From positions 44,739 through 108,738 of the forward strand of contig JAFYPU010000018.1 in NCBI GenBank assembly GCA_017547385.1: 64,000 bases of DNA, in the 5' to 3' direction. The stretch's first letter is position 1, and every line of letters begins with the position of its first letter. Made by a program: the position numbers and the translations under genes. Positions 1 to 64,000 of this stretch are shown here, piece after piece. Under the pieces are notes generated by a model. It saw only the letters and a program-made list of their open reading frames with translations, ran no database searches and was not told the DNA's origin. Source of the stretch: Bacteroidaceae bacterium (GTDB lineage Bacteria > Bacteroidota > Bacteroidia > Bacteroidales > Bacteroidaceae).

Positions 1-3000
1 TCACGTAGTTGCCTGTGCCCGACGCTTTCTTCAGCAATAATGCGCCATAGATACGCGCCTTGCCTGTGCCGTTATAGTTTTCGTCCACTGCCAAACGGCC
101 GCTACCAAAGAACGATGTGTAACCATTCTTGATGGTAGCATCGTCGCCGAGGAAGAGGGTTTCAGAGATGTCCTGCTTGGTCCATGTTACACCATTGTCT
201 TCACTGAACACACGCACAGCACGGTTGTGCGCTGTAGCGCTGCCGTTACCAAACATCACGTCGCCGGCAGCTGCCATGACCAATACTTTTTGGCCAACAA
301 CTGCAATCGCAGCATCACCGTATGCACAATCATCGGTGCCACGCTTACAAGAACCGGCAGCAATTGTTTGCTTTGCACTCCACGTTTTACCATTGTCATC
401 ACTTGTTCGGATAACAAGATCAATACCGGGATTGGCTGTTCCAAAGTTATAGCGTCCGATGTCATCAAGGCTGTGGCGATAATCGCTCACGGCAATGAGG
501 CGACCCGTTGAGGTCTTGCCGATGGCTGGAATGCGGTAAGAAAATTCGTCATCGTCATAGAAGAGCGTTACATCGGCAGTAGGAGTAAATTTAGCAACCA
601 AAGGATTTCCTTCTGTGATAAGTGCTTTTTGCTCATCAGTGAGCGTAACACTCTTGCCTAAATCTTGGCCATTCAAGAAGAAGCCCTGAAACTCGAAACC
701 GCGGTAAGCACGGGTGAATTCAATAACACTAGTGGGTGTGTCAAGGTATCCGATTGTTACTACATCCGCATCTCTCATCAACTGAACGGTATTGGTTCCA
801 AACTTACTTGTGGTTCTTATCATACCGAAGTGCGTGTTGGGATTGTTTATATCCAATCCATCCACCTCAGCCTTTACTCGCAATTGCAATTGTTCTGCTT
901 CAGATTCTTCAACAAGCTCTGCAATAGCTTGCAACTCTGCAGTAGTCAATTCACCCACAAGCATCACTTGGTGATTACTGCCTTCGTCATTAAGAGTATT
1001 CCAACCTCCAGTCCATGTAATAAGACCTTCACCATGATCGGGGCTATGGTTTACGACACCCGCATTGTCGGTAGAGAACATAATGGGATAGTCGTTAGAA
1101 CTGCTCTGCTTAAAGGTAAGCAGTTTGTTGTTAGGCGCATCAACGAAAGGCACTGAAGCATTATTGCCACTCTGCACACCCATATACTTACGCTTACCTA
1201 TATTATAAAGGTAGTAGTTGCCTTTGGCCGACTTATACACCGTCCACTGGAAGTAGGTGTTCGCAGCTGAGGCTGCAGGATTCACCGTAGTTCTTGCGGT
1301 AGAAATCACATTGTTGCTGCTTGCCGTAGCACCCATCCAACCGCGCTTTGTTACGAAAGTATAGATACCACCATTCTTAAACTCTTCGGCACTCTTGATG
1401 GCCACAGGTTCAAAACTTTGGTCATAAAGGTCAGCAGGGATGAACACGAAGTCGGTACAATAAGCCGTAGTCTTCTGATCATAAGTTACGGAAGACTGGT
1501 CAAAGGCACCGTCTGCATTCTTCACCACAAAATAGTTGCTTCCCTGTGTGTGCAGCGTTACACCCATGTGATGCGTGGTGGCAGCGACGGTAAAGTTATG
1601 TTCATTATCACTCAGTCCCTTGTGAGCAAGGTACTTTGCTTCTTTATTCTTGAAATTATACTTACCATCTTCTTTCACGGCAGGCGTCCAAAGGAAAGCA
1701 GCCGCCCCACGTTGCAATTCTGTGGTGGGGGTGAGCGTACCATTGTTGTTATAAAGGTAGCGATTCAAAAAATTGCTATCCTTATAAGTATCTACATAAA
1801 GATAAGAGGCAACCCCAACGACAGGCGATCCTTCTGTGAGTCCCTTATTCCATGCATACACCTTGTTCAGTTCGGCTGCAGTCTCCAAAGTGGCATTGGC
1901 ACGATAGGCACGCACGGCATCAAAGGTCTCGTTCACCTTGGTGTAATCGGCGGGCAGGATGTAGAACTCCGAGAACGTGTAGAACACAGTGCTGTTGTTC
2001 GTTGTGTTCACCGTGAAGCGGTAGTGCTGATATGCAGTAGCACTCGCGATGGTTTCAGAATAATAGTCAAGCACAGCCGCATCCGTGGGGAAACCGCTAC
2101 CAATCACCTTCACCTCTGTCCAAGTAGTCTTATCGTTTGAACCTTCAATGGTGATTTGGGTAGGGCGGTTATTGTTGTTCTGACTGCGCTTCTTGAAGTA
2201 GAATCGGAAGTTCTTCACAGCCTTGCCCAAGTCAACTTGCAGATAATGGCTACCGGTACCAAGCGTATTACCATAGCCGCTATGGAAGAAAGTCTCATAT
2301 TTACCATCAATGAGATTGGCGTAAGCATTGCCACTCTCCTGATCTGTAGAGGCAGGGTAATTACAAACAAACTGACCATCACCCTTGATGCCCGTACCGG
2401 CATTCTGCACCAAGCCAAGGTGGCGCTGCAGCCCATGGATGTTCATGCCGTTGTTGGCTGCCACCGCATCGCTGAGGATGAGGTCTTCCGCATTGACGGG
2501 ATACTCCAACTCGGCAATTTTCTCTGTGCTGAGTGCTTCGCCGAAGAACTGCACCGAACGAATTTGTCCGCCAAACTTATCATACGCAGCGTTAGTGCTC
2601 ACCACACCACCACCGATGTAAAGCTTTGCATTGGCATTATCGAGAAAGTTGCTGAACGACTGCAATTCGTAACCGCTCACGGGATAGGTTGCCGAACTCT
2701 TCAACGCACCGTCCACATAGACGGAAAACTGCTTGTTGGCGCGATCAATCACATACACCACCTTGTAGTTGGTGCTCCCTGTAAAAGCAAAGTCTCTGTA
2801 AGTAAATCTGTCGCCATCGGATGAAGAGGGTAAATAAACGGGGTTACTGCCGTAAAGTCCGAAACCCACATAGGGAGAGTTTGTCTTAGTGGCACCGGTA
2901 ACTCCTTTCGTAGGGTCGGCCGCACACACCAATGCTTGGCGGCCACTCATGGAAGCCGGCATAGTTACATCCAAAGCAATGGTGATGTTCTCCTTGGAAA

Positions 3001-5863
3001 ACACTTTCTGTGCCAAAGCTGCGTCTACGGCATAGGGATAGGTCTGACTACCCAAGCCTTCCAACTTGACGATGGGTTGAGGCGGAATTTGGTCGGTAAC
3101 ATCAATGAAACGATATTCGCAGCCATCGTCTGTGGTGTTGGTGCCATCTCCCCAGTTAAGAAGGTGCAGATTACCATCTTTTTGCTGGTTGAATTGGGCT
3201 GAACCGCTTACAACAATCACATTCCCGGTGTTCTCAGCTTTCTTGATGCTCCAACCGGCAGCGGGCTGTGCTGCCACAGTTTTCAGTGCTGCGTTGTTGT
3301 TGCTGGCGGGTGAGATATAAGTACCATCGGCAAGGTTGATGATGTCGTATGCATTGTCGCTGCGCTTCACAAACTGCCAGACGGAAGCCTTGGTCGTTGC
3401 TTCCGTAGGACCTGTGATAGCTGCATCAACACCATTACCTGTAGCATAGCGATTGGCACGGAGCGGCGTGTACATGCGGTAGTAATTGCCACTCACGGGG
3501 CGGTTCATCGCCTCTTCGGTGAGCGAAGCCGCGAAGGCTTGCCACGCCGTTTCGAGCGCAGCCACCTGTGCTTCACGCTCCGCCTGAGTCATGTCGGTGT
3601 CGGCATAGGTAGCCTCGATTTCTTTCACCTTGGCATCAAGCGTGGCAGCCGCACTTTCGGGCCAGAGACCTACGGCCGTGCCGATGTAAGCACCACGGTC
3701 GCGCTTGATTTCGCTCACTTTGGCAGCTACCACCTCGGTGGCCTCGTCCATGCATTGGTTGGGCGAGTACACCAAGTTTTCAACGGCATTCACACCCTCC
3801 ACATCAGTGAACACGCAGGTGAACATCCACTTCTTCAAACGATAACCCTTGTTCATGTAAGGGAGCTTGAGGAACACCTTGTTCCAACCCTGCTTCAGGG
3901 TAACCTTGATGGGAGCACGGCCGGGGAAGTTCTCGTTCTTCAGTTCCACTTCCTTGCTGCTGACGCTCACACCGGTGTTGTCCCATGTGGGAGCCGCAAT
4001 CTCCTCACCGTTAATCCATATTTTAGAACCGAAGTGGTCCCACTTACCTGCGGGAGCAGCACCGTCTTGTTCCGAGCGGCTGTAATTCTGAAACTCAATC
4101 TGTGCACCTACGGTCTGTTCTTGGGGAGAATAAACGTATGTCCACGCATAGGCAGTGTGGTTGAACTGAGGATTGCTGTAGTAGGCATTGATGATGGAGT
4201 TGCCCCAGGTGTGAGCCAGGTAGATGCCCGCACCAGTTGCCATTCCTGTGTAATAGGTCTTGCCTTCGTGGGTATATACTTCGGGAAGAAGGTCTGTCGA
4301 TGCCGTAGTGCCGGCTTCTTCAGGCCCGAAGACCGCCGTTTCGCTGCCTCCGTTGGGGAAAGCATCCGTGATGCGCCAACGCACATTGGTTTGCTTCACA
4401 TAGGGAATGGGCTCGGCTTTCAAGGAGTTTGCCTTGTGGAAGAGGAAGCGCGTTTCCCAACTCTTAAACTCTTCGTATTCGTCACCCGAGTTGGGGAGCA
4501 TCACGCCGCCGCCATAAGGATTGGCCTTGTAGGCAGCCGGGGTGTTGGTGGCATTGTCGATGTACTGTTTGCCACCACCTGCCCAGGCACGCTCGGCCGT
4601 GGCGATGACATTTGCCCACACATTGTTCTGCGCCATGATGTCTCTCTCCGTAGCCACTTTGCGGTCGTTCCAACAACCTGAGATAGCGCCAGCAACTTCT
4701 GTGCTACCCTGCTGAGAATAGTAGATGGTACTCTTGTAGATACCCACGAGGTCGGCAAAGACGTCGAAGTGGTTGGTGTAATTATAACGGCAATCAATGT
4801 TGGCCTTGCCCGAAGCCAAGTATCCGCGTGTGCCCCACATTTGTGCCAAAGTGTGGTTCAGTGCATCCTGACTGATGCCGTTGATGGGATTCCAGAGTCC
4901 TCCTTTCACGTTGGCACCTTTGCTTTCGACATAGGCAATCATTTCGTTGAGGTAGTCGGCCGTGGTGCTCACTTCGTCGCCACCGATGTGAATGTAGGGA
5001 GCATCGGCAAAGACTTCCACCACCTCGTCAAGAATCTTTTTGAGCGCAGCCTTACCGTCTGCAGTCTGCATGCCAAAACCCATGGCACGTTCAAAGGCTT
5101 CGCTATGACCGGGCATGTCGATTTCGGGAATGACAACCATACCGTGCTTCTTCGCCACCTGCATCAAGCGCTTGCAATCTTCCTGCGTGTAATACTGTCC
5201 GGGGAAGCGTGTCATGCTTGCCGCAGCGGTGAGCTGAGGATACGCCTTCACCTCAAAACGCCATGCCTGGTTCTCCGTCAGGTGCCAGTGGAAAGTGTTC
5301 ACCTTGAAGCGCGAAAAGAGTTCGACTTGCTTCACCAGCTCGTCAATGGAGATGAACGAGCGACCCACGTCGTGCATGTAACCACGCAGCTTGAATGCAG
5401 GCCAGTCCTTCATGGTAAGTGCTTCGAGGGCAGGAGTGCCTTCCCACCCTTCGGCCAACTGCGTGAGCGTTTGCGCTGCACGAATCACACCCGTGTTGGT
5501 TACGGCCGTGATATTGATTTCGCTGCCGGTAATCTCCAGCGTGTAAGCCTCGTTTTCATAACCATGAAGCGCGTAATCATGCGCACCGTCAATGCTTTTC
5601 ACCAGGCTCACGTTGACAGCCTTGCCACCGGCAGGCACAAGCGCACAACCGGCATTGGTGAAGACCTCTTCCAACAACTCACACCGGGCAGCCCCGTCGG
5701 CATAAGCCACCGTCACGTTGCCCGAGAGCATGAACGGAGCAGCATTTTCTGTTACCGCAACGCTCTGCGGCTTGGGGAGCAGATGCACCAGCTTGGCTTG
5801 TGCCGAGAGGGAAAACCCTAAGCACAAGCACAGCATCATCTTCAACAAGAAGTTTGTTCTCAT
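1..5863 (-). CDS. Secreted GH20 beta-N-acetylhexosaminidase / GH33 sialidase fusion (3' end outside window)
   Basis: About 1,954 codons are visible and the C-terminus is cut off by the left edge. From the ATG at 5863: signal peptide (1-22, ending SLSAQA), GH20 N-terminal domain (LLPKPQSV), then the GH20 catalytic domain (about 120-480) with LRGYMHDVGR, FHWHLTENQAWR and the catalytic Asp296-Glu297 pair in HIGGDEV. A LamG/concanavalin-like domain (about 960-1110) and an F5/8 type C carbohydrate-binding domain (about 1180-1260) follow. A GH33 propeller then begins with SYRIPAIG (Arg1777) and Asp boxes SDDNGKTW and SEDNGVTW. I checked the frame near 3060, 1500 and 10 and it stays open. GH20 removes terminal GlcNAc/GalNAc and GH33 removes terminal sialic acid. 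The signal peptide resembles those of the two T9SS cargo genes upstream, so T9SS export is likely, but the sorting domain would lie outside the window. Confidence 0.9.
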   Translation of the reverse strand, partial: MRTNFLLKMMLCLCLGFSLSAQAKLVHLLPKPQSVAVTENAAPFMLSGNVTVAYADGAARCELLEEVFTNAGCALVPAGGKAVNVSLVKSIDGAHDYALHGYENEAYTLEITGSEINITAVTNTGVIRAAQTLTQLAEGWEGTPALEALTMKDWPAFKLRGYMHDVGRSFISIDELVKQVELFSRFKVNTFHWHLTENQAWRFEVKAYPQLTAAASMTRFPGQYYTQEDCKRLMQVAKKHGMVVIPEIDMPGHSEAFERAMGFGMQTADGKAALKKILDEVVEVFADAPYIHIGGDEVSTTADYLNEMIAYVESKGANVKGGLWNPINGISQDALNHTLAQMWGTRGYLASGKANIDCRYNYTNHFDVFADLVGIYKSTIYYSQQGSTEVAGAISGCWNDRKVATERDIMAQNNVWANVIATAERAWAGGGKQYIDNATNTPAAYKANPYGGGVMLPNSGDEYEEFKSWETRFLFHKANSLKAEPIPYVKQTNVRWRITDAFPNGGSETAVFGPEEAGTTASTDLLPEVYTHEGKTYYTGMATGAGIYLAHTWGNSIINAYYSNPQFNHTAYAWTYVYSPQEQTVGAQIEFQNYSRSEQDGAAPAGKWDHFGSKIWINGEEIAAPTWDNTGVSVSSKEVELKNENFPGRAPIKVTLKQGWNKVFLKLPYMNKGYRLKKWMFTCVFTDVEGVNAVENLVYSPNQCMDEATEVVAAKVSEIKRDRGAYIGTAVGLWPESAAATLDAKVKEIEATYADTDMTQAEREAQVAALETAWQAFAASLTEEAMNRPVSGNYYRMYTPLRANRYATGNGVDAAITGPTEATTKASVWQFVKRSDNAYDIINLADGTYISPASNNNAALKTVAAQPAAGWSIKKAENTGNVIVVSGSAQFNQQKDGNLHLLNWGDGTNTTDDGCEYRFIDVTDQIPPQPIVKLEGLGSQTYPYAVDAALAQKVFSKENITIALDVTMPASMSGRQALVCAADPTKGVTGATKTNSPYVGFGLYGSNPVYLPSSSDGDRFTYRDFAFTGSTNYKVVYVIDRANKQFSVYVDGALKSSATYPVSGYELQSFSNFLDNANAKLYIGGGVVSTNAAYDKFGGQIRSVQFFGEALSTEKIAELEYPVNAEDLILSDAVAANNGMNIHGLQRHLGLVQNAGTGIKGDGQFVCNYPASTDQESGNAYANLIDGKYETFFHSGYGNTLGTGSHYLQVDLGKAVKNFRFYFKKRSQNNNNRPTQITIEGSNDKTTWTEVKVIGSGFPTDAAVLDYYSETIASATAYQHYRFTVNTTNNSTVFYTFSEFYILPADYTKVNETFDAVRAYRANATLETAAELNKVYAWNKGLTEGSPVVGVASYLYVDTYKDSNFLNRYLYNNNGTLTPTTELQRGAAAFLWTPAVKEDGKYNFKNKEAKYLAHKGLSDNEHNFTVAATTHHMGVTLHTQGSNYFVVKNADGAFDQSSVTYDQKTTAYCTDFVFIPADLYDQSFEPVAIKSAEEFKNGGIYTFVTKRGWMGATASSNNVISTARTTVNPAASAANTYFQWTVYKSAKGNYYLYNIGKRKYMGVQSGNNASVPFVDAPNNKLLTFKQSSSNDYPIMFSTDNAGVVNHSPDHGEGLITWTGGWNTLNDEGSNHQVMLVGELTTAELQAIAELVEESEAEQLQLRVKAEVDGLDINNPNTHFGMIRTTSKFGTNTVQLMRDADVVTIGYLDTPTSVIEFTRAYRGFEFQGFFLNGQDLGKSVTLTDEQKALITEGNPLVAKFTPTADVTLFYDDDEFSYRIPAIGKTSTGRLIAVSDYRHSLDDIGRYNFGTANPGIDLVIRTSDDNGKTWSAKQTIAAGSCKRGTDDCAYGDAAIAVVGQKVLVMAAAGDVMFGNGSATAHNRAVRVFSEDNGVTWTKQDISETLFLGDDATIKNGYTSFFGSGRLAVDENYNGTGKARIYGALLLKKASGTGNYV

Positions 5864-5918
5864 CAGAATATGAATTAAGTTAATGATGTATTAATTTCGA
5901 GTAATATATAATATGGGG

Positions 5919-5926
5919 CAAAGATA
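5919..5926 (-). promoter_or_regulatory. Promoter of the GH20-GH33 gene
   Basis: On the minus strand the -7 box is TATCTTTG, with TTTTG exactly 19 nt upstream. This matches the known Bacteroidota consensus TTTG-N19/20-TAnnTTTG. Both boxes lie inside the REP-like repeat that starts here. The leader to the ATG at 5863 is about 50 nt. Confidence 0.65.
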
Positions 5927-6015
5927 GTGAAAGGCGAGTGCAGAACAAAACAATAAGCTTGCTTTTGTTTTTATGCCGAGCTGCATCCTATCTTGAGCTA
6001 CAGCCAAAGTGATAA
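5919..6015. repeat. REP-like promoter repeat, copy 1
   Basis: One unit of a dispersed palindromic repeat. It begins CAAAGATAGTGAAAGGCGAG and ends near CCGAGCTGCATCCTATCTT, so its ends (AAGATAG/CTATCTT) are complementary; an inner CAAAACAA/TTGTTTT pair can also fold. Related units lie at 41693, 48154 and 53000, always with the -7 box end facing a gene start. Confidence 0.7.
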
Positions 6016-6117
6016 TCCATTAAACCATGTTCTAAGCGGCTGAAAAACTATCCAGAAGCGGACATCCCAACCTCCTTTTCCGAACCGTCATTTCATCGAG
6101 TGCATTTTGTGCAAATT

Positions 6118-6180
6118 CTGCGAGCACCGCGCGATTTTCTGCGAGCACTGCGGAAATTCCTGCGAGCACTGCGGAAAACG
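6118..6180. repeat. 21-bp periodic intergenic array, 3 units
   Basis: CTGCGAGCAC recurs at 6118, 6139 and 6160, exactly 21 bp apart. The units resemble the CTACAAGCACTGCAGAAA unit of the arrays at 24307 and 45580. The surrounding interval 5927-6257 holds no convincing gene: short ORFs on both strands only read heptad repeats out of the array. Confidence 0.8.
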
Positions 6181-6257
6181 AGGGAAATGGGTGCAAAGAA
6201 AAGCGAGGTGTTAAGGCCACCCACAACCGGCCGAACGCTTCATCACCCACCGGCATG

Positions 6258-6300
6258 CAAAAAGCCGCCTCGCGTCAACGAATTGACAAGCGAGGCGGCT
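6258..6300 (-). terminator. Terminator after sialidase and micro-protein
   Basis: Perfect 11-bp stem (AGCCGCCTCGC at 6263-6273 pairing with 6290-6300) followed on the minus strand by five T. It lies about 50 bp after the stop of the 55-residue ORF, so sialidase and micro-protein probably share one transcript. Confidence 0.8.
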
Positions 6301-6349
6301 CATGAGAGTTAATAAAGGGACTTCTCTTGACGAGAAGAAGGGTTGCGGT

Positions 6350-6517
6350 TTATTCTTCCCAGAGACCCTTACCGATACCGGCTGCACGTTTGCGAGACAT
6401 CATGTCCTCGCCGTCCACAGTTCCCGAATCGTCTTTCCCAATGCTGGCACTCAGCAGATGAGCATCGGCAATCATTTCCAAAACATCGGCAGTAGGGATG
6501 ATATAAGCTTTCTTCAT
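6350..6517 (-). CDS. Micro-protein of unknown function downstream of T9SS sialidase (55 aa)
   Basis: A 55-codon ORF starting 17 bp after the sialidase stop, starting MKKAYIIPTADVLEM and ending KGLWEE. I know no function. Its paralogue at 12243 follows the next T9SS cargo gene. The two share an MKK.Y..PT start, an acidic residue after V/I-(L/E), a Gly/Ser-rich middle, S.KRA, and a Trp-Glu-rich end (LWEE against IWKE). No signal peptide, membrane segment or Cys motif is visible. Position before the shared terminator implies co-transcription with the sialidase. Conservation in a paralogue in the same relative position argues that it is a real gene. Confidence 0.7.
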   Translation of the reverse strand: MKKAYIIPTADVLEMIADAHLLSASIGKDDSGTVDGEDMMSRKRAAGIGKGLWEE

Positions 6518-6534
6518 ATTCGTGTCGTGTTTTC

Positions 6535-9500
6535 TTATTTTACAATAAACTTCTTGCCACCGCGGATGTAAACACCGCCCTTGTTCAACTGGCTCACACG
6601 ACGACCGCTGAGGTCGTAAACGGGCAGATGAGCATCGGATGCATTTTCTTCCACACCGGAGATGCGAGTAACTTCTCCACCGAAATCAAGTGCATAGGCT
6701 TTCACTTGGCTGCCGGCACCCAAAACGATGTAAGCCTTGTTCTTACCGGCAACAGTGCCCACTGTGCCTTGATAGAAGGCAATACCCTTGGTGAAGTATT
6801 CGCCATCGATTTTCACTCTGTTGCCCAACACATAGTCGCCCAATTCCAGAACGTGGGTGGTGCCGGCAGTGTGGCAGAACAGGTTGCCATCGATGGTGGC
6901 ATCGGCTGCAATCTCAGTGCCGTCGGTCTTGGCGGGAATCATCGGAGCAGAAGCAATACCTGCTTCTCCCACAAGGATCACTCCTTGGTTGGCAGGGATG
7001 GCATCACCTTCCATCACGGCGAGAGTAGCACCGTTGGCAGTCTTGGAGGCAGCGTAATAGGCTGTTACACCTTCGGGGACGAGGGTGGCAAAAGGAGCAC
7101 TGAAAGTGCCAATGCCCTTGCCCACACCGATGTTGTGCAGACACACGTCAGTGTCCTTAATGGTGTTCAGCTTCACATTGTTGGGGTAAGACACTTCCTG
7201 GAAAGCGAAGACAGAACTTGCGTTGGCCTCACAAACCAACTTAACATTGCTATGCTTATCTCTGTTGCCGTTGTGCAAGTTCAATTGACCATTCTCATCA
7301 ACGCACATGGTCACCCAACCATCGTAGGCCTTACCTTGAGAGAGACCGGCGATGGCCAAAGTTCCCAAACGCACATCGGGTGTAGCATGGAGATAGAGAT
7401 CGTTTTCTGCAGAGCTCAAGCAGTTGTAGTAGCTAGAAAAACCTGTTGCATTTCCACCATCGGCTGCAAAAGGTTCACCAACCTGACCTGTGGCTTCGAA
7501 ATCTATCGGAGAATAATACAATGCGTACTTACCATTCTTCGCATTGACAAAAGCATAGAGTTTGTTTTCTGCATCAATCACACGACAAACAAACTTCTCG
7601 GCATCGTCATCGGTGGCAGACTTCTGCGCCACGGTGAGCACACCGCTTTGTTCGTCATATTTCAGCACGTTGAAGCTGGGGCTGAAGTTGTTCTCATCAG
7701 TGGTAAGCACACTATATATAATATATGTACCGCCATCGGCAGGCATCTGCACATCGGTAGTCGTGATGTAAGCTTCGTAAGCATCGCTCAGTCTCTCATA
7801 GTCTTCAGTTGAAGCATTGCCGGCATTGACAACCTCCAAAACTTCAGTCAATTCATTACGCACCTCAGAGTCTTCTTCAGGATAGCCCACACCGGTGAGA
7901 GCCAAAACTTTGGGAGCAGCGTGCATAAGGAACGGTGCTTCGTTTTCGGCACAAGCCTCATACTGCCCGTTTGTCAAATCCTCGATGCTGTAGGGGATGT
8001 AAACCATGCAGTAGCCACCGGGCTCTTCCTCGAAGAAGAAGCCGATGCGGCCATCGGCCTGCATAATCATGGTGGAATAAGCCGATTCCTTGGTGCTTAC
8101 ATGCTTACCCACTTGCCAACCTTCGGCAAAAGCAGCAGGAGTGTAAGGAGTGGAATAGTTCATTTCCTTATAGTAAACCTTAACATTGCTGCGATTGGGA
8201 CCTGCAGGAATGGATTGCAACATAACGTCGCAAACTTTGCCATCAGACTTGCGAACAGCTTTCACCTTGTAGATTTCACCGTTCGTACCGTTGCCACTAC
8301 CATCATAAGCAGATGTACTCTTTACTGCAGACCCCCAACTACCTGTTGTGTATTTTTCAGCATCTGACTTACCCTCATTGTTAAATGTAAAGATATTGAA
8401 CCAACGTCCACCAGAAACGCGGCTACTGAGAACCACAGTACCATCTGCCAATTCTTCCACCTTGGGTTCGTCGCCACCGGAAGCAGGACGATCACTGATG
8501 GTGCCAAGCACATTCCATGACATACCGAAGTCGTCAGAATAAATCACGCGATTACCCTCATCGCGAGTCCACAGAGCACAATAGAGACGATAGTATTCGT
8601 TCTTCTTCACCACACGGCTCTGGCAAATCTTACCCGAACCAATAAACATAGAAGTTACGGTGGGAGTTTCACCGTCCAAGAAGATGGAGTATATGGCATC
8701 CGTTACTTCCTCGGGCTGTGTCCAGTCCCAAGTTTTTGTTTCTTCGTTGTAATTGGCATACACACGAGCCACACGGTTTACGGCTGTGGCATCCTTCACA
8801 CCAATCTTAGATTTTTCCCAACGTCCGTTCCAACATGTTGTGCGACCACTTACCATCATCACAAGAAGCTTGTTTTGGTCGCGGTCAGCCACAATGGCGG
8901 GGTCGCCATAACCGGTTTCCATAACATTGGTGTTGCCACCTTTACCATCAGCCACTGTAAACTCAGCCCCCCAATTCACACCATTGTCAGTTGAAATTCG
9001 GCATACAATATCCACGTCTCCATTTCCGATATCACCACCACAAGGACGGTAGTCGCAAATGGCAAAGATATCTCCGTTGGGAGCTGTTGCAATGGCAGGA
9101 ATACGATAGGGGTGATTTTCTCTGGGAGTGTAATAGAGTGTACGTTCCTCAGTGGCATTGTAATAAGCACTCAACTCCACACCCCCCACGGGGATAGTGA
9201 AGTTTTCAGGATTGTCAACACCCCAAATGCCCCAGAGTTCGTAACCGCGATAAGTCATGCTGCTGAGTGAAAGCGTGGCACCCTTGGGCAGATAATAAGT
9301 GGTAGCTTCCACATTGCCCTCGATGCGTGTCTGCGCTGTGCTTCCATCAATGCTGAATGTGAGTTCGGCCACGCGAGGACTGCTTTCCAACACTTGGTCC
9401 ACATAAACGCCCATTGAGAGCGTATTCTTAACGTCGATAAGGTCAAAATTCCAGTGAGAGCCACCGTCATTGGCACCATAGAACTTGATGTTTGCACCCA

Positions 9501-11832
9501 AAGAGTTTGTACCGCCATAAGAGTTCAAGCTCCAATCGTTGTTGCCAACAGGGGCAATGGCATAGCCGCCATCTTTCTCGATGAGGTGCCAAGATTGTGC
9601 ATCAGCAGCAGCCACCATCTTCACTTCAGTGCCGTCGCCAATGGAAGCAGCCGAAGGAGTCAGCGCCAAGGCTTCGCCGCTCACGTAGTTGTAAATCTTG
9701 AAGTTGTCGGCAGTGCCCACAAAGCTCCAAAGCATGCCGGTGTTGGTGTAGTCCTTCTTGTTGAAAGTGGGTTTGGCATCAGCAACGTTGCTGCCCAAGA
9801 ACATGGCATGGCCGGCATCGGTTTTGCGAACAATGTTAATCCACTTGTCGCCCACATTTTGAGAGAAGAAAGCAGGAACAAACTTAACTACAAGAGAAAC
9901 GTCTCCATCAAGGTCCTCGATATTAACGGTGGTTCCCTTGTCGGTTTCTCCCTCAAAGATGCCCGAAACTTCGTAAGCAGCCTCTGTGTTTATGGTCAAT
10001 GTGGGATTCTCGATGGCTAAGTCGCCCAGGATGACCCAAGTGGCCGGCAGAGGTTTTGTTTCATTGTTCCAAGTGGCAGTGGCTTTCACCTTAGCATCAC
10101 CTGTAACAGTAAGTTGTTTAGAAATCACTTCTACAGCCACAAAGTTGTGCTGAGCACATCCATCACCACCACAATGGTCAACGAAATAATTACCATTGGA
10201 ATCGTTTGCGTGCAAATAAGAAGTGGCTTGAATCTTGATCTGACCCAACGCTGCACCGGCCGTGAAAGTAACATTGTTACCCTCGTCGTGCAAACCTCGG
10301 TGGTTGCCATCTTCCTTCAGATACTTACCGGTTGAAATAGACTTCAAACGAAGGTTTCCATCAATCTCTTCAACGAGGAAGATTGAGCCTTCACCTTGTC
10401 CGGCGGCCATCTCAAGTCCTTTCACAGAAGAGTTGGTGGACTGCAAATAGAGCACACCGGTTTCGTTGCCGTAATTATAACCAAAACGATACATCTTGCC
10501 CGCTTCGGGAAGGTTCACGCTGTATGACTCCGTGATAGCAGTAATCGCTTCAACCGTTTCACACGCTTCGATAGCAGCATTTACGTCATCGAGTGTGTAG
10601 AGCTTTGTGCCGTTGGCAGTATATGAATAGTAACCAATTGCCTTGCTCAACGTACTTTCATTCGCTGCAACAGCAGCCTTTGCAGTAGTCTTTGCTTCGG
10701 CAAGTGCATCAATTGGTTCTTCTGTTACATCATATTCTGACAAAAGGAAAGTTGAACCGGCATCGTTAGCTCCCCAATGTGCAACCTTGCCATTTTGAGC
10801 ATTGAGATATTTTCCGCCGGGATATTGCAAACAGAAGTACTGAGCACCTGGAACTCCACTGGCCGCAGGCTTAAAAGCTGTGCCATCAGCAGCCATGCCG
10901 GGATTGCCATCACCGGTTGACTTCACAGCCACTGAACTTCCGGCTGCTCTATTATAGAGTTTGAAGCCATTAACAGGGTCTCCCACGAAAGCCCATGCGT
11001 AAGCTTTCTTTGAACCGCTTTCAGGGAGCGAAGCGTCTGCCCACTCAAGGTAATTACCACCTGCAATGTACTCAATGTATCTTTTATTATTGGAGTGCAT
11101 CTGCATGTAGTACCACTTTGTGATATTGGCATAGCTGTCGGCATATTCAAAAGGAAGACTAACAGTGCAAGCCACATCATAGGTCTTGCCATTGTCTGCC
11201 TCGGTTACTTCTCCCACAGGAGCATTTGCAGAAAAACCATAAGGAAGCATGGCCGGAGCAGGGAATGCTTGATCTATGGTTGCTACAACGTCTTCCGTGC
11301 CAAACGAATTACCATTCCAAATATAGTTATAAGTAACTGTTACTGTCTCCAGCTTTTGAATGTAAACCTTGAACTCGGTAAGAGTAACTTTGTTGTTACC
11401 TGCAAGGGTGAAATCAGCAGCCTGTGTTGCCAAGCCGGTCTTCTCAATAGTCTGAACTTCTGCAGTTACATTATGAACATCCCCATCAATGGTAATGGTT
11501 TTATTATCTGCAGCACCGGAATACTTGAATGAATAACCGGTGATTTGATAGGGAAGAGACACCTGAAGTCTGTAAGGACTGCTTAGGGCAGTACCCGAAT
11601 AGAGATGCATCTCAGCTCCACTGCCTTGCATATTGCCGGCACTGTTCGTTGTAATTAACTTCAACGCTGCCGGGTTTGCGTCAGAAGTGGTGTAAGCCCA
11701 CTCAGAAGCCCAGTTTTTGTTGAATGTACCAGTGTTGGCACTGACGACATATTCCGTCTGCGCCCACACCACATTGCACACCAACCCTAACAATAGGCTT
11801 AGCATGCACCTTAGTAAGTTTGTTTTACACAT
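6535..11832 (-). CDS. T9SS-exported GH33 sialidase, 1,765 aa
   Basis: Signal peptide 1-25 (ends NVVWAQ). Residues 25-880 form a long accessory region with several segments that look like ricin- or T9SS-type glycan-binding modules (for example KWINIVRKTDAGHAMFLG onward). The GH33 catalytic propeller starts near 900 with HPYRIPAIA (arginine-triad Arg910), Asp boxes STDNGVNWG (about 949) and SDDFGMSWN (about 1102), and a GRW segment near 1144. After it comes a module beginning LALTGVGYPEEDSE (about 1310) that recurs as the separate gene at 12431-13774. The C-terminus (YDLSGRRV...GGVYIRGGKKFIVK) is a T9SS sorting domain of the type cleaved and anchored to A-LPS in Porphyromonas. Expected role: cell-surface removal of terminal sialic acids from host glycoproteins. 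Its promoter carries a 10-base homopolymer (see 11906-11942). Confidence 0.92.
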   Translation of the reverse strand: MCKTNLLRCMLSLLLGLVCNVVWAQTEYVVSANTGTFNKNWASEWAYTTSDANPAALKLITTNSAGNMQGSGAEMHLYSGTALSSPYRLQVSLPYQITGYSFKYSGAADNKTITIDGDVHNVTAEVQTIEKTGLATQAADFTLAGNNKVTLTEFKVYIQKLETVTVTYNYIWNGNSFGTEDVVATIDQAFPAPAMLPYGFSANAPVGEVTEADNGKTYDVACTVSLPFEYADSYANITKWYYMQMHSNNKRYIEYIAGGNYLEWADASLPESGSKKAYAWAFVGDPVNGFKLYNRAAGSSVAVKSTGDGNPGMAADGTAFKPAASGVPGAQYFCLQYPGGKYLNAQNGKVAHWGANDAGSTFLLSEYDVTEEPIDALAEAKTTAKAAVAANESTLSKAIGYYSYTANGTKLYTLDDVNAAIEACETVEAITAITESYSVNLPEAGKMYRFGYNYGNETGVLYLQSTNSSVKGLEMAAGQGEGSIFLVEEIDGNLRLKSISTGKYLKEDGNHRGLHDEGNNVTFTAGAALGQIKIQATSYLHANDSNGNYFVDHCGGDGCAQHNFVAVEVISKQLTVTGDAKVKATATWNNETKPLPATWVILGDLAIENPTLTINTEAAYEVSGIFEGETDKGTTVNIEDLDGDVSLVVKFVPAFFSQNVGDKWINIVRKTDAGHAMFLGSNVADAKPTFNKKDYTNTGMLWSFVGTADNFKIYNYVSGEALALTPSAASIGDGTEVKMVAAADAQSWHLIEKDGGYAIAPVGNNDWSLNSYGGTNSLGANIKFYGANDGGSHWNFDLIDVKNTLSMGVYVDQVLESSPRVAELTFSIDGSTAQTRIEGNVEATTYYLPKGATLSLSSMTYRGYELWGIWGVDNPENFTIPVGGVELSAYYNATEERTLYYTPRENHPYRIPAIATAPNGDIFAICDYRPCGGDIGNGDVDIVCRISTDNGVNWGAEFTVADGKGGNTNVMETGYGDPAIVADRDQNKLLVMMVSGRTTCWNGRWEKSKIGVKDATAVNRVARVYANYNEETKTWDWTQPEEVTDAIYSIFLDGETPTVTSMFIGSGKICQSRVVKKNEYYRLYCALWTRDEGNRVIYSDDFGMSWNVLGTISDRPASGGDEPKVEELADGTVVLSSRVSGGRWFNIFTFNNEGKSDAEKYTTGSWGSAVKSTSAYDGSGNGTNGEIYKVKAVRKSDGKVCDVMLQSIPAGPNRSNVKVYYKEMNYSTPYTPAAFAEGWQVGKHVSTKESAYSTMIMQADGRIGFFFEEEPGGYCMVYIPYSIEDLTNGQYEACAENEAPFLMHAAPKVLALTGVGYPEEDSEVRNELTEVLEVVNAGNASTEDYERLSDAYEAYITTTDVQMPADGGTYIIYSVLTTDENNFSPSFNVLKYDEQSGVLTVAQKSATDDDAEKFVCRVIDAENKLYAFVNAKNGKYALYYSPIDFEATGQVGEPFAADGGNATGFSSYYNCLSSAENDLYLHATPDVRLGTLAIAGLSQGKAYDGWVTMCVDENGQLNLHNGNRDKHSNVKLVCEANASSVFAFQEVSYPNNVKLNTIKDTDVCLHNIGVGKGIGTFSAPFATLVPEGVTAYYAASKTANGATLAVMEGDAIPANQGVILVGEAGIASAPMIPAKTDGTEIAADATIDGNLFCHTAGTTHVLELGDYVLGNRVKIDGEYFTKGIAFYQGTVGTVAGKNKAYIVLGAGSQVKAYALDFGGEVTRISGVEENASDAHLPVYDLSGRRVSQLNKGGVYIRGGKKFIVK

Positions 11833-11905
11833 AAAGTTATTGATTAGGTTTATTGATTTTATTTTCCCACAGAGACCAATGGCCGGGCCATAATCTCCAA
11901 GTTTG

Positions 11906-11942
11906 CAAATTTACGTAAAACTTTGTAAATCAGGGGGGGGGG
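11906..11942 (-). promoter_or_regulatory. Sialidase promoter with C10 tract at the -33 position
   Basis: Minus-strand -7 box TAAATTTG (11913-11906). The next 19 nt are followed by an uninterrupted run of ten C (G10 at 11933-11942 on the plus strand), exactly where the -33 TTTG box should be. The leader to the ATG at 11832 is about 70 nt. Length change of the tract by slippage could alter transcription. The promoter call rests on consensus and spacing only. Confidence 0.5.
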
Positions 11943-12060
11943 TAATTTTATTAAATCATTACTCTAAATGCTTTTTAACTTTTAAGCCCCGCATTTTGTT
12001 TACCAAACGCTCAAAAGTTGCGACCGATGATGGGTAGTTCCCCAATAAAGGATGCAAAAA

Positions 12061-12097
12061 GAAGAAGCTGAACTCCTCATGGGAATTCAGCTTCTTC
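12061..12097 (-). terminator. Terminator downstream of the small T9SS protein unit
   Basis: Perfect 12-bp stem GAAGAAGCTGAA / TTCAGCTTCTTC with a 13-nt loop, followed on the minus strand by TTTTTG. It closes the transcript that contains the gene at 12431-13774, the micro-protein and the sorting-domain remnant. Confidence 0.8.
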
Positions 12098-12128
12098 TGT
12101 ACGATAATATATATATCGGAAGCGATAT

Positions 12129-12179
12129 TTAGCTAATCACTTTCTTGCCATCCACGATATAGACTCCATCAGCCGCTTA
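12129..12179 (-). pseudogene. Remnant of a T9SS sorting-domain tail
   Basis: Between two in-frame stop codons the minus strand reads AADGVYIVDGKKVIS. This matches the last residues of T9SS sorting domains (compare GGVYIRGGKKFIVK in the sialidase and GGVYISAGRKYIVK in the next gene). There is no start codon and nothing else of a cargo gene is left. I read it as the 3' scrap of a deleted third cargo gene, sitting between the micro-protein and the terminator. Confidence 0.6.
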
Positions 12180-12242
12180 ACCCAAAGGGCACTATCAGCA
12201 TTCTGCAAAGAAAAAAAACAGACCGACCAAAAAGTCAGCTGC

Positions 12243-12434
12243 TTATTCTTTCCAAATGGCATGTTCGTTTGTTTCATCAATGGCGCGCTTTGAGGAGAGC
12301 GCACCACTGCCGGGTCTCGTTTCGCTACCGGCCACACCGATGCCCATCAGGGTGTCTTTGCATGCAAACTCGATGCTTTGACTCGTCGGGAAACTGTATG
12401 TTTTCTTCTTCATCTTGTCGCTTGGGGATTTCAT
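12243..12434 (-). CDS. Micro-protein paralogue downstream of T9SS accessory protein (56-63 aa)
   Basis: The ATG at 12434 overlaps the TGA stop of the upstream cargo gene (ATGA), which suggests translational coupling. A second ATG at 12413 gives a 56-residue form starting MKKKTYSFPTSQSIEF, which aligns better with the 55-residue paralogue at 6350. Shared features are the MKK.Y..PT start, IE/LE, SSKRA against SRKRA, and the Trp-containing end (IWKE). Function unknown; no signal peptide or transmembrane segment is seen. Its repeated position right after a T9SS cargo gene suggests a linked role or shared duplication history. Confidence 0.65.
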   Translation of the reverse strand: MKSPSDKMKKKTYSFPTSQSIEFACKDTLMGIGVAGSETRPGSGALSSKRAIDETNEHAIWKE

Positions 12435-13774
12435 TTCACAATATATTTTCGACCGGCCGAGATGTAAACGCCTCCCTTTTGAAGCTGCAACACACAGCGA
12501 CCACTGAGGTCATAAACGGGAGCATTCATCACGGGAGTGGCAAGGAGGCTGCCCTCTATGCCTGTGGCACCACCGCTGCCAAGACGCAGCGAGAGAATCG
12601 AAAGAGCCTGACCGGGAACCCAATAGGCTTTGTTGGCACCTATCACTCGGTCATTGTCATCCAGACGATAGAACATGATTTCGCTCCCCACATCTTTCTG
12701 AAAGGCGAGGATGTAAGCATTCACGTTATCATCGATGCGTGTGGCTGCAAGTGTGCCCTTCAAGCCTGTTGGCATAGGCTCGGTGTCTTGAGAGGCTGCA
12801 GGATAAAACTTATAGATACCGGGAGCATCGCCTTGCAGCAGCACGGGCGTTTCGGCCGGCAGTATGTTGCCGGAAGTGATGCCACGCACTTGCTCCAACC
12901 AATGGTCGTTCTCCGCACTGAGTTCCAAAGCGTAGGCTGTAACGCCCTCGGGCACAACTGAAGCAAAGGGGAGATGGAGCGTGCCAAAGTCGCCCAAACT
13001 GCCATCATTGACCTTTGCAGGGAAATACCAGTCTGAGGCTTCCTCAAAGATGAAGTCGCTCGTTTCAAGTTCATTCACATTGACATACTCTTCATTGGCA
13101 TTGCGCGTATAGAAGTTGAGTTTGAACACGCCGTCTTGTTTGAGCGCAACGTAGGTGCGCATCTTCAGTTTGGCACTTTCGAGATAAGGAGCCGTGATGC
13201 GCAACGTTCCGAAATTCACGCCTTTCTGAAATTTGAGCGTGGCCACTGTGGTGGTATTGAAGCCTGCTCCCTGCGTGAACCAGGCATCTGAAACGCAGGA
13301 CACAAGTCGATAGAGATCGTCCTCCACATCGGCAAGAGTGAGAGCAGGTGTGGCCGCTGTGCGCTGTGCGATGAAGCAACCATTGTTGTCCTCCACCGGT
13401 GCTTCACTGCACTTGCCATGAATGCCATCACGATAGACATAACAAAGCGTTCCGTCAATCATGCGAGCTGCCAAACGATAGACTTTCCCGTCTTCGGGCA
13501 ACTGCACATGAGGCGATGCTTCATAAACCGCCAGGGCTGCGGCAATGGATTGCGTCTCGTCCTCGGAGAATGTTCCGTCAGCTTCAGACGTTCGGATGGC
13601 ATCAGCCAATGCAACACGCTCTTCTGCATCAGCTTTGGGATAACCCACACCGATGAGTGCCAACTTGCTTTTGGCATCGTCCACAACGGGGGGAATGGTT
13701 TGTGCCCACGACACAGCACACATCCCGCAAAAGAATAAACCCAGTATGTACCTTAGTAAGTCTGTTTTCCTCAT
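12431..13774 (-). CDS. T9SS-exported protein equal to the sialidase C-terminal module, no catalytic domain
   Basis: 447 residues from the ATG at 13774. The signal peptide MRKTDLLRYILGLFF..., ending AVSWAQ, is close to the sialidase's MCKTNLLR...VVWAQ. The body starts almost at once with LALIGVGYPKADAEER, matching LALTGVGYPEEDSE at about residue 1310 of the sialidase, and continues collinearly (VPEGVTAY, NKAYWV/NKAYIV, YDLSGRCV) to a T9SS sorting domain ending GGVYISAGRKYIVK. No YRIP motif or Asp box is present, so it cannot be a sialidase. It may bind glycans or assist the sialidase, or be an internal-deletion duplicate. An upstream in-frame ATG at 13792 has a purine-rich stretch before it, but the paralogue N-terminus favours 13774. 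Confidence 0.8.
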   Translation of the reverse strand: MRKTDLLRYILGLFFCGMCAVSWAQTIPPVVDDAKSKLALIGVGYPKADAEERVALADAIRTSEADGTFSEDETQSIAAALAVYEASPHVQLPEDGKVYRLAARMIDGTLCYVYRDGIHGKCSEAPVEDNNGCFIAQRTAATPALTLADVEDDLYRLVSCVSDAWFTQGAGFNTTTVATLKFQKGVNFGTLRITAPYLESAKLKMRTYVALKQDGVFKLNFYTRNANEEYVNVNELETSDFIFEEASDWYFPAKVNDGSLGDFGTLHLPFASVVPEGVTAYALELSAENDHWLEQVRGITSGNILPAETPVLLQGDAPGIYKFYPAASQDTEPMPTGLKGTLAATRIDDNVNAYILAFQKDVGSEIMFYRLDDNDRVIGANKAYWVPGQALSILSLRLGSGGATGIEGSLLATPVMNAPVYDLSGRCVLQLQKGGVYISAGRKYIVK

Positions 13775-13839
13775 AAACACCTTTGTTTGCATCACTTCCC
13801 TTGATTGCAAGGGATAGATGCATATTCTTTCCAAGGTTG

Positions 13840-13847
13840 CAAAACTA
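13840..13847 (-). promoter_or_regulatory. Possible promoter of the T9SS accessory gene
   Basis: Minus-strand TAGTTTTG fits TAnnTTTG; the -33 region (TTTTTCCC) matches poorly. Distance to the start codon is about 65 nt. Confidence 0.4.
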
Positions 13848-14097
13848 AGTGAAAGTTTGGTAATCAGGGAAAAAGAAGCACCTCTTTTTCCGCTTAAACA
13901 CATGATTTAACATTTTCAGCACCCACCGGCAGATGGAGCTTGGCAAAACCAAGCCCCTCAAGCACTCCCAAAGAGTTGAGCCTCCCCCACCCTTTCATCC
14001 GGTCCGCACTGCGCTCTCTTTCAGGCCACAAAAGTGCTTACGCCCGGGGCTTTCGCACCAGTGCAGAGGGCTTCCAGTGGGTGGAAAAACGGCGTTT

Positions 14098-14195
14098 CGG
14101 TGAATTATCATGCGCATGAGAAGAAATTATCATGCGCATGATAAGAACGTTTCATGCGCATGAGAAGAACGTTTCATGCGCATGATAATTCACCG
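14098..14195. repeat. Array of four TCATGCGCATGA palindromes spaced exactly 22 bp
   Basis: The 12-bp perfect palindrome occurs at 14108, 14130, 14152 and 14174. Spacers alternate between GAGAAGAA and GATAAGAA types. The array ends are themselves a perfect 22-bp inverted repeat (14098-14119 against 14174-14195). It lies in the 532-bp gap between the T9SS accessory gene and the superoxide dismutase gene; the rest of the gap (13848-14097, 14196-14307) shows no gene. Confidence 0.9.
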
Positions 14196-14307
14196 AGAGT
14201 GCTTTTCGATGCCTGTCAGAGTGCTTTCCGACAAGCATTTTCGGCACCAAGGAGGGCTGCCGGCACAGCATGAGAGATAGGCAGAAGTGCTGTCATCTCA
14301 AAACAAA

Positions 14308-14949
14308 CTATCGAAATCTTTCACCCACCACTTGCCAATCGATGATGTTCCACAGGTTGTGCAGGTGTTCGGCACGGCGATTTTCATAATCGAGATAGTA
14401 AGCATGCTCCCACACATCAAAGCCCAAGATGGGGCGTCGGCCGGAAGCAATGGGGTTGCCACCGCCGGGCTCTTGCAGAATGATGAGTGTGCTGTCGGCA
14501 TTTTGCGCCAACCACACCCACCCGGAGCCAAAGAGAGCCGTGCCACGCTTTTCGAACTCCTCACAGAAGTTCTCAAAACTTCCCCATTGTGCCTCGATGG
14601 CTTGTGCCAAACGACCGGTGGGCTGCCCGCCTCCGGTTGGGGAAAATTGCTCGAAATAGAGGTTATGGTTGAGCACTTGCCCGGCATTGTTAAAGATAAC
14701 ACCGGTGGAATGACGCACAATGTATTCCAACGATTTGCGTTCATACTCCGTGCCTTCCACCAAACGCTGCAGGGTGGCGGCATAAGCAGCCAGGTGCTTG
14801 CCATGGTGCAATTCAACGGTGCGTCGAGTGATGACGGGAGTGAGCGCATCGGTGGCATAGGGCAGCTGCATCAGCCCCCACGTGCTTGTTTGCGCCAACG
14901 AAACTGCAGCGAGCACAAGTGCCGCCCATAAAAGGATAAACCTTTTCAT
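14308..14949 (-). CDS. sodB: Exported Fe/Mn superoxide dismutase
   Basis: 213 residues. The domain is a complete Fe/Mn-SOD: ligands His48 (LHHGKH), His95 (VLNHNLYF), Asp178 and His182 (DVWEHAYYLDYENRR), plus FGSGWVWL. Uniquely for this usually cytoplasmic enzyme it begins with MKRFILLWAALVLAAVSLAQ, a classical signal peptide, so the product should be in the periplasm or beyond. The ATG at 14949 is chosen because it starts the signal peptide; the longer upstream frame has no such logic. Role: dismutation of superoxide outside the cytoplasm, protecting an anaerobe from host-derived or external oxidants. Symbol follows the family; Fe or Mn preference cannot be read here. Confidence 0.9.
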   Translation of the reverse strand: MKRFILLWAALVLAAVSLAQTSTWGLMQLPYATDALTPVITRRTVELHHGKHLAAYAATLQRLVEGTEYERKSLEYIVRHSTGVIFNNAGQVLNHNLYFEQFSPTGGGQPTGRLAQAIEAQWGSFENFCEEFEKRGTALFGSGWVWLAQNADSTLIILQEPGGGNPIASGRRPILGFDVWEHAYYLDYENRRAEHLHNLWNIIDWQVVGERFR

Positions 14950-15091
14950 AACATAATGTTTTGAATGAAGCGGAAGCGGTGCGGACATCCATTCTTTCGG
15001 CCCCGCCATCTCGCATTTCCACGGAGCAAACATACGGCCTGACACTCGCTCGCATAGCCATCAAAACATAAATCTAACGTCCGAAAGTTTA

Positions 15092-15127
15092 AACAAAAAG
15101 AAAAGCCAACCGCGAAAGGTTGGCTTT
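15092..15127 (-). terminator. Terminator of the TrmH-family gene
   Basis: Stem AAAGCCAACC/GGTTGGCTTT (15102-15127) with a short loop, followed on the minus strand by TTTTCTTTTTG. Lies about 60 bp after the methyltransferase stop. Confidence 0.75.
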
Positions 15128-15188
15128 ATATAAATTTGGCCGAATGTGGCAACCATGGTGAGCAAAGTCGACCCATGCTCCCACTCTT

Positions 15189-15992
15189 TTATTCCCGATG
15201 CCTCAACTCCCAAAAGGCCACAGCCGCAGCAGCAGCCACATTGAGCGAATCGACATGGTGGTGCATGGGGATGCGCACCACATGGTCGGCAGCCGCAATG
15301 GTGCTTTCGGGCAGTCCGTCGCCCTCCGTGCCCATCACTATGGCCAATCGCGGCTCTTCACGCAGCGAAGGGTGATCGATGGAAATGCTTCGCTCGGTCA
15401 GTGCCATGGCTGCTGTTTTGAAACCAAGGCGATGCAAATCGTCGAAAGTTCCATCTGTCCATGTCCAAGGCACCAAGAAGACACTGCCCATCGACACACG
15501 CACGGCACGTCGGTTCAAGGGGTCGCAGGCCGTGGGAGTGAGCAGCACAGCATCAATGCCTAAAGCGGCAGCCGAGCGAAAAATAGCTCCTATGTTGGTG
15601 GTGTCGGTAACTCCATCTATCACCACCACGCGCCGCGCCTCCTTGCACACCTCGTCAATGCTCGGGGGCAATGGTCGATGCATGGCACAGAGCACACCGC
15701 GCGTCAGGGTGTAACCCGTCAAGGCTGCCAACAGTTCGCGACTGCCCGTATAGACCGGCATATCGGGACAACGAGCAATGATATCGGCTGCATCACCAGG
15801 GATGTGTTTTTCCTCACAAAGCAGCGACACCGGTCGGTAGCCGGCATCCAGGGCCACACGTATCACCTTGGGGCTTTCGGCAATGAACAAGCCTTTGTCA
15901 GGATCGAGCCGATGACGCAACTGTGCCTCGGTGAGCGAGGCATAAACTTCCACTCCGGGCTGAGCGAGTGAGGTTACGGGAATGATTGGCAT
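15189..15992 (-). CDS. SpoU/TrmH-family RNA 2'-O-methyltransferase
   Basis: 267 residues. The SPOUT fold motifs are visible: NIGAIFRSAAALGI (motif 1, about 130-145), MGTEGDGLP (motif 2, about 220) and VDSLNVAAAAAVAFWE (motif 3) near the end. An N-terminal substrate-binding part precedes them (FIAESPKVIRVALDAG). The enzyme would methylate ribose in tRNA or rRNA using S-adenosylmethionine in the cytoplasm; the exact target is not predictable by eye. It starts 11 bp after the secreted-protein gene upstream, so the two form an operon, which is an odd pairing. Confidence 0.88.
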   Translation of the reverse strand: MPIIPVTSLAQPGVEVYASLTEAQLRHRLDPDKGLFIAESPKVIRVALDAGYRPVSLLCEEKHIPGDAADIIARCPDMPVYTGSRELLAALTGYTLTRGVLCAMHRPLPPSIDEVCKEARRVVVIDGVTDTTNIGAIFRSAAALGIDAVLLTPTACDPLNRRAVRVSMGSVFLVPWTWTDGTFDDLHRLGFKTAAMALTERSISIDHPSLREEPRLAIVMGTEGDGLPESTIAAADHVVRIPMHHHVDSLNVAAAAAVAFWELRHRE

Positions 15993-16003
15993 AGAGGTGC
16001 TGG

Positions 16004-16591
16004 TTAACAGAAAATATCGTAAACGAGCCTGGACTTAAGGTATTTCTTGGCAGACTCACCGCCTACCAAAATGTCATCGATAAGCCATTTGCCTTGTTCC
16101 TTTCGCATTTTGAGTGTGCGGAGTTCTTTGTGGTATGTGCTTCCTCCCTCATAATCATCCGTTTCCCAGGTGTATTCCAAAACAACATCTCCGCGAGTGG
16201 CGGAAGTAGCTTTCACACGCTTCAGACGTATGTCCGACACTCTTTGATTGGGGAATGTGGTATGCAACTGATATTCCAGAAACACGCGATAGCACCCCAT
16301 ATCCATATTATCTTCATCACTGAAGAACTTCCTGTCGACATTGGCCACCACCCGTCGAAAGCCTGACGTGTAAAGACTTTTCCAGGCTTTCGGGCCTTTG
16401 TTCAGTGCATAATTCACAATTGTGTTGCCTTGTTTGCGCAAGGCGGCTTGCTCTCCGGCAGTGGGAGCTGTCCGTTGAGCAAAAACCTCGGTATTCATTT
16501 TGTTCACTTCGGCAATCGATGTGATTTGATGAGCATAAACACCCATCGCAACACCCCCGACGAGCAGACTGATGGCAAGACACTTTTTCAT
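16004..16591 (-). CDS. Secreted protein, DUF3828-like
   Basis: 195 residues with a signal peptide (1-20, MKKCLAISLLVGGVAMGVYA). The rest has an NTF2-like look: helical first half (AALRKQGNTIVNYAL), then strands (VLEYTWETDDYEGG) and the end RKEQGKWLIDDI..., a pattern I associate with DUF3828-type proteins. No catalytic motif is seen. A periplasmic role is likely, otherwise unknown. First gene of a two-gene unit with the TrmH-family methyltransferase 11 bp downstream. Confidence 0.7.
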   Translation of the reverse strand: MKKCLAISLLVGGVAMGVYAHQITSIAEVNKMNTEVFAQRTAPTAGEQAALRKQGNTIVNYALNKGPKAWKSLYTSGFRRVVANVDRKFFSDEDNMDMGCYRVFLEYQLHTTFPNQRVSDIRLKRVKATSATRGDVVLEYTWETDDYEGGSTYHKELRTLKMRKEQGKWLIDDILVGGESAKKYLKSRLVYDIFC

Positions 16592-16633
16592 ATTACCGTG
16601 TTGTTATGTTTAAGTTTCTGTTCGGAGAAAAGA

Positions 16634-16671
16634 AACAGGGCGCAGCTCCCTGCAACGGGGAACTGCGCCCT
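16634..16671 (-). terminator. Terminator of the PFOR gene
   Basis: GC-rich stem around 16638-16670 (GGGCGCAG.TCCC / GGGGA.CTGCGCCC), followed on the minus strand by TGTTTCTTTTC. About 30 bp after the PFOR stop. Confidence 0.75.
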
Positions 16672-16702
16672 TATATATATTATTAAAGGTATCAGGCTTG
16701 GA

Positions 16703-19700
16703 TTAGAAGCTCCAGTCCTCTTGCGACTTGCGAACGTAGCTCTTATAGCGGCGCTGAGCGGCTTCCTTAGTGGCAGCATAGAGTTCGGCAGAAGCCTCAT
16801 CGCCAAGGGCCTTCTTCAGAGAGAGGAAGCGCACCTCGCCATCAAGGTATTCTTGGAACTTATCCCACTGTGGCTCTTTGGAGTCGAGGGTGAAGGGGTT
16901 CTTACCCTCATCGGCCAACAGCGGATTGTAGCGCCAGAGGTGCCAGTAGCCACACTCAACAGCCTTAGCCTCTTCGGCCTGGCTCTTACCCATACCGCCC
17001 TTAGCCTTCAAGCCGTGGTTGATACACGGAGCATAGGCAATGACGAGCGAAGGTCCGGGATAGGCTTCGGCTTCTTTGATGGCCTTGAGACATTGTGCCT
17101 GGTCGGCGCCCATAGCCACTTGTGCCACGTAAACATAACCGTAGGTGGCTTGCATAAGGCCGAGGTCTTTCTTCGTCACGCGCTTACCGGCTGCTGCAAA
17201 CTGTGCGATGGCAGCGATAGGTGTTGCCTTAGAAGCCTGACCACCGGTGTTGGAGTAAACTTCTGTATCGAGTACGAGGATGTTTACATCTTCGCCGCTT
17301 GCCAATACGTGGTCGAGACCGCCGTAGCCAATATCATAAGAAGCACCGTCGCCACCGATGATCCACTGGCTGCGCTTGGTGAGGAAGTGGCTCAACTCGT
17401 CGAGCTGCTGGCATACGGGACAGCCGGCTGCTGCGCTGGCCTTGATTTCGGGCACAAGTTTGTCGGCTGCTGCACGGCTGGCCTCTGCATTGTCCTGACC
17501 GGCAATCCATTCGCGAGCGGCTTCCTTGTAAGCTTCGCTCACCTTGTCGCTTTCGAGCATTTGCTCTAAGAGAGCCTGGATGCGAGCGCGCATTTTCTTG
17601 TTGGCCATTACCATACCCAAGCCAAATTCGCAGAAGTCCTCGAAGAGAGAGTTGGCCCATGCAGGACCTTGTCCCTTCTCGTTGGTGGTATAAGGAGTTG
17701 AGGGGATTGAGCCTGAGTAGATTGAAGAACAACCTGTGGCGTTGGCAATCATCTGACGGTCGCCGAAGAGTTGGCTAACGAGCTTCACATAAGGAGTTTC
17801 GCCACAGCCGGAGCAAGCGCCGCTGAACTCAAAGAGTGGTGTAGCAAACTGAGAGTTCTTGGGGTTGAGTTTGAGGTCTACCTTGACTTGCTTGCTGGCT
17901 ACGTTCTTCACGCAGTAGTTCCAGTTGGCTTGCTCGGCCATTTCGCCTTCGAGCGGCACCATGGTGAGAGCCTTGTTGCCCTTGAAGCCGGGACATACAT
18001 CGGCACAGTTGCCGCAGCCCAAGCAGTCCATCACATCAACCTGCATGCGGAAGTGCATACCTTTAAGTGTTGCGGGAGCTTTCATTTCGAGAGTGGTAGC
18101 CTCGAAGCCTTTGAGCTCTTCGTCGTCAAGTACAAACGGACGGATGGAAGCGTGGGGACAAACAAAGGCACACTTGTTACACTGGATACAGTTTTCTGCG
18201 TTCCAAGTAGGTACGAAGGCAGCTACGCCGCGCTTTTCGTAAGCAGCAGTACCTTGTTGCCAAGTACCATCTTCTGATACCTTGAATGCACTAACTGGGA
18301 GAAGGTCGCCATTCTGAGCATTGATGGGGCGTACGAGTTCTGAGATGAAAGCAGGTTCGTCGCGTACTACCTTTTCGTCAGCAGGTAAGTTGGCCCAAGC
18401 GGGGTCTACTGCGAGTGTCTGATATTCGCCACCGCGGTCAACTGCTTGGTAGTTCTTGTTCACAACGTCCTCGCCCTTCTTGCCGTAAGACTTCACAATG
18501 AACTTCTTCATTTGCTCTACTGCGAGGTCAACGGGAATTACTTCGGTGATGCGGAAGAAGGCTGACTGCAAAATGGTGTTGGTGCGGTTGCCAAGACCTA
18601 TTTCTTGCGCAATCTTAGTGGCGTTGATATAGTAAACTGTGATATTGTGCTCTGCAAAGTAGCGCTTCACGTTGTTGGGCAAGTTGTTTGCCAATTCTTC
18701 GCCTTCCCAAATGGTGTTGAGCAAGAATGTTCCGCCGTCGCGAAGGCCGCGCAACACGTCGTACATGTGTAAGTAGGCTTGAACGTGGCAGGCTACAAAA
18801 TTAGGAGTCTTGATTTGATAAGTAGAGCGGATAGGGCTGTCGCCAAAGCGGAGGTGCGAGCAGGTAAAGCCGCCGGACTTTTTAGAGTCGTAAGAGAAGT
18901 AGGCTTGGCAATACTTGTCTGTGTTGTCGCCAATAATTTTTACGGAGTTCTTATTGGCACCCACTGTACCGTCTGCACCGAGACCGTAGAACTTAGCTTC
19001 GAATGTGCCTTCACCGCCGAGCGCCATTTCCTTCTGCAAGGGGAGTGACTGGAAGGTTACGTCATCTACAATACCCACCGTGAAGTGATCCTTAGGCATA
19101 GGAAGCGCCAAGTTCTCGTATACGGAGCAAATCATAGTAGGAGTTGTGTCGCAAGAGCCAAGACCGTAGCGACCGCCTACGATGACGGGACGATTTTCTT
19201 CATTGTAGTAAGCATCCTTCACATCAAGGTAGAGGGGTTCGCCATTAGCACCGGGTTCCTTGGTGCGGTCGAGCACGGCAATCTTCTTACAAGTCTTAGG
19301 CACGGCAGCCAAGAGGTGTTTCACAGAGAATGGACGATACAAGTGTACGCTGACCATACCCACCTTCTCGCCTTTGCCGTTGAGATAGTCAATAGCTTCG
19401 CGGGCGGCTTCGGTAACTGAACCCATGCAGATAATTACGCGGTCGGCGTCCTCGGCTCCGTAGTAGCTGAACAACTTGTATTCGCGGCCGGTAATCTTGC
19501 TTACTGCCTCCATGTACTTCTCTACGATTCCGGGAACAGCGTCGTAGTAGCTATTGCATACTTCGCGGTGAGCAAAGAATGTTTCGGGGTTTTCAGCCAT
19601 ACCGCGAGCCTCGGGATGTTCGGGAGTGAGGGCGCGACGGCGGAACTCTGAAACTTTGTCCATGGGTACGAGCGGACGGATGTCTTCTTGGTCTACCACC

Positions 19701-20251
19701 TCAATCTTCTGATACTCGTGGCTGGTGCGGAAGCCGTCGAAGAAGTTGATAAAGGGCACGCGGCTCTCAAGCGTTGCCAAGTGGGCTACGGCGGAGAGGT
19801 CCATCACTTCCTGCACAGAACCTTCGCAGAGCATAGCGAAGCCGGTCTGACGGCAAGCCATCACGTCGCTGTGGTCACCAAAGATACAGAGCGAGTGAGT
19901 AGCCAGGGTGCGCGCTGAAACGTGGAACACGCTGGGCAACAATTCGCCGGCAATCTTGTACATATTGGGGATCATCAACAAGAGGCCTTGTGATGCGGTA
20001 AACGTAGTGGTGAGCGCTCCGGCCTGCAACGAGCCATGCACAGCACCTGCTGCACCGCCTTCGCTCTGCATTTCCTGTACCTTTACTGTGTCGCCGAAGA
20101 GATTCTTGCGACCTTGTGCTGACCATTCATCGACGTGCTCTGCCATAGGCGAAGACGGGGTAATGGGGTAGATGGCAGCGACCTCCGAGAACATATACGC
20201 GATATGCGCAGCGGCCTGGTTACCATCGCAAGTAATAAACTTTTTACTCAT
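16703..20251 (-). CDS. nifJ: Pyruvate:ferredoxin (flavodoxin) oxidoreductase, single chain
   Basis: 1,182 residues, the usual length. All domains are present in order: TPP pyrimidine-binding domain (YPITPSSPMAEHVDEW), gamma domain, two 4Fe-4S clusters (CIQCNKCAFVCP at about 686 and CLGCGNCADVCP at about 741), the proximal-cluster CSGCGE motif (about 815), and the TPP domain (GGDGASYDIGYGG, NTGGQASKATP). It converts pyruvate and CoA to acetyl-CoA and CO2, reducing ferredoxin, in the cytoplasm of anaerobes. The electron acceptor may be the 2[4Fe-4S] ferredoxin encoded at 23090. It stands alone with its own terminator. Confidence 0.97.
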   Translation of the reverse strand: MSKKFITCDGNQAAAHIAYMFSEVAAIYPITPSSPMAEHVDEWSAQGRKNLFGDTVKVQEMQSEGGAAGAVHGSLQAGALTTTFTASQGLLLMIPNMYKIAGELLPSVFHVSARTLATHSLCIFGDHSDVMACRQTGFAMLCEGSVQEVMDLSAVAHLATLESRVPFINFFDGFRTSHEYQKIEVVDQEDIRPLVPMDKVSEFRRRALTPEHPEARGMAENPETFFAHREVCNSYYDAVPGIVEKYMEAVSKITGREYKLFSYYGAEDADRVIICMGSVTEAAREAIDYLNGKGEKVGMVSVHLYRPFSVKHLLAAVPKTCKKIAVLDRTKEPGANGEPLYLDVKDAYYNEENRPVIVGGRYGLGSCDTTPTMICSVYENLALPMPKDHFTVGIVDDVTFQSLPLQKEMALGGEGTFEAKFYGLGADGTVGANKNSVKIIGDNTDKYCQAYFSYDSKKSGGFTCSHLRFGDSPIRSTYQIKTPNFVACHVQAYLHMYDVLRGLRDGGTFLLNTIWEGEELANNLPNNVKRYFAEHNITVYYINATKIAQEIGLGNRTNTILQSAFFRITEVIPVDLAVEQMKKFIVKSYGKKGEDVVNKNYQAVDRGGEYQTLAVDPAWANLPADEKVVRDEPAFISELVRPINAQNGDLLPVSAFKVSEDGTWQQGTAAYEKRGVAAFVPTWNAENCIQCNKCAFVCPHASIRPFVLDDEELKGFEATTLEMKAPATLKGMHFRMQVDVMDCLGCGNCADVCPGFKGNKALTMVPLEGEMAEQANWNYCVKNVASKQVKVDLKLNPKNSQFATPLFEFSGACSGCGETPYVKLVSQLFGDRQMIANATGCSSIYSGSIPSTPYTTNEKGQGPAWANSLFEDFCEFGLGMVMANKKMRARIQALLEQMLESDKVSEAYKEAAREWIAGQDNAEASRAAADKLVPEIKASAAAGCPVCQQLDELSHFLTKRSQWIIGGDGASYDIGYGGLDHVLASGEDVNILVLDTEVYSNTGGQASKATPIAAIAQFAAAGKRVTKKDLGLMQATYGYVYVAQVAMGADQAQCLKAIKEAEAYPGPSLVIAYAPCINHGLKAKGGMGKSQAEEAKAVECGYWHLWRYNPLLADEGKNPFTLDSKEPQWDKFQEYLDGEVRFLSLKKALGDEASAELYAATKEAAQRRYKSYVRKSQEDWSF

Positions 20252-20392
20252 GAGATTGTTTCTTGTTTACGAATTTACAAACGTCCATCGGACATCTGCA
20301 TTTTCAAGTTTGCTATTTAGTTATTATGTCTCGTCTCTTTTATGATTGCGCTTATCAGCCTTGAAATCCTCCAAAGCCATCCGGCCAATCCA

Positions 20393-21574
20393 TCAATAAA
20401 GGAAACCGAACAGCCACAAAGGAATGTCATTGCCCTGCCCCACTTCCGTGTTATATTTGGCATAAATCGTATCGGGCATGGGCTTGATACGTTTGTTTTT
20501 ATCACATACGCAGATATTGACACGGTCATTTACATTAAACTGACCGTCGCGACGAGTTTTCTTCACTGAGTGATGACGCCACAGGCAGTTGACAAAAAAT
20601 GTCTCCATCAACAACTGCTCACGATTGTCGCGCGGACAAACCGCCGAAACCAGATTACCATCATGCAGATAGACAGCGGCAGGCTTCTTCGGTACCACTT
20701 CGCCCTCACGATACACCATATTGATAAGGCGTGCCTCTTGCAAATAATTCAGATAGTTCATCACTGTGGCACGACTCGTACCGATTTCCTCAGCCAAGCG
20801 ACTGATGTTGGGTGAAGCCGCATCATTGATCGCCAAGAGGTAAAGCAACTTCTTCAGACGGGCAAGATATTTCAGTTCAATCTGTTTATTGAAAAGAACA
20901 TCAACCTCAATCATGGAGTTCATGGCTTTCAGCAAATTCTCGGAGAAGTTGCGATTTTCCAAAAAGAAAGGATAATATCCATACTCCAAGTAATCTTTGA
21001 AATACTGCCAAGGACGCACTTTCGGCAAGATGCTTTTCAGAATCAGTTCATGGTCGCGCAACAATTCGGGCATGGAGTAAGCACGAAAATTGTTGTCCGT
21101 CATCAAATTGATGTACTCACGGAAAGAGAAGCCGTGCAACACATAACAACTGCTCAGACGCGACAATTCGGTATTATCTTCCTCTATGCTTTCCACCGAT
21201 GTGGTGGTATAAACAATACGCAGCAACGGATAGCGATGATAGCAATCACAAATCTGCTCACGCCAGTTGGGAAGTTTGAAAGCCTGGTCAATCAGCAACA
21301 CCTGGCCTCCATTCTCCACAAACTCACCGGCAAAATTCACCAATCCACGCGACTGAAAATAGAAATTGTTCATATTGATATACAAACATTTTCGCAAACG
21401 TGTGTCATAATGTTCTTTTGCATACTGCAACAAAAACGAAGTACGACCCACGCCACGCGGACCGCGAATACCGATGAGCCGGTAACTCCAATCAATGGTA
21501 TCCATCAGTGCACGCCTTACGGGTGCATTGGTATGCTCTACTAAAAATGCGTGTGTTTGGAAAAAAGTCTCCAT
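20393..21574 (-). CDS. AAA-type ATPase with C-terminal DUF4143-like domain, degenerate Walker motifs
   Basis: 393 residues from the ATG at 21574. This is the family of Bacteroidota proteins with an N-terminal P-loop and a winged-helix/DUF4143 C-terminal part (EEIGTSRATVMNYLNYLQEA at about 280-300). The P-loop reads GPRGVGRTS with Arg44 where the family Lys stands. The Walker B reads LLIDQ with Gln97 in place of the catalytic Glu. Both changes argue for weak or absent ATP hydrolysis. The C-terminus ends IPLWLFGFLY, normal for the family, so it is not truncated. Function unknown; such proteins are common and often polymorphic in gut and oral Bacteroidota. Confidence 0.75.
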   Translation of the reverse strand: METFFQTHAFLVEHTNAPVRRALMDTIDWSYRLIGIRGPRGVGRTSFLLQYAKEHYDTRLRKCLYINMNNFYFQSRGLVNFAGEFVENGGQVLLIDQAFKLPNWREQICDCYHRYPLLRIVYTTTSVESIEEDNTELSRLSSCYVLHGFSFREYINLMTDNNFRAYSMPELLRDHELILKSILPKVRPWQYFKDYLEYGYYPFFLENRNFSENLLKAMNSMIEVDVLFNKQIELKYLARLKKLLYLLAINDAASPNISRLAEEIGTSRATVMNYLNYLQEARLINMVYREGEVVPKKPAAVYLHDGNLVSAVCPRDNREQLLMETFFVNCLWRHHSVKKTRRDGQFNVNDRVNICVCDKNKRIKPMPDTIYAKYNTEVGQGNDIPLWLFGFLY

Positions 21575-21670
21575 AGTATGTTCGGTCTTTTTTTGGCTTT
21601 GCTTCTCCGGAATGCACCCACAAGGCCGAAGCCTCACAATGCACTTCCGGCCAAACAGGCCTATCCTCTG

Positions 21671-21678
21671 CAAAGATA
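21671..21678 (-). promoter_or_regulatory. Promoter of the AAA-type ATPase gene
   Basis: Minus-strand TATCTTTG with CTTG 19 nt upstream, about 95 nt before the start codon. The remaining gap 21679-22162 has no convincing gene; it holds an isolated plus-strand TAACTTTG (21932) and an alternating CG/CA stretch near 21965. Confidence 0.55.
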
Positions 21679-22162
21679 CGACTAAAGCATGAATTTGCAA
21701 GGCAGAGTTTGCAAAAAATTGTTTTCCGAGATGTTAACACAGCAAAATGCCACACGCTTCACCAAGGCTTGCACCTCACTTTTTCCACATTTGTTTGTTA
21801 GCAATAAACAAAACTCCCCTTTTTATCTACCGGCAATAAACAGATCACAAAGTTTTCCCTCCTTAATTCCAAGTACACATCACGCCATCTGAAACTCTTC
21901 CGTCGTATTTCACCCACCCTACCCCAACCCTTAACTTTGCCCCTCATTATTATATTATAATTCACGCGCGCACGCGCAAAAAGGGAGTTTCAAGATTTTC
22001 TTATCATACTGCCATTTTCGCAAACAGATCCCTCACAAACAGACACTTCAAGAATGGCTGCAACTATGGTAACAAGACAACGGCAGACATCCCACAAGTG
22101 CTTTGCCAAGGGCCTGCGGAATATCACAAATGTTTGAATTAAAGGAGGAAAGCCTATTTCAA

Positions 22163-22876
22163 TTACTCGAAATAGAACGAAAGGGTTACCATATTGGCCG
22201 ATGCACCGTCCAGGCTCTCCGTGAAAATGTGCTGAGTGGGATCGGTGAGGTCGGGGCGGTTTTTCTGCAAGATGTCAGCCAATCCGAAACTAAACTTGAG
22301 TTCGGGGATGAGTTTGAAGAAAGGAAGATAAAAATCACAACCCAAACCCATTTCAAGATAAACATTGAAAGGCTTGGGGCGGAGTTTGGCTTGTTTTTTT
22401 CGGGTAAGGTCGTACATCGGGTTCACACCTGCCACCACATACGGACGATAGTTGTTGAAACGCGGAGCCGCCACCTTCAAATTGAGCGGCAGCGATACGT
22501 AGGTGGACTTCATGTCCTGCGTTTCTTCACGACCGGTGGCCAAATTTCTGAAAGTGAAATGCTTGCTTCCGAAGTGCAACGACGGCAACAGACGCAGGCT
22601 CAAATAGTTGTTGAGCTTCCACTCGCCCAACACGCCCACGCTGAAACCAAAGTTCTGCTTGTCGTTTTCGGCCACCCATTGGTCGCCCGTTTGCGAATCC
22701 ACATACCCATTGTTTTGCAAATGCATCCCCTGATCGTGCACACCGATGGTAAATCCATAGTGAAAGCGACGCTCATCAATGAACGGCCGATGCTGCACCT
22801 TGCGCTCCTGTGCCAGAACACTGAGCGAACAAAGAGCAAAAAGCACAAAGGATATGTAACGCAATGCGCACTTCAT
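22163..22876 (-). CDS. porT: PorT-family outer-membrane beta-barrel protein (T9SS component)
   Basis: 237 residues. Signal peptide 1-22 (ends SVLAQ), then FIDERRFHYGFTIGVHDQGM and alternating beta-barrel strands (LSLRLLPSLHFGSKHFTF, YVSLPLNLKV, PYVVAGVNPMYDL) to a terminal aromatic strand (MVTLSFYFE). This pattern and length match PorT/SprT, an outer-membrane protein required for T9SS assembly or function in Porphyromonas and Flavobacterium. The porP-N operon lies 3.5 kb away on the other strand. Generic outer-membrane barrels share some of this look, but FIDERRFHYGFT is typical of PorT. Confidence 0.82.
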   Translation of the reverse strand: MKCALRYISFVLFALCSLSVLAQERKVQHRPFIDERRFHYGFTIGVHDQGMHLQNNGYVDSQTGDQWVAENDKQNFGFSVGVLGEWKLNNYLSLRLLPSLHFGSKHFTFRNLATGREETQDMKSTYVSLPLNLKVAAPRFNNYRPYVVAGVNPMYDLTRKKQAKLRPKPFNVYLEMGLGCDFYLPFFKLIPELKFSFGLADILQKNRPDLTDPTQHIFTESLDGASANMVTLSFYFE

Positions 22877-23001
22877 GGGCTATGTTCGTTTCTTGATATA
22901 CTTATATAATAACTCCCCGTCGGGCAATATATTGTGTTGCTTCGCAAAAAAAAAATGGCAAGAAAAAACGTCCACCGGCTTTGCCGTAACAAAATTACCC
23001 G

Positions 23002-23009
23002 TATCTTTG
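23002..23009 (+). promoter_or_regulatory. Promoter of the ferredoxin gene
   Basis: TATCTTTG with TTG 18 nt upstream (22981), about 80 nt before the ferredoxin start. Confidence 0.65.
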
Positions 23010-23089
23010 CCCCGTCCCTGCCCACCTCAAGAGAGGCAGATACCGAAACTGACAATTCACATACTAATAACAATTTTAAATTTACGACA

Positions 23090-23260
23090 ATGGCTTACGT
23101 AATTTCTGACGATTGCATCGCATGCGGCACTTGCATCGATGAATGCCCCGCCGGAGCTATCTCCGAAGGCGCAAAGTATTCTATCAACCCCGATGTTTGC
23201 GTTGACTGCGGCACTTGTGCCGATGTTTGCCCCACAGGTGCTATCGCTCCGGGCGAATAA
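23090..23260 (+). CDS. 2[4Fe-4S] ferredoxin
   Basis: 56 residues with two cluster motifs, CIACGTCIDECP and CVDCGTCADVCP, the classic clostridial-type arrangement with internal two-fold symmetry. Start MAYVISDDC at 23090 is chosen because it gives the standard length; the longer frame to 22934 would add a basic non-ferredoxin extension. Cytoplasmic electron carrier, a plausible partner of the PFOR at 16703. Single-gene transcript with its own promoter and terminator. Confidence 0.96.
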   Translation: MAYVISDDCIACGTCIDECPAGAISEGAKYSINPDVCVDCGTCADVCPTGAIAPGE

Positions 23261-23283
23261 TACATCCGGCAACGATTATCATA

Positions 23284-23317
23284 AGCGGCAACACCCTGCG
23301 GTGCTGCCGCTTTTTTG
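23284..23317 (+). terminator. Terminator of the ferredoxin gene
   Basis: Stem AGCGGCA-ACACC / GGTG-C-TGCCGCT followed by TTTTTTG, about 25 bp after the stop. Confidence 0.85.
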
Positions 23318-23386
23318 TGTTTGCACATCGTCTGAAGGTTCACCGAAAGCCCTCACCACTGCACTTCAAACCACTTCGGCACAGCC

Positions 23387-24007
23387 TCAGGGAGCGCTTG
23401 TCGAGAAGCTGGAGATGAGAGGCATAATGTTGGAGGTAAACAGGCGTACCGAAATGGCCAAAAGAATGATGCCGAAGAATTTACGCATCAGATAGATGCC
23501 TCCCTTGCTGATAACGCGCTCCACATGCTCAGTGGCTTTCAGCACGGCAAAGACAATCACCATGTTCGCCAGGAGGGCCAACAGAATGTTCACTGCTGCA
23601 TATTCCGCACGCAGCGACAACAACGTGGTGAACGAGCCGGCACCGGCCAGCAACGGGAAGACCACCGGCACCAACGTAGCTTCCTTGATGGGTCCGATGT
23701 TCTTGAAAATTTCGATGTCCAATATCATTTCCAACGACATAAGGAAAATCACAAACGCACCGGCCACGGCAAACGACTGAATGTCAACACTGAAAAGCCG
23801 CAGCATGGCATCGCCCACATAGAAGAAGCCCACCAGCAATGCCGTGCTGATGAGGGTTGCTTTCACCGGACTCACAGGACGCCCTTTGGCTTTCAAATCC
23901 AAGATGATGGGCGTGGCACCAAAGATGTCGATAACCGCAAAAAGCACAATGAAGGTGCTGGCAATCTGCTGGAAGTCTAAATCTGTAATCAATGTACTCA
24001 AATTCAT
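23387..24007 (-). CDS. MarC-family integral membrane protein
   Basis: 206 residues from MNLSTLITDLDF at 24007. Six hydrophobic segments are visible (for example ASTFIVLFAVIDIFGATPIIL, ATLISTALLVGFFYVG, SFAVAGAFVIFLMSLEMIL, AAVNILLALLANMVIVFAVL and FGIILLAISVRLFTSNI). The DIFGATP and GGIxLMRKFFGIILLAI patterns are typical of MarC/SNARE-like membrane proteins. The transported substrate is unknown for the family; the old link to multiple antibiotic resistance is not established. Start chosen because the in-frame upstream extension to 24202 is hydrophilic and unlike the family. Confidence 0.85.
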   Translation of the reverse strand: MNLSTLITDLDFQQIASTFIVLFAVIDIFGATPIILDLKAKGRPVSPVKATLISTALLVGFFYVGDAMLRLFSVDIQSFAVAGAFVIFLMSLEMILDIEIFKNIGPIKEATLVPVVFPLLAGAGSFTTLLSLRAEYAAVNILLALLANMVIVFAVLKATEHVERVISKGGIYLMRKFFGIILLAISVRLFTSNIMPLISSFSTSAP

Positions 24008-24306
24008 AAAAATAAAATTGGGGTTTACGAAAACTTCTCTCCACAGACTGATGCATCCACGAGAGAACAAACCAAACGCTTGTCTGACATCGGCACACTC
24101 AAGGCTACCACTCGGCCACTGCCTTGCAGACAAGGCAAAAGTACGAATTTCTTGCGAAAAAAACATTCCGAAAGACGCAACACTCAACATAAAAACAAAC
24201 AACTTGCTTCACCACCTGCCACACCCCACACTCGCCTTGCCTCTGCCCCTGGTTCACAAACCAACAGTTTGCCGGAAAACGTCGCTTCGGGAATGCCAAA
24301 AATCTG

Positions 24307-24369
24307 CAAGGCGTTTAGAATTTTCTACAAGCACTGCAGAAATTTCTAAACGCCTTGCAGATTTCGCCT
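24307..24369. repeat. 21-bp periodic hairpin array, 3 units
   Basis: CAAG....AGAA.TTTCTA units start at 24307 and 24328 (21 bp apart), and the third unit is the inverted complement of the first: a perfect 20-bp inverted repeat (24301-24320 against 24344-24363). Same element as at 45580 and 54776. The gap 24008-24786 otherwise holds the small-RNA candidate at 24514 and no gene. Confidence 0.85.
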
Positions 24370-24513
24370 CAAAGCCTACCGAAGTCTGAGGCCTGCGAAA
24401 ACCAACTTTGCGCCATGACTGAAAACGCACAAATGAGCGAAAGAGGAGCATCCAAAGGCACTACATAAGGTTTCAACCCCGCGCTAAAGGTTCACAACCC
24501 GCACAAAAAGGCA

Positions 24514-24577
24514 CAAAAAAAGGGATACCGCTGTATCCCAACCTTGTTAACCTTAAATCTAATACTATGAAAAACAC
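24514..24577 (-). ncRNA. Candidate small RNA
   Basis: On the minus strand a -7 box TACCTTTG (24589-24582) is followed about 40 nt later by a terminator hairpin GGGATAC/GTATCCC (24522-24539) and seven T. No ORF of useful length fits between. The -33 region is weak. It could be the leader of a lost gene. Predicted length about 60-65 nt. Confidence 0.4.
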
Positions 24578-24786
24578 GATGCAAAGGTAGGACCACCGCC
24601 CCATGCCGCGAAGAAAAATATGCAAAATGTTTGAAAAATCTTCTTTTTCACAACCTTACGACCGGAATTTGCAAGCCGTGCTTAACACTTTGCACAGTTG
24701 TTCACACCCCATCCCACCCGGCGGCTGCAAAAAGGGAGGAAAGAAAAACTGCTTATTACACACCTTTTTTGTACATTCGCCGTCCG

Positions 24787-25398
24787 ATGAGACAATTACT
24801 GACCACCTTACAGCGCACTTGGAGACGATGGCGACGGATGCAACACCGCTGCGGCTACGGCATTCACTCACCTTTTGCCTTCCAACTCGTTACGGGCGTC
24901 ATCTATGAGACAGAGGCCTATTATGCCTTTACGTCTTTGCACGAACAAGGCGCACAATGGCCCTCTCACCTCAACGAACGCGACAACCGGTTGCTGTTTC
25001 GCCTCATCAATCACCACCAGCCAACCTCGTGTTTGCTCATCGGCCCGCACACATCGCTCACGCAGCAATACCTTGAAGCCGGATGCCGGCACTGCCGTTT
25101 TTGGCATATCGAACAGACAGCCACCTCCTCCACACACCCTCTCGCACAGCACATCCGCGAGGCCGAAATGCTCTGCCTCATAGGCGGCAAAGACCGATGG
25201 GAGTGGGCCGAGCAAGCCCTGCAAGCCGAACATCCGCGACGCATGATAGTAATTTCAGACATCGACACTGAGGGCGGAAGCCGGTGGAAACACCTCATCA
25301 AAAACGAACAGGTGCGCATGAGTTTCGACCTTGGACACATCGGCATCATTTGTTGCGAAAAGCGTCTCAACAAACAAGATTACATCATCAGCTACTAA
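24787..25398 (+). CDS. SAM-dependent methyltransferase-like protein
   Basis: 203 residues from MRQLLTTLQRTWRRWR at 24787. The N-terminal segment GYGIHSPFAFQLVTGVIYE is characteristic of a Bacteroidota family of small class I methyltransferase-like proteins. A Rossmann-like strand follows (SCLLIGPHTSLTQQYLEA), but the usual glycine-rich SAM loop (GxGxG) is not intact (IGPHTS), and catalytic activity is uncertain. The C-terminal half has IVISDIDTEGGSRWKHLI and FDLGHIGIICCEKRLNKQDY, typical for the family. The next gene starts 14 bp downstream, so co-transcription is likely. Confidence 0.65.
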   Translation: MRQLLTTLQRTWRRWRRMQHRCGYGIHSPFAFQLVTGVIYETEAYYAFTSLHEQGAQWPSHLNERDNRLLFRLINHHQPTSCLLIGPHTSLTQQYLEAGCRHCRFWHIEQTATSSTHPLAQHIREAEMLCLIGGKDRWEWAEQALQAEHPRRMIVISDIDTEGGSRWKHLIKNEQVRMSFDLGHIGIICCEKRLNKQDYIISY

Positions 25399-25412
25399 TC
25401 AACAACAGCCCC

Positions 25413-25982
25413 ATGAAGACCTCCCCCGACAGCCCAAAGGCTTGCACGTTCTGCACCGGCAAAGGCGACAACGGCTTTACCACCATGGCAGACGGAACAC
25501 GCGTGCGCAAGGACGACCCACGCATCGAGGCCGTTGGCACCGTGGACGAACTGAACAGCCATGTGGGGCTGCTGCGAGCACATCTCGAAACCGACGACCG
25601 ACTGAAAAACATCTGCCATGACCTGACCGAAGTGCAAAGACACTTGTTCGGCATCGGGGCCTATGTGAGCGGCTATGCTCAAAGCACATTGCAACCCGGC
25701 GAAGAGCAATTGAGCCGCCTCGAAGCTGCCATCGAGAAACTTTGTCAACGCCCCGAGGGACGCGCTTTCAGCAGTTTTGTGCTGCCGGGAGGCGTCATGG
25801 CTGCTGCACAAGCCGATGTGTGCCGCACCGTCTGCCGACGCATGGAACGCCGCTGCCTCACAGCCACCGACGGAAAGTGGCCGCAAACGTTGGGAGCATA
25901 CGTCAACCGATTGGCAGACTATTTCTTTGCTTTATCGCTGTACTTAAATCACTTTCACGGATATAAAGAAATAAAAATATAG
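25413..25982 (+). CDS. PduO-type cob(I)alamin adenosyltransferase
   Basis: 189 residues from the ATG at 25413. The ATP-binding N-terminal motif TGKGDNGFTTMADGTRVRKD is present, then RIEAVGTVDELNSHVGLLR (very conserved), and the C-terminal VNRLADYFFALSLYLNH helix. The first motif differs from the usual TRTGDxGxT in having a Lys for Arg. It transfers the adenosyl group of ATP to cob(I)alamin, giving the coenzyme used by methylmalonyl-CoA mutase and similar enzymes. The cysteine-containing N-terminus (ACTFCTG) is unusual. No B12 biosynthesis genes are near, so the organism probably imports cobamides (compare the ABC genes at 56032-58205). Confidence 0.88.
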   Translation: MKTSPDSPKACTFCTGKGDNGFTTMADGTRVRKDDPRIEAVGTVDELNSHVGLLRAHLETDDRLKNICHDLTEVQRHLFGIGAYVSGYAQSTLQPGEEQLSRLEAAIEKLCQRPEGRAFSSFVLPGGVMAAAQADVCRTVCRRMERRCLTATDGKWPQTLGAYVNRLADYFFALSLYLNHFHGYKEIKI

Positions 25983-26010
25983 CGAGTCCCTATATTTAGG
26001 AGAAATATAT

Positions 26011-26018
26011 TACTTTTG
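26011..26018 (+). promoter_or_regulatory. Promoter of the DUF2795-T9SS operon
   Basis: TACTTTTG fits the Bacteroidota -7 box; the -33 region is weak. The leader to the DUF2795 start is about 125 nt. It is the only promoter-like signal I see before porP. Confidence 0.45.
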
Positions 26019-26142
26019 CCGCGCATTATCGGGAAATGCCTGATTTTGTAAGAGAAACATCCCAAGCCGCACCGGTTGTACAAACGGACACGGCAAAGGA
26101 CAATCATCCATTTACTCATTCACACAAAAAGGAGAAACGCTT

Positions 26143-26364
26143 ATGTATTGGACACTGGAACTTGCTTCTAAACTCGAAGATGCACCATGGCCCGCTTCTA
26201 AAGACGAACTCATCGACTACGCCATGCGCTCGGGCGCTCCCATGGAAGTGGTGGAGAACCTTCAGGAACTGGAAGACGAAGGCGAAATCTACGAAACCAT
26301 AGAAGATGTTTGGCCCGACTATCCCACAAAAGAGGATTTCCTCTTCAATGAAGACGAATACTAA
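26143..26364 (+). CDS. DUF2795-family small acidic protein
   Basis: 73 residues, MYWTLELASKLEDAPWPASK..., ending DYPTKEDFLFNEDEY. The N-terminus and the GAPMEVVENLQELEDEGE segment match DUF2795, a small cytoplasmic protein conserved across Bacteroidota whose role I do not know. Its last 17 bp overlap the start of porP in another frame, which implies translational coupling and makes it the first gene of the T9SS operon. Confidence 0.85.
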   Translation: MYWTLELASKLEDAPWPASKDELIDYAMRSGAPMEVVENLQELEDEGEIYETIEDVWPDYPTKEDFLFNEDEY

Positions 26365-27322
26365 GAACAAACTTCTGAAAAATACCCGACTGCACACCAT
26401 GCTCATCCTGCTTTGGGCATGGTGCAGTGGGGTTTTTGTTTATGCCCAACAGGAGCCGGCTTTCGCTCACTATTGGGAAATGGAACCGCAGTTCAACCCC
26501 GCAGCCGCCGGACGCTCCCCGCAACTTTCCATCAACGCCGCCTACCAAACACACGCCACAGGCTACGAAGATGCCGGAGGGACCATGTATGCCGGTGCCG
26601 ATATGGCTTTTGCCATCGGAAAAACGCGGCACGGCGTGGGAGCACTTTTTCAAAATGACGAAATAGGTCTCTTCTCGCACAAACGCATTTCTGTGCAATA
26701 TGCCTACCACCTCAAATTGTGGGGCGGCACACTCAGCATCGGTGCGCAAGCCGACATGCTCAGCGAAAGCATCGAGGGCTCAAAAGCCGATTTGGCAGAC
26801 GGCAACGATCCGGCTTTCCCGAGCACAGACGTGAGTGGCTCAAAGTTTGATGCCTCCGCCGGACTCTTCTATACACACGGTGCATGGCGCGTGGGACTTT
26901 CAGCATTGCACCTCACAGCTCCCACCATCCTGCTGGGAGAAACCAACGAACTTGAGACAAAACCCTTATATTATTTTACGGCAGGATACAATATAAGGAC
27001 AAGAACTCCGTTACTTACTATAGCACCCTCCGTGCTGATGCGCTATGATGGCACCGATTTCAGAGCCGACCTCACCGCCCGCCTGATTTACGCCCAAGAC
27101 AAAAAACGCATCTACGGGGGAGTGGGTTACAGCCCCCTGCACTCCGTAACCCTCTTTGTGGGAGGCACTTTCCACGGAGTGGACATCAGTTATTCCTACG
27201 AAGCCAACACCGAAGGCATTGGCATAGGGGCAGGAAACCATGAAGTAACCCTGGGCTACCGGCTCGACCTCGACTTGGGCAAAAAAGGCAAGAACCGCCA
27301 CCAAAGCGTGCGTTTCCTTTAA
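26348..27322 (+). CDS. porP: PorP/SprF-family outer-membrane protein
   Basis: 324 residues. N-terminal basic stretch then signal peptide (MLILLWAWCSGVFVYAQQ); the mature start QEPAFAHYWEMEPQFNPAAAG is the PorP/SprF hallmark (usually DPQFSQYMFNPLYLNPAYAG). Beta-barrel strands follow to the end. PorP-type proteins sit in the outer membrane with the T9SS trans-envelope complex, and SprF-type members help individual cargo proteins. Two starts are possible: ATG 26348 (overlapping DUF2795) or ATG 26399 directly before the signal peptide. First of porP-K-L-M-N. Confidence 0.9.
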   Translation: MKTNTKNKLLKNTRLHTMLILLWAWCSGVFVYAQQEPAFAHYWEMEPQFNPAAAGRSPQLSINAAYQTHATGYEDAGGTMYAGADMAFAIGKTRHGVGALFQNDEIGLFSHKRISVQYAYHLKLWGGTLSIGAQADMLSESIEGSKADLADGNDPAFPSTDVSGSKFDASAGLFYTHGAWRVGLSALHLTAPTILLGETNELETKPLYYFTAGYNIRTRTPLLTIAPSVLMRYDGTDFRADLTARLIYAQDKKRIYGGVGYSPLHSVTLFVGGTFHGVDISYSYEANTEGIGIGAGNHEVTLGYRLDLDLGKKGKNRHQSVRFL

Positions 27323-27397
27323 GCCGGGAAGCACAAAAAATCATGTCCGAAGCCATCGGACAATCATTTTCCGAACACACAATATTATATATACAGC

Positions 27398-28900
27398 ATG
27401 AACACGTCTGAAAAGAATACAGATTTCATCCACCGCAACCATAAAGTTTCGGCAAGGGGACGACGCACAACCATCCTCGCCTTGTCGGGTATCGCTTGTC
27501 TGTGCATGATGTTGGCCTCTTGCATGGGCAGCGGCCGCGCCATGTCAGCCGGCGGCGAAGTTACCGGAAGCCGAGGCACAAGCTACTCGGAGCCGGTGCC
27601 CTATGGCATGGTGGAAGTGAAACGCGGCTTCCTGAAAGTGGGATTGACCGAACAGGATTCATTGTGGGGCACCGTCGTTCCTGAGAAAGAAATCTCAGTG
27701 GACGGCTTCTGGATGGACCAAACCGAAGTTACCAACTCCATGTATCGCCAATTCGTGGAGTGGGTGCGCGACTCCATTATCCGCGAACGCCTGGCCGACC
27801 CCTCGTATGGCGGCGACGAGACTTACAAAATTGAAGTGGACCGTTACGGCGACCCCGTTACGCCTCACCTCAACTGGAACAAGCCCATACCTTGGCGCAA
27901 GCCCACCGAAGACCAGGAACGCGCCATCCAAAGCGTTTACACCCGTCATCCCATCGATGGCACTGTGATGCTCGATGCCAAGCAACTGAACTATCGATAC
28001 GAAGTGTTCGACTACGAAAAAGCTGCACTGCGCAAATATCGCCTCAATCCGGCAGAGAGAGAACTCAACACCGACAAGACAGTCAACCCCGACGAAGTGG
28101 TGATGATTTCCAAGGACACAGCCTATATCGACGACAACGGGCAAATTGTCAGACAGACTATCACACGTCCGCTGTCAAGCCTCTACGATTTCTTGAACAC
28201 CTACATCGTTAACGTATATCCCGACACCACTTGTTGGGTCAACGATTTCAGAAATGCCAACAATGAGGCATACATGCGCCTCTACTTCTCATCGGCTGCC
28301 TACAACGACTATCCCGTGGTGGGAGTTTCGTGGGAACAAGCACAAGCTTTCTGCGCATGGCGCACCGAATACTTGCTGAAAGGTCTCGGAGCACAAGCGC
28401 GTTTCATACAACGCTACCGACTGCCGACTGAAGTGGAATGGGAATATGCTGCACGCGGCAAAGAAGGCAACCCCTACCCTTGGGAATCTGAAGAGATGAA
28501 GAGCGACAAAGGCTGCTTCTATGCCAACTTCAAGCCCGACCGAGGCAACTATACCGAAGACGGCAATTTGATTACCTCCCGCGTGGGCATCTATGGTGCC
28601 AACTCCAACGGACTTTTCGACATGGCCGGCAACGTGGCCGAATGGACCAGTACGGTTTATACGGAAGCCGGTGTGGCTGCGATGGCAGACCTCAACCCGC
28701 AACTCAGCTACGATGCAGCCAAGGAAGACCCCTACATACTGAAACGAAAGAGCGTGCGTGGTGGTTCGTGGAAGGACCCCATGTCTTACATCCGCTCTGC
28801 TTGGCGCACTTGGGAGTATCAGAACTATCCGCGCTCCTACATCGGCTTCCGCTGTGTGCGTTCAAAAGCCACAACCAGCAGCAACACAAAAGGGAAATAG
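27398..28900 (+). CDS. porK: T9SS outer-membrane ring lipoprotein PorK/GldK
   Basis: 500 residues. Lipoprotein signal with lipobox MLASC (Cys42), then an FGE-sulfatase-type domain (DGFWMDQTEVTNSMYRQFV near 105, YRLPTEVEWEYAARG, GLFDMAGNVAEWTS, and the closing SYIGFRCVRS). Such domains in PorK/GldK are structural, not enzymatic. PorK forms, with PorN, the periplasmic ring under the outer membrane. Length and order match Porphyromonas and Flavobacterium counterparts. Confidence 0.96.
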   Translation: MNTSEKNTDFIHRNHKVSARGRRTTILALSGIACLCMMLASCMGSGRAMSAGGEVTGSRGTSYSEPVPYGMVEVKRGFLKVGLTEQDSLWGTVVPEKEISVDGFWMDQTEVTNSMYRQFVEWVRDSIIRERLADPSYGGDETYKIEVDRYGDPVTPHLNWNKPIPWRKPTEDQERAIQSVYTRHPIDGTVMLDAKQLNYRYEVFDYEKAALRKYRLNPAERELNTDKTVNPDEVVMISKDTAYIDDNGQIVRQTITRPLSSLYDFLNTYIVNVYPDTTCWVNDFRNANNEAYMRLYFSSAAYNDYPVVGVSWEQAQAFCAWRTEYLLKGLGAQARFIQRYRLPTEVEWEYAARGKEGNPYPWESEEMKSDKGCFYANFKPDRGNYTEDGNLITSRVGIYGANSNGLFDMAGNVAEWTSTVYTEAGVAAMADLNPQLSYDAAKEDPYILKRKSVRGGSWKDPMSYIRSAWRTWEYQNYPRSYIGFRCVRSKATTSSNTKGK

Positions 28901-28980
28901 CACTTAGGATTTCACACAAAGACAAACGAAACCCACGCTTCCACGGCAGAAGTTTCGCCTCCAAATAAAAAAACATTCAC

Positions 28981-29931
28981 ATGGCATCTAAAATAAACTT
29001 CGTTGTACGCCTGCAGCACTGGATGGACAGTGTGCCCGGCCAAACCTTTCTCAACTACGCCTACAGTTGGGGCGCAGCCATCGTAATCCTTGGCGCATTG
29101 TTCAAACTCACACACTTGCAAGGCGGCGACGTGATGCTGTTCATCGGTATGGGAACAGAAGTCATCGTGTTCTTCCTCTCGGCTTTCGACCGTCCCTTCG
29201 ATAAAAACGAAATCGGCAAGGAACTTCCTGCCGACTACGAAACGGATGAAGAGATTGCCGCAAGCATGGAAGAGGACGACGAAGAGGAAACGGAAGAAGG
29301 CGAGAGCGAAATCAACGACAACGAGAGCATTTCGCGCCCTGCCACTATCAACACTCCGGCAGCCTCCGGCCACATCGTGGCAGGCACACAAGGTGGCGGA
29401 AGCACCGTTATCATCGGTGGAGGCGGTGGTGGAAATATGGGCAATGCCGCTCCTGCCGTTGCCGCAACAAATGCAGGCACAAGCACCGGCATTGCAGGTA
29501 TTTCCGGACTGGAATTCGGACCGCAAGACACCGAAGCCGAAAAATTGGCAGCCATCATCCGTCTCGCCAACGACGAATTGTTGCGCCGCGCACAGGCTGT
29601 GCTTTCGCCCGAAATGGAAGCAGCCACACAGACCTACATCGAAAAACTCCAGACACTCACCGAAACGCTCGCAAAAGTGGATGAGCAAAGTGCCCGACTC
29701 ACACGCGACAGCGAGGAAATGGAAAACCTCAATCGTACACTCACCGGCATCAACCGCATCTACGAGTTGCAACTCAAAGGAGTCAGTTCGCAAGTGGGCA
29801 CCATCGATCAAATCAACGAGCAAACGCGCCGCTTAGCTGCCCAAATCGAGGAATTGAATGGTGTCTACGGACGCATGATTAAGGCACTCACCGTGAACAT
29901 GAAAAATGCCGGTGCTGCCATTTCCGAATAA
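28981..29931 (+). CDS. porL: T9SS motor protein PorL/GldL
   Basis: 316 residues. Two N-terminal transmembrane helices (about 25-45, AYSWGAAIVILGALF; about 50-70, VMLFIGMGTEVIVFFLSAF) with a conserved Glu in the second, then an acidic stretch (EEDDEEETEEGESE), a glycine-rich linker, and a long cytoplasmic coiled-coil (about 190-310). In the known system PorL is the proton-driven stator of a rotary motor with PorM. Gap of 80 bp to porK. Confidence 0.95.
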   Translation: MASKINFVVRLQHWMDSVPGQTFLNYAYSWGAAIVILGALFKLTHLQGGDVMLFIGMGTEVIVFFLSAFDRPFDKNEIGKELPADYETDEEIAASMEEDDEEETEEGESEINDNESISRPATINTPAASGHIVAGTQGGGSTVIIGGGGGGNMGNAAPAVAATNAGTSTGIAGISGLEFGPQDTEAEKLAAIIRLANDELLRRAQAVLSPEMEAATQTYIEKLQTLTETLAKVDEQSARLTRDSEEMENLNRTLTGINRIYELQLKGVSSQVGTIDQINEQTRRLAAQIEELNGVYGRMIKALTVNMKNAGAAISE

Positions 29932-30003
29932 TCTTCTGTCATTATCACAACTCCGGAGCCGCCACAACGGACGGCTTTCCGAAAAAATCAACAACCCACT
30001 CGC

Positions 30004-31557
30004 ATGTCTGTAAAGAAAAGACCGGTTTCTCCACGTCAGAAGATGATCAATCTGATGTACATCGTGTTGTTGGCCATGTTGGCTCTCAACGTCTCTAACG
30101 ATGTGCTGAAAGGTTTCACTCTGGTGGGCGACAGTTTGCACCGCACCACAGAGAATGCTGCCAAGGAGAACGCAAGTATATACGAGGACTTTGCCACGCA
30201 ACTGAAGAGCAACCCCACAAAGGTGAAGCCCTGGTACGACCGTGCCATGGAAGTGAAGCGAATGGCAGACTCACTCTATAATTTCGCCGACACACTCCGC
30301 TGGGCCATTGCCCGTGAGGCTGATGGCAGAGACGGCACTCCGTTTGATTTGCGCAACAAGGAGGATCTCAACGCTTCAGGCCAGGTGATGCTCGCTCCCT
30401 TGCGCGGAAAGGGCCGTGCCCTCTACAATGCCATCAACAGTTTCCGCAACCGCATCACCGCCCTTGTGCCCGATACCAAGCAACGCGCCATCATCGCTGC
30501 CAACCTCAGCACAGATGTGCCCCGCGACCGTAGTGCACAGGGACGCAACTGGGAAGAATACATGTTCGAGGAGATGCCGGCCATTGCTGCCACGACAATG
30601 TTGTCAAAGCTTCTGAGCGACATACGTTCCGCCGAAGGAGAAGTGCTTCACACGCTGCTTTCCAACATCGACCTTAAGGACATTCGCGTGAACGAACTGA
30701 ACGCTTACGTGTTGCCCGAGGCCACCACACTGATGCCCGGCGAAACTTTCAAGTCGCACATCTTCATGGCCGCTGTCGACACCACACAACGCCCCGAGAT
30801 ATTTGTCAACGGTCGCCGTATCGCAGCCGATGGTTCATACAGCTTCCGCGTGGGCGGCCCCGGTGAGTACTCGTTCTCAGGCTACATCCAGATGCCCAAC
30901 TCAGCCGGTGAAATCATTCGTCGCAACTTTGTTCAAAAATACAACGTCATTGCGCCGCCCACAGGAGCCACTGTGGCTGCCGACCTCATGAATGTGCTGT
31001 ATGCCGGCTTCAACAATCCCATCAGCGTGTCGGCATCCGGAATTCCCTCCAACAAACTCAGTGTTACGATGAGCGGAGGAACGCTCACACCGCAGGGCAA
31101 CGGAAAATTCGTGGCGCGTCCGGCAGCTGTCGGCAAGGACGTTACATTCACCGTAACGGGTGTGGTGAACGGTCGCTCGCAAGTGATGGGTTCCTACACG
31201 TTCCAGGTACGCAAATTGCCCGACCCCACAGCTTACATCGTTGTAGGCGACGACCGCTTCCGTGGCGGCAAACTGGCCAAAGGTTCGGCCGTGGGTGCAC
31301 AGGGCATAGGCGCAGCCATCGATGACGGACTGCTGAACATCCCCTTCAAGGTGCTGAGTTTCGAAGCTGTGTTCTTCGACCGCATGGGCAACGTTCGCCC
31401 CGAGCCATCGGCTGGTGCCAACTTCACAGAAGCACAGCGCGAAATCATGCGCTCACTCCGCCGCGGCCAGCGCTTCTACATCTCTCGCGTGCGTGCCATC
31501 GGCCCCGACGGCATCGAGCGTACGCTGCCGCAAGCCCTCGAAGTAATTGTGAACTAA
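30004..31557 (+). CDS. porM: T9SS motor shaft protein PorM/GldM
   Basis: 517 residues. N-terminus MSVKKRPVSPRQKMINLMYIVLLAMLALNVSNDVLKGF has the single membrane helix and the conserved start of the family. The periplasmic part has the helical domain (LYNAINSFRNRITAL) followed by Ig-like domains (EATTLMPGETF, PTGATVAADLMNVLYAGFNNPISVSASG, DPTAYIVVGDDR). PorM spans the periplasm and links the PorL motor to the PorK/N ring. Same length as the Porphyromonas protein (about 516). Confidence 0.96.
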   Translation: MSVKKRPVSPRQKMINLMYIVLLAMLALNVSNDVLKGFTLVGDSLHRTTENAAKENASIYEDFATQLKSNPTKVKPWYDRAMEVKRMADSLYNFADTLRWAIAREADGRDGTPFDLRNKEDLNASGQVMLAPLRGKGRALYNAINSFRNRITALVPDTKQRAIIAANLSTDVPRDRSAQGRNWEEYMFEEMPAIAATTMLSKLLSDIRSAEGEVLHTLLSNIDLKDIRVNELNAYVLPEATTLMPGETFKSHIFMAAVDTTQRPEIFVNGRRIAADGSYSFRVGGPGEYSFSGYIQMPNSAGEIIRRNFVQKYNVIAPPTGATVAADLMNVLYAGFNNPISVSASGIPSNKLSVTMSGGTLTPQGNGKFVARPAAVGKDVTFTVTGVVNGRSQVMGSYTFQVRKLPDPTAYIVVGDDRFRGGKLAKGSAVGAQGIGAAIDDGLLNIPFKVLSFEAVFFDRMGNVRPEPSAGANFTEAQREIMRSLRRGQRFYISRVRAIGPDGIERTLPQALEVIVN

Positions 31558-31594
31558 ATCCCTCTCAAATATCCGAACAAGCCTATAAAAAATC

Positions 31595-32653
31595 ATGAAC
31601 ATGAAACGCCACATATTATTCTTGCTTCTGCTCGTAACGGTATCCGCTGTAGCCCAACCGCCGGCACGCCGCCGCGCACAGGCAGCCCAAGCATCCGAAA
31701 AACCGCAGCCTTCGGCCTATCGCGACTTCCCCACGGCACAAGCCATGCCCGAGGATGCAGCTTGGCGACGCGACCTTTATCGCGAAATCGACCTTTCCAA
31801 GGAAGCCAATGCCGTGCTCTATTTTCCCACAGTGCCTCAGGACGGACGCATGAGCCTCTTCACATATCTTTTCAAACTCGTGTTGCGTGGCGAAGTAAAG
31901 GCCTACGATTACAAGCTCGACATGAAGGAAGATTTCTCCGAGGCTAACATCGTCAAGGGCAAGGAACTCATGGACCGCTACAACATCTTTTACGAAGAGA
32001 AAGACGGAAAGGTGCGTGTGAACGACGCTGACATACCCTCGGACGAGGTTTGCTATTATTTCATAAAGGAGAGCGTTTATTACGACCAGCACACTGCCTC
32101 TTTCCGTTCACGCATCACAGCGCTCTGTCCCGTGTTGAAACGTGGTGGCGACGACTTCGGAGGAGCCGACTCCAAGTATCCCATGTTCTGGGTGAAGTAT
32201 GACGATGTGGCTCCCAAACTCTCAAAACTCATGCTCATGGGCAGCAGTCTCAACAATGCCGCCACAATGTCGGCCGACGACTTCTTCACACTCGGCCGTT
32301 ACCAGGGAGATATTTACAAGACCACCAACCTGCAAGACCGCCTGTTGGCCAATTATTGCGAAACCGACACGGCACTCACGCGCGAACGCAACCGCATCGA
32401 GCAAGAACTTCGCGACTTTGAAACCCACGTTTGGGGAAAAGACAGCACTGCTGCCGAAAGAACCGACTCCGTGGCTGCCGACTCCGCGGTCGTGAAGGAA
32501 AAGCCCAAGCGCACTTCGCGCCGTGCTTCAGCCGCTTCCGGCTCTGACACCCCCGAAAAGAAAACCAAGGTGAAGCGCACCAAAACTCGCTCAAGTTCTT
32601 CCGGCAGTGCCCGCTCAGGTTCGGGCTTCAGCGTGCGCCGTCAGCGCAGATAA
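31595..32653 (+). CDS. porN: T9SS ring protein PorN/GldN
   Basis: 352 residues. Signal peptide (ends VSAVAQ), then WRRDLYREIDLSKEANAVLYFP, a family signature, and YNIFYEEKDGKVRVNDADIPSDEVCYYFIKE, MFWVKYDDVAPKL. The last 75 residues are low-complexity basic (KPKRTSRRASAAS...RTKTRSSSS), which I have not seen as a standard feature and may bind the cell wall or nucleic acids non-specifically. Partner of PorK in the periplasmic ring. Last gene before a strong terminator. Confidence 0.95.
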   Translation: MNMKRHILFLLLLVTVSAVAQPPARRRAQAAQASEKPQPSAYRDFPTAQAMPEDAAWRRDLYREIDLSKEANAVLYFPTVPQDGRMSLFTYLFKLVLRGEVKAYDYKLDMKEDFSEANIVKGKELMDRYNIFYEEKDGKVRVNDADIPSDEVCYYFIKESVYYDQHTASFRSRITALCPVLKRGGDDFGGADSKYPMFWVKYDDVAPKLSKLMLMGSSLNNAATMSADDFFTLGRYQGDIYKTTNLQDRLLANYCETDTALTRERNRIEQELRDFETHVWGKDSTAAERTDSVAADSAVVKEKPKRTSRRASAASGSDTPEKKTKVKRTKTRSSSSGSARSGSGFSVRRQRR

Positions 32654-32680
32654 GCCTCGCTTCACTGATATCACAATCAC

Positions 32681-32730
32681 AAAAAGCCCTTCGGCACAAG
32701 GTTCCCCAACCTTTCCGAAGGGCTTTTTTG
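32681..32730 (+). terminator. Terminator of the T9SS operon
   Basis: Stem AAAAAGCCCTTCGG / CCGAAGGGCTTTTTT with a 20-nt loop, ending in six T; 30 bp after the porN stop. Confidence 0.88.
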
Positions 32731-32817
32731 CATACTGTCAAGGCTTTTTCTATTTCATCCGCGCATCGCCTGAAATTCCACATCCCTATCCCGCATCCGT
32801 CCGGGGTTTAAACGAAA

Positions 32818-32887
32818 AGTGGCAGGCCTTGCCACTAAAGTGCTAAGGCGTGCCACAAAAGTGGCAAGGCGTGCCACTCTTTTTTTC
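32818..32887. repeat. 21-bp periodic array of GTGGCA...TGCCAC palindromes, 3 units
   Basis: Units start at 32818, 32839 and 32860: AGTGGCA.GCC.TGCCACT type palindromes, exactly 21 bp apart, ending in seven T. The last unit plus T-run could act as a terminator. It lies between the convergent T9SS operon and comEC. Confidence 0.85.
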
Positions 32888-32946
32888 AGTGCTTCTTGTT
32901 TTTCACCGAAGCCTTCGGAAAAGTTGTAAACAACGAGCAAAAACTT

Positions 32947-35013
32947 CTATCTCCCCACGGGCAACACCAGAGCTCCATCGCGAGCAATGTCGTGCACCGG
33001 CAGACCACGCGCCTCGGCCTCGCGATGCCACCGCTCACGCCAACGGTCCGATAAGCGTTCCTCCAGCACCACACGCTTGGGGCGATAGCGTCTCAAGAGG
33101 GCTTCCGGTCGCCGTTCACCCCCACGCAACACAAACAGCACATCCACTTCCATGGTCTCCCGGCTGTGCACATCAGTGCTATCGGACAGCGCAATGCGAC
33201 AATCTCCGAAACTTATCACACGTCCGGTATAGACCAATTCGGGGAACGTGTCGGGATGCTCCAGCCATAGCGGTTCGGCCATTCCCTGCGGCAGCCAGAA
33301 GTCGCGCCGCACATAGCGGAACACGCTGTCGACCTTTTGCCCCTGCGGCGTCCACAGATACGAACGGTTTTTCTCGGAGATGCAATGAACCGAAGGGGCT
33401 GAAAGATGATAGAACGCCACTCGCGGCGACACGCTCTGCCGTTCGAACATCGCCACACAGCCCATGAGCAGCAACACACCGCCGCCGGCATAGAGCCAAC
33501 GCGCACGGCGCTGCACCGCATAAGTCGCCAAAAAGGCCAACAGCACAAACATCAGAGCCACCGTGCTGGCAGAGGGATACACTTCAAGGGTGGAAAACGG
33601 CAACCGCCCCACTCCGTCGAGCAGCGCGTGCAGCAACCACAGACAACCCGAAAGGCAAACGGACAAAGGGGAGGAAAGAAAAGGCAGCAACAGGAACAAT
33701 AAGCCCAACACCAACACACCGTAAGCCAGCGGCACGGCCAACACATTGGCCACCAATGCCCAGACCGGCAGCGTGTGGAAATAATAAGCCACCAACGGTG
33801 CCGTGCCCACTTGTGCGCAGAGCGAGATGCGCACACTCCGCCGCAACGGCCGCCAACGGTCTTTCTGCTCGGGCAGACGCACCACATCGCCCTCGCCGCC
33901 AAAGAGCAAAATGCACAAGGTGGCCACAAACGAGAGCTGAAATCCCACATCCATCAGGGCTTGCGGCGAGAACAAGAGCAAGAGCAGTGCCGCCAAGGCC
34001 AGATTGTTGACCGACGACGTGTCGCGCCGCAGGCAACGACACAGTTGCATCACAGTGAACATCACGGCGGCACGAAGCAACGACAGCGGCATGCCGCAAA
34101 GCAGCACAAAGCTCCACACTGCCGCCATGCCCAATGCACTCATGGCCACATACAGCCCGCGACGGCGGCAATGCGACAGCACCAACACCCGATAGATGCC
34201 GAAAAGAATGGCAAGGTGCAAGCCCGAGAGTGCCAGCAAGTGGCTCACACCGGCATCTGAATAGCGTTTGCGGAGAGGCTCGGTGAGATGCGTTTTGTCG
34301 CCCAACGTCAAGGCCGAAAGCACGGCAAAATCTTCGCGACCAAAGGCCTGCTCGTATTCCTGCACCCACCGACCGCGCAACCGCAGTGCCGCCACTTTCG
34401 GAGGCAACGGTGTGGTGCAACCAAGGTTCTTCCATTGTCCGGCAAAGCAAAGACCCGTGCCCGAAATGCCTTGTCGGCGCAGCCAGGCCGCATAATCGAA
34501 TTCGCCGGGATTACCATTGTTTTTGGGCGGTGTTATCCGGTTTTTCAACAACAATACATCACCGGGTTGCAAAGTCTCCTTAGCACTCCGCATCAGCGAA
34601 AGGCTGACCCGCCGACCGCAACCGTCGCCCCACAGCACCTCGGCCACAGCCCGAAAGGTCTTCGGGGTTTCGCGTGGTGTTTCGACAATCATCACCTTCC
34701 GCACCACAGCCTCGTTCTCCCACTCCGCCACCTCCGATGAGCGATTGATTACCAACAGCCATGCCCCCAACAGACCGACAGCCACATTGAAAAACACATG
34801 AAAGAACGGACGGTGCAACGGAACGCTCTTGGCAAAAGCACACACCGCAGTTGCCACCGTAGCCACCGCCAAAAGCACAGACAGCATTGCGATGTGAGGA
34901 GTCAACCAAGCACAGCCCATCTCGCCCACAGCAATACCGACACACAGCGGAAGCACAAAGCGCAACAGCACGTTGGTGTCAAGAATTTGCTCATAGGGAC
35001 GAAGTGTTCGCAT
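32947..35013 (-). CDS. comEC: ComEC/Rec2-family DNA-uptake channel protein
   Basis: 688 residues from the ATG at 35013. N-terminal membrane part plus an OB-like domain (NPGEFDYAAWLRRQGISGTG, a family signature), then the Competence domain (LTLGDKTHLTEPLRKRYSDAGVSHLLALSGLHLAIL, about 260-300) with many transmembrane helices. The C-terminal tail after about 540 is short and lacks the HxHxDH motif of a metallo-beta-lactamase domain. ComEC carries single-stranded DNA through the inner membrane during natural transformation. It forms one minus-strand run with recQ and recJ. Confidence 0.93.
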   Translation of the reverse strand: MRTLRPYEQILDTNVLLRFVLPLCVGIAVGEMGCAWLTPHIAMLSVLLAVATVATAVCAFAKSVPLHRPFFHVFFNVAVGLLGAWLLVINRSSEVAEWENEAVVRKVMIVETPRETPKTFRAVAEVLWGDGCGRRVSLSLMRSAKETLQPGDVLLLKNRITPPKNNGNPGEFDYAAWLRRQGISGTGLCFAGQWKNLGCTTPLPPKVAALRLRGRWVQEYEQAFGREDFAVLSALTLGDKTHLTEPLRKRYSDAGVSHLLALSGLHLAILFGIYRVLVLSHCRRRGLYVAMSALGMAAVWSFVLLCGMPLSLLRAAVMFTVMQLCRCLRRDTSSVNNLALAALLLLLFSPQALMDVGFQLSFVATLCILLFGGEGDVVRLPEQKDRWRPLRRSVRISLCAQVGTAPLVAYYFHTLPVWALVANVLAVPLAYGVLVLGLLFLLLPFLSSPLSVCLSGCLWLLHALLDGVGRLPFSTLEVYPSASTVALMFVLLAFLATYAVQRRARWLYAGGGVLLLMGCVAMFERQSVSPRVAFYHLSAPSVHCISEKNRSYLWTPQGQKVDSVFRYVRRDFWLPQGMAEPLWLEHPDTFPELVYTGRVISFGDCRIALSDSTDVHSRETMEVDVLFVLRGGERRPEALLRRYRPKRVVLEERLSDRWRERWHREAEARGLPVHDIARDGALVLPVGR

Positions 35014-35045
35014 CTGCTGCCAAGAATGATTTAGAATGATAAACA

Positions 35046-35088
35046 AAAAAACTTCTGCCCACACCGAACCACCGGTGAGCAGAAGTGA
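35046..35088 (-). terminator. Terminator between recQ and comEC
   Basis: Stem ACTTCTGC (35051-35058) / GCAGAAGT (35079-35086), with an inner ACCGGTG/CACACC part, followed on the minus strand by a run of T. It suggests comEC has partly separate transcription. Confidence 0.65.
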
Positions 35089-35092
35089 GAAC

Positions 35093-37129
35093 TCAAGACT
35101 TTTCGTAAGAAATTCTGCCGTTGCGTGCCACAATTCCTTCCTCACGCATCAGCATCTCCATGGCCGCCCTGCGCACTTCGGCAGAACAACCATCACTCCG
35201 CAACTCCGACGGATGGTGCAGCCGACCGTCGGAAAGCACTTGCAGAAACTGCTGCACCAAAGCTGCCGGCGACACAGAAGTTTCGCGCTGCGACAAGCAC
35301 ACATCACACCGCCCGCAATCGGTGGCAGCAGTGTCGTCAAAATAGTCGAGCAAATAGCGCGAACGACACACATCCTCACCGCAAGCATAATCGAGCATGG
35401 CACGAATACGCGCCTCGTATTGCGACTTTCGTTCCTCATAAACAGCCTTCGGTATCACCAGTTCCGAACCCTCCACGCGGCGTGTCGGATAACTGATGTG
35501 CGCCACCCGTTTGCGGGGTATGTAGTGCAAAATGCGTTGATGGTTCAGGGCTTTCAGCACCTCATAGACACGAGATTCCGACAGCTCTGTGAGTTGTGCC
35601 ATCTCCTTTTCATCGATGAAGACATAGTCCGAAAAGAGTCCGGCATACCGTCGCAGCAAACACTGGAGCACCTTGTCGGTTTCGGGACCGGTACGATAAA
35701 GACGATAAAGCTCATCACGTTCGAGCAAAAACATCACCCGAGAGGTGGCATCGTCTTCCTCACGATAGACAATGTAACCGGCTTGTTCCAAGAGCGACAG
35801 CGCACTGGACACGGGTGTAGGGAAATGTCGGTAAGTGGTGCAGAATTTTTCCAAACGAAACTCATAGGTTACGCGAAAGCCATCGCCCACCGCCAGTTGG
35901 AAGAAATAAGCCAATTCGTCGTAGATGCGACGCACGAAGTCCTTTTCCGGAAAAGTTTCAGGCACACGCCGCAACATGGAAGCCCGATCGTGGCGACAGA
36001 AAAGCAGCACAGCATAAGCCGTGAGGCCATCACGCCCGGCCCGACCCGCTTCCTGAAAATAGGCCTCCACACTGTCGGGCGGGTCAAGGTGCACCACAAG
36101 TCGCACATCGGGTTTGTCAATTCCCATACCGAAGGCGTTGGTGGCTACCATTATACGCGTTTCGCCGCTCTGCCATGCCTGCTGCCGCACGTCCTTGTCG
36201 AGATTGGTCAAACCGGCATGATAATAGAGGGCCGACATGCCCTCATCTTTCAGCATGCGGGCCACATCTTTTGTTCCCTGACGGCTGCGCGTATAGACAA
36301 TGGCCGAACCTTTCACACTGCGAAGAATGTGCAACAACTCGCCTTGCTTGTCCTCCGTGTGTCGCACCACATAGCGCAGATTGGGACGCGCAAAACTCAT
36401 GCGGTGTACATTGGGTTCGGCAAAAGCGAGCCGGCACTGTATGTCCTCGACCACACGTTTGGTCGCCGTAGCCGTGAGAGCCAACACGGGAGCCTGTGGG
36501 AGGAGTTTGCGGATTTCGGCTATCTGCAAATAAGCCGGACGGAAGTCGTAGCCCCATTGCGAGATGCAATGCGCCTCGTCCACCGTAATGAAACTCACCT
36601 GCATACGGCTGAGCTTGGTGCGGAAAATCGGAGAGCCCAACCGCTCGGGCGAAACATAGAGGAATTTGTAACCGCCCAGCACGCAGTTGTCAAGGTTGCG
36701 CAACACATCGTCGTGCGAAAGGCCCGAATAAATGGCCGCAGCCTTGATGCCACGATTTCGCAAGTGCTCCACCTGATCCTTCATCAAGGCGATGAGCGGC
36801 GTTATCACAAGGCAAAGTCCGGGCAAAGCGAGGGCAGGAATCTGAAAGGCAATACTCTTTCCGCCTCCCGTAGGCATCAATCCCAGTGTGTCGCGGCCGG
36901 CCGCAATATCGCGGATGATATCAAGCTGAATGCCGCGAAAATCCGCATGCCCCCAATAGCCGCGCAGCAGGCGACGAAACAAGTCGTCGCCAACGGGTTC
37001 GTCTGATGCGGGAAGCGAGGTTTCGGGTTCCGGGAAGAAGTTTTCGGATGCAAAAACGGCCTCCTGACTTTCAAGAAAAGCATCTGAAAGTCCGGTGGCC
37101 GTAAAGGGATGTTCCGGAAAGGGTTTCAT
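35093..37129 (-). CDS. recQ: RecQ-family ATP-dependent DNA helicase
   Basis: 678 residues. Walker A TGGGKS (about 87-92), DEAH (TVDEAHCISQWGYDFRP), motif III ALTATAT, motif VI GRAGRDG. After the helicase core come Zn-binding cysteines (CGEDVCRSRYLLDYF...DCGRCDVC), then winged-helix-like sequence (YEVLKALNHQRILHYIPRK lies before it). The order of the zinc region and winged helix differs from E. coli RecQ, as in other Bacteroidota RecQ-like proteins. 3'-5' unwinding in repair and recombination. Follows recJ by 27 bp: an operon of partners that also cooperate in E. coli. Confidence 0.95.
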   Translation of the reverse strand: MKPFPEHPFTATGLSDAFLESQEAVFASENFFPEPETSLPASDEPVGDDLFRRLLRGYWGHADFRGIQLDIIRDIAAGRDTLGLMPTGGGKSIAFQIPALALPGLCLVITPLIALMKDQVEHLRNRGIKAAAIYSGLSHDDVLRNLDNCVLGGYKFLYVSPERLGSPIFRTKLSRMQVSFITVDEAHCISQWGYDFRPAYLQIAEIRKLLPQAPVLALTATATKRVVEDIQCRLAFAEPNVHRMSFARPNLRYVVRHTEDKQGELLHILRSVKGSAIVYTRSRQGTKDVARMLKDEGMSALYYHAGLTNLDKDVRQQAWQSGETRIMVATNAFGMGIDKPDVRLVVHLDPPDSVEAYFQEAGRAGRDGLTAYAVLLFCRHDRASMLRRVPETFPEKDFVRRIYDELAYFFQLAVGDGFRVTYEFRLEKFCTTYRHFPTPVSSALSLLEQAGYIVYREEDDATSRVMFLLERDELYRLYRTGPETDKVLQCLLRRYAGLFSDYVFIDEKEMAQLTELSESRVYEVLKALNHQRILHYIPRKRVAHISYPTRRVEGSELVIPKAVYEERKSQYEARIRAMLDYACGEDVCRSRYLLDYFDDTAATDCGRCDVCLSQRETSVSPAALVQQFLQVLSDGRLHHPSELRSDGCSAEVRRAAMEMLMREEGIVARNGRISYEKS

Positions 37130-37156
37130 AAAAAAGCGTGTTGCGTAAGGAAAAGA

Positions 37157-38875
37157 CTACTCGCAAGGGCGAATGTCCTCGATTTGCAGCTGCACCTCAC
37201 CGCGTTTATGCGTATTTTCCTCAATGGCATAACAAATATCGAAAGCGCGTTTCGTCTTGATGTAGCGGGCTTGCGAACTTTGTCCGAAAGCGATGCCGTT
37301 CATTACGTTGTTGCTCTTGTCGTCCACAAGTTCGAGTTTGATATGTTCCTGCCCACGTCCCACCACTTTGCTTGTGCCGTAGTCGTACACACGATGGGTG
37401 CAGAAAAGCGGACGCGCATTGCCCGGTCCGAAAGGTCCGAACCGCTTCAATTGGAGATAGAATTCAAAGTTCACATCCTTGAAGTCGAGCACGCCGTCTA
37501 TGTCGAGGAAAGCCTCGGTCTGCTCATCCAGAATGTGCTCTGCCACGTAGGCTTCGAAACGTCGGCTGAACTCTTCCACATTCTCGGCGCGCATGGTCAG
37601 ACCTGCGGCGTAGGTGTGTCCGCCAAAGTTTTCCAAAAGGTCGGCACAACTCTGCACGGCTCTATATACATCAAAGCCTGCCACCGAACGCGCCGAGCCG
37701 GTCGCCATTCCCTCGGAGCGCGTCAGCACCACCGCCGGGCGATAATAAAGCTCGGTGAGGCGCGATGCAACTATGCCGATGACACCTTTGTGCCAAGCCT
37801 CGTTATAGATAACTATGGAACGCAGATTTTCAAGTCCGGGGACGGTTTTCACCAACTCGATGGCCTCTTCCGTCATCTGCTTGTCAAGGTCCTTACGCGC
37901 CTCGTTGTAAAGGTTGATGCGCCCGGCACGCTCCATGGCGGCAGCATAGTCTTTTTCGACCAGCAGTTCCACGGCTTCACGCCCATTCTGCATTCTTCCG
38001 GAAGCATTGATGCGCGGTCCAATCTTGAAGATGATATCGTTAATTGAGAGTTCGCGATCTGCCAATCCACACATTTCGATGATGGCCTGCAAGCCGATGC
38101 TCGGGTTCGAATTGAGGCAGCGCAGCCCGTGGCAGGCCAAAATTCTGTTCTCACCCATGATGGGCACAATGTCGGAGGCGATACTCACGGCACAAAGGTC
38201 GAGCAACGGGATGAGCTTGTTGAATTCTATGCCGTTGCTGAGGGCAAATGCCTGCATGAGTTTGAAACCCACACCGCACCCCGAGAGATGCGTGTAAGGA
38301 TAGTGGTTGTCCTGGCGCTTGGGATTGAGAATGGCGATGGCCGGCGGCAAAATCTCATCCGGCACGTGGTGATCGCAGATAATGAAGTCGACGCCCAAAT
38401 CTCGGGCATAGGAAATTTCCTCCACGGCTTTGATGCCACAATCCAGCACAATGATGAGCCGGACTCCCGTTTCGGCAGCATAGTCCACCCCTTTCTTTGA
38501 TATGCCATAACCTTCCTCATATCTGTCGGGGATGTAGAAATCCACGTTGCTGTAGTACTGACGCAGAAACTTGAAGACGAGTGCCACGGCCGTGCAGCCG
38601 TCAACGTCATAGTCGCCGTAGACCAAGATGCGTTCCTTCCGCCCCATCGCAAGATTGATGCGGTTCACTGCCAACTGCATGTCGTCCATCAGGAAGGGGT
38701 CGTGCAAATCCGTGAGCTGTGGGCGGAAAAACTTGTTGGCCTCGGCCTGCGTCGTAACACCACGCGCCGGAAGCAGTTGCGCCAACGCCGGATGTATGCG
38801 CTGTTGTACCGCAATTTGCTCCGCCCATGCTGTTTCCTCAGGCGTAGGTTGTGAGTAATTCCACTTGTAATTCAT
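37157..38875 (-). CDS. recJ: Single-strand-DNA-specific exonuclease RecJ
   Basis: 572 residues. DHH phosphoesterase motifs are intact: GDYDVDGCTA (Asp88, 90, 92), CDHH (Asp168, His169, His170), SGCGVGFKL and the DHHA1-type motif GGHTYAAGLTM (about 430). It degrades single-stranded DNA 5'-3' in the RecF pathway and mismatch repair. First gene of recJ-recQ-comEC on the minus strand. Confidence 0.96.
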   Translation of the reverse strand: MNYKWNYSQPTPEETAWAEQIAVQQRIHPALAQLLPARGVTTQAEANKFFRPQLTDLHDPFLMDDMQLAVNRINLAMGRKERILVYGDYDVDGCTAVALVFKFLRQYYSNVDFYIPDRYEEGYGISKKGVDYAAETGVRLIIVLDCGIKAVEEISYARDLGVDFIICDHHVPDEILPPAIAILNPKRQDNHYPYTHLSGCGVGFKLMQAFALSNGIEFNKLIPLLDLCAVSIASDIVPIMGENRILACHGLRCLNSNPSIGLQAIIEMCGLADRELSINDIIFKIGPRINASGRMQNGREAVELLVEKDYAAAMERAGRINLYNEARKDLDKQMTEEAIELVKTVPGLENLRSIVIYNEAWHKGVIGIVASRLTELYYRPAVVLTRSEGMATGSARSVAGFDVYRAVQSCADLLENFGGHTYAAGLTMRAENVEEFSRRFEAYVAEHILDEQTEAFLDIDGVLDFKDVNFEFYLQLKRFGPFGPGNARPLFCTHRVYDYGTSKVVGRGQEHIKLELVDDKSNNVMNGIAFGQSSQARYIKTKRAFDICYAIEENTHKRGEVQLQIEDIRPCE

Positions 38876-39153
38876 TGATATATTGTCTTTTTTTATTCTT
38901 CAGCAAGGGGGTTGCAAAAGTCGGTGGCACCGGCCGCTGTTTCCGGCAACCACTTTCGCACCCAATTTAGCAAGCTAAGATAAGCAAAAAAGTCGGGACT
39001 GACGGCATGAATTGCGAAAAAGAAAACACGAACGGCTGATAGTTGGCTTCAGAGAGCGCAATCACACATATAAATATAACGCGTGCGCGTGCGCAAGGCG
39101 ACTGACGAAACGAAACGCTGAAGCCGGTTCTTTTGGGCAAAGACATAAAAAAA
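38876..39153. other. Intergenic gap without a gene
   Basis: The region between the recJ start and the wzc terminator. I see no gene; it has a GC/GT alternating stretch near 39080. Confidence 0.6.
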
Positions 39154-39190
39154 TGTGCGGGCACAACGGCTGTTTTCGTTGTGCCCGCAC
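39150..39190 (-). terminator. Terminator of the Wzc-type kinase gene
   Basis: Perfect 14-bp stem GTGCGGGCACAACG / CGTTGTGCCCGCAC (39155-39168, 39177-39190), followed on the minus strand by a long T-run; 35 bp after the stop. Confidence 0.9.
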
Positions 39191-39225
39191 TATTTCGGGG
39201 AAAGTATGTCAACTTGTCTGTCCGC

Positions 39226-41619
39226 TTAGCTCTTGCGACCGAACAAGCCTTTGCGCTTTTTCGGTGCACCGTAACCGTAGCCATAGCCGTAGCCATAACC
39301 ATAGGAGCGGCGTGCATTGGCATCGTTGAGCACAATGCAGAGATTGCGGAACTTCTTGTCCTTGTACATCTTCTCTATTTCGGGCAGGAATTCGCGTTCC
39401 TGAACACCCACACGCACCACATAGAGTGTCATGTCTGCCACGCGAGCCACCAGAGAGGCATCTGCTACGGCCACAACGGGGGTGGTGTCGATGATGATGT
39501 AGTCGTACATATCGCGGAGCGTTTCCACCATTTCCTCAAAGCGGTGCGACATCAGCAGTTCTGAGGGGTTAGGCGGAAGAAGGCCGGCAGGCAGGAAATC
39601 AACGCCTTGCGAAACAGCATCAGCGATAATCAAATCCTCCAGACGCACTTCGCCGTCCTCAGCAGCAAGATAAGAAGTGAGACCATCGGCCTTTCCGAAG
39701 ATGATGCTCTGTGTGCGCTTGCGTATGTCGGCATCGATGAGCAGCACGCGCTTTCCTGCCATGGCAAAGACCACTGCCAGGTTGCGCGAGATGAAACTCT
39801 TTCCTTGGTCGGGCGTGGTGGAAGTGGTTACAAGCACTTTGGCCGTGCGCTTCATGAAGTTCAAGCCATAACGCAACAGACGGAATGCCTCCACAACGGG
39901 TTCGTCGGGACTGCACTGTGTTACCAGTGCTTGCTCGTTCTTGTTGCCTTCCCAGCGCGGCACTTCACCGACAATGGGCACGGTGGTGAGTTTCTCCACA
40001 TCGCGACGACCCGAAACCGTAACATCGAACAAGGCTTTCAGCCAAAGCACAGCCGAGGGAATCAACAGACCGAGCAGCAATGCAATCAGCATGATGACGC
40101 TCTTGCGCGGGCTGATGGGGCTGGGCGAACCGAGGGGCGGTTCCACCAAACGCACATTGGCTTCGTTGATGGCCAACTGCAGTGCCACTTCTTCGCGCTT
40201 GTTGAGCAAATAAGTATAGAGTGCTTCTTTCAAGGCTTGCTGACGCTGAATGTCCATGCCATATTTCTCCTGCTCGGGCACGTTGCCCACTCTGCCGGAC
40301 AGGCGAGCCTCGTTGGCACGTGCTTCGCGCAACTCAATACGCATGGAGTTGACGTGGCTCTGCAGGGACGAGAGGATGGAAGCACGCAATGACGAAAGTT
40401 TGGCATCATATTCGGTGATGGCCGGTGAGCTTTCGCTGGAGTTGGCCGCCAACTGGTTGCGCGTGAGCATCATGTTGTTGTATTCGGAAATCTGCGCATC
40501 AAATCCCGAACCGCTCAAACCGGAGATGGCCGGTATCACATCGTTTTTGTTGGTGTTGCTGCGAAGATGGTCCGCCAGGAATTGCGCCACCGAGAGTTGC
40601 GTTTCGAGTTCGATGGAGCGTCGGCGTGCCTCGCTGCTTTCCTGTGCAAAGATCTGCGCATCGGTTTGGAGGTTCACCAAGCGGTTTCTCTGTTTGAAAT
40701 CGGCCAGTTTGTTTTCCACCTCGCCGAGTTCGCTACCGATGAGCGCAATGCGGCTATCGATGAAGCGTGCCGTGCTTTGTGCCACACGGTTTTTGTTGTC
40801 CACAACATCGCGTTTGTAGGCATTGAACACCTCATTGAGAACATCCTCCGCGCGTGCACTGCTCATGTCGCTGCAGGAGATAACGATGAGCGAGCTTTCC
40901 TTGTCATATTCGGCAGCCCCCACGCGAGCTTGGTAAATGTTGGCTGCAATTTTCTTGGGCAGACGCGTTACGCTGATTTCCTGTTCTGTCGGAAACTTGG
41001 CATAAGCGGCATTTTTCACAATGCGCAAGGCTCCCACAGGAGTGGACACCACTTCGCCCACGCGCACTTTCTTTTCGCCGGGAATGCTTTCGCCTTTCTT
41101 CACGAAGTCCGACAGACGACAAGTGTTGGCATCGACGATGGTTACGTTGAAAGCGGCAACACCATCAGCCTCTTGTTGGAATTCCACCTCAAAGGGGCGT
41201 TCACGATAGAGGGCCACATCGTGAAGATTCTCCTCTGTGGTGTAATCGACATCGAGTTTCAGACTGTCGACCACGCGCTCCATCAAACGGTGAGAGGTGA
41301 GGATGAAAATTTCGTTCTTCAGGTTGTTTCCCACACTGATACCATTGAGTTCGAGCAAGTTGCTCATATTGCTGCGCCCCTTACGCGCACCGACGCCCGA
41401 CATACCTGAGGGTTCGGCATCCTCGATGAGCATCACCGTTTGGCGTTGATACACCCTAGGTTGTCGTTGCTGATAGAGCCAGCCGAGACCCAAACAAACG
41501 ATGACCGACAGCAGGAACCACTTCCAATAAATCAGGAAAATGCTCCAGCATTGTTTCACGATGGGAATGAGCTGTACTTCCTCTTCCCCCTCGTTGTTAC
41601 GCAATTTGTTGTCTTCCAT
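39226..41619 (-). CDS. Wzc-type polysaccharide co-polymerase / tyrosine autokinase
   Basis: 797 residues from the ATG at 41619. N-terminal Wzz domain with first membrane helix (KWFLLSVIVCLGLGWLY), long periplasmic coiled-coil, second helix with the proline motif (LGSPSPISPRKSVIMLIALLLGLLIP), then the cytoplasmic BY-kinase: Walker A' VTTSTTPDQGKSFIS, Walker B VLLIDADIRK, IIIDTTPV. The C-terminal tyrosine cluster is a run of six YG dipeptides after RRS. It controls export and chain length of capsule or exopolysaccharide by cycles of tyrosine phosphorylation. No wza, wzx/wzy or glycosyltransferase genes are nearby, so it acts in trans on a locus elsewhere. Confidence 0.93.
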   Translation of the reverse strand: MEDNKLRNNEGEEEVQLIPIVKQCWSIFLIYWKWFLLSVIVCLGLGWLYQQRQPRVYQRQTVMLIEDAEPSGMSGVGARKGRSNMSNLLELNGISVGNNLKNEIFILTSHRLMERVVDSLKLDVDYTTEENLHDVALYRERPFEVEFQQEADGVAAFNVTIVDANTCRLSDFVKKGESIPGEKKVRVGEVVSTPVGALRIVKNAAYAKFPTEQEISVTRLPKKIAANIYQARVGAAEYDKESSLIVISCSDMSSARAEDVLNEVFNAYKRDVVDNKNRVAQSTARFIDSRIALIGSELGEVENKLADFKQRNRLVNLQTDAQIFAQESSEARRRSIELETQLSVAQFLADHLRSNTNKNDVIPAISGLSGSGFDAQISEYNNMMLTRNQLAANSSESSPAITEYDAKLSSLRASILSSLQSHVNSMRIELREARANEARLSGRVGNVPEQEKYGMDIQRQQALKEALYTYLLNKREEVALQLAINEANVRLVEPPLGSPSPISPRKSVIMLIALLLGLLIPSAVLWLKALFDVTVSGRRDVEKLTTVPIVGEVPRWEGNKNEQALVTQCSPDEPVVEAFRLLRYGLNFMKRTAKVLVTTSTTPDQGKSFISRNLAVVFAMAGKRVLLIDADIRKRTQSIIFGKADGLTSYLAAEDGEVRLEDLIIADAVSQGVDFLPAGLLPPNPSELLMSHRFEEMVETLRDMYDYIIIDTTPVVAVADASLVARVADMTLYVVRVGVQEREFLPEIEKMYKDKKFRNLCIVLNDANARRSYGYGYGYGYGYGAPKKRKGLFGRKS

Positions 41620-41692
41620 TATTTTTGTTTTGTATGTTTCGAAAATCAAACTTCCCGGCCTCATCCACGACCGAGGTTTCCCAATTTGGATG

Positions 41693-41850
41693 CAAAGATA
41701 GTGAAAGGCGAGCGAAAAGTTTGAAAATGAGCATGCGAAATTTTCCGAAACTTGTCCGAGCCGCAGCCTATCTTATGAAAAGATAGTGAAAGGCGAGCGA
41801 AAAGTTTGAAAATGAGTATGCGAAATTTTCCGAAACTTCTCCGAGCCGCA
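41693..41850. repeat. REP-like promoter repeat, copy 2 (two tandem units)
   Basis: Two near-identical units of about 80 bp starting at 41693 and about 41775, each AAGATAGTGAAAGGCGAGCG...CCGAGCCGCAGCC. The minus-strand -7 box TATCTTTG (41700-41693) at the gene-proximal end is about 75 nt before the wzc start, so the repeat probably drives wzc. Confidence 0.75.
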
Positions 41851-41900
41851 GCCAAATTCATCCGGAGCAGAACGAAACACCTCGACCAAAGGGATTTTCT

Positions 41901-42350
41901 GCTGACACAATGTCAAGAAAACGGGCTTTGGGAAAGCAAAAATTTACAAGGCGTTTAGAAATTTCTGCAGTGCTTGTAGAAAATTCTGCAAGGCTTGCGC
42001 AAAATCGCGGAAAGCGCATGGAGATTTCTGCGTTTTGCCAAGCCGCAGCTGAATTGGGTGAAACAAAATTCTGCAAGGCGTGCAGTTCTCCACGGAAAGC
42101 CCCCCAAGTGTTCGGGCAAGCCGGAGGGAACTCCTCCCCTGAAGCAGGGGAGGTGCCCTTTAGGGCGGAGGGGTATGAAGACACCGTAGAGAAAAATGCC
42201 CATCCTTCTTTGATTTTCCAACTCAGCTTTTTCTGTTTTTTCATACCCCTCACCGCTTCACGGAGCTCCCCTGCTTCAGGGGAGCAGCTGCCTTCCGGAT
42301 TGCCCGAATGCGGAGGGAACAAAAGTAAATGCTTCGCAAATTGTTTCGCC
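41901..42350. repeat. Long dispersed repeat, copy A (inverted partner at 48348-48775)
   Basis: About 450 bp closely matching the reverse complement of 48348-48775. It has a 21-bp periodic part (41947-42073, six units) and an approximately 185-bp MITE-like part (42117-42310) with imperfect 50-bp terminal inverted repeats containing CTCCCCTGAAGCAGGGGAG. The inner 60 bp differ between copies. ORFs through it are frame-disrupted between copies, so it is not coding. Confidence 0.85.
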
Positions 42351-42585
42351 CTTAGATTTCCGCCTCTGCCCAAGGCTCTTCAAACTTTTTTGAAAAATTT
42401 TTCGATTTTCTTGTAACAAATGGCATGCTCATGTGTTAATATATATGAGGGCGTATTCCGAAGCCTGTTTCACCGCCATGCCGTTCAGCCGAAGCATCGA
42501 GCCACCGACACATCTCGGCCTCCGAATGACAAACGCAAAAACGGGAAGAAAGAAAATGTCTGAAGTAGTTAACATTTTTTAAGAT

Positions 42586-42622
42586 GGGGGGGGTAAAATT
42601 CCACAAGGCGACTTTACCTTTG
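42586..42622 (+). promoter_or_regulatory. Promoter of the TonB-like receptor with a G8 tract at the -33 position
   Basis: TACCTTTG (42615-42622) is the -7 box. A run of eight G (42586-42593) ends about 21 nt upstream, where -33 should be. Same architecture as the sialidase promoter. The gap 42351-42585 shows nothing else. Confidence 0.5.
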
Positions 42623-42706
42623 CCGAGCATTAAGAGGAAAGCGCATCCGCTTTGCGAAAATCAGCCCCACCCTCCTCTGATACTCTAAAAAACACACTCA
42701 TAAACC

Positions 42707-45553
42707 ATGAAGCGACTTTCACTTCTCCTCCTGCTGTCGGCCGTCTGCCTGATGCACGCTGCAGCACAACAGTTCGGCATCACAGGCCGCGTTACCGACA
42801 ACGGAACACCCGCCGCACCGCTCCCGTTGGCACGGGTGCAACTGCTGAGCACCGACTCCACCGAGCTGAAATCGGTGAGCACAGGCAACAACGGTCTGTT
42901 CACTTTTGCCCCAAAAGAGGCCGGCAAGTACATCGTCCGCGTGTCGTTCCTCGGTTTTCAAACCCTGACACGCAACGTGCAGATCACCCCACAAAAACCC
43001 TCTGCACGCCTGGGCGATTTGCAACTTAAGGCCTCCGACGTGCACTTGGGCGAAGCCACCGTTTCGGCCCTCAGTCGGCAGCTCACCATCAAAGCCGACA
43101 CGTTTATCTATAATTCGTCGGCCTTTCAGGTGCCGGAGGGCGCATCGCTCGCCGCACTGGTGAAACAACTGCCGGGGCTTTCCACCGATGCGGATGGCAA
43201 TCTCACATTTCAGGGCAAGGCGGTTTCGAGCATCCTCATCAACGGGAAACCGCTCTTCGGCGACACCCAATCCGCACTGGCCGACCTTCCGGCGGCCGCC
43301 GTGCAAAATGTGAAAGCCTACGACAAGACTTCGGACGAAGCAGAGTTCACGGGCGAAGTCGAAGTGGACAAGGCGACAGTGCTCGACCTCACTATCAAAA
43401 AAGAATACATGGCTTCGTGGAACATCAACCTCGATGCCGGCGGTGGCACACACGAACGGTGGACGGGCCGAGCCTTTGCCAGCACTTTCACAGACCGTCG
43501 CCGCTTGGCACTCTATGCCTCGGCCAACAACATCAGCCAAGGTCAGCAAGTGGACGAGAACGGCAACTGGCGCCACTGGGCGAACCCAAGCGGCAAGTAT
43601 GTTTACAGAAATGTGGGCGGTATGTATTCGTGGGACAACGGTCGCAAAAACAAAGACGCGGGCTTTTTCCGCATCAATGCCGACGCGAAGCTGCAACACA
43701 ACAACCGCAACCGCCATCAGGTGAATGAGGTGGAGCGTTTTCTCACCGACGGCACACAATTTCAATATGTCGACAACAATCGCCACGACCGCTATCGCAT
43801 GCTCGATGCAAGCATGTCCTTGATTTGGAACATCGACACGCTCAATCGCCTCAACATCACAGCCCGCTATCACTACGGCGACGACAACGGCTTCCAGCGT
43901 CAGTATGCTTCGCTCTACAATGCGCGCCCCTATCTCTCCAATCCTTATGCCGGCCTTGTGCCTCCGCTCGCCCACGACAGCCTGAGAAAAATCGGAGTGA
44001 ACGGTCAGGATCTTTACGAGACCGACTCCAGCCGCGGCCAAAACTATCAGATTTACGGCTTCTACACACACCGTTTTGCCAAACCCGGTCGCTATTTTCG
44101 GGCTAACCTTTCTCACCGTAATGGTTACACACGGGATTATGGCGACCGCCTGGAGCGTTACAGCTACTACCACTCCGACGCTCCGCAGTCCGAGGTAATC
44201 AGTCGCGATGCCGGCGGCGACCGTTCGGAAGACATGTTTACGTTTCTCGGCATGGAGTATGAAGAACCGCTGAGCAAGCACATCAACCTCGGCGTGGGTT
44301 ACGACTTTTACCACGAGAAGTCTAAGGGACTCTACAACCTCTACCGCCTGAGTCGCTATGCCGAGTACAACAATATGAACCTGCCCATCGGTGCTCGTCC
44401 CACCACGCAGGATTCGCTGGATGCAGTGCGCGACATTGCCAACTCCTTCTACAGCAAAGAGAGCGGCATCTGCAACACGCTCTATGGCAGGGTCAGTGGT
44501 CTCTGGGACAAGGTGGAAACCGAAGCATCTGTCTCGGCAGAGTATTGTGATGAGCAGCTCGATTACGACCGCAACGGCGAACACTACGACCCCGAGCGCA
44601 ACCTTTGGCGATGGCAAACTTTTGCCACGCTTCGCTGGAAGCCGCGCAAGGGACGCGACTTCTTCTTTTCCTACAACGGAAGCACGCGTGGCATACCCCT
44701 TAACCAACTTCTGCCCATCACCGACAGCCGCGACCCGATGCACCAAAACATTCAGAATCCCCACTTGAAGAACGGCTGGTACAACCGAGCGTACTTCCGC
44801 CTCAACTTCAACAAGGAGAAGACGGGTGCCAACTACAACGTCTATGGTGCGTTCGACAATACACACAACGAGGTGGCAACCATCAGCCGCACCGACCCTG
44901 TTACGGGAGCTTACATCACTACCCGCGACAACGTGAACGGCAACTTCGGCACCACGCTCAGCTTCAGCACCACCCAGCTGCTCGACACCGCCCGCCACTG
45001 GACGCTCAACGCCAGTATCTATGGTCGCTTCAGTCGCAGCAAGAGTTATGTGGGCAGCATGGGCGATGCCCTCGGACTGAGCCGCCTCCATTTCCTCAGC
45101 ATCGTGCCGCGCGCCAACCTGCGCTACCGCCGCGATAAATGGAGCGTGGTGTTCAACACAGCCTATTATTACGAAGGCTCACACTATCGCGAAACGCCGC
45201 AGTACGACCAAGACGGACATACCTACGAACTGACGCTCACGCCACAGTGGGAACTGCCTTTCGGCATGCGTCTGAGTGCCGACATCACCTACTACGGCCG
45301 CACGGGCTACGCTTCCGAACTGCTCAACCACGACCAATGGCTGCTCAACGCCTCCATCTCGCAAACCTTCCTCAAGAGCAAGGCCCTCACCGTCTCACTC
45401 CAGGCCACCGACCTGCTGCGCCAGCGCACGTCAGAGTATAGCAGCCTTTCGACCACGGCACGCAGCTACTCGCGCACCGATGCATTCTTGAGCTACGTGC
45501 TGCTGAAAGTGTCATACAAGCTCAATATCAAGAAAGGCGACAAGCGCAAATAA
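42707..45553 (+). CDS. TonB-dependent-receptor-like outer-membrane protein
   Basis: 948 residues. Signal peptide 1-20 (ends MHAAAQ), CarboxypepD_reg-like domain (ITGRVTDNGTPAAPLPLARVQLL..., about 22-110), plug-like region (VKQLPGLSTDADGNLTFQGKAVSSILINGKPL, about 155-230), then a 700-residue beta-barrel with strongly alternating aromatic strands. This is the OMP_b-brl_3 type (putative receptor without a clear TonB box). There is no SusD-like partner next to it, so it is not a SusCD pair. Substrate unknown. The C-terminus ends KLNIKKGDKRK, with a basic tail after the last strand. Confidence 0.88.
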   Translation: MKRLSLLLLLSAVCLMHAAAQQFGITGRVTDNGTPAAPLPLARVQLLSTDSTELKSVSTGNNGLFTFAPKEAGKYIVRVSFLGFQTLTRNVQITPQKPSARLGDLQLKASDVHLGEATVSALSRQLTIKADTFIYNSSAFQVPEGASLAALVKQLPGLSTDADGNLTFQGKAVSSILINGKPLFGDTQSALADLPAAAVQNVKAYDKTSDEAEFTGEVEVDKATVLDLTIKKEYMASWNINLDAGGGTHERWTGRAFASTFTDRRRLALYASANNISQGQQVDENGNWRHWANPSGKYVYRNVGGMYSWDNGRKNKDAGFFRINADAKLQHNNRNRHQVNEVERFLTDGTQFQYVDNNRHDRYRMLDASMSLIWNIDTLNRLNITARYHYGDDNGFQRQYASLYNARPYLSNPYAGLVPPLAHDSLRKIGVNGQDLYETDSSRGQNYQIYGFYTHRFAKPGRYFRANLSHRNGYTRDYGDRLERYSYYHSDAPQSEVISRDAGGDRSEDMFTFLGMEYEEPLSKHINLGVGYDFYHEKSKGLYNLYRLSRYAEYNNMNLPIGARPTTQDSLDAVRDIANSFYSKESGICNTLYGRVSGLWDKVETEASVSAEYCDEQLDYDRNGEHYDPERNLWRWQTFATLRWKPRKGRDFFFSYNGSTRGIPLNQLLPITDSRDPMHQNIQNPHLKNGWYNRAYFRLNFNKEKTGANYNVYGAFDNTHNEVATISRTDPVTGAYITTRDNVNGNFGTTLSFSTTQLLDTARHWTLNASIYGRFSRSKSYVGSMGDALGLSRLHFLSIVPRANLRYRRDKWSVVFNTAYYYEGSHYRETPQYDQDGHTYELTLTPQWELPFGMRLSADITYYGRTGYASELLNHDQWLLNASISQTFLKSKALTVSLQATDLLRQRTSEYSSLSTTARSYSRTDAFLSYVLLKVSYKLNIKKGDKRK

Positions 45554-45578
45554 ACGGCTGCGCAAGGCGTGTTTTTCC

Positions 45579-45642
45579 GCAAGGCGTTTAGAAATTTCTA
45601 CAAGCACTGCAGAAATTTCTAAACGCCTTGCAGATTTTTGCG
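45579..45642. repeat. 21-bp periodic hairpin array, 3 units
   Basis: CAAG...AGAAATTTCTA units at 45580 and 45601; perfect 21-bp inverted repeat 45579-45599 against 45611-45631. Lies between the receptor gene and pepT on the same strand. Confidence 0.88.
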
Positions 45643-45723
45643 GAATGCGCAACCATTTTTGCATCTCAGCCAACCGTTGCGCAAAAGTGCTTCTCATTTC
45701 CCTTTTCATCCGCAAAAAAGTTC

Positions 45724-45731
45724 TACCTTTG
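45724..45731 (+). promoter_or_regulatory. Promoter of pepT
   Basis: TACCTTTG fits the -7 box, about 68 nt before the start. Confidence 0.5.
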
Positions 45732-45798
45732 CTTTGCCATCCTCGGAAGACGGGAGAAGACCACGAGAAACGCATCTTAAAACTCAAAACATACACAC

Positions 45799-47022
45799 AT
45801 GGATATCGTAAAAAGATTTCTGAAGTACGTCAGCTTCGACACACAGTCGGCCGACGACACCGGCAAAACTCCGAGCACGGACAAGCAACTCGCCCTGGCC
45901 GAGTATCTGAAACAAGAATTGGCCGAAATCGGTTTGGAAGAGATTGAGCTGGATGCCAACGGCTATCTCTATGCCACACTTCCCGCCAACACTTCACGCG
46001 AAGTGCCGACCATCGGTTTCATCGCACACATGGACACCAGCCCCGACTGTTCGGGAGCCGGCGTAAGTCCGCGCATCGTTGAGAACTACGACGGCGGAGA
46101 CATCGTCTTGGATGCCGAAGCCGGCATCATCACGTCGCCCACGCGCTTTCCCGAGCTGAAAGACCACATCGGCGAGGACATCATCGTAACCAACGGCCAC
46201 ACACTCCTGGGTGCCGACGACAAGGCCGGCATCGCCGAGATTGTGCAGGCGATGGCCTTCCTGAAAAATCATCCTGAGATTGAGCACGGCCGTATCCGCG
46301 TGGGCTTCAATCCGGACGAGGAAATAGGCCTCGGCGCTCACAAGTTCGATGTTGAGAAGTTCGGTTGCGAATGGGCCTATACCATGGACGGCGGCGAACT
46401 GGGTGAACTGGAATTCGAGAACTTCAACGCCGCTTCTGCCAAAGTGGAGGTAACCGGCGTGAGCGTGCACCCGGGTTATGCCAAAGGCAAGATGGTGAAC
46501 GCAGCCCGCGTGGCAGCCGAATTTGTGGCACAAGTGCCGGCTGACGAAACGCCTGAAACAACGCAGGAATACGAAGGATTTTATCACCTGCTGGCCATGG
46601 AAGGCGGTGTGGAGCACGCTTCGCTCACCTACATCATTCGCGACCACGACCGCGCCAAGTTCGAAGCCCGCAAAGAGCGTTTCACGGAAATCACCGCCCA
46701 ACTCAACAAAACCTATGGAGAGGGCACGGTGCGCCTGACGCTTTCCGACCAATACTACAACATGCGTGAGAAAATCGAACCCGTGATGCACGTCATCGAC
46801 ATTGCCAAGCAGGCCATGGAAGAAGTGGGTGTGCAACCGCGCGTCCGCGCCATCCGTGGCGGTACCGACGGTGCACAACTTTCGTTCATGGGTCTGCCCT
46901 GCCCCAACGTGTTTGCCGGCGGACTGAACTTCCACGGACCGCACGAGTTCCTGCCCATCCCGTCGTTGAAAAAGGCGAGCGAAGTGGTGGTGAAGATTTG
47001 CGAACTCACCGCCAAGCGATGA
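45799..47022 (+). CDS. pepT: Peptidase T (tripeptide aminopeptidase)
   Basis: 407 residues, the standard length. M20 metallopeptidase motifs: [10 protein letters not shown] (zinc ligands His/Asp), [23 protein letters not shown], and [37 protein letters not shown]. It removes N-terminal residues from tripeptides in the cytoplasm, fitting a peptide-using organism. Monocistronic. Confidence 0.96.
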
Positions 47023-47060
47023 GAAAAACGGCGGAAGCCCTCCGCATCCTTCCACAAACA

Positions 47061-47096
47061 AAGGCGAAACCCCGACACCGAGGTTTCGCCTTTTTC
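47061..47096 (+). terminator. Terminator of pepT (may also serve manA)
   Basis: Stem AGGCGAAACC / GGTTTCGCCT with loop CCGACACCGA, then TTTTT; the A-run on the other side lets it work for the convergent manA gene too. Confidence 0.85.
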
Positions 47097-47138
47097 GTGT
47101 GCTTGGAGCGCGTTATGCTCCGCAAGTGTATGTTTTCG

Positions 47139-48122
47139 CTATGCGATATAGACTTCCAAAAAGCCGAAGGTACTTCCGGCATCAGGAACGATATCAACAT
47201 GCTTTGTAGCGGCAGGAATGAGCACCGTTTGCCCGGCCATCAGACCAAACTCGCCGCCCTCAGCATCGCGCAACAACGCACTGCCCTCGGTAGCCACAAG
47301 AATAGAGAAGGAGTCTGCCCCCTCGCGGTCGGCACGCACCGTCTGCGTGGTGCTCCAACGACGCACCGTGAAGTAGGGGCAACGCACCAAGTCGGCCGGA
47401 GAGCCGTCGCGCAAGGCGTAATGCGTGCGATAGTCGGACTGCGCCTCATAGTCCAAAGCCTCGAGTGCCTGCTCGATGTGAAGCGGACGTTCGTGTCCCT
47501 CACGATCAACGCGTCCAAAGTCGTAGACGCGATACGTAACATCCATGCTCTGCTGTATCTCTACCAACAAATTTCCTGCCCCTATGGAGTGGATGCGGCC
47601 GGCCGGAATGAAGAAACAATCGCCGGCATGGGTGGTGTGGCGGGCCAGCGTCTGCATGAGTGTGCCGTTCTCGATGGAATGGCGACACGCCTCCACCGAA
47701 GTTGTTTGACGGAAGCCGGCCACCAAGGAAGCCCCCGGCTCGCTTTCGAGCACATACCACATTTCTGTCTTTCCGTTGGGAAATCCCACGCGGTGAGCCA
47801 TTTCGTCCGAAGGATGCACCTGAATGCTCAAATCTTGCGCCGAATCGATGAACTTCACTAACAGCGGGAAACGCGAACCGTATCGGCGCATCACCTCCGC
47901 CCCCATCAGCGCAGCACCATAGGTATCGATGAGCTCGGACAAAGTGCGCCCCTCTTCGTGTCCTGCTGCCACATGTGTTTCGTTGCCGCTCAGTGCCGAG
48001 ATTTCCCAACTCTCGCCGATGCCGCGTGTCGGTGGGAAGTGCTTGAAGCCGGCCAGGCGGTCGCCACCCCAGATGGTAGGTTTCAGCAGAGGCTGAAAGA
48101 AAAGCGGTTCTATGTAGGCCAT
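47139..48122 (-). CDS. manA: Mannose-6-phosphate isomerase, class I
   Basis: 327 residues. LKPTIWGGDRLAGFK start, zinc-site motifs SIQVHPSDEMAH and KTEMWYVLE, and PAGRIHSIGAGNLLVEIQQSMDVTYRVYD. It interconverts fructose-6-phosphate and mannose-6-phosphate, feeding GDP-mannose/GDP-fucose synthesis or mannose catabolism. Promoter in the REP-like repeat at 48154. Confidence 0.95.
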   Translation of the reverse strand: MAYIEPLFFQPLLKPTIWGGDRLAGFKHFPPTRGIGESWEISALSGNETHVAAGHEEGRTLSELIDTYGAALMGAEVMRRYGSRFPLLVKFIDSAQDLSIQVHPSDEMAHRVGFPNGKTEMWYVLESEPGASLVAGFRQTTSVEACRHSIENGTLMQTLARHTTHAGDCFFIPAGRIHSIGAGNLLVEIQQSMDVTYRVYDFGRVDREGHERPLHIEQALEALDYEAQSDYRTHYALRDGSPADLVRCPYFTVRRWSTTQTVRADREGADSFSILVATEGSALLRDAEGGEFGLMAGQTVLIPAATKHVDIVPDAGSTFGFLEVYIA

Positions 48123-48153
48123 ATTCCTATATACCTTTTATAATTATTGGGGA

Positions 48154-48390
48154 CAAAGTTAATGCAAGGCGAGTGCAGGACAAAACAAAAGCCTTGGTTT
48201 TTGTTTTTCATGCCGAGCCGCAGCCTAACTTGGGCGAAGCCAAAGTGTGCAAGGCGAGTGGAATACAAAGCAAATCGCAAAGCATTTGCTTTTATTCCCG
48301 AGCCGCAGCCTAACTTGCGCAAAGCCAAAGTGTGCAAGGCGAGTGCAGGACAAAACAAGCGACAAAGCATTTGCTTCTGTTTTCACCGCA
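48154..48390. repeat. REP-like promoter repeat, copy 3 (three tandem units)
   Basis: Three units of about 80 bp, each GCAAGGCGAGTG...CCGAGCCGCAGCCTAACTT. On the minus strand the gene-proximal end holds TAACTTTG (48161-48154) with TTTTG 19 nt upstream, a good promoter for manA. Confidence 0.75.
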
Positions 48391-48775
48391 TTCGAGCCAC
48401 CCGGATGGCAGCTGCTCCCCTGAGGCAGGGGAGCTCCGCGAAGCGGTGAGGGGTATGAACGCTTTTTCTCGCAGTGCTTCTGTTCCTCCTGTCTCTGTTC
48501 ATACCCCTCCGCCCTGAAGGGCACCTCCCCTGCTTCAGGGGAGGAGTTCCCTCCGGTGGGTCCGAACGTCGAGCGGCTTTCCGCGAATTTGCGCAAGCCT
48601 TGCAGAATTTTGTTTCACCCAATTCAGCTGCGGCTTGGCAAAACGCAGAAATCTCCATGCGCTTTCCGCGATTTTGCGCAAGCCTTGCAGAATTTTCTAC
48701 AAGCACTGCAGAAAATTCTAAACGCCGTGTAAATTTTTGCTCACGCAAAGCCCGTTTTCTTAGCATTGTGTCAGC
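48348..48775. repeat. Long dispersed repeat, copy B (inverted copy of 41901-42350)
   Basis: Reverse-complement match of copy A over nearly its whole length, including the 21-bp periodic part (about 48590-48740) and the MITE-like part with CTCCCCTG.GGCAGGGGAG. Lies in the divergent gap between manA and HU. 48776-48914 contains nothing else I can recognise. Confidence 0.85.
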
Positions 48776-48914
48776 CTTTCGGGCGCACAACTCCGGCATA
48801 GCACCATTGAACAAAGAAATCTGACAAAAGCCACGCAAAATGCCCATAAAAAGGGACGTTTTGAGAGGTGAGAGCCTTTTTTTTCGCAGATTGGGCAAAA
48901 AAAAGGCGAAAAAC

Positions 48915-48945
48915 TTGGATGAATTTTCAACTTACTATATATTTG
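48915..48945 (+). promoter_or_regulatory. Promoter of the HU gene
   Basis: TTG (48915-48917), 20 nt, then TATATTTG (48938-48945): a strong match to the Bacteroidota consensus, about 48 nt before the start. Confidence 0.7.
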
Positions 48946-48992
48946 CCTCTAAATATGTGATATACATTTTCAAACCCTAATAAAATTTCTCT

Positions 48993-49265
48993 ATGAACAA
49001 GACAGATCTCGTTAATGCCATTGCAGCCGAAGCTCAGCTCAGCAAGGCAGATGCCAAGAAGGCCCTCGACGCAACTCTCAACGCTCTTGCCGGTGCTTTG
49101 AAAGCCGGAGACAAGGTAGCTCTCATCGGTTTCGGTACTTTCGCAGTGAATGAACGTCCTGCTCGCACAGGTATCAATCCTGCTACAAAGGAAAAGATTC
49201 AAATCGAAGCCAAGAAGGTTATCAAGTTCAAGGCCGGTGCAGAATTGGCAGAAGCTGTGAAATAA
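48993..49265 (+). CDS. hup: HU-family DNA-binding protein
   Basis: 90 residues: MNKTDLVNAIAAEAQLSKADAKKALDA helix pair, VALIGFGTFAVNERPARTGINPATKEKI (the DNA-wrapping arm with RPARTGINP), ending KFKAGAELAEAVK. Nucleoid protein that bends DNA. Monocistronic with a strong promoter and terminator. Confidence 0.97.
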   Translation: MNKTDLVNAIAAEAQLSKADAKKALDATLNALAGALKAGDKVALIGFGTFAVNERPARTGINPATKEKIQIEAKKVIKFKAGAELAEAVK

Positions 49266-49278
49266 TTTTGCTTCTCAC

Positions 49279-49322
49279 AAACAACGGCGGCACATGCTCG
49301 AGCATGTGCCGCCGTTTGTTGT
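49279..49322 (+). terminator. Terminator of the HU gene
   Basis: Long stem of about 18 bp (ACGGCGGCACATGCT / AGCATGTGCCGCCGT) followed by TTGTTGT, 15 bp after the stop. Confidence 0.85.
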
Positions 49323-49371
49323 ATATGTTCCGCCCAAGGACGGTGAATCTTGCACGACGAGGACCGACCGA

Positions 49372-50793
49372 CTAATCGTGCCGGTAGCCGGCTGCGCGTG
49401 CAATGCACAGCGGAATGTCTGTGTTCTCCATTTTTCCATGAAAGAGTTCGGCACCTGCCCCTATGGCGAAAACAGGCACAATGCCATTGCTGTGGCCACC
49501 GCTCTGCCATCCCACCAATGCCAATTCATTGATGATGCGCTTGGCACGCGCTGCCAAAGCACTCTGCTTGCCATAGAGATTTTCCTCGCCGCTCTCAATG
49601 CCCTGACGGATCTCATCGAAAGCTTTGCGCAGACGTTCTTCGTGCTGCGGCTTCAAGGGCACATCGGTCCAAAAGCCGAAATGCTCCGTCAGACTGGCTT
49701 TGGCCACTTCCCAAGTGAACTTCTCGCCCAGCGTTCGGCGGAGACGTTCCAATTCCTTGGCATAAGCATCGGCCGACACACGCTGACCGCGCAACAAATG
49801 TGTGTGCATGAGATAAGCACCGGTGCCCAACGCAATGCCGCCCGTCTCGTGGTCGGCCGTAACCACAATGAGCGTTTCGTCAGGGTGCTGTTCGTAAAAC
49901 TCGTAAGCCACGCGGATGGCATCGTCAAAGTCTTTCACTTCGCGAAACGTGGTGGCAGCATCGTTATCGTGGCAGGCCCAATCAATCTTTCCTCCCTCGA
50001 CCATCAAGAAGAAACCCTCTTTCTGCTTTTCGGAAAGGAAACGGATGCCGGCGCGTGTGATTTCGGAAAGTGTCAAATCGCCTTTGGCGCGGTCGATGGC
50101 GTAAGGAACGCTCTTGCGATCGCGCTTTGAAGCCGCCTCCGTCTGGAGCAAAATCATGCGCTCGGCCTTGCGGATTTTCTTCTGACACTCCTTGTATCCG
50201 CGAACAAGGGTGTAGCCGGCCGATGCACACTGCTCGTAAAGAGAGGGAAGGCTGTCATCTTTGTGCCGCACGGGCTGCAGAAAATCCGAACCGGCATAGA
50301 AATCAAAGCCCGTCGCGATGAGTTGCTGACCGATGGCATAGAACATATTTCTGTCCGGCACATGGGCGTAGAAAGAAGCCGGTGTGGCATGATCGACAGA
50401 GACACTTGTGGCAATGCCCACGGCGTTTCCGCTCTGCTGCGCCCACACGGCAACACTGTTCACGGGGGTGGCAGCATCCTGCAACATGCCCAGCACACCG
50501 TTCTTTGTTTTCCGGCCCGTGGCCAAGGCGGTGCCACCCGCGGCACTATCGGTTACGCCGTTTGTAGCCGAATAGGTGGTTACGAAACCGCTGTTCGGGA
50601 AAGCGGTGAAGCACAACGGACTCACCCCGATGCGACCCTCAAGCGCGGCATAGAAGGTTTCGGTGCCGTTCACTTGGTTCACGCCCATACCGTCGCCGAT
50701 GAAATAAAACACATACTTGGCACGCTGCTGGGCAAAAGCCGAGGCCGTTATCAAGAATGCGGCCAACGATAGCAAAAACAGTTTTTTTCTCAT
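49372..50793 (-). CDS. phoA: Alkaline phosphatase, PhoA family
   Basis: 473 residues from the ATG at 50793. Signal peptide (ends ASAFAQ), metal site FIGDGMGVNQ (Asp34), nucleophile Ser83 in GVTDSAAGGTALATG, FFLMVEGGKIDWACHDND, and VVTADHETGGIALG. Secreted or periplasmic phosphomonoesterase that would release phosphate from organic esters. xerD ends 47 bp upstream; both read the same way. Confidence 0.95.
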   Translation of the reverse strand: MRKKLFLLSLAAFLITASAFAQQRAKYVFYFIGDGMGVNQVNGTETFYAALEGRIGVSPLCFTAFPNSGFVTTYSATNGVTDSAAGGTALATGRKTKNGVLGMLQDAATPVNSVAVWAQQSGNAVGIATSVSVDHATPASFYAHVPDRNMFYAIGQQLIATGFDFYAGSDFLQPVRHKDDSLPSLYEQCASAGYTLVRGYKECQKKIRKAERMILLQTEAASKRDRKSVPYAIDRAKGDLTLSEITRAGIRFLSEKQKEGFFLMVEGGKIDWACHDNDAATTFREVKDFDDAIRVAYEFYEQHPDETLIVVTADHETGGIALGTGAYLMHTHLLRGQRVSADAYAKELERLRRTLGEKFTWEVAKASLTEHFGFWTDVPLKPQHEERLRKAFDEIRQGIESGEENLYGKQSALAARAKRIINELALVGWQSGGHSNGIVPVFAIGAGAELFHGKMENTDIPLCIARAAGYRHD

Positions 50794-50839
50794 ATTTATA
50801 TTGTATTGGTAAATTCGTGTTTCGTATCGGAAAGTTTGT

Positions 50840-51742
50840 TTATCCCTCAACCGATTTCTTGTTGCGTGGATGGAAACTCAAAATCTGCTCGCGCAAAAAG
50901 CTACGGTCGATGTGCGTATATATCTCCGTAGTGGTGATACTCTCGTGTCCCAACATGGATTGTATGGCTCGCAAATTGGCACCCCCCTCCAGCAAGTGGG
51001 TGGCAAACGAATGCCTGAACGTGTGTGGGCTGATGGGCTTGGAAATTCCGGCACGCTCGGCATAAATTTTTATCCAGTGAAAAACCGTGATGCGCGACAA
51101 GTGCCGTTTTCTGCGAATGCTGACAAAAACATAATCCTGTTCTTCCGGAGGGATGGGAAGTGCGTTCCGATCGATGAACCACAACTCCAATTCTTTGCAG
51201 GCGCGACTCCCAATGGGCACAAGTCGCTGCTTGCTGCCTTTTCCCTGAACACGGATGTAGCCCTCATCCAATGACAAATCCGACATACGCAATCCGCAAA
51301 GTTCGCTCACACGGAGACCGCAACTATAGAGCACTTCCACAATGGCGCGGTCGCGATGGCCCTCCGGCTGCGACAAGTCGATGGCATCCTCGATGCGATC
51401 GATTTCGCTCACCGAAAGCACTTCGGGCAAGTGTTTCCCTATTTTGGGCGTTTCGAGAAGCTCCGTAGGATCGTTCTCAATGTATCCGTCGAGATGCAGA
51501 AAGCGATAAAAAGAGCGCAATCCCGACAGGATGCGAGCCGTGGAGCGTGCCGAAATTCCCACATCGTGCAGCGACCAGGCAAAACGGTGCAGATGTTCCA
51601 GATTGACGCACTCGGGACGCACGCCCTCCTCATGCAACCAAAGCAGAAAGCGGGTTACGTCGGCCGAATAGGCTTGACGAGTATTCTCCGCCAAACCCCG
51701 TTCAAGCGCAATATGAGCTACGTATCTGTCGAGGAGTTTCAT
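50840..51742 (-). CDS. xerD: Site-specific tyrosine recombinase XerD
   Basis: 300 residues from the ATG at 51742, the normal Xer length. N-terminal SAM-like domain (RYVAHIALERGLAENTRQAY), catalytic residues Arg144 (GLRVSELCGL), Lys in GKGSKQR, His240 and Arg243 (HTFRHSFATHLL), His266 and Tyr275 (LGHESITTTEIYTH). Resolves chromosome dimers at dif. It is in a housekeeping context, not a mobile element, which favours XerC/D over an integrase. Confidence 0.94.
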   Translation of the reverse strand: MKLLDRYVAHIALERGLAENTRQAYSADVTRFLLWLHEEGVRPECVNLEHLHRFAWSLHDVGISARSTARILSGLRSFYRFLHLDGYIENDPTELLETPKIGKHLPEVLSVSEIDRIEDAIDLSQPEGHRDRAIVEVLYSCGLRVSELCGLRMSDLSLDEGYIRVQGKGSKQRLVPIGSRACKELELWFIDRNALPIPPEEQDYVFVSIRRKRHLSRITVFHWIKIYAERAGISKPISPHTFRHSFATHLLEGGANLRAIQSMLGHESITTTEIYTHIDRSFLREQILSFHPRNKKSVEG

Positions 51743-51845
51743 GGATTTTCGGATGCATTCTTTGGATGTTCGGCCGCATAGCTGTAATTTTGGCACGCAA
51801 AGCCGAAGCAAATGTAATGCTTTCGCCAAAATTTGAAACAAGCTT

Positions 51846-52280
51846 ATGAAAATTTTAATCGTAAACGGCCCTAATCTGAACCGCTTGGGCAGTCGCGAAC
51901 CCGGCATCTACGGTCTCACCACCATGGAGGAATGCATGGAGACTTTGCGAGCACGTTTTCCCGAAGTAGAACTGGAATACTATCAAAGCAACGTTGAAGG
52001 TTTTCTCATCGACCGTCTGCAAGCGGCCGAGGGATGCACAGACGGCATTGTGCTGAATGCAGGAGCCTACACGCACACCTCAGTGGCCTTGCACGATGCC
52101 ATACGTTCGCTCAGTGCTCCCGTGGTGGAAGTGCACATCAGCAACGTTCACGGCCGTGAGGAGTTCAGACACCGGAGCCTGATTGCAGCGGCTTGTCAAG
52201 GCGTGATTGCCGGTTTCGGCATGGACTCTTATCGTCTGGGAGTGGAAGCACTGATTTCTCTTCACTCAACAAAAAAATGA
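51846..52280 (+). CDS. aroQ: Type II 3-dehydroquinate dehydratase
   Basis: 144 residues. NGPNLNRLGSREPGIYG, EYYQSNVEGFLIDRLQ, LNAGAYTHTSVALHDAI, EVHISNVHGREEFRHRS: all active-site segments are intact. Third step of the shikimate pathway. Its TGA overlaps the ATG of the methyltransferase gene (ATGA), so the two are translationally coupled. Confidence 0.97.
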   Translation: MKILIVNGPNLNRLGSREPGIYGLTTMEECMETLRARFPEVELEYYQSNVEGFLIDRLQAAEGCTDGIVLNAGAYTHTSVALHDAIRSLSAPVVEVHISNVHGREEFRHRSLIAAACQGVIAGFGMDSYRLGVEALISLHSTKK

Positions 52281-52918
52281 TGCAGGCTTTCGACAATTTG
52301 GAGGAGTATGTGCTGGCGCACATCTCTCCCGAGCACGAATATCTGCACCGCCTCTATCGTGCCACCCACACGCAGTTGCTGCGTCCGCGCATGGCCTCCG
52401 GACATCTGCAAGGCACTCTGCTACGCATGCTCGCCAGTCTCATTCGCCCCAAAAGCGTGTTGGAAATCGGCACCTACTCCGGCTATTCTGCCCTCTGCAT
52501 GGCGGCCGGCATGGAAGCGGACGGAAAAATCCTCACCTTCGAAATCAACGATGAGCAAGAAGACTTTACGCGCCCCTGGTTCGAAGGCTCGCCTTTCCCT
52601 GCGGCCATCGAGATGGTCATCGGTGATGTTTTGGAAATTCTGCCCGGCCGCCCCGATCGCTTCGACATGGCTTTCATCGATGGCAACAAGCGACAATACC
52701 CCGACTACTACCGACTGGTGATGTCGCGCCTCAATGAGGGAGGTTTCATCATCGCAGACAACACCCTGTGGGATGGGCACGTGATTGAGTCCGCCTATGA
52801 CGCAGATGCGCAGACGCAGGGCATCCGAGAGTTCAACGCGATGGTCGCGGCCGACCCCTCGGTGGAAAAAGTCATCCTGCCTTTGCGCGATGGTCTGACC
52901 CTGATACGGAAAATCTGA
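52277..52918 (+). CDS. Family 3 (caffeoyl-CoA type) O-methyltransferase
   Basis: 213 residues from the ATG at 52277. VLEIGTYSGYSALCMAAGM is the SAM loop, followed by FDMAFIDGNKRQYPDYY and GGFIIADNTLWDGHV with the metal-site Asp/Asn residues. Probable cytoplasmic methyltransferase on a catechol-like or nucleic acid hydroxyl; the related E. coli TrmR-type enzymes modify tRNA wobble uridine, which is possible here. Confidence 0.9.
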   Translation: MMQAFDNLEEYVLAHISPEHEYLHRLYRATHTQLLRPRMASGHLQGTLLRMLASLIRPKSVLEIGTYSGYSALCMAAGMEADGKILTFEINDEQEDFTRPWFEGSPFPAAIEMVIGDVLEILPGRPDRFDMAFIDGNKRQYPDYYRLVMSRLNEGGFIIADNTLWDGHVIESAYDADAQTQGIREFNAMVAADPSVEKVILPLRDGLTLIRKI

Positions 52919-52999
52919 CAAGGTTTTCCGTTTTTTTTTGCATCTGCCGGGCGTCTGCAAAGTGTGCAGACCTGGTTTTTCACTATCATTTCATAAGAT

Positions 53000-53076
53000 A
53001 TGATGCGGCTCGGGCAAGTTTTTGGAAATTTCGCAGGCTTATTTCCATACTTCCCGCTTGCCTTTCACTATCTTTG
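53000..53076. repeat. REP-like promoter repeat, copy 4
   Basis: Reverse-orientation copy: ATGATGCGGCTCGGGCAAG...CTTGCCTTTCAC then TATCTTTG (53069-53076), the -7 box of rbfA 25 bp before its start. Matches the 5919 and 41693 units. Confidence 0.7.
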
Positions 53077-53100
53077 CCCCAAAATTATTGAAGCATTTTT

Positions 53101-53436
53101 ATGGAAACTACACGACAACAAAAAATTTCGCGCCTCATACAGAAAGAACTCAGCGACATCTTTCAGCGTCAGACACAGGCTTTGCACGGTGTGCTCGTGA
53201 GTGTGAGCACAGTCCGTATCAGTCCGGACCTCAGCATCTGCCGTGCTTATCTCAGCGTGTTCCCTTCCGAACGCGCCACAGAGATTTTGGAAAACATCAA
53301 CAACAATGCGCGCGAGGTGAGATATGAATTGGGAACGCGCGTAAGGCATCAGTTGCGCATCATTCCCGAGTTGAAATTTTTCGTCGACGACTCGTTGGAC
53401 TACATCGAGCACATTGACGAACTTCTCTCCCGATAG
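53101..53436 (+). CDS. rbfA: 30S ribosome-binding factor A
   Basis: 111 residues: TRQQKISRLIQKELSDIFQRQ start, VSVSTVRISPDLSICRAYLSVFP core and ELKFFVDDSLDYIEHIDELL end. KH-domain factor for late 30S maturation. Followed 48 bp downstream by the lolE-like gene, a pairing common in Bacteroidota. Confidence 0.94.
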   Translation: METTRQQKISRLIQKELSDIFQRQTQALHGVLVSVSTVRISPDLSICRAYLSVFPSERATEILENINNNAREVRYELGTRVRHQLRIIPELKFFVDDSLDYIEHIDELLSR

Positions 53437-53484
53437 TCTGGCGTTGACCGAACCATCCGCAAAAACACGCAAGCCTCTCATGGT

Positions 53485-54705
53485 ATGAATTTCCCCCTTT
53501 TCGTTGCTCGCCGATACCTTTTCTCAAAAAAGAGCCACAATGCCATCAATTTCATCTCCGCTATATCCGTTGGCGGAGTGGCTTTGGCCACGTTGGCAAT
53601 GGTCTGCACGCTTTCTGTCTTCAATGGATTTCGCGACCTCATCGGTTCGCTCTACACGGCCTTTGACCCCGAATTGCAGGTAGTGCCGGCCAAAGGAAAA
53701 TTCATGCAAGCCGGAGCACAAGGCCTGGGCGTGGCACGCTCACACCCCGAGGTGGAAGCGGCTTCAGCCTGTTTGGAAGACCATGCGATGCTTCTGTTTG
53801 CCGGCCGCCCCGTGGTGATTACGCTCAAAGGGGTTGACGAGAATTTCGAAAAGAGCACCGGCATTCGCAGCATCCTTTATGGCGAAGGCAACTTCGTCCT
53901 AAGTGCCGCCGGTGTGGAATACGGCGTGCCGGGCATCGGTCTGGCGAGCCACATGGGCGGTGTGGATTACGGTTCACTGCAAGTGTGCGCACCGCGACGC
54001 GGCGAACAACTGAACATGACCAACCCGGGGGCTAACTTCAACGCCGGCGAACTGTTCTCACCCGGTGTGGTGTTCAGCGTGAGCCAACGAAAATACGACG
54101 AAAACTATCTGCTTTCGTCGCTCTCCTTTGCACAAAACCTGTTTGAGCAACCGGGACACATTTCGTCGCTCGAACTGAAACTCAAACCAGGTGCCGACAC
54201 CGACAAAGTGAAAGCCGATTTGCGCCAACGTTTGGGCAAGGACTACCGAGTGCTCGACCAGGCGGAGCAGCAGGAGGAGGTGTTCGGCATCATGGCCATC
54301 GAAAAACTCATTGCCTATTTCTTTCTTACCTTCATCGTGTTGGTGGCTTGCTTCAACATCATCGGCTCGGTATCGATGCTAATCATAGACAAGCGCGACG
54401 ATGTGGCGACCTTGCGCACCCTGGGTGCAAACGACCGTCTCATTGTCAGGATTTTCCTGTTCGAGGGGCGGTTTATCTCCGTGCTGGGTGCCATCATCGG
54501 TGTGGTGTTGGGACTGCTATTGTGTTGGGCGCAGCAAACTTTCGGTCTGTTGCGGCTCGGCGAGTCCTCGGGCAATTTCATCATCGAAGCCTACCCCGTC
54601 AGCGTGCATTGGCAGGACGTGTTGGCCGTGTTCGCCACCGTCATCGCGGTTGGTTTCCTCTCCGTTTGGTATCCCGTTCATTATCTCAGCAAACGATTGC
54701 TCTGA
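53485..54705 (+). CDS. LolC/LolE-type ABC transporter permease
   Basis: 406 residues. MacB/FtsX fold: N-terminal helix (INFISAISVGGVALATLAMVCTLSVFNGFRDL), periplasmic domain with FDPELQVVPAKGKF, then three C-terminal helices (IAYFFLTFIVLVACFNIIGSVSMLIID, FISVLGAIIGVVLGLLLCW, VLAVFATVIAVGFLSVWYP). Related proteins move lipoproteins from the inner membrane to LolA. The LolD ATPase is not next to it. Confidence 0.88.
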   Translation: MNFPLFVARRYLFSKKSHNAINFISAISVGGVALATLAMVCTLSVFNGFRDLIGSLYTAFDPELQVVPAKGKFMQAGAQGLGVARSHPEVEAASACLEDHAMLLFAGRPVVITLKGVDENFEKSTGIRSILYGEGNFVLSAAGVEYGVPGIGLASHMGGVDYGSLQVCAPRRGEQLNMTNPGANFNAGELFSPGVVFSVSQRKYDENYLLSSLSFAQNLFEQPGHISSLELKLKPGADTDKVKADLRQRLGKDYRVLDQAEQQEEVFGIMAIEKLIAYFFLTFIVLVACFNIIGSVSMLIIDKRDDVATLRTLGANDRLIVRIFLFEGRFISVLGAIIGVVLGLLLCWAQQTFGLLRLGESSGNFIIEAYPVSVHWQDVLAVFATVIAVGFLSVWYPVHYLSKRLL

Positions 54706-54775
54706 CGCGCACAAACTATCACCGTTTTCCTGACACTTTGTCGGAAAACTCCCCCTCTTGAAGCGCAAAAATTCA

Positions 54776-54836
54776 CAAGGCGTTTAGAATTTTCCGCAAG
54801 CACTGCGAAAAATTCTAAACGCCTTGCAGATTTTCC
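54776..54836. repeat. 21-bp periodic hairpin array, 3 units
   Basis: CAAGGCGTTTAGAATT (54776-54791) and its perfect inverse (54811-54826) flank a GCAAGCACTGCG centre, same family as 24307 and 45580. Between lolE and ansA. May also work as a processed hairpin in a read-through transcript. Confidence 0.85.
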
Positions 54837-54941
54837 CCCAAAACCATGCCCAAAGCCACGCCCTGACCGAAAGGCAGGGACAATGCATCTGCGAAATGCG
54901 GCATACGGGGTGGAAATCGCTGATATATATGAAAAAATACG

Positions 54942-54949
54942 TACTTTTG
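54942..54949 (+). promoter_or_regulatory. Possible promoter of ansA
   Basis: TACTTTTG only 17 nt before the ATG; -33 box weak. It would give a very short leader. Confidence 0.4.
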
Positions 54950-54965
54950 CATCAAAATAATTGTG

Positions 54966-56021
54966 ATGCCTTCCATACTTATCATCTACACAGGCGGAAC
55001 CATCGGCATGATTGAAAATCCCGAGACGGGAGCACTCGAGAATTTTGACCTTGAGCAATTCCGCCGCCAGGTTCCCGAACTGAAACGTTTCAACTACAAC
55101 ATCGATGCGTTGGCATTCGGTCCGCCCATCGATTCGAGCGACATGGAACCGAGCTACTGGGTCAAGATGGTGCGCCTCATCGCTGACAATTATCACCAAT
55201 ACGACGGATTTGTTTTGTTGCACGGAACCGACACCATGGCCTACACAGCATCGGCCCTCAGTTTTATGCTCGAAAATCTCAGCAAGCCGGTCATCATCAC
55301 CGGTTCGCAACTCCCCATCGGCCAGTTGCGCACCGACGGAAAGGAAAACCTGCTCTCGTCCATCGAGATTGCTGCCGCAAAAGACGCAAACGGACGCCCC
55401 ATGGTGCCCGAGGTGTGCATCTATTTCGACAACCAATTGCTACGAGGCAACCGTACGACCAAAATCAATTCGGAAGGCTTCAACGCTTTCCGTTCACACA
55501 ATCTGCCGGCTTTGGCACAGGCAGGCATTCACATTTTCTACGAGACGCATCTCATCCGCCGCCCTGCGCCCGAAGCCAAATTCAAGCCGCATTTTCTGAT
55601 GGACGACAATGTGGTAATCCTCACCCTATTCCCGGGAATACGCAAAGAGGTGGTGGACATCATCCTGCACATCAAAGGTCTGAAAGCCGTCATCCTGAAA
55701 ACCTATGGTTCGGGCAACGCTCCGCAGGCCTCATGGCTGTACGAACGCCTTGAGGAACTGCATCGACGCGGTGTGATTGTGGTGAACATCACCCAATGTT
55801 CAAAAGGACGCGTGGAGATGGGACGCTACGAAACAAGCCTCCAACTGCTCGATGCCGGCGTTATCAACGGACACGACTGCACCTTGGAATGCGTGGTTAC
55901 GAAGCTGATGTTCCTGCTCGGCCACGGCTATTCGCGAGAGCACATCACAAAATTGATGAGCACCAACATTGCCGGCGAGGTAACCATTCCCGAGGAGGAC
56001 GAAACACTGTCAGCATCCTGA
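54966..56021 (+). CDS. ansA: Type I (cytoplasmic) asparaginase
   Basis: 351 residues from the ATG at 54966 (the GTG at 54963 adds one residue). IIYTGGTIGMIEN holds the nucleophilic Thr, and LLHGTDTMAYTASALSFMLENL the second catalytic Thr-Asp. No signal peptide, so cytoplasmic. Converts asparagine to aspartate and ammonia. The ABC importer genes follow after 10 bp, so they may share the transcript. Confidence 0.95.
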   Translation: MPSILIIYTGGTIGMIENPETGALENFDLEQFRRQVPELKRFNYNIDALAFGPPIDSSDMEPSYWVKMVRLIADNYHQYDGFVLLHGTDTMAYTASALSFMLENLSKPVIITGSQLPIGQLRTDGKENLLSSIEIAAAKDANGRPMVPEVCIYFDNQLLRGNRTTKINSEGFNAFRSHNLPALAQAGIHIFYETHLIRRPAPEAKFKPHFLMDDNVVILTLFPGIRKEVVDIILHIKGLKAVILKTYGSGNAPQASWLYERLEELHRRGVIVVNITQCSKGRVEMGRYETSLQLLDAGVINGHDCTLECVVTKLMFLLGHGYSREHITKLMSTNIAGEVTIPEEDETLSAS

Positions 56022-56031
56022 GCTTGAGGCC

Positions 56032-57162
56032 ATGAAATTCCGTCTGCCACTCACCCTTCTTTCCCTACTCTTCCTGCTGCTCTCTGTGGCCGGTTGCGGA
56101 CATGCACCTCTGATGTCCGAAACCGGAGGCGACACTTTGACTTTTCGCCATGCCACACTGTTGCACATCGAACGCACCGACAGTTACACCATTGCCGAGG
56201 TGCGCGATGCATGGCGCAAGGACAAAGTGCTTCACCGCTATGTGCTCGTTCCACGTCGCGCCAAAGTGCCCGCACACCTACCCTTCGGAACCGTGCTCCG
56301 CACACCGCTGCGTCGGGTCATCGTGGGCACTTCCGTGCATGCGGCTTTGCTGACCGAGCTTGGCCGTCAAGGCAACATCTGCGGCCTTTGCGACACAGCC
56401 TATCTGCAACACAAGGAGCTGCGCAAAGCCTTGAAAGACGGATACATTGCCGACATGGGTTCGTCCATGCAACCCGTGGTGGAACGCGTCATATCTGCCG
56501 ATGCCGACGCGCTGTTTCTCTCCTCCTTCGAGAACGCCGGACACGGCATCATCGCACAGGCCGGCATCCCTATAGTGGAATGCATCGACTACATGGAACG
56601 CTCACCCTTGGGCCGTGCCGAATGGATGCGCTTCTTCGGACTCCTGATGGGTTGCGAAGCCGAGGCCGACTCGATGTTCGCAGGAGTGGAACGCCGATAC
56701 GAGCAACTGCGCCACCACATCCAATCGGCAAAAACGCTCCCCACACTGATGTGCGACCGCAAGGAGGGCGCACTCTGGTATGTGCCGGGGGCAGAAAGCA
56801 CCATGGGACAGCTGTACGCCGATGCTGGAGCCGCTTATCTGTTCTCCCACCTCAAAGGCAGCGGCTCGCTCCCCCTGTCGTTTGAAACGGTCTACAACCA
56901 AGCCCGCGAGGCCGACGTGTGGTTGCTGAAGTATGGCGCCGCCACCGACATCACATACCAAAGTTTGCAAGCCGATTTCCCGCCTTACAAAGGTTTTCGG
57001 CCGTGGCGCGAAAAGCACATCTACGGTTGCAACACGTTTCGCACACCTTTCTATGAGGAGGTGCCGTTTCGCCCCGACCTTTTGCTGTCCGACATAGCAG
57101 CCATTCTGCATCCCGAATTGCTGTCCGGACACACTCTCCGTTATTTCCAACCTCTGAAATAA
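56032..57162 (+). CDS. ABC importer substrate-binding lipoprotein (siderophore/cobamide type)
   Basis: 376 residues. Lipobox SVAGC (Cys22). Class III binding-protein fold: RRVIVGTSVHAALLTELG, ADMGSSMQPVVERVISADADALFLSSFENAG, VECIDYMERSPLGRAEWMRFFGLLMGCEAEAD. These motifs match BtuF/FecB-like proteins of Bacteroidota. Ligand could be an iron complex, heme or a cobamide; I cannot decide. Precedes the matching permease by 26 bp. Confidence 0.88.
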   Translation: MKFRLPLTLLSLLFLLLSVAGCGHAPLMSETGGDTLTFRHATLLHIERTDSYTIAEVRDAWRKDKVLHRYVLVPRRAKVPAHLPFGTVLRTPLRRVIVGTSVHAALLTELGRQGNICGLCDTAYLQHKELRKALKDGYIADMGSSMQPVVERVISADADALFLSSFENAGHGIIAQAGIPIVECIDYMERSPLGRAEWMRFFGLLMGCEAEADSMFAGVERRYEQLRHHIQSAKTLPTLMCDRKEGALWYVPGAESTMGQLYADAGAAYLFSHLKGSGSLPLSFETVYNQAREADVWLLKYGAATDITYQSLQADFPPYKGFRPWREKHIYGCNTFRTPFYEEVPFRPDLLLSDIAAILHPELLSGHTLRYFQPLK

Positions 57163-57188
57163 GCCACTACACATTTCCCCCTCCCCTT

Positions 57189-58205
57189 ATGCTGCGCCGT
57201 CATTCCCTGCTCTTTTCATTCGTCGTGCTGCTGCTGTTGGCAGTTGCCGGACTCCTGTTGGGCAGCGTGCATCTGGCACCGGCCGACGTGCTGACGGCCC
57301 TGTTCGATACGGCCGAGGCAGACCCCTCGACGGCGTTCATCGTTTGGCAAAGCCGTTTGCCGCAAGTGTGCACCGCACTCCTGTCGGGCGCAGCACTGGC
57401 CGTGAGCGGCCTGCTCATGCAGACACTTTTTGCCAACCCACTGGCCGACCCCGGCATTCTGGGCGTGAACTCGGGAGCGGCATTGGGCGTGGCCCTCGTC
57501 ATGTTGCTGATGGGCGGCAGTGCAGAGGCCGGAGGCTTCGTGCTGTCGGGCTATCTGCTCACCATTCTGGCGGCTCTGGCCGGTGCTTGTGCCGTAACGC
57601 TGCTGCTCTTGGCATGTTCGGCCCTGCTACGCGGAAAACTCATGCTCCTCATCACGGGTGTCATGGTGAGCTACGTGGTGAGTTCGGCCATATCGCTGCT
57701 GAATTTCTATGCCACGGAGCAGGGCGTGCAGAGCTACATCATTTGGGGAATGGGCAACTTCGGCGGTGTCAACTTGGAGCGACTTCCGGCCTATGCCCTC
57801 ACGATATTTGCAGGCCTGACGGGGACGATGCTGCTTTGCAAGCCGCTCAATGCCTTGTTGCTGGGCGATAATTATGCCGGCAATCTGGGTGTTCGTGTCC
57901 GCCGGATGCGTTTTTGGGTGCTGCTGCTGGCAAGTTGGCTGACGGCTGCCGTTACGGCACTGTGCGGCCCCATCGCTTTTGTGGGGCTGGCCGTTCCTCA
58001 CGCAGCACGGCTCCTGATTTCTACCTCCGACCACCGACGGCTGCTGCCGCTCACCGCTTTGTGGGGAGCCAACACAGCCCTGCTCTGCCTGCTGATTACG
58101 TACTTGCCCGGCGAGCGCGGTGTGCTGCCCATCAATGCCCTGACACCCGTCATCGGCGTGCCGGTGGTGATGTATATATTATTGAAAGGACGAAAAGGCG
58201 CATAG
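57189..58205 (+). CDS. FecCD/BtuC-type ABC permease
   Basis: 338 residues, about ten membrane helices. Family signatures: SRLPQVCTALLSGAALAVSGLLMQTLFANPLADPGILGVNSGAALG near the N-terminus (the LPxxLxAxLxGxxLaxsG pattern), GNLGVRVRRMRF, and CGPIAFVGLAVPHAARLL. Translocates the ligand bound by the preceding lipoprotein. The ATPase expected next is absent: tcdA follows instead. Confidence 0.92.
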   Translation: MLRRHSLLFSFVVLLLLAVAGLLLGSVHLAPADVLTALFDTAEADPSTAFIVWQSRLPQVCTALLSGAALAVSGLLMQTLFANPLADPGILGVNSGAALGVALVMLLMGGSAEAGGFVLSGYLLTILAALAGACAVTLLLLACSALLRGKLMLLITGVMVSYVVSSAISLLNFYATEQGVQSYIIWGMGNFGGVNLERLPAYALTIFAGLTGTMLLCKPLNALLLGDNYAGNLGVRVRRMRFWVLLLASWLTAAVTALCGPIAFVGLAVPHAARLLISTSDHRRLLPLTALWGANTALLCLLITYLPGERGVLPINALTPVIGVPVVMYILLKGRKGA

Positions 58206-58253
58206 CTATTTTATACCCCCGTTCTTGTTTTTGAAATATCAACGTTGAAAAAT

Positions 58254-59027
58254 ATGGAAGCATTGCATCAACGCACCGAACTGCTGCTCGGCACTCCCAC
58301 TATGGAGGCGCTGAAATCGACCCGCGTCATCCTGTTCGGCGTGGGCGGTGTGGGCGGTTGGTGTGCCGAGAGCCTCATTCGCTCGGGCATCGGCCATCTC
58401 ACCATCGTCGATTCCGACACCGTGAACCCCACCAACCTGAATCGCCAACTCGTGGCCACGACGCAGACCGTGGGACGCGCCAAGGTGGAGGTGCTTCGCG
58501 AACGCCTGCTCTCCATCAACCCCGAAGCCGAAATCGTGGCGCATCATGCGCTCTACACACCGGAAAACGCCGACTCCTATGCGCTCGCTTCTTATCACTA
58601 CGTGGTCGATGCCATCGACAGTCTGGAAAACAAGGCGCACCTGCTGCTGACGGCTACCGGCACACCGGCCATTGTCGTGTCGAGCATGGGAGCTGCGCTG
58701 AAGATGGACCCGACGCGCATCAGCGTGGCTGAGTTTTGGAAAGTGCGTGGCTGTCCGCTGGCAGCCGCTTTGCGCCGCCGTTTCAAGCGCGACGGAGCAC
58801 GCCTGCGCCGCAAGATAAAGTGCGTCTACAGCGAAGAACTGCTTGCGAATGCCGGCACAGTGTCGGGCGACGAAGCCCCCGAAGTGCACGGTGGCAGTGT
58901 GAAAGCACGCACCAATGGCACAGTGGCCCATGCCGTAGCCATTTTCGGCTTCACGCTGGCCGGACTGGTGGTGCAGGACATTTGGAAAAAAGCAACAGCT
59001 TCGCAAGAAGGACAGAACACCCCGTAG
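58254..59027 (+). CDS. tcdA: tRNA threonylcarbamoyladenosine dehydratase (TcdA/CsdL, ThiF/E1-like)
   Basis: 257 residues from the ATG at 58254 (the in-frame TTG at 58245 is a weaker start). Adenylation motifs GVGGVGGWCAESLIRSGIG, DSDTVNPTNLNRQL and VVDAIDSLENKAHLL, then KMDPTRISVAEFWKVRGCPLA and VKCVYSEEL-like sequence (IKCVYSEELL). It cyclises t6A37 to ct6A in tRNA using ATP. An independent gene with a strong terminator. Confidence 0.92.
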   Translation: MEALHQRTELLLGTPTMEALKSTRVILFGVGGVGGWCAESLIRSGIGHLTIVDSDTVNPTNLNRQLVATTQTVGRAKVEVLRERLLSINPEAEIVAHHALYTPENADSYALASYHYVVDAIDSLENKAHLLLTATGTPAIVVSSMGAALKMDPTRISVAEFWKVRGCPLAAALRRRFKRDGARLRRKIKCVYSEELLANAGTVSGDEAPEVHGGSVKARTNGTVAHAVAIFGFTLAGLVVQDIWKKATASQEGQNTP

Positions 59028-59054
59028 CACCGGCTGCAAGGCTCTGAGCTCCCC

Positions 59055-59107
59055 TGCAAAGTGCGCATACCGACGGAAGAACGCCTTGTCGGTATGCGCA
59101 CTTTGCA
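59055..59107 (+). terminator. Terminator-like hairpin after tcdA
   Basis: Perfect 20-bp inverted repeat (59055-59074 against 59088-59107) with a 13-nt loop. No clear T-run follows (TTGAAAAC), so it may stabilise mRNA 3' ends or stop transcription less efficiently. Confidence 0.65.
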
Positions 59108-59181
59108 TTGAAAACATTCCGTTGCCCGCGAAAAGAAATCAGAAAGCACACCAAACCTTTTCACAAGCCACATAAACTTCT

Positions 59182-59349
59182 TCAGCGTGCTCAAAAACTA
59201 TATCTCACGACGTGAGATGAATATTGCACGCCTTGCAATATTTATTTCACGCCGTGCAATATATATTGCACGGCGTGAAATATAGTTTATAAGCACTGCC
59301 GGCAACTTTTCAAGCACAGCAGATAACTTTTGAAACACGCTTTTGCATT
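59182..59349. repeat. 21-bp periodic palindromic array, 8 units
   Basis: Eight consecutive 21-bp units start at 59182, 59203, 59224, 59245, 59266, 59287, 59308 and 59329. Units 2-5 have a CACG..GTG-type core, and units 4-5 together form a perfect 40-bp palindrome (59243-59282). Units 6-7 share AAGCAC with the 24307-type arrays. Lies between convergent tcdA and the topoisomerase gene. Confidence 0.85.
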
Positions 59350-59359
59350 TTCGGAGCAG

Positions 59360-59408
59360 CAAAAAAAGGGCGGAAGCACGTGAACAGATGTTCACCATGC
59401 TTCCGCCG
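59360..59408 (-). terminator. Terminator of the topoisomerase IV subunit A gene
   Basis: Stem of about 16 bp with one bulge (GCGGAAGCA.GTGAAC / GTTCAC..TGCTTCCGC) followed on the minus strand by seven T; 27 bp after the stop. Confidence 0.88.
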
Positions 59409-59434
59409 CTATTTGATAAGCGTCCGTGTTATTT

Positions 59435-62122
59435 TCAGAACAAGCGCTGCTGCCCCAGGATGGCATCGTGCACTTCGCTTTCGCTCTCCTGCTCTTCAGG
59501 GTCGGGTGCATCGGTTTCTTCCGGCTCTTCGGCTTCCTCCGGTTGGGGTTCGGGTTCGGGGAAACGCGTCGGTTCAAGTTCCACAATGCTTTCCACCGCA
59601 CACGTCGTGAGACGCTTGCCCTTGGCCTTGAAGCTCTTGACGCCGATGAACTGCTCCACATCTACCTCCATCGGCTCGCGGAACGCATCCGCGCCGCCAT
59701 AGTTCACCACGATGCGGGGATAGACCTGCTGCGTGAGGAGCACGAACTGCGAAGCGGGATTTTCGCCCATGAAATTGAGGTGGCGCGAACCGGCCGTGCG
59801 CTCGAAACAGAAGCGCTTAGCATACGGGAAGCCCTGCTGGTCAGCATCGAAAAGCACCGCGCTCCACACCTTTGCCTCGTCGAACTTCTCGATGAGCAGA
59901 ATGTTGTTCTCGTAGTGATTGTTCGCATCGAAGTTGGTAGTGTAGAAGTCGCCGTTTTTCAGCACCACAAGCACGAGGTCGTCGCTATGGAACTCGCCGA
60001 GATACTGGCCGCGCTCGTCATAATTGAGACGCTGCACATCGTGGTCAAACCACACTTTGCGGCCGCCCAACGTGGAAGCACCGTGTGCCTTGAGCGTGAT
60101 GCGATGCACGTCGAGCTTTGTGAGCAAATTGCCACGCGACTGGCGTCCCTTCACCATGATTTCGCTGAAATCGCGGTCGAAGAAAATCTTTTTCAGCTTG
60201 GGTTGCGGCTTCAGCGTAACCTTGATGATTTCGGCCTCACCGTTGGGATTGGCAGTGAAATAGCAGACGCGGCTTCCCGGCTCGCCGGTGGTGAGATCGT
60301 ACTCGCGGTCGTGAGTGATGGAAGTTACGTTGAAACGTTTGATGAAGTAGCTTCCGGCTTTGCCGTCGCGATACACGGCATTGTAGATGGTGCGCTTGTC
60401 GTTCTTCTTGAATACGGCAATGTGCATCACCTCGGCCTTGCGTTTCTCCTTACGGCTCCGCTCCGTCTCGCCTATAAATACCTTATCCGCCACGCGAGTT
60501 ACCTTGTAAGTACCATCGCGATAGAAAATTATGACATCGTCGATGGGCGAACAGTTCTCGACAAATTCGTCCTTCTTAAGGCCTGTGCCGATGAACCCTT
60601 CCTGTCGGTTGATATACAACTTCTCGTTCGCTTCAATCACCTTGGTAGCCTCGATGGTGTCGAACGAACGCAATTCTGTGAGACGTGGGTGGGCGGCAGC
60701 GTACTTCTCGCGGATGAGTTTGTACCAGTTGGCCGTAACTTCCACCATATTGGCCAAATCTTTCTCAATCTGTTCTATCTCCGCCTTGATGCGAGCAATG
60801 AGTTCGTCAGCCTTATCCTTATTAAACTTAAGAATGCGGGCCATTCTTATTTCCATGAGGCGGAGAATGTCGTCCTTGGTAACCTCGCGCACCATTTGGG
60901 GATAGAAAGGTGTGAGACGCTCGTCGATGTGCTCGCAAGCCGCATCCATATTTTTAGCGTTCTCGAACTGACGGTCCTTATAGATTCGCTCTTCTATGAA
61001 TATCTTTTCAAGCGAAGCGAAGTGCAGGCTCTCCATCAGCTCTCCCCTGCGGATTTCCAGTTCGCGCTTGAGCAGCTCCTTGGTGTGGTCCACCGAACGT
61101 CGGAGCACGTCGCTCACCGTCAGGAAGCAAGGTTTGTTGTCGTCAATAACACAGCAGTTGGGCGAGATGCTCACTTCGCAATCCGTGAAAGCATAGAGGG
61201 CATCGATAGCCTTGTCGGAAGAAGTTCCGGGAGTGAGATGAATGGGTATCTCCACCTTGGCCGCAGTGATGTCGTCCACACGGCGGATTTTTATCTTGCC
61301 TTTTTCATTGGCCTTGAGGATGCTCTCGATGAGCGACGAGACGGTCTTGCCAAACGGAATCTCGGTTATGACAAGCGTCTTGCTATCACGCTTTTCGATT
61401 TTCGCACGCACTTTCACCGTTCCCCCACGCATACCATCGTTGTAGCGCGACACGTCGATGGAGCCGCCGGTCTGGAAGTCGGGATACAGATGAAACTCTT
61501 CGCCGTGCAAATATTGGATGGCGGCATCGCATATCTCGCCGAGGTTGTGCGGCAGAATCTTTGCCGACAAGCCCACGGCAATTCCCTCTGCGCCTTGCGC
61601 CAACAACAGTGGGAACTTCACGGGCAGTGCAATGGGCTCTTTGTTTCGTCCGTCGTAGGAGAGTTTCCACTCCGTTGTTTTGGGATTGAACAGCACATCG
61701 AGGGCAAATTTCGAGAGTCGGGCTTCGATGTATCGCGGTGCAGCGGCGCGGTCGCCGGTCAGTATGTTACCCCAGTTGCCTTGGCAGTCGATGAGCAGAT
61801 CCTTCTGTCCAAGCTGCACAAGCGCGTCGCCGATGGATGCATCTCCGTGGGGGTGAAATTGCATCGTGTGTCCCACGATGTTGGCCACCTTGTTATAGCG
61901 TCCGTCATCGAGACGCTTCATCGAGTGCAGGATGCGGCGTTGCACGGGTTTGAGACCGTCGCCCAGATGCGGCACGGCGCGTTCCAAAATAACATAGGAG
62001 GCATAATCCAGAAACCAGTTACGATACATCCCGGAGAGTTGGTGTGTCGTGTCGTCGTGTTTCTGTTCTTGCGGTGTGTAGGACGAATGCGCTTCCTGCA
62101 GTTCGATGTTCTCTTCGCTCAT
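59435..62122 (-). CDS. parC: DNA topoisomerase IV subunit A
   Basis: 895 residues from the ATG at 62122. The upstream in-frame TTG at 62170 would add 16 residues and is less likely. DNA-gate motifs: YASYVILERAVPHLGDGLKPVQRRIL, HPHGDASIGDALVQLGQ, and the catalytic Tyr131 in APRYIEARLS. The beta-pinwheel C-terminal domain follows, with a highly acidic tail (PEPEPQPEEAEEPEE). The Bacteroidota-type length and the lack of a GyrA box I can find point to ParC; the partner parE is not in the window. Decatenates chromosomes. Confidence 0.92.
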   Translation of the reverse strand: MSEENIELQEAHSSYTPQEQKHDDTTHQLSGMYRNWFLDYASYVILERAVPHLGDGLKPVQRRILHSMKRLDDGRYNKVANIVGHTMQFHPHGDASIGDALVQLGQKDLLIDCQGNWGNILTGDRAAAPRYIEARLSKFALDVLFNPKTTEWKLSYDGRNKEPIALPVKFPLLLAQGAEGIAVGLSAKILPHNLGEICDAAIQYLHGEEFHLYPDFQTGGSIDVSRYNDGMRGGTVKVRAKIEKRDSKTLVITEIPFGKTVSSLIESILKANEKGKIKIRRVDDITAAKVEIPIHLTPGTSSDKAIDALYAFTDCEVSISPNCCVIDDNKPCFLTVSDVLRRSVDHTKELLKRELEIRRGELMESLHFASLEKIFIEERIYKDRQFENAKNMDAACEHIDERLTPFYPQMVREVTKDDILRLMEIRMARILKFNKDKADELIARIKAEIEQIEKDLANMVEVTANWYKLIREKYAAAHPRLTELRSFDTIEATKVIEANEKLYINRQEGFIGTGLKKDEFVENCSPIDDVIIFYRDGTYKVTRVADKVFIGETERSRKEKRKAEVMHIAVFKKNDKRTIYNAVYRDGKAGSYFIKRFNVTSITHDREYDLTTGEPGSRVCYFTANPNGEAEIIKVTLKPQPKLKKIFFDRDFSEIMVKGRQSRGNLLTKLDVHRITLKAHGASTLGGRKVWFDHDVQRLNYDERGQYLGEFHSDDLVLVVLKNGDFYTTNFDANNHYENNILLIEKFDEAKVWSAVLFDADQQGFPYAKRFCFERTAGSRHLNFMGENPASQFVLLTQQVYPRIVVNYGGADAFREPMEVDVEQFIGVKSFKAKGKRLTTCAVESIVELEPTRFPEPEPQPEEAEEPEETDAPDPEEQESESEVHDAILGQQRLF

Positions 62123-62189
62123 GTGAGTATTTCTTGCAAAGGGGTTAAAGGTTTTCACGGGGCTTGACAACTTTTCTGCCCGAATGAGG

Positions 62190-62197
62190 CAAAATTA
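62190..62197 (-). promoter_or_regulatory. Possible promoter of parC
   Basis: Minus-strand TAATTTTG fits TAnnTTTG; no clear -33 box. About 68 nt before the ATG. Confidence 0.4.
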
Positions 62198-62262
62198 CGA
62201 AAAAAAGCCGAGCAGCCTCGGCGTGTCTTCGAAAAAATCCCTATCTTCGCGCCATGATTTTC

Positions 62263-62344
62263 GCGCGTGTGGCGAAATTGGTAGACGCGCCAGACTTAGG
62301 ATCTGGTGTCGCGAGACGTGTAGGTTCGAGTCCTATCACGCGCA
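62263..62344 (+). tRNA. tRNA-Leu (anticodon UAG)
   Basis: Acceptor stem GCGCGTG / CACGCGC, discriminator A, anticodon stem CCAGA/TCTGG with loop CTTAGGA (anticodon TAG), long class II variable arm and GGTTCGAGTCC T-arm. CCA is not encoded. Possible promoter TATCTTCG at 62242. AT-rich foreign-looking DNA begins right after its 3' end. Confidence 0.93.
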
Positions 62345-62352
62345 CAATGGGA

Positions 62353-62397
62353 CAAAAGAGGAATTTTCGAGAGAATTTTTCTCTTTTCTATTTTTAT
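62353..62397 (+). terminator. Terminator of tRNA-Leu
   Basis: Stem AAAAGAG / CTCTTTT with inner AATTTTC pairing, then CTATTTTT. Nothing recognisable in 62398-62586 apart from a small AT palindrome at 62548. Confidence 0.5.
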
Positions 62398-62586
62398 AAT
62401 TTACACCTGCTCATTGCCATATAGGTTGCGGTGCAAACGGACAGCAACTGCCATGAAAGAAAATTTCTTCTCTCTCGCTTGTTTGTGGCGTCTTTGCTTA
62501 TCGCAATGTAATTAACCTACTTCTTTCAAGGGTTGCCACCTCATATTATTACATATATATGTAATAGAGGATTTTACCTACCTCAT

Positions 62587-63294
62587 TCAAAAAATCTGTT
62601 TTAGCACTATTTTGGGGTAGGTTGTTTCGAAACATGGCAAACATATATTTATTTTTTTGAAAAACAAATTTAGAGGACTAAATTTTTTAATTTTTCTTAG
62701 GGTATTCACGCTCGTAGATGTGATAGCAGATACATTACGAAGCGATAAACCTTTGCGCAAAAGTTGGATTTCTTTTGCATATTCGCTCCGCATCGCTTCC
62801 TCACTCTTGCGATAGCCCTCTTTACGAACAACCTTGCCACCAATCGCTCTGTAATGGTTATAACCACTCTCCATACGACTTCTGATGAGGCTACGCTCCA
62901 TACTGTTAAACTGTGCAAGAATACCCATAACCAACTGTGCAATAGGGTTGGGCTGGCCATTGGGGAGCAGTGTTTCAAGACCATTTTGGAGTATATACAC
63001 GCTGATTTTCTTTGCTGTAAGATTTTCTATTACAGTAAGGAAATCTAATGCACGCCTCGATAAGCGACTGCACTCATAGATAAGCACCTTATCCACCTTG
63101 TTGCTCTCAACGAATGAAAGCAACTCTGTAAGGGCTTGGCGTTCTGCTACTGTTTTTGCTCCACTGACCTTTTCACAGAACTCCATTACGACCTCGTATT
63201 CCATCTTACGAGCGTACTCACGCAACTCTGCCAACTGTCGCTCATAGTCTTGTCCTTGAGTGCTTACACGAGCGTATATAACTACCTTTGCCAT
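62587..63294 (-). CDS. Serine recombinase (resolvase/invertase family)
   Basis: 235 residues from MAKVVIYARVS at 63294. N-terminal catalytic domain: nucleophile Ser11 in YARVSTQGQDYERQL, KVLIYECSRLSRRALDFL, and the E-helix region FNSMERSLIRSRMESGYNHYRA. A C-terminal helix-turn-helix follows (GLSLRNVSAITSTSVNTLRKI). The last 30 residues are hydrophobic and unusual, perhaps where the frame was fused to AT-rich sequence. Lies next to tRNA-Leu in AT-rich DNA with codon use unlike the rest of the window. DUF2693 gene 13 bp upstream, same strand. Confidence 0.9.
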   Translation of the reverse strand: MAKVVIYARVSTQGQDYERQLAELREYARKMEYEVVMEFCEKVSGAKTVAERQALTELLSFVESNKVDKVLIYECSRLSRRALDFLTVIENLTAKKISVYILQNGLETLLPNGQPNPIAQLVMGILAQFNSMERSLIRSRMESGYNHYRAIGGKVVRKEGYRKSEEAMRSEYAKEIQLLRKGLSLRNVSAITSTSVNTLRKIKKFSPLNLFFKKINICLPCFETTYPKIVLKQIF

Positions 63295-63307
63295 ACTCCT
63301 ACTACTA

Positions 63308-63679
63308 TTAAAGAACCTCAATAAGATTTTCAAAACGAAGTGAACGAAATCCACCCTTTTCACAATCCCAATAGCAGACAGTGTTCACGCTATCCCTTGA
63401 AATGCCTCTGCCATTGATGTTTGCTTTCATAAGGTTGCTTGATGTTGTACCCCACGCCTCACGAAGCGTGCCATCTTTCTTCATATATACGAAGTGAGCA
63501 ACACCCATCTGCAACTTTGCTTTGAGCAAGTCAATCATCTGTGCCTTGATTACGCCCATCGCCTCGCTGTTGGTTCTATGAGCGATTACGCTGGCTCTAC
63601 GACTTGTAAGATTATTTATTACAACAACTGAATTATTTGCTACTGCTATCATATCTGTATTGGTTAAGTGGTTAAACAT
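63308..63679 (-). CDS. DUF2693-like mobile-element protein
   Basis: 123 residues from the ATG at 63679. GVAHFVYMKKDGTLREAWGTTSSNL and CYWDCEKGGFRSLRFENLIEVL are the features I associate with DUF2693, a small protein common in Bacteroidota plasmids, conjugative elements and phages; function unknown. A promoter-like TATCTTTG and a purine-rich AAAGGAAAT lie just upstream. The in-frame TTG at 63778 is not used as start for this reason. Same operon as the serine recombinase. Confidence 0.75.
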   Translation of the reverse strand: MFNHLTNTDMIAVANNSVVVINNLTSRRASVIAHRTNSEAMGVIKAQMIDLLKAKLQMGVAHFVYMKKDGTLREAWGTTSSNLMKANINGRGISRDSVNTVCYWDCEKGGFRSLRFENLIEVL

Positions 63680-63809
63680 ATCTTTATTTCCTTTTTGCGA
63701 TACAAAGATATGGAATATGTTTAATATATTCAAATAAAATGCAATAAAATTATGGAGTATTTTGATTATTTTCCACAAATATTTAATTTTGCCTTAAATT
63801 GAGTAATTT

Positions 63810-64000
63810 ATGGAAGCAAACAAACAAGAACGAACAGTAATACACCTAGAGTTAAATGGAGAGCATCATTATTTTGGTAGTGTAAAAGCATTGTGTGACA
63901 ATTTTAGCAAAGAACAAATAGGAATTGGATATAAAAGTCTTGCCAACTATGGAATAACATCAGAGAAACCATACAGGAACAAATATTGCACTGTTAGAAA
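63810..64000 (+). CDS. Partial protein of unknown function (3' end outside window)
   Basis: 63 codons visible: MEANKQERTVIHLELNGEHHYFG onward, with KSLANYGIT. AT-rich, typical of mobile DNA. I do not recognise it; the arrangement (short strand, GSVKALCDNF, KSLANYGI) looks like a small DNA-binding or phage-type accessory protein, but this is a guess. A TAATTTTG box lies at 63784. It diverges from the DUF2693 gene. Confidence 0.6.
   Translation, partial: MEANKQERTVIHLELNGEHHYFGSVKALCDNFSKEQIGIGYKSLANYGITSEKPYRNKYCTVR

What the first reader, a model, noticed from the sequence alone, without database searches (positions are those of the whole stretch)
59182..59349. A recurrent class of intergenic arrays made of 21-bp degenerate palindromic units
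Seen directly: intergenic stretches at nine places in 64 kb have exact 21-bp periodicity (6118, 24307, 32818, 41947, 45580, about 48590, 54776, 59182) or 22-bp periodicity (14108). Within an array units are similar; between arrays the units differ, though several share an AAGCACTGC core. Most units are palindromic. 21 bp is two helical turns and also seven codons, so translations show heptad patterns that could be misannotated as genes. I know of no named element matching this. Possible roles: phased sites for a nucleoid or regulatory protein, a roadblock between genes, or slippage-grown debris.
Basis: partly seen in the sequence, partly recalled or inferred. Interest (0 to 1): 0.75.

Follow-up and report, generated by a model that had tools for sequence, protein, structure and literature searches.

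The report
Palindrome arrays phasing a chromosome-wide lattice
In two related bacteria, small palindromic repeat arrays lie between genes about every 6,000 to 10,000 bases and mark the centres of a faint 21-base rhythm of A/T runs that continues through the neighbouring genes, which suggests a built-in code for folding the chromosome.

Summary
Observation confirmed and enlarged. In 464 kb of this genome, noncoding self-similarity occurs at lag 21 (36 regions) and 22 (6), and in 1 region at all other lags 12-40. Arrays are palindromic modules of several families, mostly with fixed module number (A, B, C; D and E vary). Family A is at most one per intergenic region, keeps its position between sibling species (17 both, 8 one only, 41 neither), and swaps or flips whole 5-bp centre words. 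Spacing is regular in G000 (6.0 +/- 2.3 kb) but not on the largest G008 contig.

Unexpected: A/T tracts follow a 21.15-bp, two-turn lattice in coding DNA of both species (2.6-fold modulation near arrays) and in array-free intergenic DNA. It is phase-locked to arrays and gone by about 3 kb; synonymous shuffling removes most of the coding periodicity. Non-A arrays lock too; random centres do not.

Best reading: arrays are phase-setting seeds of a chromosome-wide structural code, perhaps for a DNA-wrapping protein. Lattice computed; protein inferred. REP/RAYT and RNA-hairpin readings fit poorly; gyrase is unresolved.

The parts
6108..6186 (.). array, family A (3 modules, GAGCACTGC words)
14092..14199 (.). 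array, family C: four 22-bp modules TTATCATGCGCATGATAA; the one array of nine in the window without an in-phase flank (ratio 0.96)
24297..24370 (.). array, family A (AAGGCGTTT / AAGCACTGC / AAACGCCTT modules)
32812..32881 (.). array, family B: three modules AGTGGC-N-GCCACT; no array seen at the orthologous G008 site
   Evidence: (#3)
41936..42005 (.). array, family A; word 2 inverted in the sibling ortholog
   Evidence: (#4)
45571..45645 (.). array, family A; present at the orthologous site in G008
48661..48740 (.). array, family A, within a larger dispersed repeat; partial copy at 48576-48611
54766..54840 (.). array, family A; present at the orthologous site in G008
59182..59349 (.). array, family D (the finding given): four ATATTGCA-N5-TGCAATAT-like modules flanked by AAGCACTGC/AACTTTTC modules on the same 21-bp pitch; orthologous array present in G008
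   Evidence: #5
1..64000 (.). 21.15-bp A/T-tract lattice (measured on G000 and G008 pieces that include the window); 8 of 9 arrays in the window have 1.4-2.2 times more tract at in-phase than out-of-phase positions 110-2000 bp away

Best explanation
The arrays are the phase-setting centres of a chromosome-wide structural code. Each is a small set of palindromic modules on a two-helical-turn pitch; in family A it presents A/T tracts on one face of the DNA. From each array an A/T-tract lattice of period 21.15 bp runs both ways through intergenic and coding DNA, largely by synonymous codon choice, and fades between 2 and 3 kb, near half the array spacing in G000. I infer that an architectural protein (or a wrapped or curved DNA fold) grips the minor groove at every second turn, is seeded at the arrays and spreads outward until it loses register or meets the structure from the next array. 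Shown by computation: pitch, positional conservation, regular spacing in G000, lattice, phase lock to arrays, dependence on synonymous codons. Inferred: the protein, the spreading, the meeting of domains, and the function (folding or topological domains of about 5-10 kb).
For: Period-specific arrays. At most one family-A element per intergenic region (0 doublets; 14-15 expected). Spacing CV pooled over four G000 pieces 0.34 against 0.70-0.81 in five nulls, 0 of 1000 each; P 0.0013 and 0.002 on the two large pieces against a null that forbids gaps under 2.2 kb. Non-A arrays lie farther from A than chance (P 0.015, n=15). Positions conserved (17/7/1/41, Fisher P 2e-9). A/T tracts between words are AnTm: 1 of 154 has a TpA step, 33 expected. 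A/T autocorrelation in coding DNA peaks at 21, 42, 63, 85, 106, 127 and on to 211, with lows at half periods, in both species; whole-contig coherence to about 2 kb. Phase lock to the family-A dyad in coding DNA alone: z -9.8, -11.3, -7.5, -6.3, -3.7, -2.3, -1.0, -0.6 in windows from 110 bp to 3.6 kb; tract density 0.035 to 0.090 by phase. One set of random centres gave nothing. Six synonymous shuffles per species cut coding peak-trough from 35 to 2-5 (G000) and from 25 to -0.5-6 (G008).
Against: No protein was identified. Spacing is not regular over the 420 kb of G008 contig C9 (CV 0.80 vs 0.87, P 0.27; gaps to 37 kb), and counting a further repeat did not rescue it (P 0.18). A reset of the lattice at the nearest array is not established: at matched distances of 1-2.5 kb the lock per window is about as strong when another array is nearer (z -2.3, -3.4, -1.6 with n 26, 71, 134) as when it is not (-9.0, -6.5, -4.0 with n 547, 504, 440); only at 2.5-3 kb do they differ (+1.3, n 227, vs -2.5, n 344), so the fading may be loss of register. 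Phase lock survives synonymous shuffling in part (z -3.8 to -4.9 nearest, -1.0 to -4.8 from there to 2.2 kb, three shuffles), so amino-acid choice contributes. Array-free intergenic DNA also has a 10.5-bp component (G000 7.7 vs 15.1 at 21; G008 7.6 vs 7.8). Non-A arrays give an unexplained z of +3.2 at 4.05-4.47 kb. The family-C array of the window shows no in-phase flank. In two other species the lock could not be decided (3-4 loci each); pooled congener coding DNA is nearly flat. Families C, D and E lack clean AnTm tracts by eye. All tests were post hoc, on two draft genomes with a home-made gene caller.
Confidence: 0.55

Rival explanations
1. Mutational footprint. A protein structure anchored at the arrays exists, but the lattice is not selected: it builds up because bound and exposed DNA mutate differently at every second turn.
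For: The modulation is present in coding DNA at large and partly at amino-acid level, as a mutational bias would give; the phase lock falls smoothly with distance.
Against: Family-A cores keep discrete words and AnTm tracts (272 of 279 centres in six words), which looks like constraint or homogenisation; a pure bias does not explain conserved array positions.
Confidence: 0.15
2. Intrinsic DNA fold without a dedicated protein: phased A/T tracts curve the DNA and place the arrays at apices of supercoiled loops or at topoisomerase (gyrase) sites.
For: AnTm tracts without TpA, with weaker phased tract peaks over about 270 bp around the core; about 130-bp near-symmetric element, the length of the E. 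coli gyrase motif (PMC6379681, passages); in the left outer flank of the element the G+C rhythm at 10.75 bp exceeds that at 21 (0.049 vs 0.036) and on the right they are equal (0.038 each).
Against: Over the whole element the G+C rhythm is stronger at 21 than at 10.5 bp (0.090 vs 0.059), unlike the 10.75-bp gyrase motif. No excess of family A in convergent regions (8 of 94 vs 13.7% expected). Families C, D and E lack clean A-tracts by eye.
Confidence: 0.14
3. Selfish REP/REPIN-like miniature repeats; spacing arises because close copies are lost or avoided, with no architectural role.
For: Dispersed palindromes, intergenic, species-specific sequences; family A never twice in one region.
Against: No REP tag seen by eye; the single Y1 transposase gene found in G000 is an isolated insertion with its own hairpins and no array within its 3.3-kb locus. 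A mobile repeat does not explain a lattice in the neighbouring genes nor cross-family avoidance.
Confidence: 0.1
4. RNA-level element: tandem hairpins acting as terminators or 3'-end stabilisers.
For: Family B modules are GC-rich hairpins, several close to gene ends; family A in codirectional regions is nearer stops than starts.
Against: For family A, G-U does not exceed A-C on the sense strand (78 vs 97); it sits in divergent regions as often as length predicts (31 of 94); no Rfam match on any array of the window. Family B was not tested apart.
Confidence: 0.04

Closest known systems
DNA-curvature-related A-tract periodicity of prokaryotic chromosomes (PMC3431218, PMC4132750; start of abstract and passages seen)
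   Same: Genome-wide phased A/T tracts, in coding and noncoding DNA, tied to helical pitch
   Different: Known period about 10-11 bp; here 21.15 bp in coding DNA with lows at half periods, phase-locked to discrete intergenic elements. Array-free intergenic DNA shows both rhythms. The term '21 bp' occurs in none of the 7 papers listed
REP / BIME / REPIN repeats with RAYT, including tagged CGTC REPs with 8-9 bp stems and 4-5 nt loops (PMC3733652, PMC8049555; passages seen)
   Same: Dispersed intergenic palindromes, species-specific sequences; CGTC REPs have a similar stem and loop size
   Different: Head-to-tail arrays on a 21/22-bp pitch, no tag seen, no linked transposase found, regular spacing in G000 and a flanking lattice
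E. coli gyrase motif and BIME-2 gyrase sites (PMC6379681; passages seen)
   Same: About 130 bp, symmetric, phased A/T, intergenic (BIME-2)
   Different: 10.75-bp rhythm there; over the element here 21 bp is stronger, in the outer flanks it is not; enzyme binding untested
SegB chromosome-organising sites of archaea (PMC12284271; passages seen)
   Same: Palindromic sites scattered over the chromosome with a role in chromosome organisation
   Different: Single 13-bp motif, mostly inside genes; no periodic array or lattice in the passages seen
Phased nucleosome arrays around barrier elements in eukaryotes (recalled, no call)
   Same: A fixed site sets the phase of a repeating DNA-protein structure that decays with distance
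   Different: 21-bp sequence rhythm instead of nucleosome repeats; bacterial; no protein known

Membership tests
REP/REPIN-RAYT | linked RAYT (Y1) gene flanked by the repeats | tested here: not met
   One Y1_Tnp gene found in G000; a roughly 590-bp insertion missing from the syntenic G008 site, no array within its 3.3-kb locus. Y1 in 10 of 15 congeners searched and not found in G040 (99% complete), G030 and G002, which have lag-21 arrays. Flanks of the Y1 genes of the other species were not fetched
REP (GTAG/CGTC superfamilies) | unpaired GTAG or CGTC tag at the foot of each palindrome | tested here: not met
   Read by eye from units: modules abut directly (TGCAGAAA|TTTCTGCA); no tag. No automated tag scan was made
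10-11 bp A-tract periodicity, coding DNA | autocorrelation peaks at about 10.5 and 31.5 as well as 21 | tested here: not met
   G000 coding: lags 21/42/63 = .022/.030/.033; 31/52 = -.003/-.011; spectrum 7.5 at 21 vs 1.6 at 10.5; G008 coding 5.6 vs 1.8
10-11 bp A-tract periodicity, intergenic DNA | autocorrelation component at about 10.5 bp | tested here: inconclusive
   Array-free intergenic DNA: G000 7.7 at 10.5 vs 15.1 at 21; G008 7.6 vs 7.8; congeners pooled (arrays not removed) 7.1 vs 5.5
Gyrase site | 10.75-bp GC rhythm flanking a cleavage centre | tested here: inconclusive
   Whole element 0.090 at 21 vs 0.059 at 10.5; left outer flank 0.036 at 21 vs 0.049 at 10.75; right 0.038 each
Gyrase site | gyrase cleavage in vivo | not testable with these tools
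   needs Topo-Seq
Tandem repeats grown by slippage | variable copy number among copies | tested here: inconclusive
   By eye: family A nearly always 3 modules, B 3, C 4; 4 in the 4 fetched G036 loci, 5 in 3 distinct G010 arrays. But family E differs by 44 bp between G000 and G008 (#15/16) and family D has a copy with 5 modules (L044)
Known structured RNA (Rfam 15) | score above the gathering cut-off | tested here: not met
   Only FopS at 24512-24577 and a tRNA in the window
Phage or plasmid sequence | related copies in phages or plasmids | tested here: not met
   One 75-bp family-A query: no match in 72,556 plasmid and 50,697 phage records; 0 of 18 viral contigs with the core pattern have the family-A linker. 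Other families not searched

The most novel reading that the evidence does not exclude
A bacterial chromatin code: the whole chromosome carries a two-turn (21.15-bp) A/T lattice, written even into synonymous codons, that is organised into roughly 5-10 kb domains, each phased by one intergenic palindromic seed; different species use unrelated seed sequences for the same geometry.
Probability: 0.45. Interest if true: 0.97.

Novelty: categorically new. Interest (0 to 1): 0.91.

Why it matters
If true, chromosome folding in these bacteria is encoded in the sequence at the level of helical turns and reaches into codon choice, much as nucleosome positioning does in eukaryotes, and discrete intergenic elements set its phase. 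It would suggest where bacterial chromosome domains are centred, give a use for a class of repeats that would otherwise be filed as REP-like debris, and make the old question of what A-tract periodicity is for directly testable, because phase centres can be deleted one at a time.

Tried and rejected
REP/RAYT mobilisation: single unlinked Y1 gene. RNA hairpins: for family A, G-U 78 vs A-C 97 on the sense strand, little arm covariation beyond consensus. Gyrase: the rhythm test was mixed, so left open. Phage, plasmid or viral origin: no match or no family-A linker. The AAGCACTGC word as a general Bacteroidia motif: the two-word pattern is absent from the 60 other genomes of the family sample and the 79 others of the class sample; several database hits with it are coding repeats. 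Counting the 85-bp repeats as further centres did not make G008 regular and made G000 slightly less regular (one of its queries contained an array). Lag-21 hits in other families of the class are 4 of 5 simple repeats by eye. Phase lock in G036 and G010: too few loci to decide. A lattice reset at the nearest array: not shown below 2.5 kb. Literature for a described element: (open-access library only). On re-checking I lowered the best explanation from 0.60 to 0.55 and the novel case from 0.50 to 0.45, and raised the intrinsic-fold/gyrase rival from 0.10 to 0.14 and the RNA rival from 0.03 to 0.04, because the reset test and the gyrase-rhythm test were weaker than I had first written.

Full report
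What was checked. The window is 64 kb of a 2.35-Mb genome assembly (G000, 34 contigs, 86.5% complete). I took 400 kb more of G000 and masked genes with a home-made hexamer gene caller. Noncoding regions with at least 30 of 42 bases repeated number 36 at lag 21, 6 at lag 22, 1 at lag 18 and 0 at all other lags from 12 to 40.

Anatomy. The arrays fall into families. Family A is about 130 bp: three modules of the form TTTCTGCA-AGCAC-TGCAGAAA (8+5+8 = 21), with near-symmetric flanks. The 5-bp centres come from a tiny vocabulary: 272 of 279 are AGCAC, AGGCG, CGGCG or their reverse complements, and centres are rarely palindromic (3 and 2 of 93 complementary at the two innermost pairs of module 2). 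Tracts between words are AnTm: 1 of 154 contains TpA, against 33 expected from column shuffles. Family B has three GTGGCA-N5-TGCCAC modules, C four 22-bp TTATCATGCGCATGATAA modules, D four or five ATATTGCA-N5-TGCAATAT-like modules, E GACACTGCAGTGTC units. Families A, B and D share centre words by eye. There are 59 family-A hits of 20 bits or more in the 464 kb of G000 and 36 in 500 kb of G008; about 300 per G000 genome is my extrapolation. A single-query search scored 40 of 225 candidates and found 40 A places in the whole genome. Module number is nearly constant in A, B and C by eye, but a family-E array differs by 44 bp between G000 and G008 (#15/16), and two G008 family-A arrays carry an extra segment inside (#8 and #14).

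Distribution. Family A is never found twice in one intergenic region: 94 hits in 697 regions, 0 doublets, 14-15 expected, minimum 6 in 2000 simulations. With all families, 118 occupied regions hold one array and 1 holds two. A follows intergenic length (8 convergent, 31 divergent, 55 codirectional; expected 13.7, 30.8 and 55.5%), its midpoint stays at least 93 bp from start codons in divergent regions, and lies nearer stops than starts in codirectional ones (113 vs 231 bp, medians). Counting all families, 74 arrays in four G000 pieces are 6.0 kb apart with SD 2.3 kb, range 1.7-11.0 kb; pooled CV is 0.34 against 0.70-0.81 in five null models, 0 of 1000 each. On the two large pieces a null that forbids gaps under 2.2 kb still leaves P 0.0013 and 0.002. 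Non-A arrays sit farther from A arrays than chance (5.8 vs 4.6 kb, P 0.015, n = 15), so families may be interchangeable. Against this, G008 contig C9 is not regular (40 arrays, CV 0.80 vs 0.87, P 0.27, gaps to 37 kb, mean 10 kb) and adding the 85-bp repeats did not make it so (P 0.18); G008 contig C8 (8 arrays) is (P 0.029).

Evolution. Of 41 noncoding G000 arrays (A and others), 24 had some and 23 both flanking genes in fetched G008; 22 could be aligned, and in several of these the array is absent or the region unalignable in G008 (for instance #3, #6, #13, #20, #22, #26). Among 66 syntenic intergenic regions of 150 bp or more in either species, A is in both in 17, only G000 in 7, only G008 in 1, neither in 41 (Fisher P 2e-9). 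Of 48 orthologous modules (16 of the 17 pairs; one failed the ungapped filter), 26 keep the centre, 11 have it inverted, 8 have another word, 3 are other. So position and geometry are often kept while the words are exchanged whole.

Other species. In 827 kb from 39 congeners (4 of which gave only withheld letters), noncoding arrays number 10 at lag 21, 6 at 22, 0 at 19 and 20, 1 at 23; 13-, 16-, 26- and 39-bp lags give 5, 5, 4 and 3. Their sequences are by eye mostly unrelated to family A (L210 shares an AGAATTTTCT tract). G036 has its own family, four GTTACAAACTTTGTAAC modules with phased T-tracts on one side, found in 1 of 58 genomes of the genus; G010 has a five-module 22-bp family, in 1 of 5 genomes searched. 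In 20 other genera of the family: 1 at lag 21, 5 at lag 22, 3 at all other lags from 12 to 40.

The lattice. The surprise came from testing the flanks. Around family-A cores A/T tracts stay phased at 21 bp to about 200 bp each side in noncoding DNA (amplitude 0.036 and 0.044, null maxima 0.017 and 0.023). Autocorrelation of A/T tracts in coding DNA peaks at 21, 42, 63, 85, 106, 127 and on to 211, with lows at half periods, in both species; array-free intergenic DNA has peaks at multiples of 21 too, but with a 10.5-bp component that is half as strong in G000 (7.7 vs 15.1) and equal in G008 (7.6 vs 7.8). The best period is 21.1-21.2 in coding DNA of both and in G000 intergenic DNA (21.5 in G008), not a multiple of three. 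Shuffling synonymous codons within genes, six times each, cuts the coding signal from 35 to 2-5 (G000) and from 25 to -0.5-6 (G008), so protein sequence is not the main cause. Coherence lasts: whole-contig amplitude in G000 is 13 at lags 15-226, 6.7 near 1 kb, 3.6 near 1.8 kb, 0.7 at 3 kb, noise 0.2-0.9.

Phase lock. With period 21.15 (chosen as the best of nine tried) the lattice keeps a fixed phase to the family-A dyad. In coding DNA alone z is -9.8, -11.3, -7.5, -6.3, -3.7, -2.3, -1.0, -0.6 in windows from 110 bp to 3.6 kb; G000 and G008 each show it; W content and AA/TT dinucleotides show it as well; three synonymous shuffles weaken it to -3.8 to -4.9 in the nearest window and -1.0 to -4.8 from there to 2.2 kb. 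Tract density in coding DNA 110-1300 bp away varies from 0.035 to 0.090 with phase. One set of random centres gives nothing. Non-A arrays are locked to their own core phase (z 4.4, 3.2, 3.8, 2.7 in windows to 0.9 kb at period 21.1, the first touching the edge of longer arrays; an unexplained +3.2 at 4.05-4.47 kb). Whether the lattice is reset at each array is open: at 1-2.5 kb the lock to an array is per window about as strong when another array is nearer; only at 2.5-3 kb does it differ (-2.5, n 344, when nearest; +1.3, n 227, when not). The fading may be a domain edge or gradual loss of register. In the window 8 of 9 arrays show in-phase excess of 1.4 to 2.2; the 22-bp family-C array does not (0.96).

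Interpretation. Sequence-free geometry, dyad symmetry, orientation-free centres, seemingly interchangeable families, spacing about twice the coherence length in G000, and a lattice in phase with the arrays fit seeds for a repeating DNA-protein structure that contacts DNA every second helical turn. That protein is inferred, not found. The lattice may be selected or may be a mutational footprint of such a structure; both need the structure. REP/RAYT and RNA-hairpin readings were tested and fit poorly; a gyrase or intrinsic-curvature reading is open, because the G+C rhythm is 21 bp over the element but 10.75 bp or mixed in its outer flanks. In papers, a 10-11 bp A-tract rhythm is well known (PMC3431218, PMC4132750, passages); '21 bp' occurs in none of the seven papers. 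The paper library is open-access only, so absence from print is not proved.

Limits. Two draft genomes, tests chosen after looking, home-made gene calls, no experiment. Whether other species share the lattice is open: 5 of 58 sampled genomes exceed four times background at 19-23.5 bp in 15-100 kb (G036 among them), with no formal null, while 20 of 20 G000 20-kb pieces peak at 21.0-21.3; pooled congener coding DNA is nearly flat.

Noticed in passing
24512-24577 (-): Rfam FopS sRNA (RF04319, 75.9 bits) some 150 bp from the 24.3-kb array; FopS is a Bacteroides sRNA family reported to repress SusC-like transporters (PMC11697453, passages).
   Followed up: partly
41690-41853 and 48163-48376: Dispersed repeats with an 85-bp tandem unit, close to four lattice periods (4 x 21.15 = 84.6); many copies in G008, often beside family-A arrays (where one query contained an array).
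   Followed up: partly
48243-48685: Synteny between G000 and G008 is inverted with a breakpoint in or near the dispersed repeat here.
   Followed up: no
L134 1258-1844: About 590-bp insertion with a Y1 transposase gene and its own terminal hairpins, absent from the syntenic G008 site.
   Followed up: partly
L119 6950-7017: Contig labelled Ruminococcus sp. RGIG4258 (roe deer colon) holds a family-A array: probably a misbinned contig of this lineage.
   Followed up: no
L094 4603-5086: Prevotellaceae Mx356_bin45 has long 21-bp arrays using GCAGTGCTT and GGCGTTT words.
   Followed up: no
L042 12540-12836, L216 7095-7481: Paired, oppositely oriented 13-bp repeat arrays (GCTACCACCAAAC-like) in congener G037, bounded by a CATTAGAG / CTCTAATG motif.
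   Followed up: no
L019 7331-7440 and its G008 ortholog (#21): Family-C array and surrounding bases are 99% identical between species whose orthologous genes have a median identity of 85%; the flanking genes there are also unusually close (92 and 98%): recent exchange or strong constraint.
   Followed up: no
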